Shown here piece after piece: positions 1-64,000 of a stretch of 64,000 nt of DNA (positions are counted from its first letter, which is position 1; each line of letters starts with the position of its first letter). The DNA comes from Mesostigma viride (taxonomy: Eukaryota; Streptophyta; Mesostigmatophyceae; Mesostigmatales; Mesostigmataceae): contig RPFO01000156.1 in NCBI GenBank assembly GCA_009746045.1, forward strand, positions 6,000,400-6,064,399. The letters are read 5' to 3'. The notes under the pieces are model-generated. The model was not told the DNA's origin, ran no database searches, and saw nothing but the letters and a program-made list of their open reading frames with translations. The position numbers and the translations under genes are program-made.

Positions 1-410
1 CCCACCCACCCACCCACCCACCCACCCACCCACCCACCCACCCACCCACCCACCAACCCATCAACCCACCAACCCACCAACCCACCCACCCACCCACCCA
101 CCCACCCACCCACCCACCCACCCACCCACCCACCCACCCACCCACCCACCCACCCACCCACCCACCCACCCACCAACCCACCAACCCACCAACCAACCCA
201 CCAACCAACCAACCCACCCACCAACCAACCAACCAACCAACCAACCAACCAACCAACCAACCAACCAACCAACCAACCAACCAACCAACCAACCAACCAA
301 CCAACCAACCAACCAACCAACCAACCAACCAACCAACCAACCAACCAACCAACCAACCAACCAACCAACCAACCAACCAACCAACCAACCAACCAACCAA
401 CAAGCAAACA
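1..410. repeat. CCCA/CCAA tetranucleotide satellite
   Basis: About 400 bp of uninterrupted 4-bp repeat. It starts as CCCA and CCCA/CCAA mixtures and becomes pure CCAA from about 230. The block is cut by the window start. It is probably intronic to the aminotransferase gene that follows, because exons for the first ~110 residues of that protein must lie further left. The 116-residue open frame on the minus strand is only the repeat read without stops. Confidence 0.95.
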
Positions 411-598
411 TTCATTCCCCATCATCATTCATGTGAGCATCCCTCACACCTAGCTGTATTTTCTTAGTACCCACCCTACTGTGCTACCGACCCCTGTCTA
501 TAGGCCCGTGCCTTGTCTTCTTGCCTTGTGCTTACCACCCCCTGTCTATACACCTGTGCCTTGCCTCCTCGCCTCGTCCCGATCCCCCCCCCCCCCAG

Positions 599-2942
599 GG
601 TGTCCCCTATTTGCGGCAGCGCATTGCAGCTGGGTTGGAGCGGCGGGATGGCTACCCAGCCGACCCGGAGACGATTTTCCTCACCAACGGTGCCAGCTTG
701 GGGGTATGTCGCCACATCACACCTAGTATATGCAGTTACATCAGTTGACCATGCATTCACCCATTGAGTCGCTTGTTCGGTTGTTCGTTCACTGGTTCGT
801 TCGTCAGCTCGTTTTTCATTGGTTTGTCCATCCGTCTTTCTTTCGTTCCGTCCCTCCCTTCCTCCCGCCCGCCCGCCCGCCCGCCCGCCCGTCCCTCTGT
901 TCGCGCGTTTGCTTGCTCATTTGTTCATTCCTTCCTTCTTTCGTCCATTCATGGATCCACCCATTCATGCACTCCTTCATCCGTTGTTTCACTCGCACAG
1001 CCATTCATGCATGTGCCTCTGTGTGGAGAGTCACGGGGTACAAGCTGCTTCAGTTGGATCAATGGACTTGCGCCAGGTGTCCTACCTGTTAAAGATCATC
1101 ATCCTTATTAAAAACACACAATTGTTTGGCGTGGTTGGTGTCTGGACAGTGTTGTCGTAGCTTTTTAAGGATGATCCTGTGCGCTTGCTTTAGAAAGGCA
1201 GCATGTCCCGTTTGACTAATGCCCCCCATGTGTCGACCAACTTGCGTGCGTGTGTGTGCGCGTGCCAGGTGTCCTACCTGCTGGAGATGATTCTGCGCTC
1301 CCCAGAGGACGCGATCATGTGCCCCATCCCCCAGTACCCGCTCTACTCGGCGACCATCACCCTGCTAGGTGGCACGCTGGTGAGCGGCCTTGTTCCAATT
1401 GTAGTAGATCAATAATCCATCCATCAAACAACTCCGTCCATCATCCCTCCCCGTGGGCGAGCCCCTCATCATGGCCAGGACAAGGTGGGCACTCATCCCC
1501 ATGGCTTGGGTCTTGTCTGGCGACCTGCTGAAAGGGGGGTGGCTTTCGTTGGATAATGTTGACCCAAAGTGGGTGGCAAGTGGGTAAGTGCCGTCGGGAT
1601 GTGAGCAGGCAGAGGACAAGGTCAGCCGTCCTGGGATGCACCTGGGTAAGCCCCTTACTGAAGCGTTGGTTGGTGCTAGAGGGGTACAGAAACAGAGTTA
1701 GGGTTGCAAACTGCATGAGCTTGGCCCCCTCATAGCGTCCGACTTCGTTGTTCAGATGCCAGCTATGTAGTGCACAAAGCCTCTTGAGCGCAAACCAGGT
1801 GGCCTTGAAAACAATTGTAACAACGGCCAATCCTCAACGGCCAGTGTTTCTCCATGGCCAATTAACACCCACCCACCTACCCACCCACCCACCTACCCAC
1901 CCACCCACCTACCCACCCACCCTCCTACCCATTCACCCACCCACCCACCCACCCACTCGCCTGCCCGCCCGCCTGCCCGCCCGCCCGCCCGCCCGCCCGC
2001 CCGCCCACCCCACTCACCCATGCCACACCCTGGCAGGTTCCCTATTACCTCGAGGAGGACAAAGGGTGGGCCATTGACATGGGTGATTTGCGGGAGCAGC
2101 TCCTAGCCGCGCGCCGCGGTGGCAAGCTCGTGCGAGCGCTCGTGTGCATCAACCCCGGCAACCCGACCGGCCAAGTCTTGCCCGAGTCCAACATGCGCGA
2201 GGTCGCGCAGCTGTGCGCGGACGAGAACATAATGCTGATCGCCGACGAGGTGTACCAGGAGAACGTGTACGCGCCCGGCAAGCGCTGGGTCTCCTTCAAG
2301 AAGATCGTTGGTGACATGGGCCTTCTGGGACGCGTCCAGCTGGCATCGCTGCATTCGACGTCCAAGGGGTTTTATGGCGAGTGCGGCCACAGGGGGGGCC
2401 TGCTTGAGCTCTCTGGGATCCACCCCGACGTGGTCAACATCCTGTACAAGCTATGCTCGCTCACGCTGTGCTCTAATACCGTCGGCCAGGTGCTCATGGC
2501 CGCAGTGCTGCAGCCACCATCCGCGGGCGACGCCGCGTTTGAGAGCTTTGACCGCGAGCGGGGCAACGTGCTGGCGTCGCTCGCGCGGCGCGCGAGGGTC
2601 GTCACTGACGAACTCAACAAGCTAGAGGGGGTCACCTGTAACGCGGTCGAGGGGGCGTTGTACGCGTTTCCCCGGATACGACTCCCTGCTCGTGCAGTCG
2701 AGGCCGCCGAGGCCGCAGGGGTCCCTGCGGACGCGTTCTACTGCGCGGGGCTGCTCGAGGAGCAGGGGATCGTGGTTGTCCCTGGGAGCGGGTTCGGCCA
2801 GCGCCCGGGCACGCTCCATTTCCGCACGACTATACTGCCGGCCGAGGGACAGATGGCGGAGGTCATGCAGCGGCTCGCCACGTTCCATCAGGGGTTCATG
2901 GACAAGTACCGCGACGCAGCCGAGATGAACGGCCACCATTAG
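599..2942 (+). CDS. Alanine aminotransferase, 3' three exons (partial)
   Basis: Exons 599-703, 1269-1379 and 2037-2942 join in phase 0 with GT-AG introns and give 373 residues ending in a stop at 2940-2942. The enzyme moves the amino group between alanine and 2-oxoglutarate using PLP. Visible family marks are the RRDGYPADP and IFLTNGAS segments in the first exon, PIPQYPLYSAT in the second, and in the last exon NPGNPTG (2151-2171), the DEVYQ segment, and the PLP lysine in the STSKG motif (codon 2364-2366) followed by GECGHRGG. The HFRTT arginine is at 2823-2825. Family members run to about 480 residues, so roughly 110 N-terminal residues lie left of the window. Organelle targeting cannot be judged without the N-terminus. 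The assignment to alanine rather than another class-I aminotransferase rests on the GECG(H/Y)RGG and PYYLEE segments. Confidence 0.92.
1072..1110 (+). repeat. Duplicated exon start in aminotransferase intron
   Basis: Positions 1072-1088 repeat exactly the 17 bases at 1264-1280, that is the acceptor CAG plus the first 12 coding bases of the second visible exon. The similarity continues as protein: VSYLLKIIIL here against VSYLLEMILR in the real exon. The frame then degrades, so this reads as a decayed or decoy exon start 192 bp upstream of the real one. Confidence 0.7.
1863..2012. repeat. CCCACCTA / GCCC satellite in aminotransferase intron
   Basis: A pyrimidine-rich array of CCCACCTAC-like units passes into CGCCC repeats and ends about 24 bp before the acceptor at 2035-2036. 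A second short GCCC run lies at 868-892 in the previous intron. No coding content. Confidence 0.85.
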
Positions 2943-4273
2943 TGTATTTATGGCTATCCTTAGCGTTGTTGGACCCATAAGGCTGCCCATTTTACTGGTA
3001 AATCTCCATCGTTGCAAATGGCCCCGGCCACCGTATCATGTGATGGTTATTGGTTTGTGGTCAACGTTTTCTGCAGATGCCACTACTCTTGTCCAAATCC
3101 AGCGTGGATGACCTCGCACTTTACTTACAGATTGTATACCTAAATCTAGGCCACCGCATTTGACGAATAAGGTCAATTGTAGGTATACATGAAGGATTTT
3201 TACTTCAAAATGAGAGTAGGTACCTGTGGCTTCCTTGTGCACAGGCAATATAAAGCAGGCTGTGGAGTCACTCCCTTAGCTTGTTGTTGTGTATTAAATA
3301 GGGGGGTCTAGCCCCATGCATAGACAAACCCAGACAGGTTGGTAGACCAGCCATCAACTACACAGATCAGCTGCTGGCCAACCTCATGGTCCCAGCTCAG
3401 TTTGAATTGCATTTGCTCCCTCTCTTTAGCTTGGACTGCCATGCAGGACAAGAAGAGATGGCAGACCGTTGTCCAGGCCCAAACGCCAGCCCCTGTGGGC
3501 AAGCCACCTCCCCCCGGAGGAGGAAGGGCCGCTACCTGTAAGTACGTGAGTACTTGCATGGCATGCGGATGGGCATGCCACGGAGTACTGCGCTAGCTTT
3601 GCTGAGTTCTAGAGTTGCTAGTATTTTGGTATATAATATTGTTAGAGTTAGCTTAGTTAGTTTTAGCGGCTCCGTTCACCCCTACCGGCACCAGCAATGG
3701 AATACGTGCTACATGATCTCCCAACAGAATCACATGTTATTATTGTATTTAATTTAGCCCCATGCAATGCCCATGTGCAGAGAGCCACTCTCTGCTTCAA
3801 GACGTCAATGCATATGCCCTAGCCATCGCTTATAGCCATGATCATCATCTGAATTCGATCCACCCTATGTCCGCGCAACTTTAGAGCCATTAATTAATTA
3901 ATAAGAATTAATTAACCATGCATTAGAAGTAACCATGCATGCATACAATTAAGCAAGCATGCATGTGCATGCAAGCAAAGCGCTTGACTGAGGGTCAATA
4001 TAATTGACCACGGTGCATCCGTCATATGAGACACAGCTTGATTCATGCACTTTACATGCACCCACACCCGCGCGCATGCACACAATGGCGCCGGTGTGCA
4101 TGCATCTATTGTATAGTTGGGGTTTGTGGGTGAACCCTGGGTCAGTATGCCCCTAAAACCCCTCAGGCTCCAGGAGAGGCCTTTACATTCTCCTGGACAA
4201 ACCGGTGCCTCTGAATGAGTTCCATGCAAGCCGATCTGTGGCCACTGGACCAGGGGGCAGCCCTACTGCACCC
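2943..4273. other. Intergenic region downstream of the aminotransferase
   Basis: No gene is supported. The stretch holds the 3' untranslated region, AT-rich unique sequence, and one copy of a hairpin repeat (3541-3590). A short block at about 3385-3430 resembles 42259-42290. Open frames of 60-105 codons here have no recognisable composition or splice context. Confidence 0.6.
3541..3590 (+). repeat. Dispersed imperfect hairpin repeat, copy 1
   Basis: A segment beginning GTAAGTAC and ending GGGCATGCCACGGAGTACT occurs here, at 34668-34728 (+), and at 11430-11475 in reverse orientation. Each copy can fold on itself because AGTACT plus a GTG-CATG core sits in inverted order at both ends. The copy at 34668 follows a GTAA microsatellite, as the copies of a tailed retroelement would. 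Confidence 0.6.
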
Positions 4274-5332
4274 GCTATTAATTAATTAATTAATTAATCA
4301 GTTAATTAATTAATTAATTAATTAGGAACATAACTCCGTTGGGAGTATATGTAGCACATAGCCCTGAGAAGGGGCATATGAGCCTATAATACATTCTAAG
4401 CTACTTCCTGCAAGGGTGGGAATGTAAACAACACTTGCTCTAGGTGCACCAGGGCACCCGCACCCTCATGGTCTATCACGCTATGCCCGGCGGGTAAGGG
4501 GGGAGCATGCCTGTGAGGGGGAAGATCATCATGGCTATACAAGAGCTATGGCATGGCTTCTCAGCAGGGAGTGACTCCCTGCATGGGCACAACATTACTA
4601 AATAAGGCTAGGCATCGTCTGGAGTGTGGCTCATCATAGGCACACATGTACATGATGAAATAAAGCGCGTGGCTTAGCTGGGATAGGGCCTCTAGGAGGC
4701 GTACATGTACATGTACATGGAGTGTCTGATCAGAATGTACATGGCCACGGTCTATCTATTCTACACTACTACTGCTGTATTCCCCTAAGCTCGGGGGCGC
4801 CTGGAGTCGCTGGGGCCGCGGGGGTCGCCTGCCAGGGCTTGTGGCCGACGTAGATTGAATTGAATTGAATTGAATTGTAACATAACTCCGTTGGGAGTAT
4901 ATGTAGCACATAGCCCTTGAGAGGGGGCATATGGCCTATCATACATCCTAAGCTACTTCCTGCAAGGGTGGGGATGTAAAGGACCCCTGCTCTAGGTGCA
5001 CCAGGGCACCTGCACCCTCATGGTCTATCACGCTATGCCCGGGTAAGGGGGGGAGCATGCCTGTGAGGGGGAAGATCATCATGGCTATACAAAACTAGAG
5101 CGTGGCATCTCAGCAGAGAGCAACTCTCTGCATGGGCACAGCATAACTAAATAAAGCTAGGCATCATCTGGAGTGTGGCTCATCATAGGCACACATGTAC
5201 ATGATTTTAAGCCGACGATGTACATGATTTTAAGCCGACGTAGATGGCCGCCCCCTTCCAGTACACCGGCTGCCCCGCCTTGGTCTGCCGGAGCTGGAGG
5301 TAGGTCGGCCATAGCTCCCGTCGCCGTTGTTG
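4274..5332 (-). mobile_element. ORF1-only non-LTR element (family A), truncated, copy a
   Basis: Read on the minus strand, this is the end of an ORF1-like protein (VGHKPWQATPAAP, then a stop), about 480 bp of 3' untranslated sequence, a terminal hairpin at 4333-4346 (ACTCC, CAAC loop, GGAGT) and a TTAA tail at 4274-4325. It is split by copy b at 4856-5233. Beyond that, coding sequence resumes for about 90 bp and stops at about 5332, so the copy is 5'-truncated as expected for target-primed reverse transcription. Confidence 0.75.
4856..5233 (-). mobile_element. Family A element, 3' fragment nested in copy a
   Basis: A 378-bp insertion carrying only 3' untranslated sequence, the hairpin (4885-4898) and a TTGAA-type tail. 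The 12-bp GCCGACGTAGAT is present on both sides (4844-4855 and 5234-5245). Removing the insert restores the reading of copy a across ...GACGTAGATGGCCG.... A 23-bp internal duplication lies near its 5' edge. Confidence 0.8.
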
Positions 5333-5393
5333 CAGTTCATCAGTTAATTAGTCAATTAATTAATCAATTAACTCATTAGTAAATGAATTAATC

Positions 5394-5511
5394 GATCAAT
5401 TAATTAATTAAACTCGTGCTCTCATACGTTGGGGAGTCACGGAGCATTCACACCCCGAGGGATGGATGGATGGATGGATGGATGGGTTCACGCAATCCTA
5501 CCGGTCTAAGC
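5394..5511 (-). mobile_element. Family B retroelement 3' fragment
   Basis: A TTAA tail at 5394-5411 is followed by the family B end (CTCGTGCT...GGGGAGTCACGGAGC), a GATG microsatellite and CCTACCGGTCTAA. The same order occurs at 36513-36660 and, inverted, at 41660-41780. The terminal hairpin is damaged here by an insertion in the stem (TCTCATACGTTGGGGAG). Confidence 0.6.
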
Positions 5512-5625
5512 TATCAAGGAGACAACCAGCGCAGGCCTAGCTGAAATCGGGAGAATCCGGACCATGGTTGCTCGAGCCTAGCTGCCGTTATCTTGTCCGC
5601 GTGTTCGAGTCGTTCAGGATGATCG
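5512..5625. repeat. Short dispersed repeat (family S), copy 1
   Basis: About 110 bp starting AAGGAGACAACCAGCGCAGG, followed by an AATCGGGAGAATCCGGACC block and a CTCGAGCCT...CCGTTATC block. Related copies occur at 11255-11357 (reverse), 12005-12055, 14390-14430 and 33545-33650. A 21-bp tip is inserted at 9720-9740. The size and 5'-ragged copies suggest a SINE-like element. A GTTCGAGTC string at 5602-5610 fits a B-box, but no A-box is convincing. Confidence 0.55.
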
Positions 5626-5885
5626 ATGAAGATGAATGGTGATCCATGGAAATGTGTAAGCTATCTACAAAAACAATCATACTTAGATATATCTATGGCA
5701 CCCGCCATGCTTTTGCTATGTCAAAGCTTTATGGCACCCACATGCAGGGGATGCCGCGGATCGTCATTTCGATCGACAGTTCCGATTGTGCACCCTGTGG
5801 CACATGCCTGTGGCATGAGGGAAAGTTAATGCTTCGTGACTAACCAACGTCGAAGCACGAGTTTAAAATTTAACCCTTAAACTGT

Positions 5886-5940
5886 ACTGAGTCCGTTTTC
5901 GTGGCGCCAGTTGAACTGGCGCCACTCTAACGGACTGAGT
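5886..5940. repeat. 55-bp interrupted palindrome at piggyBac-like left end
   Basis: ACTGAGTCCGTT, 3 unpaired bases, GTGGCGCCAGTT, one central G, then the exact inverted partners AACTGGCGCCAC and AACGGACTGAGT. The two 12-bp arms each side pair perfectly, giving a 24-bp stem with one 3-base internal bubble. It lies 12 bp inside the element end. It could be a transposase-binding site or an extrusion-prone structure. Confidence 0.9.
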
Positions 5941-7548
5941 TTGTGCGCCTTGCAGGCGCCGCGCCAAAAATAATTTGATGGTGCCACCTGGCGGGATTGA
6001 AAGATCTAGACGTCAGCTTTCCGTAGAGCACTTCAGACCGTACTTTGGACACCTGGCCAGGGAGATATGCTTGAGCAAAGTTAGGGGGGTACCATGGTCC
6101 AACGGGACCGACGTGCATGAAAAATATTGACGCGCACGGCTATGGCGGTGCACACAGCTGACTGGTACGAGAGAATAGCTTGACATAATGGACTCAAATT
6201 TTGTAGGCATGATTTTTAAGTCATAAAAACGTTATAACCCTAGCCATGGAACGTTTGAAGATGCGTAGATGGGTCTCGGGGTGCTGGTAGGCGCAGCAAA
6301 TCATGTTAGCGGCCAGGCGGTGACAGTGCGAGTGCTGCATGTTGCCAGGCGGAAATTTTCGAGATATTTGCGCATGGATAAACGTTTGACGTTGTTCCCA
6401 ACCAGATTTGCTAGAACTGGCAGCCAGGAAAGGCTCGAGGCTACGTCCATGAATCGGGCGTTCTGGCTCCCGCAGGAAAGGTAATCTGCTGTTCCGACCT
6501 GGTACGTTCTAGCCTCCTAGCGTGTTCCGTTAACCGTATATGGTTGTATTATTGTTTCTAACTAATATCAGGGTTATAATCGAGGGCTTGTGATTGTCAT
6601 TTTGTTGTTTTGCTGCCTCTACGCATCGGCTTGTCATGGTTGTGGAATACCATCAGGTCAAGCAGATTTTAGACCATGTTTGGTCGCTGTTAGCTGAGGC
6701 TGCAACGGAAATAGCGTGATAACGGTTGGTATTGGTTAGTAATATGGTAAATGTGATTACCCACCAGTGCTTTTCCTGGCTCAAACATCCCGAGAAAAGT
6801 TCTTTTCTGACCAGTTTTAGGCATGGCTTCTTGTTTTGCTGGCCAACGCCCACCTCCTTATTTTGCATCCATGGCATGTGACAAACATGGAGATGCCCAA
6901 TACCTGTCTGCATGGAAGCATTACCAACTTGTTCCTTTTGTTTTCTTTATTGTTGCAAAGAACGTGGAGGTGTTTTGTCATTCATTGGGTGCGTTAGTGA
7001 TGTAGCTCCTTGCCACCCCTTTGACGCGCGCTTGAGGCCTTGATTAATGAGCATTTCACCTATTTTTTAGCATGGTCTTGTGTCTTATATGCTGGCTTAT
7101 CTCAGGTTCCACGCTGGGCCAGTGGCTGGCCTAGACGACGACGCCCGCCGCCAGCGTGCCATGCAGCCCCTGTCAGCCCGCAGCCCGGCTGGCCGCGCAA
7201 GGGCTGAGGCCAATGGCCGCACGACCCACACGCTGGCAGCTGGCACCCAGCTGACAGGGCCTCGTAGGAGGCAGTATCTGCGCACCCAGAGGCGCAATCC
7301 GTAGTTTGGCACATAGCCAGGTAGCCTAATTGACATTTAGCTACACCCTTGGCTAGTCATGCGCAATATATACCGCGCGCGCGCACTAGTGCCATTTTGG
7401 CCCCTTGCGGCATGTTGGCATGTGTTATATGGCATGGTCTCTTGTTTTATCACCTGGGTATGGTGCATTATGCCCATTTGGGCATCCCTTGTTGTTTCAT
7501 GCCAATTGGAATAAAGTTTTGTGTTGTTATGCTACCATTTATACCCCT

Positions 7549-7582
7549 GCCAGCTGGCACCGTTATAACGGTGCCAGCTGGC
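7549..7582. repeat. 34-bp perfect palindrome
   Basis: Positions 7549-7582 equal their own reverse complement over all 34 bases, centred on GTTATAAC and with GCCAGCTGGCACC arms. It lies in the right third of the piggyBac-like element. The GCCAGCTGGCACC word recurs in part at about 7228-7255. Confidence 0.95.
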
Positions 7583-7956
7583 TTTGGCCATTTTGTAGCT
7601 AGCGTTCACAGTTTTGTGACATTTCATGTTGTGAATGCATTGATGGCATGTCTATGATTATAATAACCTGCCTTTAAAAGGCCAGGGCCAACTGATTTGT
7701 GTAAATGGTCGATAATGCATTATATATGTCTCCAACCCCATGTGCACTGTACCCCCCTGAGGGGGGTGCTATTTTTAGCAGGTGTAGGGCATGGATATGT
7801 GACCAACAAAATTTCCCAAACATTATTTGATATAAAAGCATGCTTGGTTCCAAGGGTGGGCCAGAAAATGTTATTTGGCTAGTTACTCTCAGGCGCACAA
7901 AGATACCCAAACTCAGTCCGTTCTCGTGGTTCGAGTTTTGACAGTTGAAGGGTTAA

Positions 7957-8601
7957 TGAGGGAAAGGGGGTGCCTCTGCCCCCGGCCTGCCCTCTGTGCA
8001 CACTCAGGGATTCAAAGCACGGCTGGTGCTCCGTGACTCCCCAATTAACGGGACCAGGTGTTAAATTAATTCGTTGGGCATGCTTAGGCCACATATATCC
8101 AATTATTCCTTTTGTTCATTGGAGTGATGGGCTGCCAGAATACATTTTTATTACAAATGGTTGGAAGGCGCACGTACGTCAAAGCCATAGCCAACCTAAG
8201 ATTGTAAAGTGACCCATCGATCGGTCTGGGCAAAGCTAACGAGGCCACCCAACATACGGGCCGGGCCATCACTTATATCCAGTCATCCGGGCCGAGCTCT
8301 ACTGCGAGCTCCCTCTTGTCATGCACCCATACCACGATCCGACACCGCCGTCTCCTCTTTGCCGGCCATCTTGCCCGCACAGACAACTTAGATGAATACC
8401 GAAGTGCATGGGCCCTGCGGGCGGGCTTAGGACTGGCCAACCAGGTAGACACCTGACCTCCTATGGTGCAGGGTCCATTTGTCCCGTCGCCACCCACTAG
8501 CTGGCGAACTTGCGCGCGCCCCGCACTGACGTACGCGGCGTGACTCGGACCTATGTGACACAAGTGCTTGAGGATGCAGGGCTTCTGGGATTATCTGTAC
8601 T
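7957..8601. other. Unassigned sequence between two mobile elements
   Basis: No gene or complete repeat is supported. A degraded family B end (CTCCGTGACTCCCCAATT) lies at about 8028-8046. The remaining sequence has no recognisable coding content on either strand. Confidence 0.5.
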
Positions 8602-9719
8602 CCGCGCCCGCATGATTGAATTGGAACATAACTCCGTTGGGAGAATATGTAGTGCTCACATATACCTGAGAAGGGGTATATACTACTATGGCTTTTAATA
8701 CACTCTGGGCAACTTCCTGCAAGGGTAGGGCCTGTAAACTACACCTGCTCTGGGTGCACAAAGTGCATGCACCGTGCACACCACTATGTATTCAGGCAGG
8801 TTCCTACCTAAAGGCGCCGACATAGGGGGGAAGATCATCATGGCTATACAAAGGCTATCTCGGGTGATGGCTTCTCAGCAGAGAGCAGCTCTCTGCGTGG
8901 GCACAGCATAACTAAATAAAGCTAGACATCATCTGGAGTGTGGCACATCATAGGCACACATGTACATGACTAAAGAATTCATGCTAAGGCATCAGCTGGT
9001 ATAGTGCCTGTAGTAGGCATACATGTACAAGGCCACGGCTAGGCCTGACTATTCTACACTACTTCTGCTGTATTCAGTTCCCCAGTAAGCTGGCCGGGGC
9101 GCCTGGAGTCGCTGGGGTGCATGGCGGGGGTCGCTTGCCAGGGCTTGTGGCCGACGTAGATGGTCGCCCCCTTCCAGTACACCGGCTTCCCCGCCGTGGT
9201 CTGCCGGAGCTGGAGGTAGGTCGGCCATAGCTCCCGTCGCCGGCCGTTGTTGCTGCGCCAGGGTCAAGTCGTCGTCCAAGGTGAAGGGAGTCTTCTCGAG
9301 CGGCGCTTGCAGCGTCTGAGAAACGAAATCAAGATTGTCCGCGGGGTTCTCAAAGATGAGAAGAAGCGGGGGCGCCCCTGCCTTACGTCCCCGCGAGCGG
9401 CCCTGGAAGGCGGTGGGCGGCCAGCTTGATCTCACCAAGAAGACCCATGCGACCAAGGATTTTGCTCTCAAACGCCTGTGCAAGCTTCTCGGAATTCTCA
9501 CCTTCCACCATGTCGAAGTTCTTGACGATGACGTTTAGGCTGCGCTTGGCGAGCTCGGCCTCCTCGCGGAGGCCAAGCGTCTGCCGCTGGCCGGAGCTGT
9601 GCTGTGACGCCGGAGGTGGTGGAGGTGGTGTGTACGTTGCATGTCCGCCGGCAGGTCTGGGTGGGAGGAGCGCATCACCAGCCAGCTAGGCCAGCGGGGG
9701 CTGGCTTGGCGGCAATATC

Positions 9720-9740
9720 AAGGAGACAACCAGCGCAGGC
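9720..9740. mobile_element. 21-bp micro-insertion of family S tip
   Basis: The 21 bases AAGGAGACAACCAGCGCAGG plus C sit between two copies of AATATC (9714-9719 and 9741-9746), inside the ORF1 pseudogene. Related copies (e.g. rc of 43150-43195) read straight through GGCGGCAAT(A/G)TCC. This equals the extreme end of the family S repeat. Confidence 0.75.
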
Positions 9741-10280
9741 AATATCCTTCACCGCCTGGGCGGTGATGCCTGCGGTGTTTTGCAGGCATCCGATGGCGAT
9801 GGCGTTGTCCTGGAGGCGCTTGTCGATGTCGCGGAGCTGGGCGGTGATGGAGTCGGTGGATCTCGTTTGGGGGGGGGGGGGGAAGCGAGGAGCTGGAGGG
9901 TGGCGCCGGCCGGGTGGCGGTGGAGATGGCGGGGAGAGTCAGCAGCCAGCCTGCGGCCCACAGCTGCAGCGAGGAGCGTCACATGCTGCATGTCATGAGA
10001 GGGCTTCTAATTGGAGGTGGAGGAGGAAGGTGGATCAGATCGGTCAAGGGGGTGGGGTGCAGAAGGTCCTCGGCAGAGCAGAAAAGAGAGCGGCGAGCTG
10101 AAGGCGGGGGCGAGACCAGCCGAGTAGGTGGTCCACCATGTCAGATCTGCGCATCTATGCGCGGTGGGAATACCGGGCCTCGGCTCCGTTGCGAAAAAAA
10201 AAATGGGTTTGGTCGTGGAGTTGCTGGCACAGGGCCAGCCGCGAGGGGCGTGACCCGTAAAACACGAGCTCCAGTATCTT

Positions 10281-10588
10281 AATTAATTAATTAATTAAAC
10301 ACGTGCTCCCGTTGGGGAGTCACGGAGTGACCGAAGTGCTTTTAATCCCTGTGTGTGCACAACAGGAGAAAGGGCAGAGACCCCAAGTCTCCTTCATGCC
10401 AAAGGCATGCCACAGCTGCATTCGGGCGCGCTAGCTAAAAGGACATGCTACCGATCCGGCAAACTGTGGGTGCAATAAGACCCATGTGAGCGTGGCACAA
10501 CAAGTAGCGTGGGAAAGTAATCTGAACATAGCCAGGGCGTAGCATGGCTGTACTAGGACTAGGCTAAGGCTATGGCTGGTTTCCAGCT
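10281..10588 (-). mobile_element. Family B element, 308 bp, nested in the full-length family A copy
   Basis: AGTATCTT is duplicated at 10273-10280 and 10589-10596. The insert begins with a TTAA tail (10281-10298), then the family B hairpin at 10306-10319 (CTCCC, CAAC loop, GGGAG on the minus strand). It ends in a block (10505-10588) that recurs at 36933-37063. Removing it joins the ORF1 coding sequence of the host element. Confidence 0.8.
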
Positions 10589-11033
10589 AGTATCTTGATG
10601 GGTGTCGGCAAGTCGAAAAAGCCAGGCTGGCTGAGGACGTCACAGGTGGAAAATAACCTGTCGACGTAAAAATCGCGTTCAGACCAGCTGGGCGCACCTG
10701 GGCGACCACCAGTGCGCGACTAGTGTCACCGCTGCCTGCGCCGGACCTGAGAGGGAAGCTGCAGCCGGAGCTGCAGACGGATTTTCAGGGCTTAGCGCGC
10801 AGCCGCCAGGCTGCGTTGCGTAGATGAGCGTTTGCGCATCATATAAATATTGCGTAATAGCTTCGGAAAATTATATCAGCGTGTGCGTCTTAGAAAGACG
10901 AAGCGATTGTGATATTCGCAGCCGAATTTGGTGCCCAAACGTGCAAGTTATGAGCTGCGCCGTCAGCCATGGCTACCTCGCGGATCGTGGCTTGTGGGTG
11001 ACATGGTTGTCTCCTTCCCCGCGCCTGCATGAT

Positions 11034-12578
11034 AGACAAGGAGAAACGGGCTGCCGTCTGCGATAAGCACCTTCCTGTGGGGCATGCTCCTGTATTCTCC
11101 CCACGGGCCCCGCGGCCCATTGGTAGAATATGCAGGGTAGAAGTCCGCAGGTGGAGGTTATTGCCCCTGAGGATAGCCGCTACACTACCGCCTTGTCTGC
11201 CGTTACAGTAGAGGACAGCTAGCTCAGATGAGGATTATATCCCCCTCTAGTGACTATACTGAACGACTCGAAAACCCGAAAAGATAACGGCAGGCTCGAG
11301 CTACCATGGTCCGGATTCTCCCGATTTCTGGCCTGCGCTGGTTGTCTCTTTGATATGGCTCTGGCATGATGAAGAAGATATTTGTAACGTGTAATTATTT
11401 TTTTTTCTCATGAGACTAGCATAGTAAGTACTCCGTGGCATGCCCATGCGCATGACACGCAAGTACTTACTTAGTTATCCAGTCATGCATGTGGACATGG
11501 GCCAGTCATGAAGACCTGGACCAAATGTAGCGAGGCTGCATGGGTGGGTGGGAGCTGCAAAGTGGCCTGGTTGTTGCCCAGCCACAACCATAAGAACCAG
11601 CCGACTTAGGGTAGTGCGCGCCGGCCAACTGACCAACAGGCCAGTGGCGCCGGGCCGCTCCCGGTGCACAGAACTGCCCCAGGTCCACAGTACTGCCCCT
11701 GGTCTACAGGACCCCCACCACACTACTAGTCGGAACTGCCTACTGCGGCGACCCCTCCCCCTCTGAGACTTCCTGAAGTAATTGATAATACAAGCGAGAG
11801 CTCACAAACTACATGCAAGTCCTGATTCGAGAAGAATACCTTCTCAGATGCATATGTCTGCATGGCCTACTCTGGTTGTCTCAATCATGGATACCTTCAT
11901 ATTTAACTTTCGTACCCTGTGACTCTCCGGCCATGCAACATGAGGCTGCTCAATGAGGCACATGAATGAATGCCTGGCTTGAGTGCTTGATACAGCTCCT
12001 AAATTGTCAAGGAGTCAACCAGCGCAGGCCAGAAATCGGGAGAATCCGAACCATGAATCTGGATATCAATTATACGTACGTCTCATTGGGGATATTGACA
12101 CACGGATCTCTCCGCGCACCGGCCACTGGCAGCCGGCCTTGCTGCATATGGCACAGGCTGGCACGGCAAGTTGAGCAACAAAAATAGGTCAGGGATGGAA
12201 CTAAGTACAAATTTGTTTCGTCAAAATTGTCAGTACAGCATTGACAAAAACTACCCATCATTCTTGTCAGAAGCAAAGGTAGGTCGTTGCATGCGACTAC
12301 TGCATGGCTGATTAGTAAATGGAATCCCCCCTATCCACCCCCCCTTCGTCTTTGTCGTGCACGATCTTAAAGCGAACTCAACGTGGCAATGATACAACTT
12401 CTGTCCTTTGAAACTACCACACCAATAAGACAGCTACAGCTAGACAGAGGACATGCTCAAGCACGTACCCAGTGCTTGGCGTCGCTGCGCTAAACTTCAG
12501 CAAACTCCGAAGTGAATCCATACAAGTTTACGGTAATAAAAAAGGTCCGCAGTCAAGCCATAAGCGCTCGAAATCCGA
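11034..12578. other. Intergenic region with family S and hairpin repeat copies
   Basis: No gene is supported. It holds a family S copy in reverse (11255-11357), the dispersed hairpin repeat in reverse (11430-11475) and a shorter family S fragment (12005-12055). The remainder, including 11476-11990, has no coding signal that I can recognise. The 3' end of the minus-strand SBP-receptor gene lies at 12579. Confidence 0.55.
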
Positions 12579-15500
12579 TCAAATCTCCTCCGAGTATCGG
12601 GGCCCAGCCGGATTCTTGTTCGACTGCAGAACCGAGGCCGGGGGCTTGCTGATCGGGGGCTCAATGGCATTTGGCACCGTGCGGACCGCATAGGGCAACG
12701 GCTTCTTCTCCTTGGTTCGGCCCCGGTACAGCAGAAAACCGATGATCAGGGCGATGAGGATGGCACCACATACCGATCCGACCACAATCCCTGCGATGCC
12801 TCCCGGGCTGACACCACCGTCCTCGTCACTCTTCTCCACTTGCACAGCCGGCTCTGCACCCACAGTCGGTGCCCAGACGAGAGGACAAGCAGATGGAGGC
12901 ATGTTACGACTTGGTTAGATTGATGTGGATTGATAAAAACGCCCCAAGAAAGGGGTCACTTTGGTAGATGGCACAGATCGGTTGGCTTCGCAGTCGGGGC
13001 GCATCGTCAAGCATTAAATAGCAGACATACAAGCAAGAGGTTACTAGGATCGACCAAAAAATAAATGGCTCCAACATTCAGCCGAAAATCGTACGACATA
13101 GCTCAGTTGAGGCCGGCTCCCCATCCCATGTAGGCTGCCATAACGTCATTCGGCATGAAATTAGAAAGATGACCTGGATTCTGAAAGTGATCCAAAGACA
13201 ATACCTGTCATTGAGGGGCGACATTGTTGGAAACGTGTCAACACACGAGCATGACTGGGAATTCAGCCTTGGGCCAACTTGCCCAGGGCGCATCGGTGTG
13301 TCGGGTGCCCTGCGCAAGTCCCTTTGCTTGTGCTTATGCACGCACAGTGCCGGCCTTGCCATACTTAGTAGCATCATACTAGAGACTACTGTTATATCCT
13401 CAATCCTGCATGTTGTTACATCCATGCGAGTGCTGACCTTCTACGCCGGTCCAGCCCTGGGATATCAGCAGGCCGCCCTCGCGCAGCAGCACATTGGGCG
13501 CCTCACGAGGGATGAAGAGTTCCACATTGCGCGCGTAGATGTCGCCTGTGGGGGGGGGGGGGGGAAGGTTTAGGGTGTAGGGCGTAGGGTGCATTCATTT
13601 GGGCGAGGGGCATACGCGTAGATGTCGCCGGAGGGAGGGGGGGGGGGGGGGGCGACGAGGGTAGGGTGTAGGGTGTACAGTGTACGTTTAGTGCTTTGGG
13701 CTCAGACTGTTAGTGCAGATGTCACCTGTGGGGAGGGGGACAAGGGGTTTTGGGTGTAAGGTGTAGGGTGTGGGGTTAGTCATTTGGGCTAGGAACGTAA
13801 GCATAGATGTCGCCTGCGAGTGGTGACTGCGGGTCAAGGTTGAGGGTGGAGGGTGCAGGGATGACTCCTTGAGCTCAGGATGCTAGCGTAGGTATTGCCT
13901 GCAGGGGGACATGAAGGGTCCAGGGTTCAGGCTTGCAGGGTGCAGGTTTCAGACTCATCGTGCGGGCCCGGGAACTTAACCTTGATGCCGCGCGGGGGAG
14001 CCATCAAGGGGGGGGGGGGGGCGGCTACAACAAGAACGGTTCAGGCTTTGGGTCTGAGCTGCAGAACCTGCAGTCATCGGCGGTGCATGGTGTGGCTGGT
14101 GTCAGCGTGGGCGTTAGCTAGGTCGATGCTAGTGTGGGTGGCAGCCGAGATAGTAAACTTGATAAGAATGCAAGCCAAGTGCTTCTAGCGTGAAAAATAT
14201 TGATATGCTACGAATAGGTACGCACTGAGGATATGGGCCTTGTTGGAAGAACGGGCCCAGCTGCGCAAAAAAACCTACAACGACCACTGGGACATGGCTG
14301 CCATCAGTTTCCCCCACCGCCCCGCAGCCTTTAATCCCTCCTGATGGCGTGTGGAGTGTCATGCTGGCGAGGTAGGCCTTATCAGAAATAGCAATGAGAC
14401 AACCAGCTCAGGCCAGAAATCTGGATAAGGTTCAGTCGTGTAGCGTGCCGCATCTGAAGGTGACAAAAGGTCTAGATGTCGGAAAAATTCCGGATTCAAG
14501 GTAGGACCTGAACTAGGCCAAACGTGACAACCGTGACTTCTCGATAATTTAAAGGTGTGGTTGAAAAGTCACAACTCATAGTCATAGCTTGATCGGGGGT
14601 CCTGAAACAAGCGGAGTTGTCCTGTCCAAAAAGACGAGTCACTTGAACGGGGCAGTCGCCCTGTTCTGGGCGCCCGCATCGCTGAGACAGGCACGCGAGA
14701 GCGGCACAGAAAAACACCATTGGTCAACACCCCTAGAAGTAGTATATACGACATGCAACCGCTGCACCAACGACATCATCCAAAGTTCCATAAGAATCCA
14801 GTCAATCGAGTTTCTATAAGAAACCAAGCATTCAGTTTTCCATAAGAATCCAGTCAATCGAGTTTCTATAAGAAACCAAGCATTCAGTTTTCCATAAGAA
14901 TCCAGTCAATCGAGTTTCTATAAGAAACCAAGCATTCAGTTTTCCATAAGAATCCAGTCGATCGAGTTTCTATAAGAAACCAAGCACTCAGTTTTCCATA
15001 AGAATCCAGTCAATCGAGTTTCTATAAGAAACCAAGCATTCAGTTTTCCATAAGAATCCAGTCGATCGAGTTTCTATAAGAAACCAAGCATTCAGTTTTC
15101 CATAAGAATCCAGTCAGTCGAGTTTCTATAAGAAACCAAGCATTCAGTTTTCCATAAGAATCCAGTCAATCGAGTTTCTATAAGAAACCAAGCATTCAGT
15201 TTTTTTTTAAGAAACAGCTTCCCTTTTGTTCGGCAAATCAACACTCCAGCTCTGTCGCCACAACGCGAGATATCGAGTCACCATCACGCACCGTAATTCC
15301 CGACCGCGCGGATAACGTATTTCATGAAATCCCGAGCAATCGGAAGCCCGGCGGGTGCCTTCCCTTCCAACCCCATCAGCAGCCGCCCCTCCCACTGCGT
15401 CGGCTCGCGCTGCCCGACTGATGACTGCGAGATCCCCTCATCCTCGGCCGCGATCAGCCCCTGGATGACCCAGTTGACGACGTGCAGCAGGTCCGTCTCC

Positions 15501-18500
15501 CCGTCAACTACCGCGGCCGCCAGCGGCACGCGCAGGGCCACGCGCTCCGCCTCGGTGGTCACTGGGATGAAATCCAAGTTCCCACCTGCGGCTAGCTCCA
15601 GGTTCCCACGGTCGCTCGACAAGGCTGTGCAGCGGCCGGAACGGATGCCCTCAATGCCCTCGTCACGGTGCGCCACCTGGCGAGGGGGAGCAGTGGGAAG
15701 CAGAAGGGATCGGAGTGTGTGGGAGGAAGTGGGAAGTGGTGGGAAGTGGTGGGAAGTGGTGGGAAGTGGTGGGAAGTGGTGGGAAGTGGTGGGAAGTGGT
15801 GGGGAGTGGTGGGAAGTGGTGGGAAGTGGTGGGAAGTGGTGGGAAGTGGTGAGAAGTTGCGGGAAGTCAGTAGTGAGCAGTAGTAGCAGCAAGTATAGCT
15901 GTGGGTGTGTATGTATGTGTGTGTTGGGCCACAAAAGTGTGTGGGCATATGAATGGTTCCTCCAAGAAACTTATGTAGGTGCCCTACTGCATAAACTAGA
16001 AGCTAACAACCCAGTTGTACCCACATAAAAATAAATGGGTGGCCAACGCAGTGCGTCGAAAGAAATTACATTTACATGGGTGGCCACCCTATGGGACCAC
16101 CCCATTCCACCCACCTGCACCACGGCCGCGTTCCTCAGCAGCGAGCTTGCCACAAGTCCCGACGTGCTGCCCGCGACCACGCAGCACGTGGACCCGTTCC
16201 GGTCAATGTCGGCCAGCTGTAGCGACCCAGATGACGAGGGCACCAGCGTGGACGTGTCCACCAGGAAGGCCTGGCTGTCATAAAAGTAGGGCACGCTAAA
16301 GGAGAAACCCCAGGCGACGTCACGGCCCAGCGTGGGGGTCAGCTCGTGGATGAGAACGTCGACGCTGCCATTGTGGAGCGCGGACCGGCTGCACGCGCAA
16401 ATTGTTGGGTTTCAGGGCAAAAAGTGTTGTGGTAATTTACTCAGAGAAAGGGAGGACGGGCTGACCAGCTGCATGCGGCAACCAGTTGATCCCAGCGCAC
16501 AGCAGCGCGTATTCCCTTTGAAGAAAAGCAAAGGATATAAAGGATAGAGATGGTAGAGAGGATAGAGCGAGTAGAAACGGAGAGAGGATAGGAGAATAGA
16601 GAGGATAGGAGAATAGAAATGGTAGAGAGGATAGGAAGGATAGAAATGGTAGAAAGGATAGGAGAATAGAAATGGTAGAGAGGATAGGAAGGGTAGAAAT
16701 GGTAGAGAGGATAGGAGAATAGAAATGGTAGAGAGGATAGGTGACTAGAAATGGTAGAGAGGATAGGAGAATAGAAATGGTAGAGAGGATAGGAGAGTAG
16801 AAATGGTAGAGAGGATAGGAGAATAGAAATGGTAGAAAGGATAGGAAAATAGAAATGGTAGAGAGGCTAGAAAGTATAGAAAGGATGGGTCGTTTGTAGG
16901 GCTGGCTCCGGTACAGCTACTCCCCATCACCTTGCGTATCTGTACAGGTGCCGGTAGCACAGGTACTGTTACCCGCAAGGGTCAGCAAGTACCGGCACCG
17001 GCACCGAGACGGCCACCACAGAAACTGCTACCACTGCCGGGCGATGGCTCCATGGTACCCTGTACTGACAGGTCCATCCTCGCAGCGACAGGAAGGATGG
17101 CCTGACGGGTACCGCGGCAGGTACTGGCATGCCGGCATGGCGCACTTGTTTTGGGCACGGCCTCTAGCCCTTCGAGTGGGTCTTCATACCGAATCGGGTA
17201 CAAGAAAGCTCATCTACTACTGGGTAGTATCCTACAAACTGGTGTCATACTTGTCTACACAAGCTGGTGTCATACTTGTCTACACAAACTGGTGTCATAC
17301 TTGTCTATACAAACTGGTGTCATAATTGTCTATACAAACTGGTGTCATACTTGTCTATACAAACTGGTGTCATAATTGTCTACACAAACTGGTGTCATAC
17401 TTGTCTACACAAACTGGTGTCATACTTGTCTACACAAACTGGTGTCATACTTGTCTACACAAACTGGTGTCATACTTGTCTATACAAACTGGTGTCATAC
17501 TTGTCTACACAAACTGCTGTCATAATTGTCTACACAAACTGGTGTCATACTTGTCTACACAAACTGGTGTCATACTTGTCTACACAAACTGGTGTCATAC
17601 TTGTCTATACAAACTGGTGTCATACTTGTCTATACAAACTGGTGTCATACTTGTCTACACAAACTGGTGTCATACGTATTTAGAATAGACTGTACTAGGG
17701 GGAGTATTCGGTGAGTACTGCACTGGTGTCATACTTTTCAAGGTTACTATAATAGGGGGGACAATTTAGGCACCATTCTAGCCCGCTCTCCTTCCCTCCC
17801 CCAGCATCCCCACTGGCTCTACCCCCCACCCTGTTCGCTGGTCCAGCCAGCAGGCCTCCCTCGCCTTTCCAGCCATGGCTTTCCGCACTCTCCGCTCCCT
17901 CCCCTGTCCCCGACCCTCAGGGTCCCTGCCCCCCACCTTCATTTCTACCCCAAGCCCCCTGCTCAAGGTTAGGTGAACTGATCCCGTGCTCCTACCTCTC
18001 CAGACCTCATATCCCCCAACCTGCTCATCCAGCCTCACAATGTCCCCATCAGCCTGACGTTATGCCTGCCTCTCACCGCGTACACCCCGGATCACCCCAT
18101 GCTTCATTTGCGATTGTTCCCTACTCTCACACCCCACACCCCAAACTCCCTTGCTCGGTCACCGCTTCCAGCCCCTACTCCCCTTGCTTGCTCCTCAAGC
18201 CCCATGCGATTCCGATGTCTCACTGTCCGGCTCCCTCATCACCACACGCTCGCTTGCCCTCTCGCTTGCCCTCTCGCTTGCCCTCTCGCTTGCCCTCTCG
18301 CTTGCCCTCCAGGAGGGAGAGCGTCTCCACCACCTCGCCGACCCCCGCCTAATGCAGTTCCTATTTTGCGCTGTCAGGTACCCTCACCACCACACCATCG
18401 ATCGCTCACCGTTCCAGGAGGGAGAGCGCCTTCAACTCCACCACGTCATCGATGGAGTCCGAGCGGTTGAAGATCGCGGCCGCCACCGCGCGGCAGAGGT

Positions 18501-21500
18501 CCACGTCCATCCCGCCAGCTGGCGCGCTGCCACTGGCCGGCTTGCTGAACACGGACTGCTCGTGCCGCAGCGCGCCGCAGATCAGCTTGCCGCGCAGCTG
18601 GATGTTGGTGAGCCGGCGGTTGGGCGGGGCCTGGGCCACTGGGGGTGGAGAAGGGACAGGGATCAAAACGAATTTCAAGGGAAGGGGAGCGAGAGAAAGT
18701 TCGAGGGATGGGAGGCAGGGACGTTTGGATTTTAATATGAGACCAGAATACACAGACACACAAATACACAAATAATAAATTGGGTTTTTACAAGTCAGAG
18801 TTGATGGCAATAGATTTTGTAATGCACGATGATGTAGTGTTGTAATCATGTCGTAAACAGTAAAGTAATGTGGAACATGTACATCCATAAGATCATTATG
18901 ACAGTATATCATTATGCCAGCCTATAACAGGGTTCAGGGAACCAGAAGCTTCACAGAGTATTCATGTGTTCATCACCCGAACAGCATACAACCGCCACTA
19001 GGAATAGTAGTCTAGGAATAGTACTATACACTAGTAAAATAGCCACAGTAGCGTACACTAGTACTATGCTACCATATATGCCCGTACAGTACACGGATAC
19101 TGCTCATCCTCCTTCAAGTGATATGCTCGCATTAATGAACTAATTAATTAAATAAGAACATACCTCCGTGGGGCGGATATGTACCACATATCCCTGAGAA
19201 GGGGCATATGGTTTTTAATACATTCTAGCTCGCATGCCCTGGCTGATCTCCCTTATGTCTGTCAGGCACAGGTACATAGGCTGCTCGTAGTATGCCTATT
19301 GACGTGCGCTCTCACCCTGGCTGAACTCCCTTATGTCTGTTAGGCACAGGTACATAGGCTGCTTGTAGTATGCCTGTTGACGTGTGCGCTCACCCTGGCT
19401 GATCTCCCCCGTCTCCCCAAGGAAGAGGTAGGGGTACAGCGCCCCCCGGCTGGACGTCCACAGCGCGTTGGGCGTGTTGGCGCGGGGGGTGCCACCTGCC
19501 GGCAAGTTCCTCGCAAAGATCTCCCCTGGAGAGGGGTCACCGATGGCAAAGGATGATAAAGGACAACGTGGCAAACGATGGCAAACGATGACAAAGGGAA
19601 AAAAAATTCGAGGGATGGTCAAGAAGGGTGGCAGTGGAGAGCGGCAGTGGAGAGCGGCAGCCAAGGGTAAGGATGAGGGGTGACGGGGACAGGTGGCAGT
19701 GGCAAAGGGTGATGCTATGTGTTAGTGGCAAATGGTCATGATGGATGAGCTGCGAGGGTACAATCACAGGTTGCTCTAAGGGAACGAGGGGCATGGCGTG
19801 AAGGAACAACAGGGCGTTTCGCGAGGCCAGTCCCAAACACTTAGAGACAAAGTTAAGAATTTACATTTTGGCTACCAGGTGGCAACATACGCGTGCACCC
19901 AGTCCTTGTGCTAACGTCTGCCAACCGCAGTACAAGCGGGGCGAGTTGTACTGGGATGACACAGGATGCGCCCCGTCACCAAATGAGAGCTTATCTCCAC
20001 ATGATGAGGGCTACCTACTACAAGATTGAGGCTATCTAATGATAGAAACTAATAAAATGTGCAAGATAGCTACCAGCGTACAGAGGTACACAGCATCACC
20101 GACCGTAGTTGGACAGCACACCCGGAGTAACGTTGTACTCCGATCTTGAGAGTGTTCTGTTGGGCAGCAGGTATAGCATGAGCCTTCAACGTGCTGCTGG
20201 CATCCCCACCTTCACGGACGTTTGTGTGCACGTCATGAGCACGCCTTATACCTGCTACCGTGCACGTCTCAACTGTGTGTGTCCCCCCACCCACAGTGTC
20301 ATGGCAAAGCTTACCCACGAGTGCAGCCGTGCTCCCTGGCCCCACTAGAGAACGGCCGTTCAGCAGCCATGAAGCTTTTAACAAGAGTGCTTCTGTTAAG
20401 AGGTCTCCGAAACTGTATTACTGAGCTATTTTAAGACTCCAAACGCAACAGTCCAAGAGGGTGGTCACACCGGCTGCAGGAATGAGTCCTAGCAGGCAGA
20501 ATCTGTATCTAGCATCCCAACTTGTACATAGCATGGCAGCACTCCTATATTTCATACCCAACTTGTACATAGCATGGCAGAGATTATGGAAGAGATTGTA
20601 TAAGAGATTGCTTATCACATACCCAACTTCGTCGCCCGCTTGAAGGATACAGTTTCCCAGCAGGTAGGGAGCGAAACACGCTCGTGCCAGTAAAGAAACA
20701 GGAGCACCTAGTTAATACCTACCGTAGTTGCCCACTTGGAGAAGGGCATTCTCCATGAAGCTGCGGTCCAGCGGCAGCGGAGCCGCGTTCCAGGGTGCCC
20801 CCAGCTGGGCCTCCAGCCGCGTGAGCAGCTCTGGTGGCACTCGGCCCAGCAGCAGCCGCCCCTCGAGCTGGGTGGGCTGAATCGTGGCCGCGTTGGCCCG
20901 CGTAATGCCCAGGCTTTCCGCCAGCACGAGTCCATGCAGCACCCACTGCACGATGCTTGACCAAACGGGGCTGCAGCGGTGGGGTGGTGGGGGTAGGGTT
21001 GGCCCGGGTTGGGTCGGGTCGGGTGAGGTGGGTTTGGGTTGGGTTGGGTCAGATCAGGTCGGGTCGGGGGGGATTAGGGCAGTTTAATTTGGTTTGGTTT
21101 GGTCTGGTCTGGTCTGGTCTGGTCTGGTCTGGTCTGGTCTGGTCTGGTCTGGTCTGGTCTGGTCTGGTCTGGTCTGGTCTGGTCTGGTCTGGTCTGGTCT
21201 GGTCTGGTCTGGTCTGGTCTGGTCTGGTCTGGTCTGGTCTGGTCTGGTCTTGTCTGGTCTTGTCTTGTCTTGTCTTGTCTTGTCTTGTCTTGTCTTGTCT
21301 TGTCTTGTCTTGTCTTGTCTTGTCTTGTCTTGTCTGGTCTGGTCTGGTCTGGTCTGGTCTGGTCTGGTCTGGTCTGGTCTGGTCTGGTCTGGTCTGGTCT
21401 GGTCTGGTCTGGTCTGGTCTGGTCTGGTCTGGTCTGGTCTGGTCTGGTCTGGTCTGGTCTGGTCTGGTTCGGTTTGCTTTGGTTGGGTTTGGTTTGATTT

Positions 21501-24500
21501 GGTATAGTTTGGGTCGGGTGGGGTTGCGTCGCGTGGGGTTGGGTCGGGTGGGGCCGGGTCGTGTTTTGTTTTGTTTTGTTTTGTTTTGTTTTGTTTTGTT
21601 TTGTTTTGTTTTGTTTTGTTTTGTTTTGTTTTGTTTTGTTTTGTTTTGTTTTGTTTTGTTTTGTTTTGTTTTGTTTTGTTTTGTTTTGTTTTGTTTTGTT
21701 TTGTTTTGTTTTGTTTTGTTTTGTTTTGTTTTGTTTTGTTTTGTTTTGTTTTGTTTTGTTTTGTTTTGTTTTGTTTTGTTTTGTTTTGTTTTGTTTTGTT
21801 TTGTTTTGTTTTGTTTTGTTTTGTTTTGTTTTGTTTTGTTTTGTTTTGTTTTGTTTTGTCGTGCCGTGCCGTGCCGTGCCGTGCCGTGCCGTGCCGTGCC
21901 GTGCCGTGCCGTGCCGTGCCGTGCCGTGCCGTGCCGTGCCGTGCCGTGCCGTGCCGTGCCGTGCCGTGCCGTGCCGTGCCGTGCCGTGCCGTGCCGTGCC
22001 GTGCCGTGCCGTGCCGTGCCGTGCCGTGCCGTGCCGTGCCGTGCCGTGCCGTGCCGTGCCGTGCCGTGTCGTGTCGTGTCGTGTCGTGTCGTGTCGTGTC
22101 GTGTCATGTCGTGTCGTGTCGTGTCGTGTCGTGTCCTGTCCTGTCCTGTTGTGTTGTGTTGTGTCGTGTCGTGTCGTGTCGTGTCGTGTCGTGTCGTGTT
22201 GTGCTGCGCTGTGTTGTGTTGTGTTGTGTTGTGTTGTGTTGTGTTGTGTTGTGTTGTGTTGTGTCGTGTCGTGTTGTGTTGTGTCGTGTCGTGTCGTGTC
22301 GTGTCGTGTCGTGTCGTGTCGTGTTGTGTTGTGCTGTGCTGTGCTGTGTTGTGTTGTGTTGTGTTGTGTTGTGTTGTGTTGTGTTGTGTTGTGTTGTGTT
22401 GTGTTGCGTTGGGTCGGGTGCCGGTTCAACGACTGGTGTGCCAGGTGGTGGGTGCCAGGGCTTCTATTCTTGGCCACGAGATTAGCTAACTGCATATCAT
22501 GGTAGCTACCATGTGATTGACAACTGACAAGCTACTCGTAACCTACCGTAGCATGCGATCACGTCCGTCAGTAACCGCGCGGGTTGAAAAAATACTATGC
22601 GCACAAGTCACTATACACACCTGTTGTGGGCAGTGAGGACGCCATAGGCCTCCCGCGATAGCACGTCGGTCAACACGGCCAGGTTGGCGCGGGGCAGCGC
22701 GGCCGTGAGCCATGAGCCGGGGCCCGTGAGCGCCATGCAGCGGCCCGTGGCCAGCGCCTCCAGGCCCCCGTCACGGTCCTCCACCTGGCGAGAGGGGCGG
22801 GGGGGAGAGTGCGTGGGAGAAGAGAAGTTTTTTTTTCTCTTTCTTTAAAACGGCATATGCCGTGCCTTGTAACCTCCACACACAGGACGCACCCTTTAAG
22901 ACGCAATTTAAAGCGAGCGAGTGACACAATAAGAGTTCCTTAGCTACTACCTTCGCTACCTTCGCTCCCTCAGCTACCTTTGCTACTAGTAGAGCTCTTT
23001 CTTGTGAGTCCTAAGATTACGTACCAGCACCTGCACCGCGTCTGGCAGGTTAAAGAGCGCACACGCCTGCTCTAGGTACGCGTCCGCCACGACGCAGTAG
23101 CTGACGTCCGCACGGTTGAGCTCGCTGAGCGCCAGCTGTCCGATGGGGGTATCCACTACGGAGGCGATGGCCGTCTCGTTGACGACAAAGGACTGGCCGT
23201 CAAAGAAGGTGGGGGTGGAAAACACGCCCCACGTCCAGTCGCGGCCGAGCGTGATGGTGGAGGGGAGGATTACCACATCGACCGCACCATTGTTCACGAG
23301 CTCCGCCCTGGATCATGGGGCAGCACAAGATATTTGAGGATGCAAGATTTTCGTTAACAAGGAAACTGATAGGATGCGTTCACCGGCTCAGCTCTGGACG
23401 TGGCCGCGTGATGCAAGCGAAGATAAAAGGTTTCCAACCAACTTGGTTTCTTTGTATGTTAGGGGAGGATGACCATGTTGACCATGCCACTGCTCACCGG
23501 CTCCGCCCTGGATGTGGCAGCACGCTGCTTTTGCGCAAAGTTTGTTAAGAACATAGCTGCAAGATTATATGGGATGTACCAGACATGTCTCTGCTGCGCC
23601 GCTGCTCACCAGTTCCGCCCTGTGTGGGGCAGCATGCTGTGCAGCATTTCATGATAAAAGCGGAAAGGTCTATTCCGATGAAAAAACACGTTTAAAAAAA
23701 CCCAAAAGGAAAGATGCTATGTTCCACAAGATTTGTTACAATAAAAGATAACCGCGAAAGTAGGTGGGATTCAACGGGTATATCCCATCGCATGCATACA
23801 TGGCTTCTTCTGACAGCGTCTTGGTTGTACGTTACTGGAAGTCAATAAGTGGGTAGTGCCAACGACATATACGCCCACCTCACATACGGGGTTCCGTGGA
23901 GGCCGCCCATAATGCATAGCCATGATGTATATAATTGCGCGGATGGACGCCATCCATCTGTAATTAATATTGTGCGGTCTCCCTCCGCGCCGCAACCTGG
24001 TACTGGCCTGTGCACACTGGAGGCAACAACGCACTGGGGCCTGAGCGACGAGGCTACATGACGGGCTACAGAACGTGGCATGCACATGCACTCTCGCCCA
24101 TGAGATCTTGACATTTATATACACATCCATGTGACATACCCCGCCTCTCTCAGGAGGCCCCCACGCGCTAGCTGTGTCAGAATTCGGGACGTCGACTCGG
24201 TATTCAGTCTAGAAGAGTAGCTACACCAAGGCTACTACCAATCTGTCGGGTGTGGGCGGGCAGAAATTCTCCTAGCATACTGCCGATGCTGGCATGTACA
24301 GCTAGATCCTCACCCTCCAACGACCACACCACGCACCAGCCAGATGCCAGCAACACGGGCTGGGGTGTGATGGAGCGCGTAACGAGTGAAAAGGATGGCA
24401 TACCACAGGAGCATACTCCACGCTCGGTGTCTACCCGCCCTCCTTACCGGTCGGGCGTGGGAAGTACTGTATAGTACGTAATCTAAAGTAAATGTTCATC

Positions 24501-27500
24501 AAAAGCTAATCTTTAGTGTACAGTACTGTATAGTATACAACTAGCGTGTCATTGTCATCAAGCATAGCATACCACACGAGCGTACTGCCCGCACCAGTAT
24601 ACAAAATCCCTCGTTAATGCCCGACCATTCCCCTACATACATCCCATCATCCCCAAGTCTCTACATACATGTTCTAAAATCCCCTCCCCCCCAAAAAAAG
24701 CCCCACCCACGCCCACCGGTCGGACGAGGGCAGCACGGTCTGGTACGTGATGAGCGCGTCAATATCCCCGTTGCGCCCAAACACGGCGGCCGCTAGCGCG
24801 CGGCACAGGTCGATGTTGAACCCAGCGAGCGTCTGGCCCGCCACGTCGTTGAAGAAGCCCTTCTCGTGCGTCAAGGCCGCACAGCGCAGGATGCCGCGGT
24901 CCAGGATGCGAGCATAGGTGTCCGAGTGCGCCGAGTCTGCGGACAGGGAATGCGTCCCAGTGGTACCATGTCGAATCATAGGAGACCAAAGATAGGTGTC
25001 CATAAGGTAGCGCCCATGTCCAATCATAGGAGACCAAAGATAGGTGTCCAAAAGTTAGCGCCCATGCATACGTATGTTAGCGTCCAAGTGCGCCGTCTCT
25101 GCGGGTGTAATGTGTGCAAGTATAGGCAATAAAGAATAAAAGCCTCTTTAAAAGTGTCCAAGTGTACGTGTGCAAGTGTGCGTGGCCTAGTGTATGTGTG
25201 TAAGTGCAAAAGTTCAAGCATAGCTGTAGCCACCCAAGTGTAAGCATCCAAGTATAGGTGTCTTAGCAATAGCGTCCAGGCATAAGTGTCCAAATTGTAA
25301 CGCCCCAGCATAAGTCTCCAAGCATAGGTGTCCCAGTGCGCTGAGTCTGCGGGCCCCACGTGTGGCAGGTTTAGTGGCATGAGGTAAGGTAACGCGAGGT
25401 GAGGCGAGGCGAGGCGAGGCGAGGCGAGGCGAGGCGAGGCGAGGCGAGGCGAGGCGAGGCGAGGCGAGGCGAGGCGAGGCGAGGCGAGGCGAGGCGAGGC
25501 GAGGCGAGGCGAGGCGAGGGGAGGCGAGGGGAGGCGAGGCGAGGCGAGGCGAGGCGAGGCGAGGCGAGGCGAGGCGAGGCGAGGCGAGGCGAGGCGAGGC
25601 GAGGCGAGGCGAGGCGAGGCGAGGCGAGGCGAGGCGAGGCGAGGCGAGGCGAGGCGAGGCGAGGCGAGGCGAGGCGAGGGGAGGGGGGCGGGGCGGGGCG
25701 AGGCGAGGCGAGGCGAGGCGAGGCGAGGCGAGGCGAGGCGAGGCGAGGCGAGGCGAGGCGAGGCGAGGCGAGGCGAGGCGAGGCGAGGGGAGGCGGGGCG
25801 AGGCGAGGCGAGGCGAGGCGAGGCGAGGCGAGGCGAGGCGAGGCGAGGCGAGGCGAGGCGAGGCGAGGCGAGGCGAGGCGAGGCGAGGCGAGGCGAGGCG
25901 AGGCGAGGCGAGGCGAGGCGAGGCGAGGCGAGGCGAGGCGAGGCGAGGCGAGGCGAGGCGAGGCGAGGCGAGGCGAGGCGAGGCGAGGCGAGGCGAGGCG
26001 AGGCGAGGCGAGGCGAGGCGAGGCGAGGCGAGGCGAGGCGAGGCGAGGCGAGGCGAGGCGAGGCGAGGCGAGGCGAGGCGAGGCGAGGCGAGGCGAGGCG
26101 AGGCGAGGCGAGGCGAGGCGAGGCGAGGCGAGGCGAGGCGAGGCGAGGCGAGGCGAGGCGAGGCGAGGCGAGGCGAGGGAGGGGGGGCGGGGCGGGGCGA
26201 GGCGAGGCGAGGCGAGGCGAGGCGAGGCGAGGCGAGGCGAGGCGAGGCGAGGCGAGGCGAGGCGAGGCGAGGCGAGGCGAGGCGAGGCGAGGCGAGGGGA
26301 GGCGGGGCGAGGCGAGGCGAGGCGAGGCGAGGCGAGGCGAGGCGAGGCGAGGCGAGGCGAGGCGAGGCGAGGCGAGGCGAGGCGAGGCGAGGCGAGGCGA
26401 GGCGAGGCGAGGCGAGGCGAGGCGAGGCGAGGCGAGGCGAGGCGAGGCGAGGCGAGGCGAGGCGAGGCGAGGCGAGGCGAGGCGAGGCGAGGCGAGGCGA
26501 GGCGAGGCGAGGCGAGGCGAGGCGAGGCGAGGCGAGGCGAGGCGAGGCGAGGCGAGGCGAGGCGAGGCGAGGCGAGGCGAGGCGAGGCGAGGCGAGGCGA
26601 GGTCAAAGGGGGCCCACCGCGGATGAGCGTACAATGATGTTCTGAGAGTTGACAGTTCCTCACCCCACTGTGGCACCACCATAAGGCAGGCAGGTGGCCC
26701 AATTCATACAAGAGGCTGTTGACATTAGGTAAACCAACGGGGCTCACCTGCGTCGCAGACAGGGAAAAAAGCTAAGGGGCTCACCTGCTTCGTAGATGGA
26801 AAGCTTGAAGCGGCCGCTGCTGGTGCCCACGCTGCACGCATGCGGGGGTAGTTTGTATTTTAAAATTAAAAAAAGAACCAGCACACACAGATGTTCAGAT
26901 GTATGCTTAAAGATGCCCACGCTGCACACGTGGGGTTATTGCAATGCTTACAAACAGAAACTGCCGCACGCAGATGTTCATATGTATGCTTAAAGGTGTG
27001 CGTGTGGGGCATTTGGAACCGTCCAAAGCAAAAACACAAGCCTTCATTGCTCAAATGCATGGTCTATATCCCTTGGTGGAGTAGCCCACAAGTACAAGTA
27101 TGGTATTGGGCGCACGGTATCTATGGCATCCGGTGCCTGGGCATGCATGGGCACGGGGTGATGTAGTATCCTTAAATGCAACGTGTGGCCAGAGGGGGGC
27201 ATCCGCTACGGCTTCACGAGGCACGCCCTCAGAAACAGTGGATGGCTTTCATGCATGTAGCCCAGCAGTTATGCGCGTGCGATCACGCGGGGTAGTCGGC
27301 CAGGGACGGTCAGCGACTAGTGTCATACCAAGTACACGCGCCACCCACCCATCGATCACGATGTAGTACTTCACGCCCGCGGTCAGCACCACCGCCAGCA
27401 CACTCTCGGCGTCATCGCAGTCACCGCCGGCATCTGCCACGTAGCACGCGGCCGTGAGGCTGCCCGCGGGCACCACGGGCATGCCGTTGCCATCCACCAG

Positions 27501-28756
27501 GTACACGATCGCGTCAAAAGCAGTCCCACACAGGGACATGTACACCATCTTCGTCTCCGTAGGGGTGTACGAGTATACCTGGTACGTTCGGGGCGGGTGC
27601 AAGGGGCAGATGCTATTTTCGCGGAGGTGAGACGGCAGGGGTGTGCACAATGACGTTGGGGGAAGGTATGGGGGGCAGATGCTAGTAATGTCCATGGATC
27701 CATGGATTGATTGTGTGCGTTGGGGGAAGGTGTCCTTACCCTGGGGACCCCCGGAAAAGATGTCGGTAGTTTTCAAGCGGACTTCAAATTGGACGTGTCA
27801 TGTTCATTGGTGGAAGTCATGAAATGTTGGAGCTCAACCAGCAGGGGCGAAGGGATAGATGGAAGCCCGGTCAAGGAGGGCTATGGGAGGGGAATACCTT
27901 GAATGGTACAGGAACAGTACAATGCCGGTGTTCCCTGTTGCGTGGTGAGGATCAGGGAGGGGTGCGGGGGGGCAAGGATTCGTTAACAGGAGGCAGAGGG
28001 AGAGAGACTTTGGGTATCTGTGGGCACAGCGAGGCCTGAGACTACGGAATCCAACCGGCTGTTGCGACAACTGCTAGGCCAAACACTACAGAGCACCATT
28101 GGTTGCATGCATATCGCAAAATTGATCGGCAAAGTAGTTTCCAGGAGTGACCGAACGTGAGTGATCCACAGGGAGATCCATGAGGCAAGAGCTGTTTGCT
28201 GCGCCAGGGCGAGCAGGCTTCATCACGTTTTCCTGTCCAGCTAGGCCCCTGGGTCTGTACACACAACCGGACTTCCAAGGTCAAAGTAAGGCGAGCAACA
28301 GCTCACCACGTCAGGGGCGTGGGAGGAGATGGGATCGCCCGTGCAACCCTGCGGCGAGTAGGTGTTGTTGTATCGCTCGGTAGACCCGAAGGCGACCGCA
28401 GGCAGGAAGGTTATCGCTTGCGCCGTGGCAATGGTGTCAGCGGGGTCTGTAGAATAAAAGTGCAACAAAATGAAAGAGAGAAAAGGTCCAGAGATACAAA
28501 TACCTGTATGCTTAGTAGAATACATACTTTCCACTTCACATTAGCAGGTCGCTACTATGAATGCGGTAAAGCCACGCACGAAATGTACCATAGCAACGTT
28601 CACTGGTTCGGCAGGCAGGTGGCTGAAAATCCTCAATGACTACAAAATAATTATCGACTGACCTCCAGCGAATGGTAAACAGTCAGCAGTCCCAGCCAAA
28701 AGTATTCCCACCATCAGGAAACATCGCCGAACAACGGCCATTATCGCTGCAATCAT
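12579..28756 (-). CDS. Membrane protein with PPC-like and two tandem AapJ-type amino-acid-binding domains
   Basis: Fourteen exons (28756-28663, 28446-28307, 27578-27349, 26831-26785, 24936-24717, 23307-23025, 22784-22621, 20970-20723, 19525-19394, 18638-18410, 16388-16115, 15676-15292, 13545-13438, 12853-12579) join with GT-AG introns and no phase conflict: 2829 nt, 942 residues plus stop. Residues 1-25 look like a signal peptide. Residues ~32-170 resemble the pre-peptidase C-terminal (PPC) fold (SLCG, DCDD, YYIVIDG). Residues ~180-505 and ~534-847 are each like the bacterial general L-amino-acid-binding protein AapJ/BztA (family 3 solute-binding): LCRA(L/V)AAA, LGRD..WG, P.F(Y/F)D.Q.F, (N)WV.(H/Q)GL, VGNYG. 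Residues 871-894 form one hydrophobic helix followed by YRGRTKEKK and a 47-residue proline-rich tail. Inferred role: surface capture or sensing of amino acids. No kinase or channel pore is present between the lobes or in the tail. The start at 28756 is chosen for the signal peptide; 28741 is an alternative. Confidence 0.85.
13530..13910. repeat. Five tandem copies of the exon 13 acceptor junction
   Basis: The end of the exon 13 start (GCGTAGATGTCGCCTGTGGG, plus strand, 13533-13552) recurs as diverged copies at about 13613, 13713, 13800 and 13885, each followed by a G-run and TAGGGTGTAGGG-like sequence. The units are 80-100 bp. Each copy contains a potential minus-strand acceptor plus the first ~12 exon bases. 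The telomere-like TAGGG words belong to this unit, not to a telomere. Confidence 0.75.
14783..15205. repeat. 52-bp minisatellite, about 8 copies
   Basis: Unit of 52 bp containing TAAGAATCCAGTC, ATCGAGTTTC and AAACCAAGCATTCAG, nearly identical between copies with a few A/G changes (AATCG versus GATCG or AGTCG). It lies in the intron between exons 12 and 13 of the SBP-receptor gene and ends about 85 bp from the exon 12 donor. Confidence 0.95.
15722..15853. repeat. GGGAAGTGGT 10-bp minisatellite
   Basis: About 13 copies of a 10-bp unit in the intron upstream of exon 12 (minus strand), beginning about 45 bp from its acceptor. Confidence 0.95.
16545..16885. repeat. 26-bp minisatellite (GAAATGGTAGAGAGGATAGG)
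   Basis: About 13 diverged copies of a ~26-bp purine-rich unit in the intron between exons 10 and 11 of the SBP-receptor gene. Confidence 0.92.
17228..17690. repeat. 25-bp minisatellite (ACTGGTGTCATACTTGTCTA)
   Basis: About 18 copies of a 25-bp unit, alternating TACACAA and TATACAA variants. The copies are open in several frames, which explains overlapping 60-138 codon frames; none is a gene. Same intron as the 26-bp array at 16545. Confidence 0.95.
18248..18350. repeat. 12-bp array plus duplicated exon 10 donor end
   Basis: Five copies of CTCGCTTGCCCT run into CCAGGAGGGAGAGCGTCTCC at about 18309-18330, a diverged copy of the exon 10 end at 18414-18440. The array seems to have grown beside the duplicated junction. 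Confidence 0.75.
19235..19412. repeat. Three tandem copies of the exon 9 donor junction
   Basis: CCCTGGCTGA(T/A)CTCCC, the minus-strand end of exon 9 with its donor, occurs at 19237, 19315 and 19393, spaced 76-78 bp. Only the copy at 19393 is continuous with the exon 9 reading frame. The two inner copies carry the same exon tail and potential GTGAG donors. Confidence 0.85.
21000..22425. repeat. Pentanucleotide array made of successive homogeneous blocks
   Basis: About 1.4 kb of 5-bp repeats in the intron between exons 7 and 8 of the SBP-receptor gene. From left to right the unit is GGTCT, TGTCT, GGTCT again, a short mixed part, TTTTG, GTGCC, GTGTC and GTGTT with mixtures. Periodicity is almost everywhere five. 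Because the pentamers contain no stop in several frames, open frames up to 510 codons arise on both strands; these are artefacts. Confidence 0.97.
23261..23640. repeat. Four copies of the exon 6 acceptor junction
   Basis: The exon 6 start with its acceptor (plus strand 23261-23330, GGGGAGGAT...GCTCCGCCCTGGAT) recurs at about 23379-23405, 23461-23525 and 23601-23639. The copy at 23461 includes about 40 bp of coding sequence (GGGGAGGATGACCATGTTGA), so the duplicated piece spans intron and exon. Confidence 0.8.
24911..25353. repeat. Degenerate repeats seeded by the exon 5 acceptor
   Basis: AGCATAGGTGTCC(G/C)AGTGCG plus GAGTCTGCGG occurs at 24911-24942 (real exon 5 start and acceptor) and again at 25321-25352; a shorter relative lies at 25081-25105. 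Between them the word (A)GGTGTCCAA/TAAGTGTCCAA recurs irregularly, and a ~62-bp unit (ATCATAGGAGACCAAAGATA) is duplicated at 24976-25045. Confidence 0.7.
25393..26602. repeat. GAGGC pentanucleotide array, 1.2 kb
   Basis: Nearly pure GGCGA/GAGGC repeat with a few interruptions (GGGGGGCGGGGCGG near 25684 and 26183, GGGGAGGCGGGGC near 25787 and 26295). The two pairs of interruptions are about 500 bp apart, pointing to a higher-order duplication. It lies in the intron between exons 4 and 5 of the SBP-receptor gene. The 412- to 552-codon open frames are repeat artefacts. Confidence 0.97.
26738..26800. repeat. Duplicated exon 4 donor junction
   Basis: GGGGCTCACCTGCTTCGTAG (26776-26795, real exon 4 donor on the minus strand) is matched by GGGGCTCACCTGCGTCGCAG at 26739-26758. 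The second copy offers an alternative donor 37 bp downstream. Confidence 0.8.
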
Positions 28757-29753
28757 TACACCGGCCAGACTGAACTGCGTAGAAGCAACCGGTTGAGGTG
28801 TTCTCGATACTCTCAGAACTAGACACCCATCGCGTCGGTTAATTTGGCCGTTCCAAATCCTTTCCAACTTAGAGCCAAATCAAATTACTCTCGACGGTAG
28901 TCCCGTCCGCCACGAATAACTTGAAGCCCAAACAAGCGCACATTCGAGTCATTACAGCTGGCTGCCGCAGCGCAGGTGTTCGGAGCATGAAGATAGCGGT
29001 CGCCAGGTGAAAGGGCAAGTTGAAGCATTTGTCTTGCCGCAAGCGAAGACAAAGAAATGAAGTTTGTTTTCTGTGGCCGCAGTCTCCCGGATCGGCAGCT
29101 ATGCCGTCCTTTGGACGAAGTCAAAACATCAAACAAACCCAACGAACAATAACACGTTTGGAATCCATATTATCTGCTGGATAATCACAATAAAAAGAAA
29201 ATAAAAGCCAGCGATTGACTGGTTGCCGGGATGAAGGGGCAATTAAAATCTTGAGCCCCTGTTGAGCCAGGTGTTTGCATTGTCAGTCTGTCACCCATGA
29301 TTCCAGCTCAGCCCTGGCCCAGCTCTAATTTGTAACAAGTTTTCTGCTGGCGGCCACACAACCCTTTGCTAATGAGTCAAAGCTACTGCTTGCTGTACCT
29401 GTTGTACTGCCAGTCTGCCACGCCAGTCGCCAGGTCAAATGGCCAGCAGCACATTTTCTTACAGTATGGCGACCCGATGGCGATTATAACTTACGACACC
29501 CAACCATTGACACGACAACCATGCAGCACGATAGCCAGCTTTTCTGATGCCTTGAATAAAGATATCCCGGTATTTCCTTCCCGTTATTTGTCCGCCTTGT
29601 TATATATAGCTCTGCTACAGAGGTTGAACGGGAAGAAGCACTCGACTGCATCAAGATTGCAGCATATTGTCACTTGATTTCTTCGCAGGTCCTGGGAATC
29701 ACAGCTGGCATTCGAGTTGTAACAACGGTTCCTTTTACCTTAACCCATCCATT
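28757..29753. promoter_or_regulatory. Divergent intergenic region between the SBP-receptor and uL24m genes
   Basis: The two start codons face away from each other across 997 bp, so this stretch must hold both promoters. I see no TATA box or other element I would name. Frames at 28885-29142 (-, 85 codons) and 29366-29677 (+, 103 codons) have no recognisable product and may be leader or chance sequence. Confidence 0.5.
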
Positions 29754-32700
29754 ATGGCGAACCTGATGCGTGGAAAGGCAAGAGATGTAGCAAATCTTAC
29801 CAGAAATCTTTTCGACTCCTGGAAGATTTTGTTGGGTGACAAAGTAAGTAACACGATCGTCTCGTCAAGTTGTTATAATCGCGCCACGCTCTGTAAGGGA
29901 GCTCAATTTAGAGACCTTCATCTCTTACCTCCGCATGAACATTGCCGTTGCCGCTTGCCCATGCGCACTGTCGCAGGTTTACATCCGCTCAGGGCAGGAT
30001 AAAGGGAAGACCGGAATCGTAAAGCAGGTCCTTCGCAACCAAAACATGGTGGTCGTTAAGGACAGGGTTATGGTACGTCATCTCGGTGTCGCCGTGTGTT
30101 GCAAATCGCCTATCTCACATGCATTCATATTGGCTTATACTTGCTTGAATTGACGAAGGACCCACTGCGCAAGCATACCTGTCTTTCCATCCAAGCGCCC
30201 CGATCTGAGTTTTCCGCATCCGTACAGCAGTGGCACCAGGCAGGATGTCCAATAGACAATCCCTTATTTATTTTCATGCCTTTATAATGCTGTAATCTGC
30301 CGCACGAACGCAATGGCTGGGCAGAGGCGGCGGTATCTGAAGACGCCAGATGGCAAGCGCGTGGAGCATTTCTCGGAGCACCCCATCCACGTCTCCAACG
30401 TGGCCCTCTTCGACGAAGCCAAAGGGTGGGTGAGAACTAGTGACTCTTATTACCACTAGTACTACTGCTACTACCACTACCAATAATAATAATAATAATA
30501 ATAATAAATATTACTGCTGCTACCACTATTATTATGATAACTTTGTGACTGATTGAGTACTAACTGACTATTCAACTCTAGCCCAGTGGGGTGTGTGGGC
30601 GTGAGTATGGTCTAGTGGGGTGCGTATGGATGTCTGTTATCAAGTGCGGTGCGCGGGGATGACTGGCATCTAGTGGGATGAATGAGAAAGTCTTCTACAG
30701 ATTTTTTTATAATGTCAGGAGGGGTGCGTGGGAAAGGCTGGTGGGGAAGTCTTAACATGTGGAGGTTTGTGATGGTACATGTCCGATGATGGAGGTCTGG
30801 CTTTCCCACGGACATCCTCTATCAACTTCTAGAAGTTGGTCAGTAGTCAGTTTGGATGTCCCTGGCAGTAATTGATCGTGGGTGCACGTTTGCCACACAA
30901 ACACAGAGGTTCCAGCTCAGCTGCTGTTTCCCAATCAGACCCATATCATGGCGGGGATCTAACCGCCGGCACATGGCACGCCTTACCCCCCAGCCTAGTT
31001 AGATAGATACCCCTCTTTACACCACTGAACCCTTCACAGACTTTCACACCAATTGAATTCTTTCACACCCTTTCACACCCTTTCACACCCTTTCACACCC
31101 TTTCACACCCTTTCACACCCTTTCACACCCTTTCACACCCTTTCACACCCTTTCACACCCTTTCACACCCTTTCACACCCTTTCACACCCTTTCACACCG
31201 TTGAATGGTTCACACCCTTTCACACAACGGTTACCTGAGATAGCACATGCAACTGGCAACTGCCTACTATCTGTAATACCCCCCCACACCTTTTCAAATC
31301 TGTAAAACTCCACACCTAAATAAATCTGTAAAAAGTCCACTCCTAAATAAATTTTTAATAACGCCCATACCTATCTAAATCTATAGTAACCCCCATGTAC
31401 ATAACTCCCATGCCTAAATAAATCTTTAATAACTCTCATGCCTGTATAAATCTGTAATAGCTCCACACCTATATAAATCTGCAATAGCTCCCATATCTAT
31501 AGAAATCTTTAACCACTACCATGCCTAAATAAATCTGTAATAGCTCTCATTCGTATATTCCTCTCCCGTGTCTATGTTGGTACCCAAGCAGCGCGCTGCC
31601 CGACTAGTTTGATTCTCTCCCAAGTAATAATTCTCTCCTATTCCTTTGGTTACTACTCATTGTTACCACTCTTGTCACCCTCGTAATCATGTTGTGTGAC
31701 CCAAGCGGCCCGCTGCCCAACTATGATTGCTCCCAGCTCACGCAGGGAGCTGTCCATCGCGTGATAGCCCATGGCGCGCTCCATTGTCCCTGGTCCTCTG
31801 CAATAGCTGCGCTATCGTCCCTGATCTTTTCTCTATACATGGTTATGGATGATCATCCCTGATGGTCTATGTATCCATATGGATGATCTTCCCTGATCAT
31901 CTATATATGTTTTCGGATTATCGTCCCTGATCATCTGTATCCCGGCTCATTTATAGCACCTGGCCATCCCTTGTCACATCCCAGTTATTCTACCATTGTT
32001 ATTAAGTTTTCTTCTTCTATTGTTGCGGATGCAAGCAACGAGCCGTTCAATGTTCTGTCCCAACCGCTCATGGTTCGATGTGCCAGCCACGGTCTATTAT
32101 GATGCTACGGTTGCGAATGACGGCGACGAGCCGTCCGAGGCCCTGTCCCAACCGCTCGTGCCCCCTTACGCCCAAGTGCAATCGCGCCGCCATGTCGCGG
32201 GCAGCAAACAGTCCAGTGGGGCACGCTTCCCTATTTGCTCAGGAAGCATCATTTTTGTGACCGCTCCCCATTCTGCTGTTACGTACGCGAGCAGGCAACC
32301 GTCCAAGGGCAGATGATTCGGCATCGGCTCACAAAATACTTTATTTGCCACCTTTTCCTATTTTTCTATTGTTACGTATGCGAGCAGGGAACCGCCCAAG
32401 GGCATTATGATTCAGCATGTGCTGACGAAAAACATTCATGGTCCCCGTTCCCTTTTATTCCAACGTTGCGGATGCGCGCAGCAAACCGTCCAAGGCGGCG
32501 ATCCGGTTCCTGGAGGACGGCGCTCGCGTGCGGGTACTAAAGTCAGGCGCCGCGATCCCCCCGCCGCCGCTGCCGGACCGCAAGCGGAGAGGTGCGCACT
32601 GTTTACGGGCCGCCCTGTTCAGTCATCAGCGGCTGATATTGATGTCCAGCACACTTGGGTCCATAGGGAGGGAGGGAGGGAGGGAGGGAGGGAGGGAGGG

Positions 32701-34465
32701 AGGGAGGGAGGGAGGGAGGGAGGGAGGGAGGGAGGGAGGGAGGGAGGGAGGGAGGGAGGGAGGGAGGAGGGGGAGGGAGGGAGGGAGGGAGGGAGGGAGG
32801 AGGGAGGAGGAGGGAGAGAGGGAGGAGGGAGGGAGGGAGGGAGGGAGGGAGGGAGGGAGGAAAGGGAGCACGGGAGGTGGGGGGGGGGGCGATATGTGTG
32901 TGTGGACATGTGGGCATGTGGGCATGTGGGCATGTGGGCATGTGGGCATGTGGGCATGTGGGCATGTGGGCATGTGGGCATGTGGGCATGTGGGCATGTG
33001 GGCATGTGGGCATGTGGGCATGTGGGCATGTGGGCATGTGGGCATGTGGGCATGTGGGCATGTGGGCATGTGGGCATGTGGGCATGTGGGCATGTGGGCA
33101 TGTGGGCATGTGGGCATGTGGGCATGTGGGCATGTGGGCGGGCGGGCATGCATGCAGGCGGGCGAGCGTATGTAGTATGCAATTTTTTACTCCTTACATC
33201 CTTCGATGAGAGCGTAGGCACCCGAGCAGGCATGAGGGTATTTATAACCCTTGTCCCATGAGGGTATTCATGACCCTCCTTGGACCCCCTCGCCCTCCCC
33301 AGATACCACCCCCTGCTGCTGGCATACTGTGGAGGTGGCCTCTTGTCTACTCTTGCGCAGCCAGTCTGTGCATATGTGGCCATGCTCAGCTCCCTTTTCT
33401 CCGTGTTGTAACCGCGGCACTTCACTCCCTTTCTTCCGCGCCACCGTCTTGGCTTCCCAATTGTGTTGATGTTGTTAATCCCCGTCGTGTCCGTGTCCAT
33501 CGTACACTAGCCAAGTAGGTGGGTGGTGCTCCATGTCTCCCCCCTGAGACAAGCAGTGCAGGCCTGGAATCTGGAGAATCTGGACCATGGTAGCTCGAGC
33601 CTGCCGCCTGCCGTTATCCGACCCGCGTTTGTTGGCTTGTTGAGGACAAAAGAGATCAAAGAATGACGGTGTAGATATCTTAGCCCATCATGCCGCCTGC
33701 CCCCATCTCAGTTTTGTCATTTCCTTCCACGTTAATGGAGGGTGGCGTTGCTAGTGTGTGGGTGGTTGGCTTGTATGAGCGCCGTTTCCCCATTGGTCAA
33801 GCGTGTTGTCACAGGGGGCGCTTGACCCATTAATCAATCAATCAGTTAATTAATTGATGAGTTAACTTACATTAATTAATAACTTATTTATTGGGTCAAG
33901 TGCCCCTTGTGTTTCCTTTCGCACCAGGCCCACATAGGTTGTTTTCTCTCGCATCTTGCTCACGAATCGATGTTGTAATGCCGCCTCCTTTCACCCAGCC
34001 ACCTCATAAAGGGGAGATTTTTTTAGTAGCAGCTGGCCAGGTTGCATGGCACGCACGTGGGCATTCGGGAAGTCGGCGGTCATGGCTGGCGACTGTGGGG
34101 TTTTTTTTAACAAAGCCACCTCGCCATATACAACGCTCCGCGAGGGCGACGTGGTGGGCTCAGTATGCCAAAAGAATAATGGCAGTACCCACGTTGTAAG
34201 AGCCATGCAGTAGCAGCCATGGCCAGTAATGACCACGTGGCTCTATGTGCCTTGAACGAGGGAGTCCTAATTTTACTGCTCATGATTGTCATGGTTGTAA
34301 TGAACCGGTTTCACTGGCATGGTTGATAGGTGATGTCTTCCGGTTGCCTCACCTCATATCTTGCGCGGTTGCGTGTTGGGTCACTTGTCTGTTCCCACCA
34401 CAGGCCCCGGGCCAAAGGATACACCAGCGGAAGAGGTCACGCGGGTGACCTACGTAGCCCCCTAG
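29754..34465 (+). CDS. Mitochondrial large-subunit ribosomal protein uL24m
   Basis: Five exons, 29754-29843, 29977-30072, 30325-30425, 32482-32591 and 34404-34465, join with GT-AG introns in consistent phase (0, 0, 2, 1) into 152 residues. The protein binds 23S-type rRNA early in large-subunit assembly. The KOW segment DKVYIRSGQDKGKTGIVKQV is in exons 1-2; IHVSNVALFD is in exon 3; GKPSKAAIRFLEDGARVRV spans exons 3-4; the C-terminal GPKDTP...VTY spans exons 4-5 and is typical of plant/algal mitochondrial rather than plastid L24. The arginine-rich first 20 residues (MANLMRGKARDVANLTRNLF) could direct mitochondrial import. The acceptor of exon 3 has a weak pyrimidine tract and is the least certain boundary. 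Intron 4 holds the largest satellites. Confidence 0.88.
30480..30509. repeat. AAT trinucleotide microsatellite
   Basis: About nine AAT units in intron 3 of the uL24m gene. Confidence 0.95.
31056..31199. repeat. CTTTCACACC 10-bp minisatellite
   Basis: About 14 near-identical 10-bp units in intron 3 of the uL24m gene. Degenerate ~28-bp AAATCTGTAATA-type repeats follow at 31270-31550, and TGATC(A/T)TCCCTGAT repeats at 31830-31945. Confidence 0.93.
32015..32500 (+). repeat. Five copies of the uL24m exon 4 acceptor junction
   Basis: The junction TTGCGGATGCGCGCAG followed by CAAACCGTCCAAGG (real acceptor at 32480-32481) recurs upstream at about 32020, 32107, 32278 and 32370 as diverged forms, e.g. 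TTACGTACGCGAGCAGGCAA then CCGTCCAAGGG. Each copy keeps a possible CAG acceptor and the first ~13 exon bases. Only the last copy continues into the uL24 coding sequence. Confidence 0.85.
32667..32872. repeat. GGGA tetranucleotide array
   Basis: About 200 bp of GGGA units with AGG interruptions from 32767 on, in intron 4 of uL24m. Overlapping open frames with proline/serine/leucine or glycine/arginine/glutamate periodicity are artefacts. Confidence 0.95.
32904..33142. repeat. GGGCATGT 8-bp minisatellite
   Basis: About 30 copies of GGGCATGT directly after the GGGA array in the same intron. It is homogeneous to a single base, indicating recent expansion. Confidence 0.96.
33545..33650. repeat. 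Family S dispersed repeat inside uL24m intron 4
   Basis: GAGACAAGCAGTGCAGGCCT followed by GAATCTGGAGAATCTGGACC and CTCGAGCCTGCC...CCGTTATC, in the same order as at 5512-5625 and, reversed, 11255-11357. Confidence 0.65.
33795..33906. repeat. Inverted repeats of a GGTCAAG word
   Basis: GGGGCGCTTGACCCATTAAT (from about 33814) pairs with TTATTGGGTCAAGTGCCCC (33887-33905) across an AT-rich centre made of TTAATCAA-like words. A third arm, GGTCAAGCG, lies at about 33796. This could be a foldback element remnant. Confidence 0.6.
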
Positions 34466-34667
34466 GGCCTGCATGAGATATCTGGCATTTGACCGGGTGT
34501 GAAAGCTGAATCACCGAGGGAGTCCCAAACACTGGTGTATTTTGGGGGCGACTTGTGCTTACCTGTAAAAGGAAAGCCCATGCTATATCCTGGCCGAATG
34601 CTTTTCATGTACGTGCTAGGTGTGTGAAATGTGTTTACGCTGCCTACGTCATTGCATAGTAAGCTAG

Positions 34668-34728
34668 TAAGTAAGTAAGTAAGTAAGTACTTGCGTGTCA
34701 TGCGCATGGGCATGCCACGGAGTACTAT
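34668..34728 (+). repeat. Dispersed imperfect hairpin repeat, copy with GTAA tail
   Basis: A GTAA/TAAG microsatellite (34668-34688) runs directly into AGTACTTGCGTGTCATGCG and on to CATGCCACGGAGTACT. It is the target into which the family A element at 34729 inserted: the last 12 bases are its duplicated target site. Confidence 0.65.
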
Positions 34729-36464
34729 TAATTAATTAATTAATTAAAATCATAGCTCCGTTGGGAGCATATGTAACACATAGCCCTGAGAAAGGGGCAT
34801 CTATGGGTTTGTAATACAATCAGGGCTACAACCTGCAGGGGGAGGATGTACAACTGTCACCTGCTCTGGGTGCACAAGGTGCACCTGCACCGCCATGATG
34901 GTTCATGCCTCCTTAACAAGCACAGGCACCCAGGGGGGGCTTGAGGAGAGGGCCTAGAAGGCCTGCATGACATATGGGGTGGAGGGTATGTGGCTAGGCT
35001 ATAGCTGGTGTACACATGGCATCTCAGCAGAGAGTAACTCCCTGCATAGGCATCGCATGGCTAAATTCTTAATGCATCATCCATGGGAGGTCCCATTGTA
35101 GGCTGGGCGCGGCTAGATACTGAAAGCATCATCCATGGGGGCCATTATGGGCGCACATGCGCGTGGGCCACTTGCAAAGGCTAAGCCTATCTAATCTACA
35201 CTACTGGTATATTCCCTAGCCTGGAGTGGCAGGAGGGGCCTGCCAGGGCTTGTGGTCAACGTGGATGACCGCCCCCCTCCAGTATACCGGCTTCCCCCCT
35301 GCACGCTGCCGGAGCTGAAGGTAGGTCGGCCATAGCTCGCGTCGCCGCTGTTGCTGGGCCAAGGTCAAGTCGTCGTCCAGCGTGTTCAAAGCGAGTCTCC
35401 GAGAGCTTCTTGCGGCATTTAAGGAACGCCAGCTTGTCCGTCATGTACTTAAAGGTGAGGAGCACGGGTGCCGGGCCAGCCTTCCCCCGCGCGCGGGGGA
35501 GGCGGACAACCGACATGTCCAGCTCACTGGTCAGTGAGTAACATGGGGGCAAGAATGGCGCGCTTAACTGCCTCAAGGAGACTCGTGGAGGTCTCACCTG
35601 CCGGCTGGTCGAAGTGCTTGACGATGACATTGTGGCTGCGCTTGTCGAGCTCGGCCGCCTCGCGAAGGTCGAGGGCTTGTTGCTTGAGTTGTGCCGCGAT
35701 GGTGGAGGTGGTGGAGGTGGTGTGATGCTTAAGCAAGTCCGCCCAGGTGGAGGGAACATCACTGGCCGGGCCAGCAGGTGCCGGCTGGGCAGCGATTTCC
35801 TGCACCGCTTGGGCGGTGAGGCCGGCGGTGTCATGCAAGCTCTCAAGGGCGGTGGCGGTGGCTTGAAGGCGTTGGTCGAGGTCGAGGAGCTGGGCTTTGA
35901 TGTCGGCAGTGAAGGCGGAAACGGCGGTGGAGGTGGAGGCGGCGGCGGTGGAAATGTGAGGAAGTTCAGCAGTCAGCGTGCCGCCGATTGCTGAAATGTC
36001 GGCAGCAAGGGGGGTCACGTGCTGCTGGAAGGCTTCCGTCAGGATGGAACGGAGTGTGGGGGCGGAGATGGATGGAGCCCAGATCTCGCCGTCGGAGCGC
36101 TTGAGAAGGGAGTTGAGGATGGCGTACTGGAGTTCGGGGCGCTTGCACCCGGGCAGCAGGGTGAGGTGTCGCCAGAGGCGGCCGTCCGGGAGGATGAGGC
36201 GATTGTTGTCGTGGAGATGGAGGCACAGGTCGTAAAGCGAAGCGTAGTCCCCGAAGAAGATGCATCTCATAGCATCGGTCGGAGACGGGTTGGTCCAGTC
36301 GTAATCAGTGACCATGAAAGGCAGGGGCCGAAAGCTCGGTTCTGAGGGGCGTGAGGACCCTCCTGTTTTGTCGGCTGAGCGGGTGCGCTTGGGGTCAGGC
36401 GATGCAGATGGCGAGGCGTTAAGCCCGGGAGGTTGCTGGACGACCACCAGTGCACGACTAGTGG
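34729..36464 (-). mobile_element. Family A ORF1-only element with exact 12-bp target-site duplication
   Basis: ACGGAGTACTAT is present at 34717-34728 and 36465-36476. On the minus strand the 1736-bp insert lacks the 5' leader, then has ORF1 (to a stop at 35216-35218), 3' untranslated sequence, the hairpin at 34755-34768 (GCTCC, CAAC loop, GGAGC: a compensated stem change relative to ACTCC/GGAGT) and a TTAA tail at 34729-34747. Confidence 0.85.
35216..36464 (-). pseudogene. ORF1p-like protein of family A, longest copy, two frameshifts
   Basis: The frame is open from the 5' truncation to about 35530 (RALVVQQPPGL ... ). Features in order: a proline-rich N-terminus with SPSASP and KR pairs; a W-rich part (LWRHLTLLPG); a helical, alanine-rich stretch likely to form a coiled coil (FTADIKAQLLDLDQRLQATA); then ALDLREAAELDKRSHNVIVK, LPRARGKAG and VYWRGAVIHVDHKPW. 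This order recalls L1 ORF1p (coiled coil, RRM, CTD). An ACCA insertion near 35535 and a one-base shift near 35385 break the frame. Confidence 0.65.
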
Positions 36465-36507
36465 ACGGAGTACTATGCTAATCTCATTAGAGATTAATTA
36501 CACTAAA

Positions 36508-36908
36508 GTTGTACAAATATTAATTAATTAATTAATTAATTAATTAATTAATTAATTAATTAATTAATTAGACTCGTGCTCCCGTTGGGGAGTCACGGAG
36601 CATTAACCCCGATGGATGGATGGAAGGATGGATGGATGGGTGCAAACAGTCCTACCGGTCTAATCTATCTACATCAGCTACCCGACAACATCTATCTAAA
36701 GCCAACAACATCACGCTACCCTGGGGGAGCTGTCTGGCGTGCCTCCCGCGGGTTTGCACACGCGGGCGCTTCCCCACGGGGGGGGACTCGTTGTCCTCTA
36801 TGACCTGGGCCCATGCTAATTGGCCTTGTCCATCGTCTTCTTCCAAATCACGGAGAGGCCTAGGCCCCCCATGTCCTCTACTAGCTGTTCTTTGAAGGTG
36901 CGGGCCCA
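36508..36908 (-). mobile_element. Family B retroelement fragment
   Basis: A long TTAA tail (36508-36570), the family B hairpin at 36579-36592 (CTCCC, CAAC, GGGAG on the minus strand), a GATG microsatellite, and the C-terminus of an unidentified ORF whose minus-strand reading includes WAQVIEDNESPPVGKRPRVQ. The same peptide is encoded, in altered frame, at 41535-41590. Confidence 0.65.
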
Positions 36909-37063
36909 TATAGCTTAATTAATTAATTAAAAAGTAGCATGGGCAAGTAATCTGAACATAGCCAGGGCGTAGCATTAAAAATTAAATTAAATTATAACAT
37001 GACTCCGTTGGGAGATCATGTAGCATGGCTGTACTAGGACTAGGCTAAGGCTATGGCTGGTTG
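36909..37063 (-). mobile_element. Family B-type fragment interrupted by a 44-bp insertion
   Basis: A TTAA tract at 36915-36930 precedes AGTAGCATGGGCAAGTAATC, the block that forms the inner end of the 10281-10588 insertion. It is interrupted at 36976 by a micro-insertion and at 37064 by a family A copy. Confidence 0.55.
36976..37019 (-). mobile_element. 44-bp family A micro-insertion: tail and 3' hairpin only
   Basis: GTAGCAT is duplicated at 36969-36975 and 37020-37026. Between the copies lie only an AT-rich tail (TAAAAATTAAATTAAATTA) and ACATGACTCCGTTGGGAG with the hairpin. The uninterrupted site exists at 10531-10560 (CCAGGGCGTAGCATGGCTG), which serves as an empty-site control inside the same window. 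Confidence 0.85.
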
Positions 37064-38109
37064 GTGGACGGGCAAGCCAGCCCTGGCTGGCCTGGCCGGC
37101 GATGCTCCTCCCATCACCACCTGGGCGGACATGCTTAAGCAACACACCACCTCCACCACCTCTGCCGTCGCAGCCCAGCTCCAACGGCAGACGCTTGACC
37201 TCCGCGAGGAGGCCGAGCTCGCCAAGCGCAGCCTCTTGAACGTCATTGTCAAGAACTTCGACATGGAGGAAGGTGAGAATTCCGAGAAGCTTACGCGTGC
37301 GTTTGAGAGAGAAATCCTTGGTCGCATGGGTCTTAATGGTGACATCGACCTGGTCGCCCACCGCCTTCCCCGCGCGCGGGGTAAGGCAGGGGCGCCCCCG
37401 CTCCTTCTCACCTTTAAGAACCCGGCGGACAAGATTTCTTTCTCCGACGCCGCAAGCGGCTCGAGAAGACTCTCTTCACCATTGACGACGACTTGACCCT
37501 GGCGCAGCAACAACGGCGACGGGGGCTATGGCCGACCTACCTCCAGCTCCGGCAGACCAAGGCGGGGCACTGCCGGTGTACTGGAAGGGGACGGCCATCT
37601 ACGTCGGCCACAAGCCCTGGCATGCGACCCCCGCGGCCCCAGCGACTCCAGACGCCCCAGCTTAGGGGAATACAGCAGTAGTAGTGTAGAATAGATAGAC
37701 CGTGGCCATGTCCATGTACGCCTCCTACAGGCACTATACCAGCTCAGCCACGAGCATTACTTAACCATGTACATGTGTGCCCATGATGCGCCACACTCCA
37801 GATGATGCCTAGTTTTATTTAGTTATGCTGTGCCTATGCAGAGAGCTGCTCTCTGCTGAGATGCCGCGCTCTAGTTTTTGTATAGCCATGATGATCTTCC
37901 TCCCCCGTGCCAGCTAGGATCCCCCCCTTAGGCGGGTTGAACTGAACCTGAGACAGCATGGTGGTGCACCTAGAGCAGGGGTAGCTTACATTCCCACCCT
38001 TGCATGAAGTAGCCGGCTAGAATGTATTAAAAGCCATATGCCCCTTCTCAGGGATATGTGCTACATTTACTCCCAACGGAGTGATGTTGATAATTAATTA
38101 AATTAATTA
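37064..38109 (+). mobile_element. Family A ORF1-only element, 5'-truncated, 11-bp target-site duplication
   Basis: ATGGCTGGTTG lies at 37053-37063 and 38110-38120. The 1046-bp insert starts inside ORF1 (GLAGDAPPITTWADMLKQHT), continues through NVIVKNFDMEEGEN and RLPRARGKAGAPPLLLTF, loses frame near 37440, ends with TAIYVGHKPW and a stop near 37662, then carries 3' untranslated sequence, the hairpin at 38069-38082 and an AATTA tail. Confidence 0.85.
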
Positions 38110-38120
38110 ATGGCTGGTTG

Positions 38121-38275
38121 TGTACCGTGCGTTGGCGGCACGTGACTAGGTATGTATGTTGGCACAGCTAGGCAACATTCTAACTACACTGTAAGCATGG
38201 CTAACTACACTGTAAGTAGCATGGCTGCCTTAGCGGCAGTGACTCCAATGGATACAAGCTAGGGCTATTGCTACT
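38121..38275. other. Unassigned spacer
   Basis: Short unique sequence between two retroelement copies with a duplicated GCATGGCT(A/G) word at 38195-38230. No gene recognised. Confidence 0.5.
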
Positions 38276-39494
38276 AGCCCGCTGGGGGCGACCACATCTT
38301 GTGGTTGATCATCAGGTCCCCGCCCCTCCAGTACACCTTGGGCTTCTGGGGGTCCTGTTTATGGCGGAGGTATTCCGGCCACAGGTCGCGTCGCTGCTGT
38401 TGCTGAGCGGGGGTCAGGTCGTCATCCAGAGTCCAGGTGAGGTCGTGCAACCTCTTGCGACGAGAGAGGAACCGCTGCTTATCCTCAGGGGAGGGGAACC
38501 TTGGTGAGCAGGACTGGTGGGGGAGCCGCCTTGTCCCGTTAGTGGGGAAGGCGGTGGCACCCACGCAGTTCTATACCTCACCTACCAGGCCCATGAGGGT
38601 AAGAAGCTGGTTCTTGAGCTCGTTAGCAAGGGAGGTTGACGTCTCACCTGGCTTCTGGGGGAAGCGACTTAGCACCACGTACTCGGCACTCGCGGCGAGC
38701 GCGGTCGGTGACCTCCCGTTGCTGGGCCTGGCGGTGGTCCTCCAGCTCCTGGAGCTTCGTGGCGATGGCGTCGGTGGTGGAGGCGGTCGCTGACCGCAGC
38801 AGGTCCGCGTAGGAGAGCGGCGGGAGGTCACCAGCATCCTGCCGGGGTGGCTGGGATGCAATGGTGGCCGTCTGCTCCGCTATCTTGGGGACCTGTGTGG
38901 CCAGGGCCTCGGTGTGGGCGGTGATGGCCTCAAGCTTCTTCATGAGCACGCCGCACTTGCCCTCCACCTGGTTTAAGGCGAGAGACAAGTGCTGCATGCG
39001 TTTCCGAAGCTTGCGCCGCGGTGTGCAAACTGCAACCGGTCGTGAACTGGGGCTGGAGCTTGTGGACGACCTTGGTTTTTACATAATTTGGAGACCCGGG
39101 CCTCCACCGTGTTGAGCGTCGTGTTCAGCGAGGTCAGCTTCTCGGCCAGCGGCCAGGTCACGTGCTCCTCCAGCACTGCGCGGATGTCATCCTTGCAGAG
39201 GGAGGGAGCTGTCAGATGGGGCTGCCGGCTGTGCGGGGGCGGGGGCGCTGAGCGCTCTGTACGTTGAGGTCGCCGAGGCTGCGCTGGTAGTGGCTGGTCA
39301 AGATAAACAGGCGTCAACTGGCGTGGTTCGGCATAAGTGTAGAGCCAGGACGTGTCGCGGTAGTCGATAGCCGCCCCCCCCTTCGGGGGCACAAAGAGCT
39401 TCCGTTCCTGTGTGAGGAACTGGAGGACCTCGACGACTTCCTGCGGCGACAGCGCCTGCCACTCGAGGAGGGAGAACCTACTGTCGCGGGGCAA
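38276..39494 (-). pseudogene. ORF1p-like protein of a third retroelement family (C), frameshifted
   Basis: Minus-strand pieces in three frames: an N-terminal SLLEWQALSPQEVVEVLQFL part and a proline-rich linker (about 39494-39060), a helical KLEAITAHTEALATQVPKIA part with SYADLLRSATAST (about 38997-38650), and a C-terminal part with LDDDLTPAQQQQRRDLWPEY and VYWRGGDLMINHK, stop at 38276-38278. The C-terminal motifs match family A, so the two families are related. No ATG precedes SLLEW in frame. Confidence 0.6.
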
Positions 39495-39617
39495 GTAATC
39501 AAGTTTCGTTTAAGTGGCCAGCCGGAGCGGCTGCTTAGGTTTTAGCGGGCAAGTGTTCGAAGCGCGTCATTGGTGAATTACTCGGGAACTTGGGTTTCCC
39601 CGCGAAACTCCAACCGC

Positions 39618-40135
39618 ACGTTCAGATTTCCAAATCTCAAGTAAAGTTCGGCGCAACTTTCTGAACGGGGGCAGTTGACGAGCAGCATTCCTCCGGACGA
39701 ATGAATTGCGTTCCATACTTGCGCAAAATTTTGAAAGGTAGCTTGCGTGCAGCCCTACTAAAATTTGCGCGGACGTTCAGATTTCCAAATCTCAAGTAAA
39801 TTTCGGCGGAACTTTCTGAACGGGGGTAGTTGGCGGGCAGCGTTCCTCCAGACGAATGAAATGCGTTCCATACTAGCGCAAAATTTTGAAAGGTAGCTTG
39901 CGTGCAGCCCTACTAAAATTTGCGCGAAGTGTGGGACTGAAAATTCGTAACGGAAACTTTTTGGTAGTTGCCGTCACTTCCTCTTGTGCAAACGTGTGGG
40001 AGTGAAAATTCGTAACGGAAACTTTTTGGTAGTTGCCGTCACTTCATTTCGCGCGAGTGTTGGGCTGAAAATTCGTAACGGAAACTTTTTGGTAGTTGCC
40101 GTCACTTCCTTTGGTTCGACTGAAAATTCGCTGAA
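39618..40135 (-). repeat. Tandem 5' monomers upstream of the family C ORF1
   Basis: Two kinds of tandem unit lie on the 5' side of the minus-strand ORF1: a 155-bp unit present about twice (39618-39930, ACGTTCAGATTTCCAAATCT ...) and a ~65-bp unit present three to four times (39937-40135, TGAAAATTCGTAACGGAAAC ... TTGCCGTCACTTC). The position and arrangement resemble the promoter monomers of mouse L1 5' untranslated regions. Confidence 0.6.
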
Positions 40136-40158
40136 ATTCGCTGAATTCGTACCGTAGC

Positions 40159-40670
40159 CTAATTTTTAGTACCTCGAAGTGACGGGGCACCTAAAAATTT
40201 GCCCACAAGTACACTTGGCAGCGCGCTCACTGGGAAAAATTGTACAGCCGCTCCGGCGGGCCACTTGAACGAATTGCAATTGATGAGTTGGCTCCATTTG
40301 TGGCGGTCGTGGCATGGTTTCTTGGATTCAGGCGAGGCGCTTGGCGATGGGTTTGCTGGCGATGGGTTAGAGAGCCCAGGCTGCTGGGCAAGAACGATGG
40401 CGAGTGGGTTGGGCTGGGAGCCGGAAAGCTCCTTTTCCAAACCCCGTTTTGCTTTTGGGGTCCGACGTCATCATAGCTGCTTGTCACGTGATAACTTTGG
40501 CAATACTGCGTTTCAGCCGTAACCGATTATACTGGCGTGTGCGTCTGAAAAAAAAAACGCATCGAATGCAAGTGGTCTGACCGAATTTGGGGCTCAGACG
40601 CAAAAGATCTGAACTCCGGCCGCCGTCAGCCATACCGCCGTCAGCCATTTTTCATGGAATGGCACGTGCG
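40159..40670 (-). mobile_element. Family A-related 5' part, fragment
   Basis: The minus-strand reading has a leader with GCCGTCAGCCAT and ACGCATCGA...GGCGTGTGCGTCTG words and an N-terminal ORF1 part with AIVLAQQPGL and SPSASPESKK. It is cut at about 40159 next to the family C monomers. Confidence 0.55.
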
Positions 40671-40674
40671 CGCT

Positions 40675-41425
40675 TTACTGCTCTTCTGCAGCGATGGGGG
40701 CCACATGCATGCTGCTCGAGGGCCGTGAGCGGATGGAGGATTCGGTTAAGGTGGTGGTGAGGGGCGCGGGGGGCCAAAGCTCATCGAGGGAGCGGCCAAG
40801 CCAGCTAGTGGGAGAAAAGGACGCGTTGCTGAAGGTGGGGGCGGCCGCATTGGAGGATGGGGTCGAATTCAGGTGGGGGACCTGCGCCTCTGCAAAGCAT
40901 CGGTGAGGCGGCGCCCTGATGGAAGAGTTGCTTGCACATTTCAAGAAGCAAGGCGTGCGATCCCCAGAACATGTAGCTCAGGATCATGACGGGGGTGAGA
41001 GTCAAAAAAGCCAGGCTGGCTGGCGTCAAAGTCGAACGCTTCCCAGCTCGGCTCGGCAGGGCGACTGCGCTTGGGCTCAGGCGCCGCTGCGGGCGAGGTG
41101 AGCCCGGGGGGCTGGGCGACCACTAGAGCTTGGCTAGTGGCGCCACAGTCTGGCAGCCTAGTCTGGGCCGGTGGGCGAAGCTGCAGCCGGAGCTGCAGAC
41201 TAATTTTCAGGGCCTAGCGCAGCCGCCAGGCTGCGTTGTGCGGAGGACTCAGTGTTTGCTCGCCATAATTATTGCGTAATAGCTTCGGAAAATTACATCA
41301 GTGTGTGCGTCTTAGAAAGACGAAGCGATTGTGATATTCACAGCCGAATTCGGTGCCCAAACGTGAAAGTTATGAGCTCCGCCGTCAGCCATGGCTACCT
41401 CGTGGCTCGCATATGCTACTGTCCG
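40675..41425 (-). mobile_element. Family A 5' part with leader
   Basis: The leader at 41215-41405 matches 10790-10985 almost base for base (TTGCGTAATAGCTTCGGAAA, GTGCGTCTTAGAAAGACGAA). It is followed on the minus strand by an ORF1 N-terminus with VAQPPGLTSPAAAPEPKRSR and, after a frameshift, MFWGSHALLLEMCKQL. The copy ends inside ORF1 at about 40675. Confidence 0.6.
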
Positions 41426-42196
41426 CCGGGCTCATCCATGCATGGGGAGTCCCATTATAGGCAGAGCGTGGCTAAATTCTGATTCAAGCATCACCCACAT
41501 GGGGGCCATTATGGGCGCACATGATGGACAAGGCCAAGTGGGCCCAGGTCATAGAGGACAACGAACCCCCCCGGCCGTGGGGAAGCGCCCGCGTGTGCAA
41601 ACCGACGCGGGAAGCATGCCAGACAGGTCCCATAGGGTAGAGAGCTTAGACTAGAGTTGCATGGCTTGATGTTGTAGATAGATTAGACAGGTAGGAACGT
41701 GTGTCCCCATCCATCCATCCATAGTAGGGGTTAATGCTCCGTGACTCCCCAATGGGAGCACGAGTCTAATTAATTAATTAATGGGCGCACATGCGCGTGG
41801 GCCACTTGCTATGCTAAGCCTTACTAATCTGCACTACTGCTATATTCCCTAGTAGAAGTTGGGGTTGCTGGGGGTGCCTGCCAGGGCTTGTGGTCGACGT
41901 GCGGATGACGTCCCCCTTCCATGCAGTATACCGGTTTCCCCCCTGCGCTCTGCCGGAGCTGGAGGTAGGTCGGCCATAGCCGCGCGTCGCCGTTGTTGCT
42001 GGGCCAGGGTCAGGTCGTCGTCCAGCGTGTAGTGAGTCCTCGAGAGCTTCTTGCGGCATTTAATTTAGGAACGACAGCTTATCCGCCATGTACTTAAAGG
42101 TGAGGAGCACGGGGGCCGGGCCAGCCTTACCCCGCGCGCGGGGAAGGCGAGCAGCCGACATCCGCAGCTCACCAGTGAGTTGCATGGGGGCAAGAA
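41426..42196 (-). mobile_element. Family A 3' part interrupted by a family B insertion
   Basis: 3' untranslated sequence (41426-41522) continues at 41793 after the insertion, then runs into the ORF1 C-terminal region (41840-42190) with VYWRG-, LTLAQQQ- and RLPRARG-type motifs and several frameshifts. It is truncated at about 42196. Confidence 0.65.
41523..41780 (+). mobile_element. Family B element, 258 bp, with 12-bp target-site duplication
   Basis: ATGGGCGCACAT occurs at 41511-41522 and 41781-41792. The insert is 5'-truncated in coding sequence (QVIEDNE...), has a CATC microsatellite in its 3' untranslated part, the hairpin at 41745-41758 (CTCCC, CAAT loop, GGGAG) and a TTAA tail at 41767-41780. 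Confidence 0.85.
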
Positions 42197-42262
42197 TTAA
42201 TTAATTAATTAGTAACGTAACTCCGTTGGTAGTATATGTAGCACATATCCCAGAGGGGTCCC
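42197..42262 (-). mobile_element. Family A 3' stub
   Basis: TTAA tail followed by GTAACGTAACTCCGTTGGTA and about 35 bp of 3' untranslated sequence. The hairpin has a point change in the stem (GGTAG). Confidence 0.6.
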
Positions 42263-42289
42263 AGCCCAGTTTGAACACCGCATTTCCTC

Positions 42290-43492
42290 CCAAAGAACGA
42301 CGAGCCACGAGCCACGAGCCACGAGGTAGCCATGGCTGACGGCGGAGCTTATAACTTTCACGTTTGAGCACCGAATTTAGCCGTGAATATCACAATCGAT
42401 GCGTCTTTCTACGACGCACATGCTGATGTAATTTTCCGAAGCTATTACGCAATATATGATGAGCAAACGCCTCTCGACGCAACGCAGCCTGGCGGCTGCG
42501 CTCGGCAATGAAAATACGTCTGCAGCTTCGGCTGCAGCTTCGCACACCGGCCCAGATGGCCACGGTGACACTAGTCGTGCACTGGTGCTCGCCCAGCCTC
42601 CCGGGCTTGCCTCGCCATCTGCCTCGCAACGCCGCCCAAGCTGGTTCATGGAAGACGTGTTTTACGGGTCACACGCCTCGCTTCTAGCCCTGTGCGTGTA
42701 CCTCACGTCCCACAACCGTGGCCGCTGGCCTGGTGACGGCAAGCTTGTCGACCCCGCCGAGGCTCTCCCAATCATTCACCGCATGCCTCGTCCCAGGCTT
42801 CAATGCTTCGCCCTCTGCTCCCTTGTTGGACGCTCCGAATCCGAGATCTGGGCTTCCCCACCGCCCCCCCCCACCGAAGCCACCTTCCCCACCGAAGCCA
42901 CCATCCGCACCCTCCTCAAGGAAGCTTTCGAGCAGCACGTGACCCCTCTTGCCGCAGATGTGGCGGCACTTGGCGGCACGCTGGCTGCTGAGCTCCCCAC
43001 CATCCCCACCGCCACCGCCACCCTCCTCGCCTCCACCTCCCCCCCCCCACCGCCTCCACCGACTCCATCACCGCCCAGCTCCGCGACATCGACCAGCGCC
43101 TCAAGGATAATGCAATCGCTATCGAGGTCTTGCAGAACACAGCAGGCCTCACCGCCCAGGCAGTGAAGGACATTGCCGCCAAGCCAGCCCCGGCTGCATG
43201 GCCTGGCCGGCGATGCTCCTCCCATCACGACCTGGGCGGACATGCTTAAGCAACATACCACCTCCACCACCTCCGCCGTCGCAGCCCAGCTCCAGCGGCA
43301 GACGCTTGACCTCCGCGAGGAGGCCGAGCTCGCCAAGCGCAGCCTCAACGCCATACTCAAGAACTTCGACATGGAAGCAGGTGAGAATCCCGAGAAGCTT
43401 GCACGCGCGTTTGAGAGCAAAATCCTTGCACGCATGGGCCTTCTTGGTGAGATCAAGCTGACCGCCCACCGCCTCCCGGGCGTCCCCAACAT
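42290..43492 (+). mobile_element. Family A 5' and ORF1 part, missing its 3' end
   Basis: Leader with repeated CGAGCCA words and the MADGGAYNFHV segment (42333), then ORF1 from ATG at 42456 or 42459. The 3' part is missing: sequence changes at about 43487 to unrelated DNA, which is unusual for a retroelement that truncates from the 5' end. Confidence 0.65.
42456..43487 (+). pseudogene. ORF1p-like protein, N-terminal copy, frameshifted
   Basis: Starts MMSKRLSTQRSLAAALGNEN. It includes ALVLAQPPGLASPSAS, DVFYGSHASLLALC, a proline run with a long C homopolymer at about 43041-43055 where the frame is lost, then in other frames QLRDIDQRLKDNAIAIEVLQ (coiled-coil-like), ITTWADMLKQHTTST, LNAILKNFDMEAGENPEKLA and IKLTAHRLPG. 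At least two frameshifts. Confidence 0.6.
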
Positions 43493-43892
43493 CTACTGCT
43501 CCAACCTAGGGCCATTGCTGGTACTTTTGACGTCATGAAAGCAGCGTTTTGGACTAGTGGAATATGATTTTACAGCATAAAAAGTCCATTTTATCATGAA
43601 TGAACATGGCCAACAACCCCAAGTGCCCCTAAATTTCTCAATATTTGTAGAGAAATGCTACTTCTCATAATTAAAACCTGCACAAATGCACAATTTGGGG
43701 CATGCATGTGAAAGTTTGAAGTACAAATTCACAATGAGGTTTTACATTTTTCAATTATTAATGGTATCTCATTCTTCAATCAATCAATTTGCAATCGTCC
43801 AAACAATTTATTCATTTCATACATGTCCGAATATGTTGAAAGAACACATGCAAGTGCTCAATCAGCGTGGACCCCCTTGGACGCGCCCCACC
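43493..43892. other. Unassigned AT-rich sequence
   Basis: No gene or repeat recognised. It is the left flank of the LINE insertion at 43906. Confidence 0.5.
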
Positions 43893-43905
43893 ATATATAC
43901 ATTGG

Positions 43906-44405
43906 TGACGTTTCGGTGGCGCGGCCCTTGGCTCTTAGCCACGTGGCTGGGGCCTCCCTCACGGCAGGTTACACGGCGGACCGGGCGGAGCGGGCCAAGC
44001 TCCTGGCCTATGGCGACGTCGGGCACCATCGTGTGGTGCCCTTTGTCCTGGAGGAGTTTGGGGCCATGGGGCCCCTGACCTCCGCCTTCTTCAAGGAGTG
44101 TTGCCGGCTCCGGGAGGACCGGCTGGACCTGGAGGGCCAGCGGGCCCCATGGTCGGCGCGGACCTGGACGTCATATTGGCGTCAGCGCTTGTCGGTGGCG
44201 CTGACTCGGGCCATGGCTGACATCATGCTCCGCCGTACGCGGGCTGATTTTGCGGTGCAGCAGGGCTATTAGGTTCCTCCCGTTAGGCGTTTCCATTGGT
44301 CTTATCGTAGTATAGAGCTTTGACATGGCTCTGTATATAGGTTTATAGCTGGGCGTTTGCTTTGGTTTGAGTGATTTCACTCTGCTGTAAGTAATTATAT
44401 TTTTA
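43906..44405 (+). mobile_element. LINE fragment: C-terminus of a reverse-transcriptase ORF, 13-bp target-site duplication
   Basis: ATATATACATTGG lies at 43893-43905 and 44406-44418. The 500-bp insert encodes the end of a long ORF (DVSVARPLAL ... YGDVGHHRVVPFVLEEFGAM ... SYWRQRLSVALTRAMADIML, stop at 44270-44272). This resembles the part downstream of the reverse transcriptase domain in algal and plant LINEs: a nuclease-like DVxV motif and a PF(V)xExxG segment. It is the only trace of an autonomous element in the window and carries neither the family A hairpin nor the TTAA tail. Confidence 0.65.
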
Positions 44406-44548
44406 ATATATACATTGGACACGTCACCCCAACTACTAAACTGCCCAAAGTCACGGTCACTGATCCAACTACTATGTACATCTGCATTTCTCCACGTTGC
44501 GGTGGGCAATTACGTGCAAAACGCGATTTCGTGCAAAGTCCTCGCCCA

Positions 44549-47500
44549 TCATCGCTTGCCAGGTCGATATGAAGGAATGTTGTCCCAGCTGGCGCCTTCC
44601 TTCAGGAGAGTAACATGTTCTCTAGCGAACTTCAGAGGGAAACGAAACTTTTGCTCGCACTCATTACTCCAACCGAGGTCGTGCCCTTCATCAAACCATC
44701 TGATCACCACCTTCTCCCTCTCTTTGCCCAGGAGGGTGCCAAAGAGCAGAAAATCTTCCTTCTTGGGGTACTTGTGCTCCCAGTTTATGCACACCTCGTC
44801 TACCCATTTCGAACTCCAACCTCCGCGACTCAGTTTCGCGCCATCCATAAAGCGCATCCGGACGTCCGGCCGAACGTCCCTGATTCGGTTTTCGGCCGTC
44901 GCATCTCTGCCCTGACCACCACCCTTCTGCGGCTGTGCAGGTTCGTCGGCACCCTCCGTCTCCTGCCCCGCCCCTCGCCTGCCCCCTCCCCGACGTTTTG
45001 CCTTCTGCCCCTGCGCAGCCGCCGCCTCTGCCATCAACTCTTCGTACGTTTTTTCTGGCTGACCGCACGGTAAGGCTGGTGCGTGGGCTGGTGCGTTGGG
45101 TGGGAGGGAGGCCCCTCCCGCCCCCGGTTGTGCAACTGGTTCGCCGACCGCGGCCTGGCCAACAACACGGCCGGCCTCTCCGGACACAGTCCCAGACGCG
45201 GATCCACGGGGAAACCGAACTGGAGTTTCTTCTTCGCCTTTCCCTGCACGTAAGCACATGCCAATTAACATGAATACGGAAGGGTCGTGTGAGAAATCAA
45301 TGAAGCCATGGACTGATGCAAAAAAACTTATGTAGAAATATATTAAGGTACTTATTAAACTCGTTTATTGAAAATGAAATTTACCGGCCGAATGTACCGT
45401 TGGAGCGTGGAAGGGCATCCTTGGTCGATCGAAGATATCCGTCAATGCGGTAACGGTGCGGCGATGTCCCTGGCGGCGCCTCAACATCGACCACCTCAGT
45501 CGGGCGCATCAATCCGGCAAACGCCGGCCCTCCACCTGAGACTGTCGGCGGACCCTCCACGTTACGAGCCTCCAATACCCTCTTCTGCAGTGGGGTGCTC
45601 GCAACAAAATCCGTGTCAGCCGACGGGTCCGGATCGTCATCCTCATTCAGCAGTATCGTGTCCGGGCATTGCTCCATCCCCGTCGAGCGGGGGGGCAAAG
45701 TCATCACAACCGTCCTTCCTGACGACGGTACGGGATCGTCATCCAGACCCAAAGAAACCGAGGCGAGGGCGGGGGTCCCCTCAACCGGGGGTCCCCATGA
45801 ATCCTGACGAGGCCTCATTCCCATCTGTCGGACACGACCGCCTCCCGTAAATCGGGAACGCCCGCCGGCGCTACCAGTAACAGGCCGCGAGCCTGCTTCC
45901 TGCTGGCGATCCCCATCCTCATCACAGATACGCCCGCCGGCGTTACCAGTAACAGGCTGCGAGCCTCCTTCCTGCTGGCGATCCCCCTCCTCATCACAGA
46001 TACGCCCGCCGGCGTTTCCAGTAACAGGCCGCGAGCCTCCTTCCTGCTGGCGATCCCCCTCATCACAGATACGCCCGCCGGCGTTTCCAACGACAGGCCT
46101 CGAGTCTCCTTCACCAGCACGCTGGCGCTTACCTCCCCCCTTTTGTCTTCATCCCCCCCATTGTCTCCTCACGCGAGCCTCCATCACCCCGACTGCGCTT
46201 TTTCCCTCCCCTTCCATCTCCTCCCCCGTCCCTCTCCCCCCTCCCCCCTCCTCCCTTCTCCCCATCCCCATCCCCTTTCTCCCCCTCCGCCTGCCCCCCA
46301 CCCACCCCGGGCGGGTGCCCATCAGCATGATCCTCCTCCTCGTCCTCCTCGTCCTCCTCGTCCTCCTCGTCCTCCTCGTCCTCCTCGTCCTCCTCGTCCT
46401 CCTCGTCCTCCTCCCCCTCCTCCTCCCCCTCTTCCTCCTCCCCTCTTCCCCCTTCTCCGAATCATCATCCTCATCAGACGAAGAATCGTCGTCGGCAAAG
46501 TAGGCGAGGCCTGTCCACCCATCTTCAAGAAGCCGATATTTGATAAGGCGGACCAGGCGCTTCCACCGGCGGATATGGGCGGGCTCCCCGAACACCAGCA
46601 GAACTCTGCAGGGTCCCCTAAAAAGGGCGTTGGTCATCTTGTCAACCACATCCCACACGACCGGGCTCAAATGCGAGGAGGGTTTGGGAATGTGGCTCTC
46701 CTCCGGAATGCAGTCTGGTCCCACTTGCGCAGGTTCCTCCACTTCTCGTTGCTGTCAGCTGCCAGGTCCAGCACAGCAAACGCCTGGTCCTTCAGCGACC
46801 GAGGAATTTTGTCAGACCCCGTGCACAACTCGTCCACCACCTTCGTCACCACCAGATCCTTTCTTTTTTCGTTTTCCTTCCATGTCATTGTCCTGTATGC
46901 GATCCAGTCGGATCCCATCCTCACCCCCTTCCAATCGCTGTAGGCTTCCAACCTGTCCCGCCACCCCTTCTTGGCCTTGGTAGTCCCCTCCTCCGCCGCC
47001 TCCTCGACCTCCTTCTCGACCTCCGCCGCCGCCTCCTCTGGCACACCCAGCAGATGTTTGGTCTTCACCCCAAATCGTCATACAAATGACGGGGGTGGGA
47101 AGCGAGCAGCCCTCTCGGGAACTTCCAGTCCTTCTGGTCGACCACTTTCCTTTTAGCCGGCGGAAGGTCCCTCAGCGTGAGAATGATCGCCCTCGTGGCC
47201 GTGACGACCACCCGCCAAAAGTCTCTGGTCAGGCGGCAGTCGGCGATGAACTTGTCGAGGTCCGTGGCGAAGGTGCCCTTCAGCTTCACGCCAAACACGT
47301 GCTCCCTCACCAATACGGGGTCGAAAGTCCCGTTTAGTTGTCTGCAAGCGGCCATCAGGTGGGGTTCTCCAGGAACTTGATGTGGGCGAATTGCTTTGCC
47401 GCCTCTATCAAATTCTTGGCGACTTCCATTATTTTTATCAGGTTGCTGGGAGGGGCCTCACAGGACATGATCGGCGCTTGGATCAGGCTGTCGAAGTACT

Positions 47501-50500
47501 GGAAACTCGCAAGTTCCCGATGCGCGGTGAAAATGGACAGTTCGTGCGCCTTGTCTTTAGGGCGCGCGTCAAGGAAGTCTTGCCGAGCCGCGATATCCTG
47601 TGCGATCGCCGGCTTGCCGTCGACAGCGGGCTTCAAAGGGTCCTCACACCAGAACAGCCAGCGCTGCATGAAGTTCTTCTGGTCCGGCCCCCACTTGTCC
47701 GTCTCTTCAGCCCCCCTGCCTTGTCGCCGCGCCGTCCCCTTCGGCCTTGGCTTGCTCTCCTTTCTGCCAAAAGGGCTTCACAATCGCCCAGATCTTGCCG
47801 TACAGAGGAGTTGGGAGAGACACGCCCTTCCCTCTCTTGACGGGTCCATATGCCTGGTAGGCCCGGTGCACATCCCCAGCGCTGAGCCCCACGTTGCCTT
47901 GGCTTGGGCTGTGTCCTCGGCGTTCATGGCGTTCCCGAGCTGCCTGACAACTTCGATCATCTTGCCGACTTGTTCGGTAACCTGCATCCCGTAGGGCAAC
48001 AACGCGCAGAGACACATCGACAGTCCTCCCAAATAAGCACAACTCAACTGAGAACAAGAATACGACTGACAGAAACGCCGGCGGTCGCATCTTGACCAAA
48101 ATATGGCATGCTAAGGTGGAACATGAAAACCCCTTATAGAAACGCCGGCGGTCGCATCTTGACCGAACTAATGGCATACTGAAATTAACACAAGAAAACC
48201 ACTTATAGAAACGCCGGCGGTCGCAACCTGGCTTACCTTCTGTTCACGGATCTGCCACCAGGTCGGCAGGATGGTCTCACCCTTGAGCATCTGCACGTCC
48301 ACCCCCCCGAAATTCGTCCAATCAGTTGCCCACTCCTCCAGCTTCGCCGCGGCCACGGTCTTCGTGACCTCCTGCTCCTTCCCTCCCCGCGCAACGACCC
48401 TGAGCTTTTCCGCCTTCATGAAACCATTCAGCATTGCCTGGTACCACACAGATCTTTGGTCCACCGTCATATTGGGTGACCAGTTCGAATTTCACCGATT
48501 TGATGAGTGTGGTAAAGTGGTTCCCGTCCAGCACGAGAAAGCCGCAAATGGCTGGCGGCAACGGTGGCTTCTTCTCGAGTGGAGCCATCTCCCAGGCGGA
48601 CTTGCACAAACTGTCCAAAAGCGCGGCCTTTCTCACGTCCACGGGCTTAAGATCGTCCAGAATATCGGCCGTCCTGTCAGAACCGCGGTGGAAGCAGCTT
48701 CGGCCATTCCTTGGCCGAGCTCGTTCGCAGGTAGATATCAATCTCTTTGTCAGTCATTGCGCGAGCGTAGCCAGCCTTCATTGTCCGTGCCCCCCCATCT
48801 CCCCGAAGAGTTGCGCGAGCTGACGCTGGGTGCCTTCCTTTTTCATCCAGTCATGAAAAGTGTTGGGGCACCGGTCAGCCAAAAACTGGAACGAGTACCG
48901 CCACACAGGAATCACCAGCTTGTCGTGGCCGTAGTCGGACTCCGAGTTTGCAAAAATGGTGGCGTTCTGCTCGGCTCTAGACAGATGCAAGTCTCGTGCG
49001 AGGAGCTTCTGAGGCCCCACGAACAGGTTCCTTGTCCACACCCGATTTCGATGCACCAAGGCTTTGGACATCTCATCGAGGTCCCGAGGCTGAACGGCAA
49101 GCTGCTTCCGCAACCGTTTGCCCTTCGCGATCTCATCGTTCACATCCAGGATGTCATCATCATCCTGCGACACCGGGGACTTCTCCCATTTCTCAAGCAG
49201 AGACACGGGAGCATCCGCAACCTCCACCTCCTTTCCTTTCCCCTTTCCCTTCAGCGCCTTCCCCTTGTAGGTCGCAAGTGCTTCGGAGAGTCCCTTCTGG
49301 TGTTCGTCGACGGCAGCAGTCCACGTACTCGCTATTTCCATCCGAGCGGCGCGCGTGCTGGTCGAGGCTGATTGAGTACAGGATGGCCGCGTGGGTCGCC
49401 CTCTCGGCCTGCACGTACTGCAGTGATGCGAAAAAATCAGGAAAGCATAACCAAAAGGAATAAAGTAAATGTCATTGAGAAACGCCGGCCGTCGCAACCT
49501 ACATGAAACCTGAACCTCAACATCAAAGCCCCCCTCACAACAGAGGTACACTTACCTCGTTCCCCTTAACAATGATATGAAAAAATCAGGAAAGCATAAC
49601 CGAAAGGAATAAAGTGTCACACTTGAGAAACGCCGGCCGTCGCAACCTAGATGAAACCTAAACCTCAAGATCAAGCCCCCTCACAACAGAGGTACACTTG
49701 GCTCATTTCCCTCAACGATGCGAAATCAGGAAAGTAAGTCAAAAGGAAGTAAGTGTCACACTTAAGAAACGCCGGCCGTCGCAACCTACATGAAACGTGG
49801 ACCTCAAGAACAAAGCCCCCCTCACAACAGAGGTAGACTTACCTCATTCCCCTCAACCGCTGCTGCTTCAGCCGCTTTCTTCGACCCCTTCGCGATCTTC
49901 GGAGACTTGTCCCGGCGGGCATCGTGTTCCTTCAACATCTTGATCAGAGTCTTGGCGTCCGCCATCGTCACCGTCTTCAGTTTACACTTCCTCTCCTTCG
50001 CTTTGCCCTCGAACAGGTTCTCCTGCATCCACTTTATCAAGGCCTTGGCGCTCGGGATCTCCTCAGGCTGTGTGGCGCCATCGGGCGCGCACGCATTCTT
50101 CACGATCAACTCAGCGACTTGATGGAGAGTCATCATCTGGTTCCGTACCTCAGGTGGGGCTGTTTCCGTTCTCACCTCGGCCACAACCCGCTTTGCCAAC
50201 GTCCTCAGTTTATAAGCATCCGCTTGCTCCTTAAAGCGTGTCATTTTCGCAGTATCGCCGTCGCTTCCACCCGCCCTCTGACACAGGCTCACCGACAGCG
50301 ATAGCCCCCTCTCCCTGGAGATTTGCCCCACCCTGACGACCGGCTTCCTGCAAGAACATTATCAACGGAAGATTTTTAATGTAAGAAAAGTGTAGAGAAA
50401 CGCCGGCCGTCGTAACTCTGTCAATTGAGGACGAACCTAAACTTTCAATTTGTAAGTCAACGGTAACTTACCCTTCCCCCCTCTGCAGTGGAACCACCGT

Positions 50501-51523
50501 AAGATCCACTTCCCCTCCTGTCACCGCCCTCTTGCTGCTCGAACGGACTTCCCTGTAAAAATAGCAAACGCGATTGTCCATTCACAAGAAAAAAATTACT
50601 ACAAAAATAAACAAGGATATACGCACGCAAACCTTTTCAATACAAGTAAACCGGAGAGGAATCTGACGCACTCATGTACCTGGGTGCTTCCCGCCATTGA
50701 GCGGGCTTCTCTTGCACCAACATCCTCTTGCCGGCCCTGCGAACATTTCAACGGAAAGTAAAAATCCGCTTAGTTGTCGGAAATGACATGTCTGGCGAAT
50801 ATTGCAAAAAAATGCTTATTGTATTTCACGACATCAATTAAATGGGCGGAGACTTACGAAGATCGGCCCGCCACCTTCCAAATTGCCCAGCGTCATATCG
50901 AAAACATCTTCCCCTCCATCGACCCCCTTCCCCCTTCCCCTTGCCGCGGCGGGGGCATATCGCCCGTCGCGACCGGCTTGGAAGTCGCGGGGGGATCCCT
51001 TGCGGTTGAGGGCACTGCGGCCGACTCGTGCACACTCTCCCCCCTCTTTTGGGCTACTGCGGCAGGCGCGGCATGGGAGGGCGCGGCGGCTACTGTCTCT
51101 GGCGCATTCTGAGCCAACCGACGCAACCTTAGCTCCTGCTGGAGCAGGGTTTCGAAACGAGGCATGAATGTGCGCTTGGAGGATAAGGCACCTTGGCGAC
51201 TTCAGGTTTGTCATTAAGGATGTCTTGGTACAGCGCGAATTGCTGTTCACGAGTGCCATTCGCGAGTCGCTCAAACCGCTCAATCTGAATCCGCTTAACC
51301 GGATCGTCCACCATCTCAAGACCACCGTGGTACTCATCCTTCCCAGTGACCGCGGCAAAGCTGACACCAGATTCCACCATTGGGGGCGGCGTGCCCTCCC
51401 TTGCACGCTTGTGAGGAGGCTGTTGTGGGAGGCGCCTTGGGCCTGAACTGGTTGCCCTTCTGACCCTTCCCCCCTAGGGGGAGAGTCGCCGACCACCTGC
51501 GATGTAGGGCCGCCCTTTTCCAT
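44549..51523 (-). CDS. Large multi-exon gene of unknown function, about 1,900 residues
   Basis: Seven inferred exons: 51523-50858, 50736-50680, 50552-50472, 50347-49843, 49418-48237, 48047-45398, 45243-44549. Introns are short (about 120-420 nt), GT-AG, and phases agree at the ends of the small exons. I do not recognise the protein. Visible parts: a lysine-rich helical region (EQADAYKLRTLAKRVVAEV, exon 4), KGKALKGKGKGKEVEV and WRYSFQFLADRCPNTFHDW (exon 5), NFGGVDVQMLKGETILPTWW (end of exon 5), an acidic EED run and four 22-residue repeats in exon 6, and WVDEVCINWEHKYPKKEDFL in exon 7. Exons 4-6 need several one- or two-base corrections to stay open (for example near 50275, 48690, 47360 and 46700). 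These may be assembly errors, since the second copy after the gap differs at the same places. Confidence 0.55.
45860..46110 (-). repeat. Coding 66-bp tandem repeat, four copies
   Basis: Four units encode, in the frame continuous with 45398-45824, about 22 residues each (TGNAGGRICDEEGDRQQEGG plus S-P-V type endings). The DNA unit contains ACGCCGGCGGGCGT, close in sequence to the intronic hairpin motif but in the opposite orientation. Confidence 0.65.
46328..46440 (-). repeat. CCTCCTCGT trinucleotide-type run, acidic tract
   Basis: Read on the minus strand this 9-bp repeat gives Glu-Glu-Asp in the frame that fits the neighbouring acidic ADDDSSSDEDDDSEKGEE segment. The other two frames give Thr-Arg-Arg and Gly-Arg-Gly. 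Confidence 0.7.
48060..48236 (-). repeat. Three ~69-bp units in intron 5, each with the hairpin motif
   Basis: Units at 48063-48131, 48132-48200 and 48201-48236 (partial) each contain AGAAACGCCGGCGGTCGCA on the plus strand. The partial unit abuts the donor of exon 5. Confidence 0.8.
49440..49862 (-). repeat. Three ~142-bp units spanning the exon 4 donor
   Basis: Copies of the exon 4 tail plus donor (minus strand GAGGGGAATGAG then GTAAGT) and the intronic hairpin motif occur at 49840, 49697 and 49553. Two of the three keep GT at the donor position; the middle one reads GAGCCAAG. Confidence 0.8.
50396..50417 (-). promoter_or_regulatory. 9-4-9 hairpin motif, intron copy
   Basis: Plus strand AGAAACGCC, loop GGCC, GTCGTAACT. 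It lies in the intron before exon 4 of the large gene, 49 bp from its acceptor. Other copies are listed under the finding on this motif. Confidence 0.6.
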
Positions 51524-51571
51524 CTGCAACACAAAACAAAAAAATTGGAAAAAACATACGAGTCAGCAGGA

Positions 51572-51706
51572 AGATGCGCCCCACGTCGCAACTCAATACA
51601 AAAAATGCATCATTATGTCAAGGTACAAACAACGTTATAATTCAGAATGAACAGAGATTCATAACAAGAGAACGACGCACTAAAAGATGCGACCGCCGTC
51701 GCAACT
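51572..51706 (-). promoter_or_regulatory. Two 9-4-9 hairpin motifs upstream of the large gene
   Basis: 51685-51706: AGATGCGAC, CGCC, GTCGCAACT, a nearly perfect stem. 51572-51593: AGATGCGCC, CCAC, GTCGCAACT. They lie between the stop of the ORF ending at 51787 and the ATG at 51523, with CAG directly before that ATG. Confidence 0.65.
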
Positions 51707-51786
51707 TTCGTCAATTCACTCTCTATACAAACAACTCTATGTCCCTCATAAAGAATCATTTGGCAAGGAAATGCAAAAAAATTCCG

Positions 51787-52056
51787 TTACCACCTCCGTC
51801 GACCCATAAGTGGTTCGCGAATGGGAAATCGCTGCTGATTTTCGGTCGAGCCCTTCACGGTATTTTCGAAATCTCGAGGCAAGGTTGCGCGGAAGAGGGC
51901 CCCCTCAATCATGCGTGCGATCGGACTGGCCATGGAAAGGGATACCTGGTTCCTGGACTGCCTTGCACGGTCAACCATCTTGAAACTTCCCCGGAGAAGG
52001 AAATCAGACGTCAGACGGTTGAATATGCGAACGTCAAGATTTGACCAACCCATCAT
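51787..52056 (-). CDS. Small ORF overlapping the next one by four bases
   Basis: Begins ATGATGGGTTGG; its ATG overlaps the TGA of the ORF 52053-52478 (ATGA). The 89 residues (WSNLDVRIFNRL ... PRDFENTVKGSTENQQRF) are not recognised. The overlap and lack of spacer suggest that the two are one protein split by an indel, or a coupled pair. Confidence 0.45.
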   Translation of the reverse strand: MMGWSNLDVRIFNRLTSDFLLRGSFKMVDRARQSRNQVSLSMASPIARMIEGALFRATLPRDFENTVKGSTENQQRFPIREPLMGRRRW

Positions 52057-52478
52057 CCATTCACCACCTTCTCCGCGGCATCATGGAAGACCTGCCTCTC
52101 ATCCGCCACTCCTCGAGACCCAAACACACAATCGGCCGTGTTATCGTCGTGCCTCTTAAGGCGAATGTTCACGTCCTCTTTGTCATCATCCATTTCCGAC
52201 AGCCGAATTACAGCCCTTTTGGCTCCGTCCACTCCATCCTCAAGAAGGACGTCCATCTGCGCCCCTCCCACACAATTGTTGTCAACGTATTGTTGCAAAT
52301 GACGGGAAATCATGTCCTTTCCAAAAGCTACGATGTGTTCCCCACACAGACCCATGTCGGTAATTGACAGCTTTTTACATTTCCTATCCCGGCACTTCTT
52401 TTCGGGATCCTTCTCAAAAATCCGGAAAACAGCGTCCTGATATGGACGTCCCCTTATGTCGACCGTCAGACTGGACAT
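52053..52478 (-). CDS. Unknown protein with C-x4-C-x10-C-x2-H motif (paralogue 1)
   Basis: 141 residues from ATG at 52478, which directly follows a TTTCGCAG acceptor-like string. Cys29, Cys34, Cys45 and His48 form C-x4-C-x10-C-x2-H, a likely zinc site, with the basic CKKL after the second Cys. The spacing is identical in the neighbour at 52759-53625. No enzyme motif seen. A hairpin motif (52593-52614) lies 115 bp upstream. Confidence 0.55.
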   Translation of the reverse strand: MSSLTVDIRGRPYQDAVFRIFEKDPEKKCRDRKCKKLSITDMGLCGEHIVAFGKDMISRHLQQYVDNNCVGGAQMDVLLEDGVDGAKRAVIRLSEMDDDKEDVNIRLKRHDDNTADCVFGSRGVADERQVFHDAAEKVVNG

Positions 52479-52592
52479 CTGCGAAACCAGAACATACCGG
52501 CCGCGAGTAGTTTATATTATTAAAAAAAACTGGCATTTATTAAGTCATCTTCATCTATTTATGCGAGCTAAAATTTGAAGAAAATGCAACAA

Positions 52593-52614
52593 AGAAACGC
52601 CCTGGGGCGCAACT
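52593..52614 (-). promoter_or_regulatory. 9-4-9 hairpin motif, intergenic
   Basis: Plus strand AGAAACGCC, loop CTGG, GGCGCAACT; four consecutive G-C/C-G pairs next to the loop. Confidence 0.65.
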
Positions 52615-52732
52615 TCCTCAACAACCACTTTCTACGTACAAACGAATGGCAATCACATCGACTACGATTGTCACTACATACGAATGTCCAGACAATATAA
52701 TGTGTATGTAGAGGGGGGGCATTCAACACCAG

Positions 52733-52754
52733 AGAAACGCCGGCGGGCGCAACT
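52733..52754 (-). terminator. 9-4-9 hairpin motif 4 nt after a stop codon
   Basis: Plus strand AGAAACGCC, loop GGCG, GGCGCAACT, placed 4 nt beyond the stop of the ORF 52759-53625. The position suits an RNA 3'-end signal; calling it a terminator is inference. Confidence 0.4.
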
Positions 52755-52758
52755 CATA

Positions 52759-53625
52759 TCAATATAGACTGTCCCGCGACTCGTTCCACTCTCTGCAGGT
52801 TTTGCAACAACCGATCGAGCGAACTCTCGGAACCTCTTTCGCCGCCATTTCATCGACACGAGCGAACATCTCTTCTTTGGCGGCCACCAACTTTGCCTCC
52901 TTGTTGCCGGTGTCAGGATAGATTTCGGACCTCCTCGTCTTCATCGGGGCCACTCTCTCCAAATACTCTGCACACAGAGAATCCTGCTCCTCCTCCACAA
53001 TCGCCTTCACGCCGGATACAATCGCTTTGGCTTTTGTTTCCACGCGAAAATCGAACTCTCGTTGAGTTATCAGCGGAATGTCGGCGAGTGCAAAACACAT
53101 ACGCCGATAAAGTTCGCTTACATCCGTGTCACGCGAGTCGGCAAAAGGTGTCGTCATCAAAAAGCATCTCAAGCTACTCCAACCATTTTCTTGGGCGCCG
53201 GCAACGTAGCCTCCCTTTGCCAAGTCCGCACCTGTCGCGGAGTCTTTGACTATCCAATCTTCAAGGAAGTACTCGTCTCCCCTGGTGAAATCAAAATTTA
53301 CACCCACGACCTCTCCGACAGTCATGTCCAGGCGAAGTCGCAGGGCCCCCCCCGCCAATCCAGGTCCGAGGGCGCCCGCCATTCCAAGTCCGCGACTGAG
53401 GGCATTTTCGATGTGACGAGAATGTTCTTCGTGCTTTCGGCAATACAAGTCAAATCCGAGAGCGGTTTTCTTGCAAGTGGACACATCACACTTGCGCGGC
53501 GCCCCTATTGAGCGAGCAACACTCTGAATGACAGTGGCAACCGCTTGGTGTTGTTGAAGTCGTTGCCAATCCTCCATCAGGAGGTGACTAGACGAATCGG
53601 ACGAATCTTCCGTCGAACCGGACAT
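52759..53625 (-). CDS. Unknown protein with C-x4-C-x10-C-x2-H motif (paralogue 2)
   Basis: 288 residues from ATG at 53625 (a longer reading from 53634 would need a TTG start). CAG precedes the ATG directly. Cys46, Cys51, Cys62 and His65 match the spacing of the ORF 52053-52478. The mid-part GDEYFLEDWIVKDSATGADL and the C-terminal GCCKTCREW cysteines are conserved in the copy at about 62800-63700. No function assigned. The motif suggests a nucleic-acid or protein interaction module. Confidence 0.6.
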   Translation of the reverse strand: MSGSTEDSSDSSSHLLMEDWQRLQQHQAVATVIQSVARSIGAPRKCDVSTCKKTALGFDLYCRKHEEHSRHIENALSRGLGMAGALGPGLAGGALRLRLDMTVGEVVGVNFDFTRGDEYFLEDWIVKDSATGADLAKGGYVAGAQENGWSSLRCFLMTTPFADSRDTDVSELYRRMCFALADIPLITQREFDFRVETKAKAIVSGVKAIVEEEQDSLCAEYLERVAPMKTRRSEIYPDTGNKEAKLVAAKEEMFARVDEMAAKEVPRVRSIGCCKTCREWNESRDSLY

Positions 53626-53735
53626 CTGCGACAAGTTACGATAACATACCGGCCCCGGAAAATAAAATTCAAAAAACGTTTTGAAATTTTTTTATTGTAC
53701 TTGTTTATTAATACGAAGGTTTAAATTTGGCGCAA

Positions 53736-53757
53736 AGAAACGCCCCAAGGCGCAACT
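53736..53757 (-). terminator. 9-4-9 hairpin motif 32 nt after a stop codon
   Basis: Plus strand AGAAACGCC, loop CCAA, GGCGCAACT, downstream of the small ORF 53790-53990. Same stem as 52733 with a different loop. Confidence 0.4.
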
Positions 53758-53789
53758 TGTCGAACAGCAATATGGCGATAAAACATTAT

Positions 53790-53990
53790 CTATTCAATGT
53801 GCGATTGATGTGCTGAAACCTTCCAGACTTTGACACTGTCCGGTATCACCGGACTCGGACGAGGAGTCGAGTCGGAAGCGAGCCAGTAATCCTCGACTAT
53901 TTTTTTGATGTACAATGGAAGACTCCTTCCATTATGTCGAAGTGTGTCGGTCCTTTGCCTTTTGGCCAAACTCTCCTTAACCTCCACCAT
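53790..53990 (-). CDS. Small basic ORF, 66 residues
   Basis: Starts MVEVKESLAKRQRTDTLRHN at 53990, preceded by CGCGCAGGAA. Not recognised. It is retained with small changes at the end of the window (63900-64000), so it is at least part of the duplicated locus. It could be an exon rather than a whole gene. Confidence 0.4.
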   Translation of the reverse strand: MVEVKESLAKRQRTDTLRHNGRSLPLYIKKIVEDYWLASDSTPRPSPVIPDSVKVWKVSAHQSHIE

Positions 53991-54086
53991 TTCCTGCGCG
54001 TAGGAGGAAAATGATACGTTATAAAAACATTAATTTATTAAAATAACATCATATAAACAAGTTATTACTCTACATTTCAAGTTTTT

Positions 54087-54842
54087 CTAAGAGGCAGAGC
54101 CGTCGTGGAAGTTGAAGGAGAAGTCGACATCAGACCCCATAGTTTTATCCAGTATCGTCGTCACGTTAACCCCCCACTTCACCCCTGCCAGCACCTCCCT
54201 CGCTTGCCTCAGACGTTCGCATCTATCCTTATGCCTACTCCAGTCCGCACGCTGGCACTCCTCACTGCAATATCTGGCATCCCTACATCCTCTACACCAC
54301 TTGATATGAGGTCCTGTTTCGCACCCACACCCCTCCTTGGAGCACTTTCGCGTACTACGCATGCGATCCCCATCCCTCACGATCGGGTCAGAGAGCAAGA
54401 AAAAGTTCATGTTGAGGGGTACTGCCCCTACACATGCATCAGCCCTCACGCGCAGAGAATGCGTAACATTCGGGTAAAATGCGCGCCCGTAGGTGCACCC
54501 AAGCTGAGCCCCTTCCTCTTCCCCCAACTCTATCTTTGGCCCCTTTGTAATGAACGACACCAAAAGGCGGAACTCCGTCCTTGGGTCTATGGGCACTCTT
54601 AGATCCATCTGTGGTCTGAAAAAACCCTCTTGAATACAGAAGTTCATATCAGCTAGCTGGGCGTACATAATTCTCTCCATTTGGCTGAACGAATCAAACG
54701 CCAATAAAACGGCCAAGTGGCGGCCTGTCCTCTCCTGCGCGACTCGAACTTCCTCGAATATGACACGCGACAGAAAGCGAACTTGTTTGAAAACGTTTTG
54801 AAGGACGCTTCCGTAGACTTCATTCACGATCTCGGACTCCAT
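54087..54842 (-). CDS. MYND zinc-finger protein
   Basis: 251 residues from ATG at 54842 (CCCTGAAAAAG precedes it; reading from 54866 needs a TTG start). The C-terminal MYND finger has Cys167, Cys172, Cys183, Cys186, Cys192, Cys196, His204 and Cys208, with YCSEECQRADWSRHK in the second half. MYND fingers bind proline-rich partner peptides. The N-terminal 150 residues are not recognised and contain no SET domain, so this is not a SMYD methyltransferase. It sits in a run of same-strand ORFs. Confidence 0.75.
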   Translation of the reverse strand: MESEIVNEVYGSVLQNVFKQVRFLSRVIFEEVRVAQERTGRHLAVLLAFDSFSQMERIMYAQLADMNFCIQEGFFRPQMDLRVPIDPRTEFRLLVSFITKGPKIELGEEEGAQLGCTYGRAFYPNVTHSLRVRADACVGAVPLNMNFFLLSDPIVRDGDRMRSTRKCSKEGCGCETGPHIKWCRGCRDARYCSEECQRADWSRHKDRCERLRQAREVLAGVKWGVNVTTILDKTMGSDVDFSFNFHDGSAS

Positions 54843-54910
54843 CTTTTTCAGGGAAAAAACGAACAAAAAAATTCATAAACATTAATTTATTATTTTATAA
54901 TAACAAGTTA

Positions 54911-55149
54911 CTATTCCTCGGAATAGTTTTTTTTTATCCATTCCACAAACGCGTTTGTCACAAACACCTTCCATGCTTTCTCAAGAACTTGTCCCCCTGA
55001 TGTTTTTGAGTATTCAAACTCGTCATCCGAAGAAACCAACTCCGGCACATCCTCCGAGAGGGTCTCTAAATTGTCATCGGCTTTCCTTTTGCGCTTGTGG
55101 TTTCCGAAGCATTTTTTTGTTCTTCTTCTGACATTTGTTCTGCAACCAT
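54911..55149 (-). pseudogene. Small acidic ORF broken at an A7 run
   Basis: From ATG at 55149 the frame runs MVAEQMSEEEQK and is lost at seven adenines (55112-55118). One base more would continue into KCFGNHKRKRKADDNLETLS and VFVTNAFVEWIKKNYSEE with a stop at 54911. Either a real frameshift or a homopolymer error. Function unknown. Confidence 0.45.
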
Positions 55150-55254
55150 GGAGTCATTTCGAGGGGGGTGTGGTTTAACGGGTGCAGATTTAAAGTAATT
55201 TGTTTTAGGTGAACGATGGTAAAAACTTCATTAGATATTTTAAACGAACGAGAA

Positions 55255-55675
55255 GCAACAGAAACGACGGCGGGCGTAACTATCATGGGAAACTTTGATA
55301 TCACAAGATCACAATGGACACGAACGCGCTGCAACTTTCACGACATATTCTTCGACATCGAAAATAAAAAAGAAACGACGGCGGGCGTAACTATCATGAA
55401 ACATTGATCTTACAAGAAGCTGACGGGGATGCAACTTTCACGACAAACACTTCGACATCGAAGATGCAAAAGAAACGACGGCGGGCGTAACTATCATGGA
55501 AAGATTGAGCTTACAAGATGACAAGTTAACTGACGGGGGTGCATCTTTCCCGAGATATATTTCGACATCGAAAAGGCAAAAGAAACGACGGCGGGCGTAA
55601 CTAGCACAACCAATGTTGGTCATGTGCTCTTCCAGTAAGACAAGAAACGACGGCGGGCGTAACTATCACACGGTC
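55255..55675 (-). repeat. Tandem ~100-bp repeats carrying the hairpin motif
   Basis: AGAAACGACGGCGGGCGTAA occurs five times (about 55258, 55371, 55469, 55581, 55643) with spacing of 60-115 bp. Between them, CACGACA(A/T)A(C/T)TTCGACATCGA recurs. No coding sequence is evident; the block could be promoter or leader of the minus-strand array. Confidence 0.75.
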
Positions 55676-55714
55676 CAGGAAGAGTGACGTTGGCAGAATT
55701 ATGGTGTTTGTAAA

Positions 55715-56300
<586 letters not shown>

Positions 56301-56325
56301 NNNNNNNNNNNNNNNNNNNNNNNNN
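56301..56325. other. Assembly gap (25 N)
   Basis: Twenty-five N in the middle of low-complexity sequence. The length is likely a placeholder. Confidence 0.99.
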
Positions 56326-59300
56326 CGACGAGCGGGAATTTTTTCAGACCCCGTCCACAAACTCGTCCACCACCTTCGTCACCACCAACCTTTCTTTTTT
56401 CGTTTTACCTCCCATGTCATTGTCCTGTATGCGATCACGGAAAGTCGGATTCCCAGATCCCACCCCCTTCCAAGAGCGTAGTCTTCCCAACTGTGTCCCC
56501 CGCAGCGCGCTTTCTTGGCCTTTGGCAGTCCCTCCTCCTTAGCCCGCCGCCTGGACCTCCTTCTCGACCCTCCGCCGCCGCCGCCCTCTGGCACACCAGC
56601 AAAGAATGTTTGGTTCTTCCACCCAAATCCTCATACAAATGACGGGGGTGGTAGGGAAGCAGAGGCAGCCCTCTCAGGAAACTTCCAGTCCTCTGGTTCG
56701 ACCACTTTCCCTTTAAGCCGGCGGAAGGGTCCCTCACAAACAAGCAAGCGTGAGAATTTATGTATCGCCCTCGTGGCGTGACGACCACCCGCCAAAAGTC
56801 TCTGCGTCAGGCGGCACTCGCGTTATGAACACTTGTCGAGTACCTGTGGCGCGAGGTGCCCTTCAGCTTCACGCCAAACACATGCTCCCCTGCCACCCAA
56901 TACGGAGTCGAAAGTCGCCGTGTAGTGTTTCTGCAAGCGGGCATCAGGATGTGGTCTCCAGGAACCTTGATGTGGGCGAATTGCTTTTGCCGCCGCTCTA
57001 TTCAAATTCTTTGGCGACTTTCCATTATTTTTATCAGGTTGCTGGGAGGGCCCATCCGGATCCATGATCGGCGCTTGGATCAGCCTGTCGGAAAAACATG
57101 TACCAAGTACATGAAATCCAAGAGTTCCCGATGTTATGCGCTGGTGAAAATGGACAGCGTGCGCAGCTTTCGTTAGGCGGCGCGTCAAGGGAAGTTGCCG
57201 TAGCCCGATACTCCTGTGCGAAATCGCCCCGGCTTTTGCGTCGACAACGGGCTTCAAAGGTCCTCAACACCAGAAACAGCCAGCGCTGCATGAAGTTTCT
57301 TCTGCGTCCCGGCCCCCACTTGTCCGTCCTCTTCAGCCCCCCCTGCCTTGTGTCGCTGGCGCCGTTCCCCTTCGGCCTTTGAGCTTGCTCTCCTTTTCTG
57401 CCAAAAGGGCTTCACAATCGGCCCAAGTAATCTTTGCCGTACAGAGGGAGTTGGATTAGACACGCCCTCCCTCTTGAGGGCTCATATGGGCCTGGGGTTA
57501 GGCCCGGTGCACATTCGGCCCAGCGTGAGCCCCACGTTGCCTTGGCTTGGGCTGTGTCCTCCGCGTTTCATGGCGTTTCCCGAGCTGGCCTGACAATTGC
57601 GATTCATCCTCGCCGACGGTTCGGAAACCTGCATCGCCGTATGGCAACAACGCGCCAGAGACACATCGACAGTCTCCCAAATAAGCACAACTCAACTGAG
57701 AACAAGAAAATACGACTCACAAAGAAACGCCGGCGGTTCGCCATCTGACCAAATATGGCATTACTTAGGTGGAACATGAAAACCCCTTATAGAAACGCCG
57801 GCAGGCTCGCCAATTGACCAACTAATGGCATACTGAAAATTAACACAAGGAAGAAAAACCACTTATAGAAACGCCGCGGCGGTCGCCAACTTGGCTTACC
57901 TTCTGTTTCACGGATCTCCACCAGTCCGGGCAGGATGGTCTCACCCTTGAGCATCTGCACGTCCACCCCCCCGAATTTCGTCCAATCCATTGCCCACTCC
58001 CTCCAGCTTCTCCGCGGCCACCGTCTTCGTGACTTCCTTGCTCCTTCCCCTCCGCGCAACGACCCCTGAGCTCCTGCCTTCATGCAAACCCATTCAGCAT
58101 TGCCTTGTACCACACAGATCTGTGGGTCCATTCCACGTCATATTTGGGGCGGACCAGTTCGAATTTCACCGATTTTGATGAGTGTGGGGTTTGTTAAAGT
58201 GGTTCCCGTCCAGCCGAGAAAGCCGCAAATGGCTGGCGGCGACTGTGGCTCTTGTCGATTGGAACCATCTCCCAGGCGGACTTGGCACAAAACTGGTCCA
58301 AAAGCGCGGCCTTTTTCTCACGTCACCGGCGCTTAAAGATCGTTCCAGCATATCGGCCCCCCGTCCTTCAGAACCTTGGTGGGAAAGCCAGCTTCGCCAC
58401 TCCTTGGCCGAGCTCGGTCGCAGGTAGATATCAAATCTCTTTGTCAGTTCATTGCGCTGAGCGTAGCCAGCCTTCATTGTCCTGACCCCGCTATGTCCCC
58501 CCGAAAAAAGTTCCCGCGACCTGACGCTTGGTGTCTTCCTTTTCATCCATTCATTTAAAAGTTTGGGCACCGGTCAAGCCCAAAAACTGAACGAGTACGG
58601 CCACACAAGGAATCACCAGCTTGTCGTGGCCGTAGTCGGACTCCCGATGTTTGCAAAAATGGTGGCGGTCTGCTCGCCTCTCGACAGATGCAAGTCTTCG
58701 TGCGAGGGAGCTTCTGAGGCGCGAGGACCCAACGATACAGGGTTCCTTGTCCACACCCGAATCCGATGCACCAAGGCTTTGGACATTCTCATCGAGGAGG
58801 GTCCCCGAGGACTGAACGGGCAAGCTGCTGCCGCAAACCAGATTTTTGCCTCAGCGAATCTCATCGTTCACGATCCAGTGGGAGTCATCATTCACCGCGA
58901 CCACCGGGGACTTCCCATTCTCAAGCAGAGACACCGGGAGCATCCGCAACCTCCACCCTCCTTTCCTTTTCCCCTTTCCCTTCAGCGGCTTCCCCTTGTG
59001 GTCGCAAGTTGCTTCGGAGAGTCCCTTTCTGGAATTCCGTCGGACAGGCAGCAGTCCACGTACTCGTATTTCCAAATCGGACGGCGCGGTCTGTGGGTGC
59101 TGGCAGTGATTGAACCATTGATGGCCGCTGCTGGGTCGGCCCTTCGGCCTGCACGTACCTGCAAGAAGTGATCGCGAAAAAATCGGAAAGCATAACCAAA
59201 AGGATAAAGTAAAATGTTAACACTTGAGAAACGCCGCCAGTCGCAACCTTACCTGAAAACCTGAACTCAATAACCAAAGCCCCCCTTCACTACAGAAGGT

Positions 59301-62300
59301 CACTTGGCTCATTCCCTCCAACCGTTGATGCGAAATTAATCAGGCGAAACATAATCAAAAGGAATAAAGTGTTCACACTTTGAGAAACGCCGGCCGTCCA
59401 ACCTACATGAAACCTGGACCTCAAGAACAAAAAGGCCCCCTCACAAACAGAGGTATACACTTTGCTCATTTCCCCTCAAACCGTGAGCGAAAAAAAATCT
59501 TGGAAAGCATAATCAAAGGGAATAAGTTAAATGTCACACTAGAGAAACGCCCGGGCCGTTCGCAACTACATAAACCTGGACCTCAAGAAAAAAGCACCCC
59601 CTCACAACAGAGGTAGGAAACTTACCTCAATTCCCCTCTCAACCGCTGCTGCTTCAGCCGCTTCTCGACCCCTCGCGATTCTTAGAGACTTCTCCCGGCG
59701 GGCATCGTGATCCTTCAACATCTTGAATTCAAAGTTCTTGTGCGTCCGCCATCAGTCACCGTCTTCAGTTTTACACCCCCTCTCCTTGCTTTGCCCTCGA
59801 ACAGGATTTCTCCTGCATCTCCCCTTATCAAGGCCTCTGGCGCTCGGAGATCCTCCTCAGGCTTGTATGTGGCGCATCGGGCAGCCAATCAGGGCGAGCG
59901 CACGCATTCTCTTTCACGGACAAACTCCAGCGACTTGATGGAGAGTCAACATCTGAGTTGTACCCAGGTGGGGCGGTTTCCGTTTTCTCACCTCGGGCCA
60001 CAACCCGCTTTGCCAACGTCCTCAGTTTATACGCATCCGCTTGTCCTTAAAGCGTGTGGTCATTTTCGCAGTATCGCCGTCGCTTCCAACCACGCCCTCT
60101 ACCACAGGCTCACCGACAGCGATAGCCCCTCTCCCTGGAGATTGATTTGCCCCCACCCTGACGACCGTCTTCCTCGAACAAGAAACATTATCAACGGGAA
60201 AGATTTTTAATTGTAAGAAAATTGTTAGAGAAACGCGGGCGCGTCGTAAAACTCTGTTCAATTGAGACGAACCTAAACTTCAATTTGTAAGTTCAACGGT
60301 TAACTTACCCTTCCCCCCCATTGGCAGGTGGAACCACCGTAAATTCCACTTCCCCTCCTCTCACCGCCTCTGTACTGCTCGAACCGGACTCTCCCTGTAA
60401 AAATAGCAAACGCGATTTCCATTTCACAAGAAAAAAAAATACTACAAAAAATAAACAAGGATAATTACGCACGCAAAACCTTTTTCAATTACAAAGTAAA
60501 CCCGAGAGAGGGAATCGTAGCACGCACTCATTGTTACCTGGGTGCTTCCCTGCACATTTGAGCCGGGCTCCTCTGTGCACCAACATCCTCGTGCGGCCCT
60601 AGCCGAACATTTCAACGGAAAGTAAAATCCGCTTTAGTTTGTCGGAAAATGACATTTTCGTTGCGAATATTGCAAAAAAATGCTTATTGTTATTCACGAC
60701 ATCAAATTAAAGGGCAGAACTACGGAAGATCGGACGCCGCCACCTTTCCCAAATTTGCCGCGCGTCTCATTTTCACAACATCCTTCCCGTGCATCGCCCC
60801 CCTTCCCCATTCCCCTTGGCCGCGGCGGTTGGGCATATCGCCCGTCTAGCGACCGGCTGAAGTCGGCGCCGAGAAGTCGGGGGATCCCTTGCGGTTTGAG
60901 GGCACTGCGGCCGATTCTCGTGGACCACACTCTCCCCCCTCTGTTTGGCGCTGCTACCAGTCTCGGCAGTGGCGCGGCATGGGATGAGGGGCGCTGGCGG
61001 CTACTGTTTGTGGCGCATTCTGACGCCAACCGAGCGCCACCTTAGCTCCTGCTTGGAGCATGTTATCAATACGACCGGGCTATGAATTGTGTCTTTTGGA
61101 GAGGATAAGGCACCTTTGGCGTATCAGTTTCCCTAAGGATGTCTCGTGTAAATATCCTTAAGCGCGATTTGCTCTTTCACGAGTGCCATTCTCGCGGAGT
61201 CCGCTGAAACCGCGCAAAGCTGAGGACCGCGCAATCCGATCCTCCACCATCTCACGACACGGGTACTCATCCTTCCCCAGTGGGAACCGCCGGACAAAGC
61301 TGACCACCAGATTCCACCATTGGGGGCGGCGTTAGCCCTGCCTTGCAACGCTTGTTGAGGATGGCTGTTGTGAGGAGGCGCTCTTGGGCCTGAACTGCGT
61401 TGCCCTTCTGCATATCCCCTTCCCCCCTAGCGGGGGAGAGGTCCGCCGACCACCTGCGATGTGTTAGGGCCGCCCTTTTCCATCTGCAACACAAAACAAA
61501 AAAAATCCGGAAAAAAAATAGATCAGCAGGGACAGATGCGCCCCCACGTCGCAACTCAATACCAAAAATGCATTCATTATTCAAGTACAAAAAACGTTAT
61601 ATAATTCAGAATGAACGAGAGATTCCATAACAAAAGGAGAACTACGCAACTAAAAGATGCGGACCGCCTCGTCGCAACTTCGTAATTCACTTCTACCTAT
61701 ACAAACAACTCTAGTCCTCATAAAGGAATTCATTTGCAAGGACAATGCAAAAAATTCTGTTACCACCTCCGCGACCCCCAATTTAACCAGTGGTTCGCGA
61801 ATGGGAAATCGCTGGCGGATTTTCGCCGAGCCCTTCACGGGTATATTTTCGAAATCTCGAGGCAAAGGTTTTTGCGCGGAAGAGGGCCCTCAATCAATGC
61901 AGTGCGATCGGACTGGCCAGGGATAAGGGATGCTGGTTCCGGACTGCCTTTGCACGGGGTCACACCATCTTGAAATTTCCCCTAAGTAAGGAAAATCAGA
62001 CGTCAGACGAGTTGAATATGATGCGAAACGTCAAGATTCTTGACCAACCCACATCCATTCAAACCACCTTCTCCGCGGCACATCATGGAAGACCTTGGCC
62101 TTCTCATCCGCCATTCCACTGAGACCCAAACGACACAACGGTCCGCTGTTATCGTCGTGCCTCCTTAAGGCGAAATTGTTCGGACGTTCCTCTTTGTCTC
62201 ATCCCATTTTCCGACAGCCCGAATTACAAGCCCTTTTGCGCTCCGTCACTCCATCCTTCAAATAAAGGACGCTCCATTTGCGCCCCCTCCACAAATTTTG

Positions 62301-64000
62301 GTCAACGTATGTTGCAAAATGACCGGAAATCATGTTCCTTTCCGAAAAGCTCTGCATGTGTTCCCCACACGCAGAACCGCGGTTGGTAATTGACAGCTTT
62401 TAATTTCTATATCCCGGCACTTCTTAATCGGATCCTTTCTCAAGATAAAACGGAGGAAAACAGCATCCTGGTATGGACGTTCCATATGTCGACCGTCAGA
62501 CTGGACATCGCGAAACCGAACATACCCCGCGCCGCGAGTAGTTTTATATATTAAAAAAAAAAATTCGGCATTTTTAAGTCATCTTCATCTATTACGGGAG
62601 CTAAAATTTTGAAGAAAATGCAACAAAGAAAGAACTCCTGGGGCGCAATTCCTCAATAACCACTTTTACGTACAAAACGAATTGGCAATCACATTGACTA
62701 CGATGTTGTTCACTAATACGATTGTTCGCATTATATGTGTATGTAGAGGGGTGGGCATTCAACACGATGGGAGAGAGAAACGACCGGTGGGGCGCAAACT
62801 CATATCAATATAGACTGTGCCCGCGACCGTATCCACTCTCTGCATGGTTTTGTGCAACAACCCGAACTCTAATCGAGGCGAACTCTCGGAACGCTCTTTT
62901 CGCCGCCATTTTTCATCGACACGAGCGAAACATCTCTTTCTTGGCGGCCACAACTTTGGCCTCCTGTTGGCCGGTGTCAGGATAGATTTCGGAACCTCCT
63001 CGTCTTCATCGGGCGCCACTCTCTCCAAAGTACTCTGCACACAGAGAATCCTGCTTCCTCCCCACATCGCCTTCACGCCGGATACAAAACGCTTTGGCTT
63101 GTTGTTTCCACTGCAGAAAAAATCGAACTCTCGTTGAGTTATCAGCGGATGTCGGCGATGTGCCAAAACACATACGCCGAGTAGAAGTCTCCGCTTACAT
63201 CCGTCTGTATTCACGCGAGTCTGGCACAAAAGAGGTGTCGTTCATTCAAAAAAAGGCATCTCAAAGCTACTCAACCATTTTTTCTGGGCGCGGCAACGTA
63301 GCCTCCCTTTTTGCCAAGTCCGCACCTGTCGCGGAGTCTTTGACTATCCAATCTTCAAGCAAGTACTCGTCTCTCCCCGGGCTTGAAATCAAAATTTTAA
63401 CACCCACGACCTCTCCGGCAAGGTCTGTCCAGGCGAATGTCGCAGGGCCCCCCCAAGCCAATCCAGCGTCGAGGGCGCCGCGCCATTCCAGTCCGCGCTG
63501 AGGGCATTTTGTGATGTGGACGAGAATGTTCTGTTCGTGCTCGGCAATACAAGTCAATCCCGAGAGCGCGTTTTATGCAAGTTGGGACACAATCACCACT
63601 TGCGCCGGCTGCCCCTAGTTGAGCGGAAGCAACATCTAATGACAAGTGGCAACCGCTTGGTGTTGTTTGGAAGTCGTTGCCAATTCCTCCTCAGGAGGTG
63701 ACTAGACGAATCAGCACGAAATCTTCCGTTCGAACGGAATCTGCGACATTTACGATAAACTTACCGGCCCCGGAAAAATAAACTCAAAAAAAACGTTTTG
63801 AAATTTTTTATTGTACTTGTTATTATTAATACGAAGGTTTAAATTTGGCACAAAAGAAACGCCCCCAAGGCGCAACTGTTCGAACAGCAATAAGTATGGC
63901 GAATTAAAACATTATCTATTCAATGTGCGATTGATGCTCTGCTGAAAACCTTCCAGGCTTTGACACTGTCGGTATCCCGACCGGACGAGGAGTCGAATCC
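56326..64000 (-). other. Indel-rich second copy of 46795-53870
   Basis: The sequence follows 46795-53870 in the same order and orientation but with small insertions and deletions every few tens of bases: 7,675 bp here against about 7,075 bp there. The intronic hairpin motifs, tandem units and all ORFs of the first copy can be followed (for example MYAQ-free order: 47355-47669 at 57034-57291, 52759-53625 at about 62810-63750), but every long frame is broken. Net insertions and doubled bases suggest unpolished long-read sequence; a true but decayed duplicate is the alternative. No gene should be called independently here. Confidence 0.8.

Follow-up and report, generated by a model that had tools for sequence, protein, structure and literature searches.

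A spliced Mesostigma viride gene for a predicted single-pass membrane protein that carries bacterial-type amino-acid-binding domains in tandem

Amino-acid-binding domains of a bacterial transporter type appear twice in what looks like a eukaryotic membrane protein of Mesostigma viride. Is this a real, spliced gene, how did the two domains come to stand side by side, and what would such a protein do? We analysed a window (the whole stretch of DNA, 64,000 nucleotides) in which the gene occupies 12579..28756 on the minus strand. Joining the 14 exons of the gene as rebuilt here gives one continuous reading frame, 935 codons long before the stop, from an ATG at 28756 to a TGA that ends at 12579. 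Its 13 introns are 216 to 2021 bases long; all 13 have GT/AG borders, and there are no frame conflicts. The spliced eukaryotic gene proposed in an initial annotation is thus borne out by the introns and the uninterrupted frame. The outer coordinates, the 14 exons and the 13 phase-compatible junctions of that model stand, whereas its length of 942 residues is replaced by 935. The window sits about 6.0 Mb into contig C2 of a genome of 440 Mb in 2243 contigs. Because of this position, the gene does not lie on a stray bacterial contig, and from the genome size and the introns we conclude that the source is eukaryotic.

The exons, all on the minus strand, are listed below in the order of translation; D1 and D2 are the first and the second binding domain.

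28663..28756, minus strand: exon 1, start codon and hydrophobic signal-peptide-like segment (residues 1-31, recognised by hydropathy, no homologue); donor GTCAGT; no upstream ATG in frame
28307..28446, minus strand: exon 2, beginning of the N-terminal module; AG acceptor and GTGAGC donor, frame maintained; no profile match
27349..27578, minus strand: exon 3, central part of the N-terminal module; predicted fold with five strands (pLDDT 65); no Foldseek match at E <= 0.001
26785..26816, minus strand: exon 4, last part of the N-terminal module (GGRFKLSIYEA); chosen by look among 33 phase-compatible candidates; the least certain exon
24717..24936, minus strand: exon 5, first lobe of D1; preceding intron in phase 1
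23031..23307, minus strand: exon 6, Thr256 and Arg261 of the D1 carboxylate site, passage into lobe two, changed loop 314-316
22621..22784, minus strand: exon 7, lobe two of D1; Pro353 replaces the Asp of its relatives
20723..20970, minus strand: exon 8, return of D1 to lobe one, through GNYG; the border between exons 7 and 8 has no equivalent in D2
19394..19525, minus strand: exon 9, C-terminal extension of D1 and linker
18410..18638, minus strand: exon 10, first lobe of D2; preceding intron in phase 1
16115..16388, minus strand: exon 11, Thr606, Arg611 and GST loop 662-664 of D2
15292..15676, minus strand: exon 12, Asp702 of D2 and return to lobe one
13438..13545, minus strand: exon 13, C-terminal extension of D2
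12579..12853, minus strand: exon 14, stalk next to the membrane, transmembrane helix (approximately residues 864-887), tail of 48 residues and stop

Exons 5 to 13 are anchored by homology, as the pieces of D1 and D2 fall in order on one bacterial family. The joins of exons 1-4 and of exon 14, which have no homologues, are based on frame, splice sites and the expected parts of the protein. For exon 4 the acceptor reads CAGCAG, and the other possible edge, 26819, shifts the length by one residue. Exons have a GC content of 0.65, with 0.82 at third codon positions, compared to 0.53 in introns. Furthermore, identity between D1 and D2 over 295 codons is 0.53, 0.59 and 0.41 at codon positions one, two and three, with its minimum at position three. 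The third-position GC content and this pattern of identity support the view that selection acts on the encoded protein. Neither TGTAA nor AATAAA occurs on the minus strand in 11700-12620.

The introns have peculiarities of their own. Stretches that nearly repeat (91-94%) the borders of exons 5, 9 and 13 recur in neighbouring introns, at 25321-25352, 19287-19330, 13615-13647 and 13717-13739; they include the splice-site bases and are possible decoy splice sites. Copying of exon edges in this way seems to have lengthened some of the introns. Extensive tandem arrays of almost uniform repeats occupy introns at 21088-22411, 25394-26602, 17234-17675 and 14786-15203; examples are a run of 242 GCGAG units of 5 bases and arrays of TGGTC, TGTTT and TGTCG set back to back.

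Elsewhere in the window, an exon of a class I/II aminotransferase (PF00155, E 6e-27) at 1866-2939 on the plus strand is part of another gene. Pieces with a KOW motif at 29848-30440 on the plus strand, two of which were joined by hand, are divergent in orientation from the studied gene; they resemble a uL24-type ribosomal protein gene. A related open-reading-frame stretch, LKxHTTSTTS...AELxKRS, occurs in three copies (35655-35733, minus strand; 37134-37212 and 43245-43323, plus strand). The one copy compared with Pfam had no match, and the copies are likely derived from a mobile element. Rfam gave no match in the window. A search of the Mesostigma assembly with PF00497 detected three places, none of them in the window: L167 and L169 on contig C2011, and L168 on contig C2034. 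As the split gene itself was also missed, this search says nothing about paralogues. Contig C2011 has stretches of 32-34% GC and carries unspliced family 3 binding proteins as well as coaE- and dnaQ-like genes; C2034 has 46% GC. Contig C2011 is probably a bacterial associate or contaminant.

The family of the two domains is clear from profiles and structures. SBP_bac_3 (PF00497) matches the protein in two stretches (E 3.7e-14; 53.1 bits with a cut-off of 26.4). The best NCBIfam model is TIGR01096 for lysine/arginine/ornithine binding (E 3.9e-24), with 85.5 bits below its curated cut-off of 256; all seven bacterial relatives that were compared with this model match it and likewise stay below the cut-off. 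By sequence, the best solved structure is PDB 4z9n, an amino-acid-binding protein presumably from a Brucella species, to which D2 (E 4.8e-30) and D1 (E 9.3e-29) both align end to end. We thus confirm two complete family 3 binding domains. Both also contain the C-terminal extension and the motif GNYGEIYxRN. The long form with this extension agrees with the AapJ kind to which the domains had been assigned; the name AapJ itself lacks model support, as no NCBIfam model of that name is among those matching D1, D2 or the bacterial relatives, and we use AapJ/BztA-type as a label of convenience. Relatives of D2 were found in 184 plasmid records, all with less than 60% identity and the best row at about 32%, and viral contigs gave 150 relatives, of which 80 were kept.

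The ligand domain of ionotropic glutamate receptors belongs to the same superfamily. Such a receptor was considered for this protein and rejected: the alignments of both D1 and D2 to 4z9n run on through the crossing between the lobes, in line with the earlier statement that no pore is inserted between the lobes, and there is no extra strong hydrophobic helix.

D1 and D2 share 37% identity over 307 residues (E 2e-51). In an alignment of 88 rows, the internal introns of D2 lie at columns 179, 284 and 450 in phases 2, 0 and 1. D1 has introns at the same three columns and in the same phases, plus a fourth at column 352, and each domain is entered via a phase 1 intron. By our own estimate, three exact coincidences among about 900 positions have a chance of less than one in a million. 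The acceptor edges of the homologous exons 7 and 12 are moreover 90% identical over 29 bases that partly include intron bases. In the tree of the 88 rows, D1 and D2 form a pair with support 100/99. The branches are long (3.0 for D1 and 1.42 for D2), and long branches can pair falsely; the case for duplication therefore rests mainly on the introns. By plain identity, two of the 86 bacterial rows, both cyanobacterial, are nearer to D2 (39.5% and 38.2%) than D1 is (37.6%), and none is nearer to D1 than D2 is. Taken together, the shared intron positions and phases and the pairing in the tree point, as the simplest history, to a probable tandem duplication of a single domain that already had introns. 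If so, the shared positions date the duplication to a time when the domain was already an intron-bearing eukaryotic gene.

When comparing the ligand pockets, we find that the two domains are unequal. The Arg of the carboxylate site is present in all 86 bacterial rows and is kept as Arg261 in D1 and Arg611 in D2. The pocket Thr, found in 84 of the 86 rows, is likewise kept in both (Thr256 and Thr606), as are the four cysteines, each of which is invariant in the bacterial rows. The loop G-[ST]-T (G in 84, then T or S in 86, then T or S in 85 of 86 rows) is Gly-Ser-Thr 662-664 in D2; its counterpart in D1 is Asp-Ala-Tyr 314-316. The pocket Asp, which in LAO-type proteins holds the amino group of the ligand, is again present in all 86 rows and in D2 (Asp702), and D1 has Pro353 instead. 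Thus, the ligand residues of AapJ/BztA-like proteins are complete in D2, and D1 is without the loop and the Asp. D2 is itself altered at other conserved places, for instance at Pro607, where 70 of the 86 rows have Trp. As judged from these residues, it is only D2, not D1, that keeps the expected amino-acid site. The unequal pockets and the shared introns are what our analysis adds to the initial annotation.

A solved bacterial sensor helps to interpret these positions. In CdgH, a Thr five places before the Arg contacts the alpha-amino group, the Arg contacts the carboxyl group, and a later Thr supplies an additional backbone contact (PMC5431781). The amino group of the ligand is held there by a glutamate at a different place (PMC5431781). 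Therefore, the missing Asp is no proof that D1 is empty, and D1 may bind something.

Trees and residue counts were based on 86 bacterial rows, consisting of 6 of the 184 plasmid records and 80 of at least 570 confirmed genome-contig stretches, the latter found with one pattern drawn from an eight-row alignment; none of the rows was dropped. In the 88-row tree, D1 and D2 group with five cyanobacteria (support 99/100). When the pair was instead held with 48 Pseudomonadota rows, six of which were assigned to this phylum by the analyst, the likelihood was better by 5.2 (p-AU 0.63). Nor did the AU test reject a grouping of the pair with all 22 cyanobacteria (p-AU 0.39). In quick trees, D2 shifts among the Pseudomonadota once D1 is removed, with a long-branch warning, and D1 without D2 is nearest to rows of Roseomonadaceae and Acetobacteraceae, with no starred set. 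The phylogeny thus pairs the two domains and gives no single donor. The bacterial source proposed earlier stands as an ultimate origin; as for an alphaproteobacterial donor, the trees give cyanobacteria or Pseudomonadota depending on the choice of rows. We therefore rejected any named donor, as both groups are compatible with the AU test, and because the end branches amount to 1.4 and 3 changes per column no donor can be named.

The strongest hydrophobic stretch of the protein spans residues 867-885 (mean hydropathy 2.8), and hydropathy gives no further strongly hydrophobic helix. On this basis, the signal-peptide-like start and the one transmembrane helix that had been described are upheld. 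The helix region has weak matches to receptor helices (E 0.02-0.16, below cut-off) in one profile search and none in another. In the 48-residue tail, no Pfam family reaches its cut-off, and neither a kinase nor a cyclase was found. The N-terminal module had been called PPC-like; this was not supported, since Pfam searches that admitted E values as high as 10 gave the module no match, whereas a PPC consensus, used as positive control, matched PPC at 1.7e-23. Exon 3, folded alone, gives the five strands listed above, and ColH collagenase (3jqw) ranks only 30 and 44 among the 50 Foldseek matches listed (E 1.7 and 2.5). PPC (PF04151) was thus rejected as the identity of the module: in addition to the absent profile match, its sole PDB match is an antibody chain (E 0.47) and its one place on plasmids has E 7. 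The PPC consensus itself had no match on plasmids. From the folded model, the module may be a distant beta sandwich. Enrichment of N-glycosylation sites was also rejected as evidence for secretion, as five sites compare with 3.8 expected and 640 of 2000 shuffles had as many.

Comparison with known systems shows which features are particular to this gene. AapJ/BztA-like proteins, as represented by 4z9n and the plasmid and cyanobacterial relatives, share with D1 and D2 the length, the end-to-end alignment, the four invariant cysteines, the T-x-T-x-x-R-D site, the motifs GRC and GNYGEIYxRN and the C-terminal extension. However, the bacterial relatives that we retrieved are single-domain proteins, whereas the Mesostigma protein has two fused domains, one with a changed pocket, and a transmembrane helix. 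In a plasmid relative with long flanks, the binding-protein gene is followed by genes for two permeases and an ATPase. Two family 3 flytrap domains in tandem with a transmembrane helix after them also occur in the bacterial sensors CdgH and BvgS. Unlike CdgH, which ends in a cyclase, and BvgS, which ends in a kinase, the Mesostigma protein stops 48 residues after the helix with no enzyme found; it also differs from both in its long AapJ-like domains and in the intron positions that these have in common. In photosynthetic eukaryotes, PBPb homologues are noted for chromalveolates and Euglena in a passage of PMC2064935, and AAPJ is an entry in the legend of a diatom nitrogen map from a 2019 study, whose corresponding section does not discuss it (PMC6787086). 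These family 3-like or AapJ-annotated proteins are comparable to the Mesostigma protein by description only, and the passages concerned do not mention tandem domains, introns or a receptor role, unlike what is found here. The main text of the Cymbomonas genome paper (PMC5741210) contains none of the terms periplasmic, solute and ABC transporter. Among the literature matches listed, mostly from outside subscription journals, there is no eukaryotic tandem membrane protein with this domain order. The claim of an undescribed order therefore holds for the architecture and not for the family, since PBPb homologues and a diatom AAPJ are already in print. The family and the principle of tandem flytraps are known; the host, the order and the history are new.

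What might the protein do? We propose a single-pass amino-acid receptor or receptor-like capture protein, in which D2 would bind the ligand and D1 would be degenerate or re-specialised, and we give this proposal about an even chance of being right. The predicted ectodomain would consist of two long AapJ-like Venus-flytrap domains from a tandem duplication, placed at the cell surface or in the endomembrane system if the predicted secretion and topology are correct. Judging from conservation and solved relatives, the membrane-near D2 would close on an L-amino acid via Thr606, Arg611, the GST loop and Asp702. D1, having lost the Asp and the loop, is predicted to bind nothing, to play a structural part or to prefer a different ligand. 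It might serve D2 as a partner or hold a ligand of its own, by analogy with CdgH, whose two domains prefer different ligands and whose dimer becomes more compact once arginine is bound (PMC5431781). Closure of D2 could then alter the packing of the two domains, or of two chains, and the one helix would relay the change to the tail. Because no enzyme could be found there, the tail would have to recruit a partner protein, unless a transporter takes over. For the history we tentatively suggest, at clearly less than even weight, that a bacterial amino-acid transport subunit became a two-domain single-pass receptor: it would have gained introns, been duplicated in tandem and been fused to a signal peptide, N-terminal module, helix and tail, after which D2 kept binding and D1 came to regulate.

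The main rival of the receptor is a capture role, in which D2 would enrich amino acids at the cell surface, or inside a food vacuole, and then either pass them to a separate transporter or be endocytosed, much as the bacterial subunit works with its permease. The descent of the domains from transport subunits fits this role, as do the absence of a signalling domain from the tail and the AAPJ entry in the diatom map (PMC6787086, legend); however, two fused, membrane-held domains with one altered pocket would resemble sensors more than transport subunits, and we regard pure capture as possible but rather unlikely. It is improbable, and clearly more so than capture, that the protein serves in adhesion or recognition, with the fold kept, both domains acting as spacers and no amino acid bound in vivo. 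The loss of loop and Asp in D1 and the changes elsewhere in D2, such as Pro607, would suit spacers, but a spacer is not expected to retain the Thr, the Arg, the G-[ST]-T loop and the Asp as D2 does.

All of these readings presuppose one intact gene. A model predicted from sequence, with introns of up to 2021 bases and end exons that have no homologue, could in principle have fused two neighbouring genes or describe a decayed one. Yet frame and phase are maintained across the 13 introns without a stop in 935 codons, the differences between D1 and D2 are greatest at third codon positions, and exon 9 joins exon 10 in frame and in the same phase as the entry into D1. We consider such an artefact or decay very improbable.

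If the receptor proposal is true, a eukaryote has built a nutrient receptor from a part of a bacterial transporter, by a path that is still legible in the gene. Such a receptor would represent a flytrap lineage derived from a bacterial subunit and separate from glutamate-receptor channels and class C GPCRs. The unequal pockets would then offer a direct test of a division of labour between the two domains, and the protein would open a way to study the sensing or uptake of dissolved amino acids by such cells.
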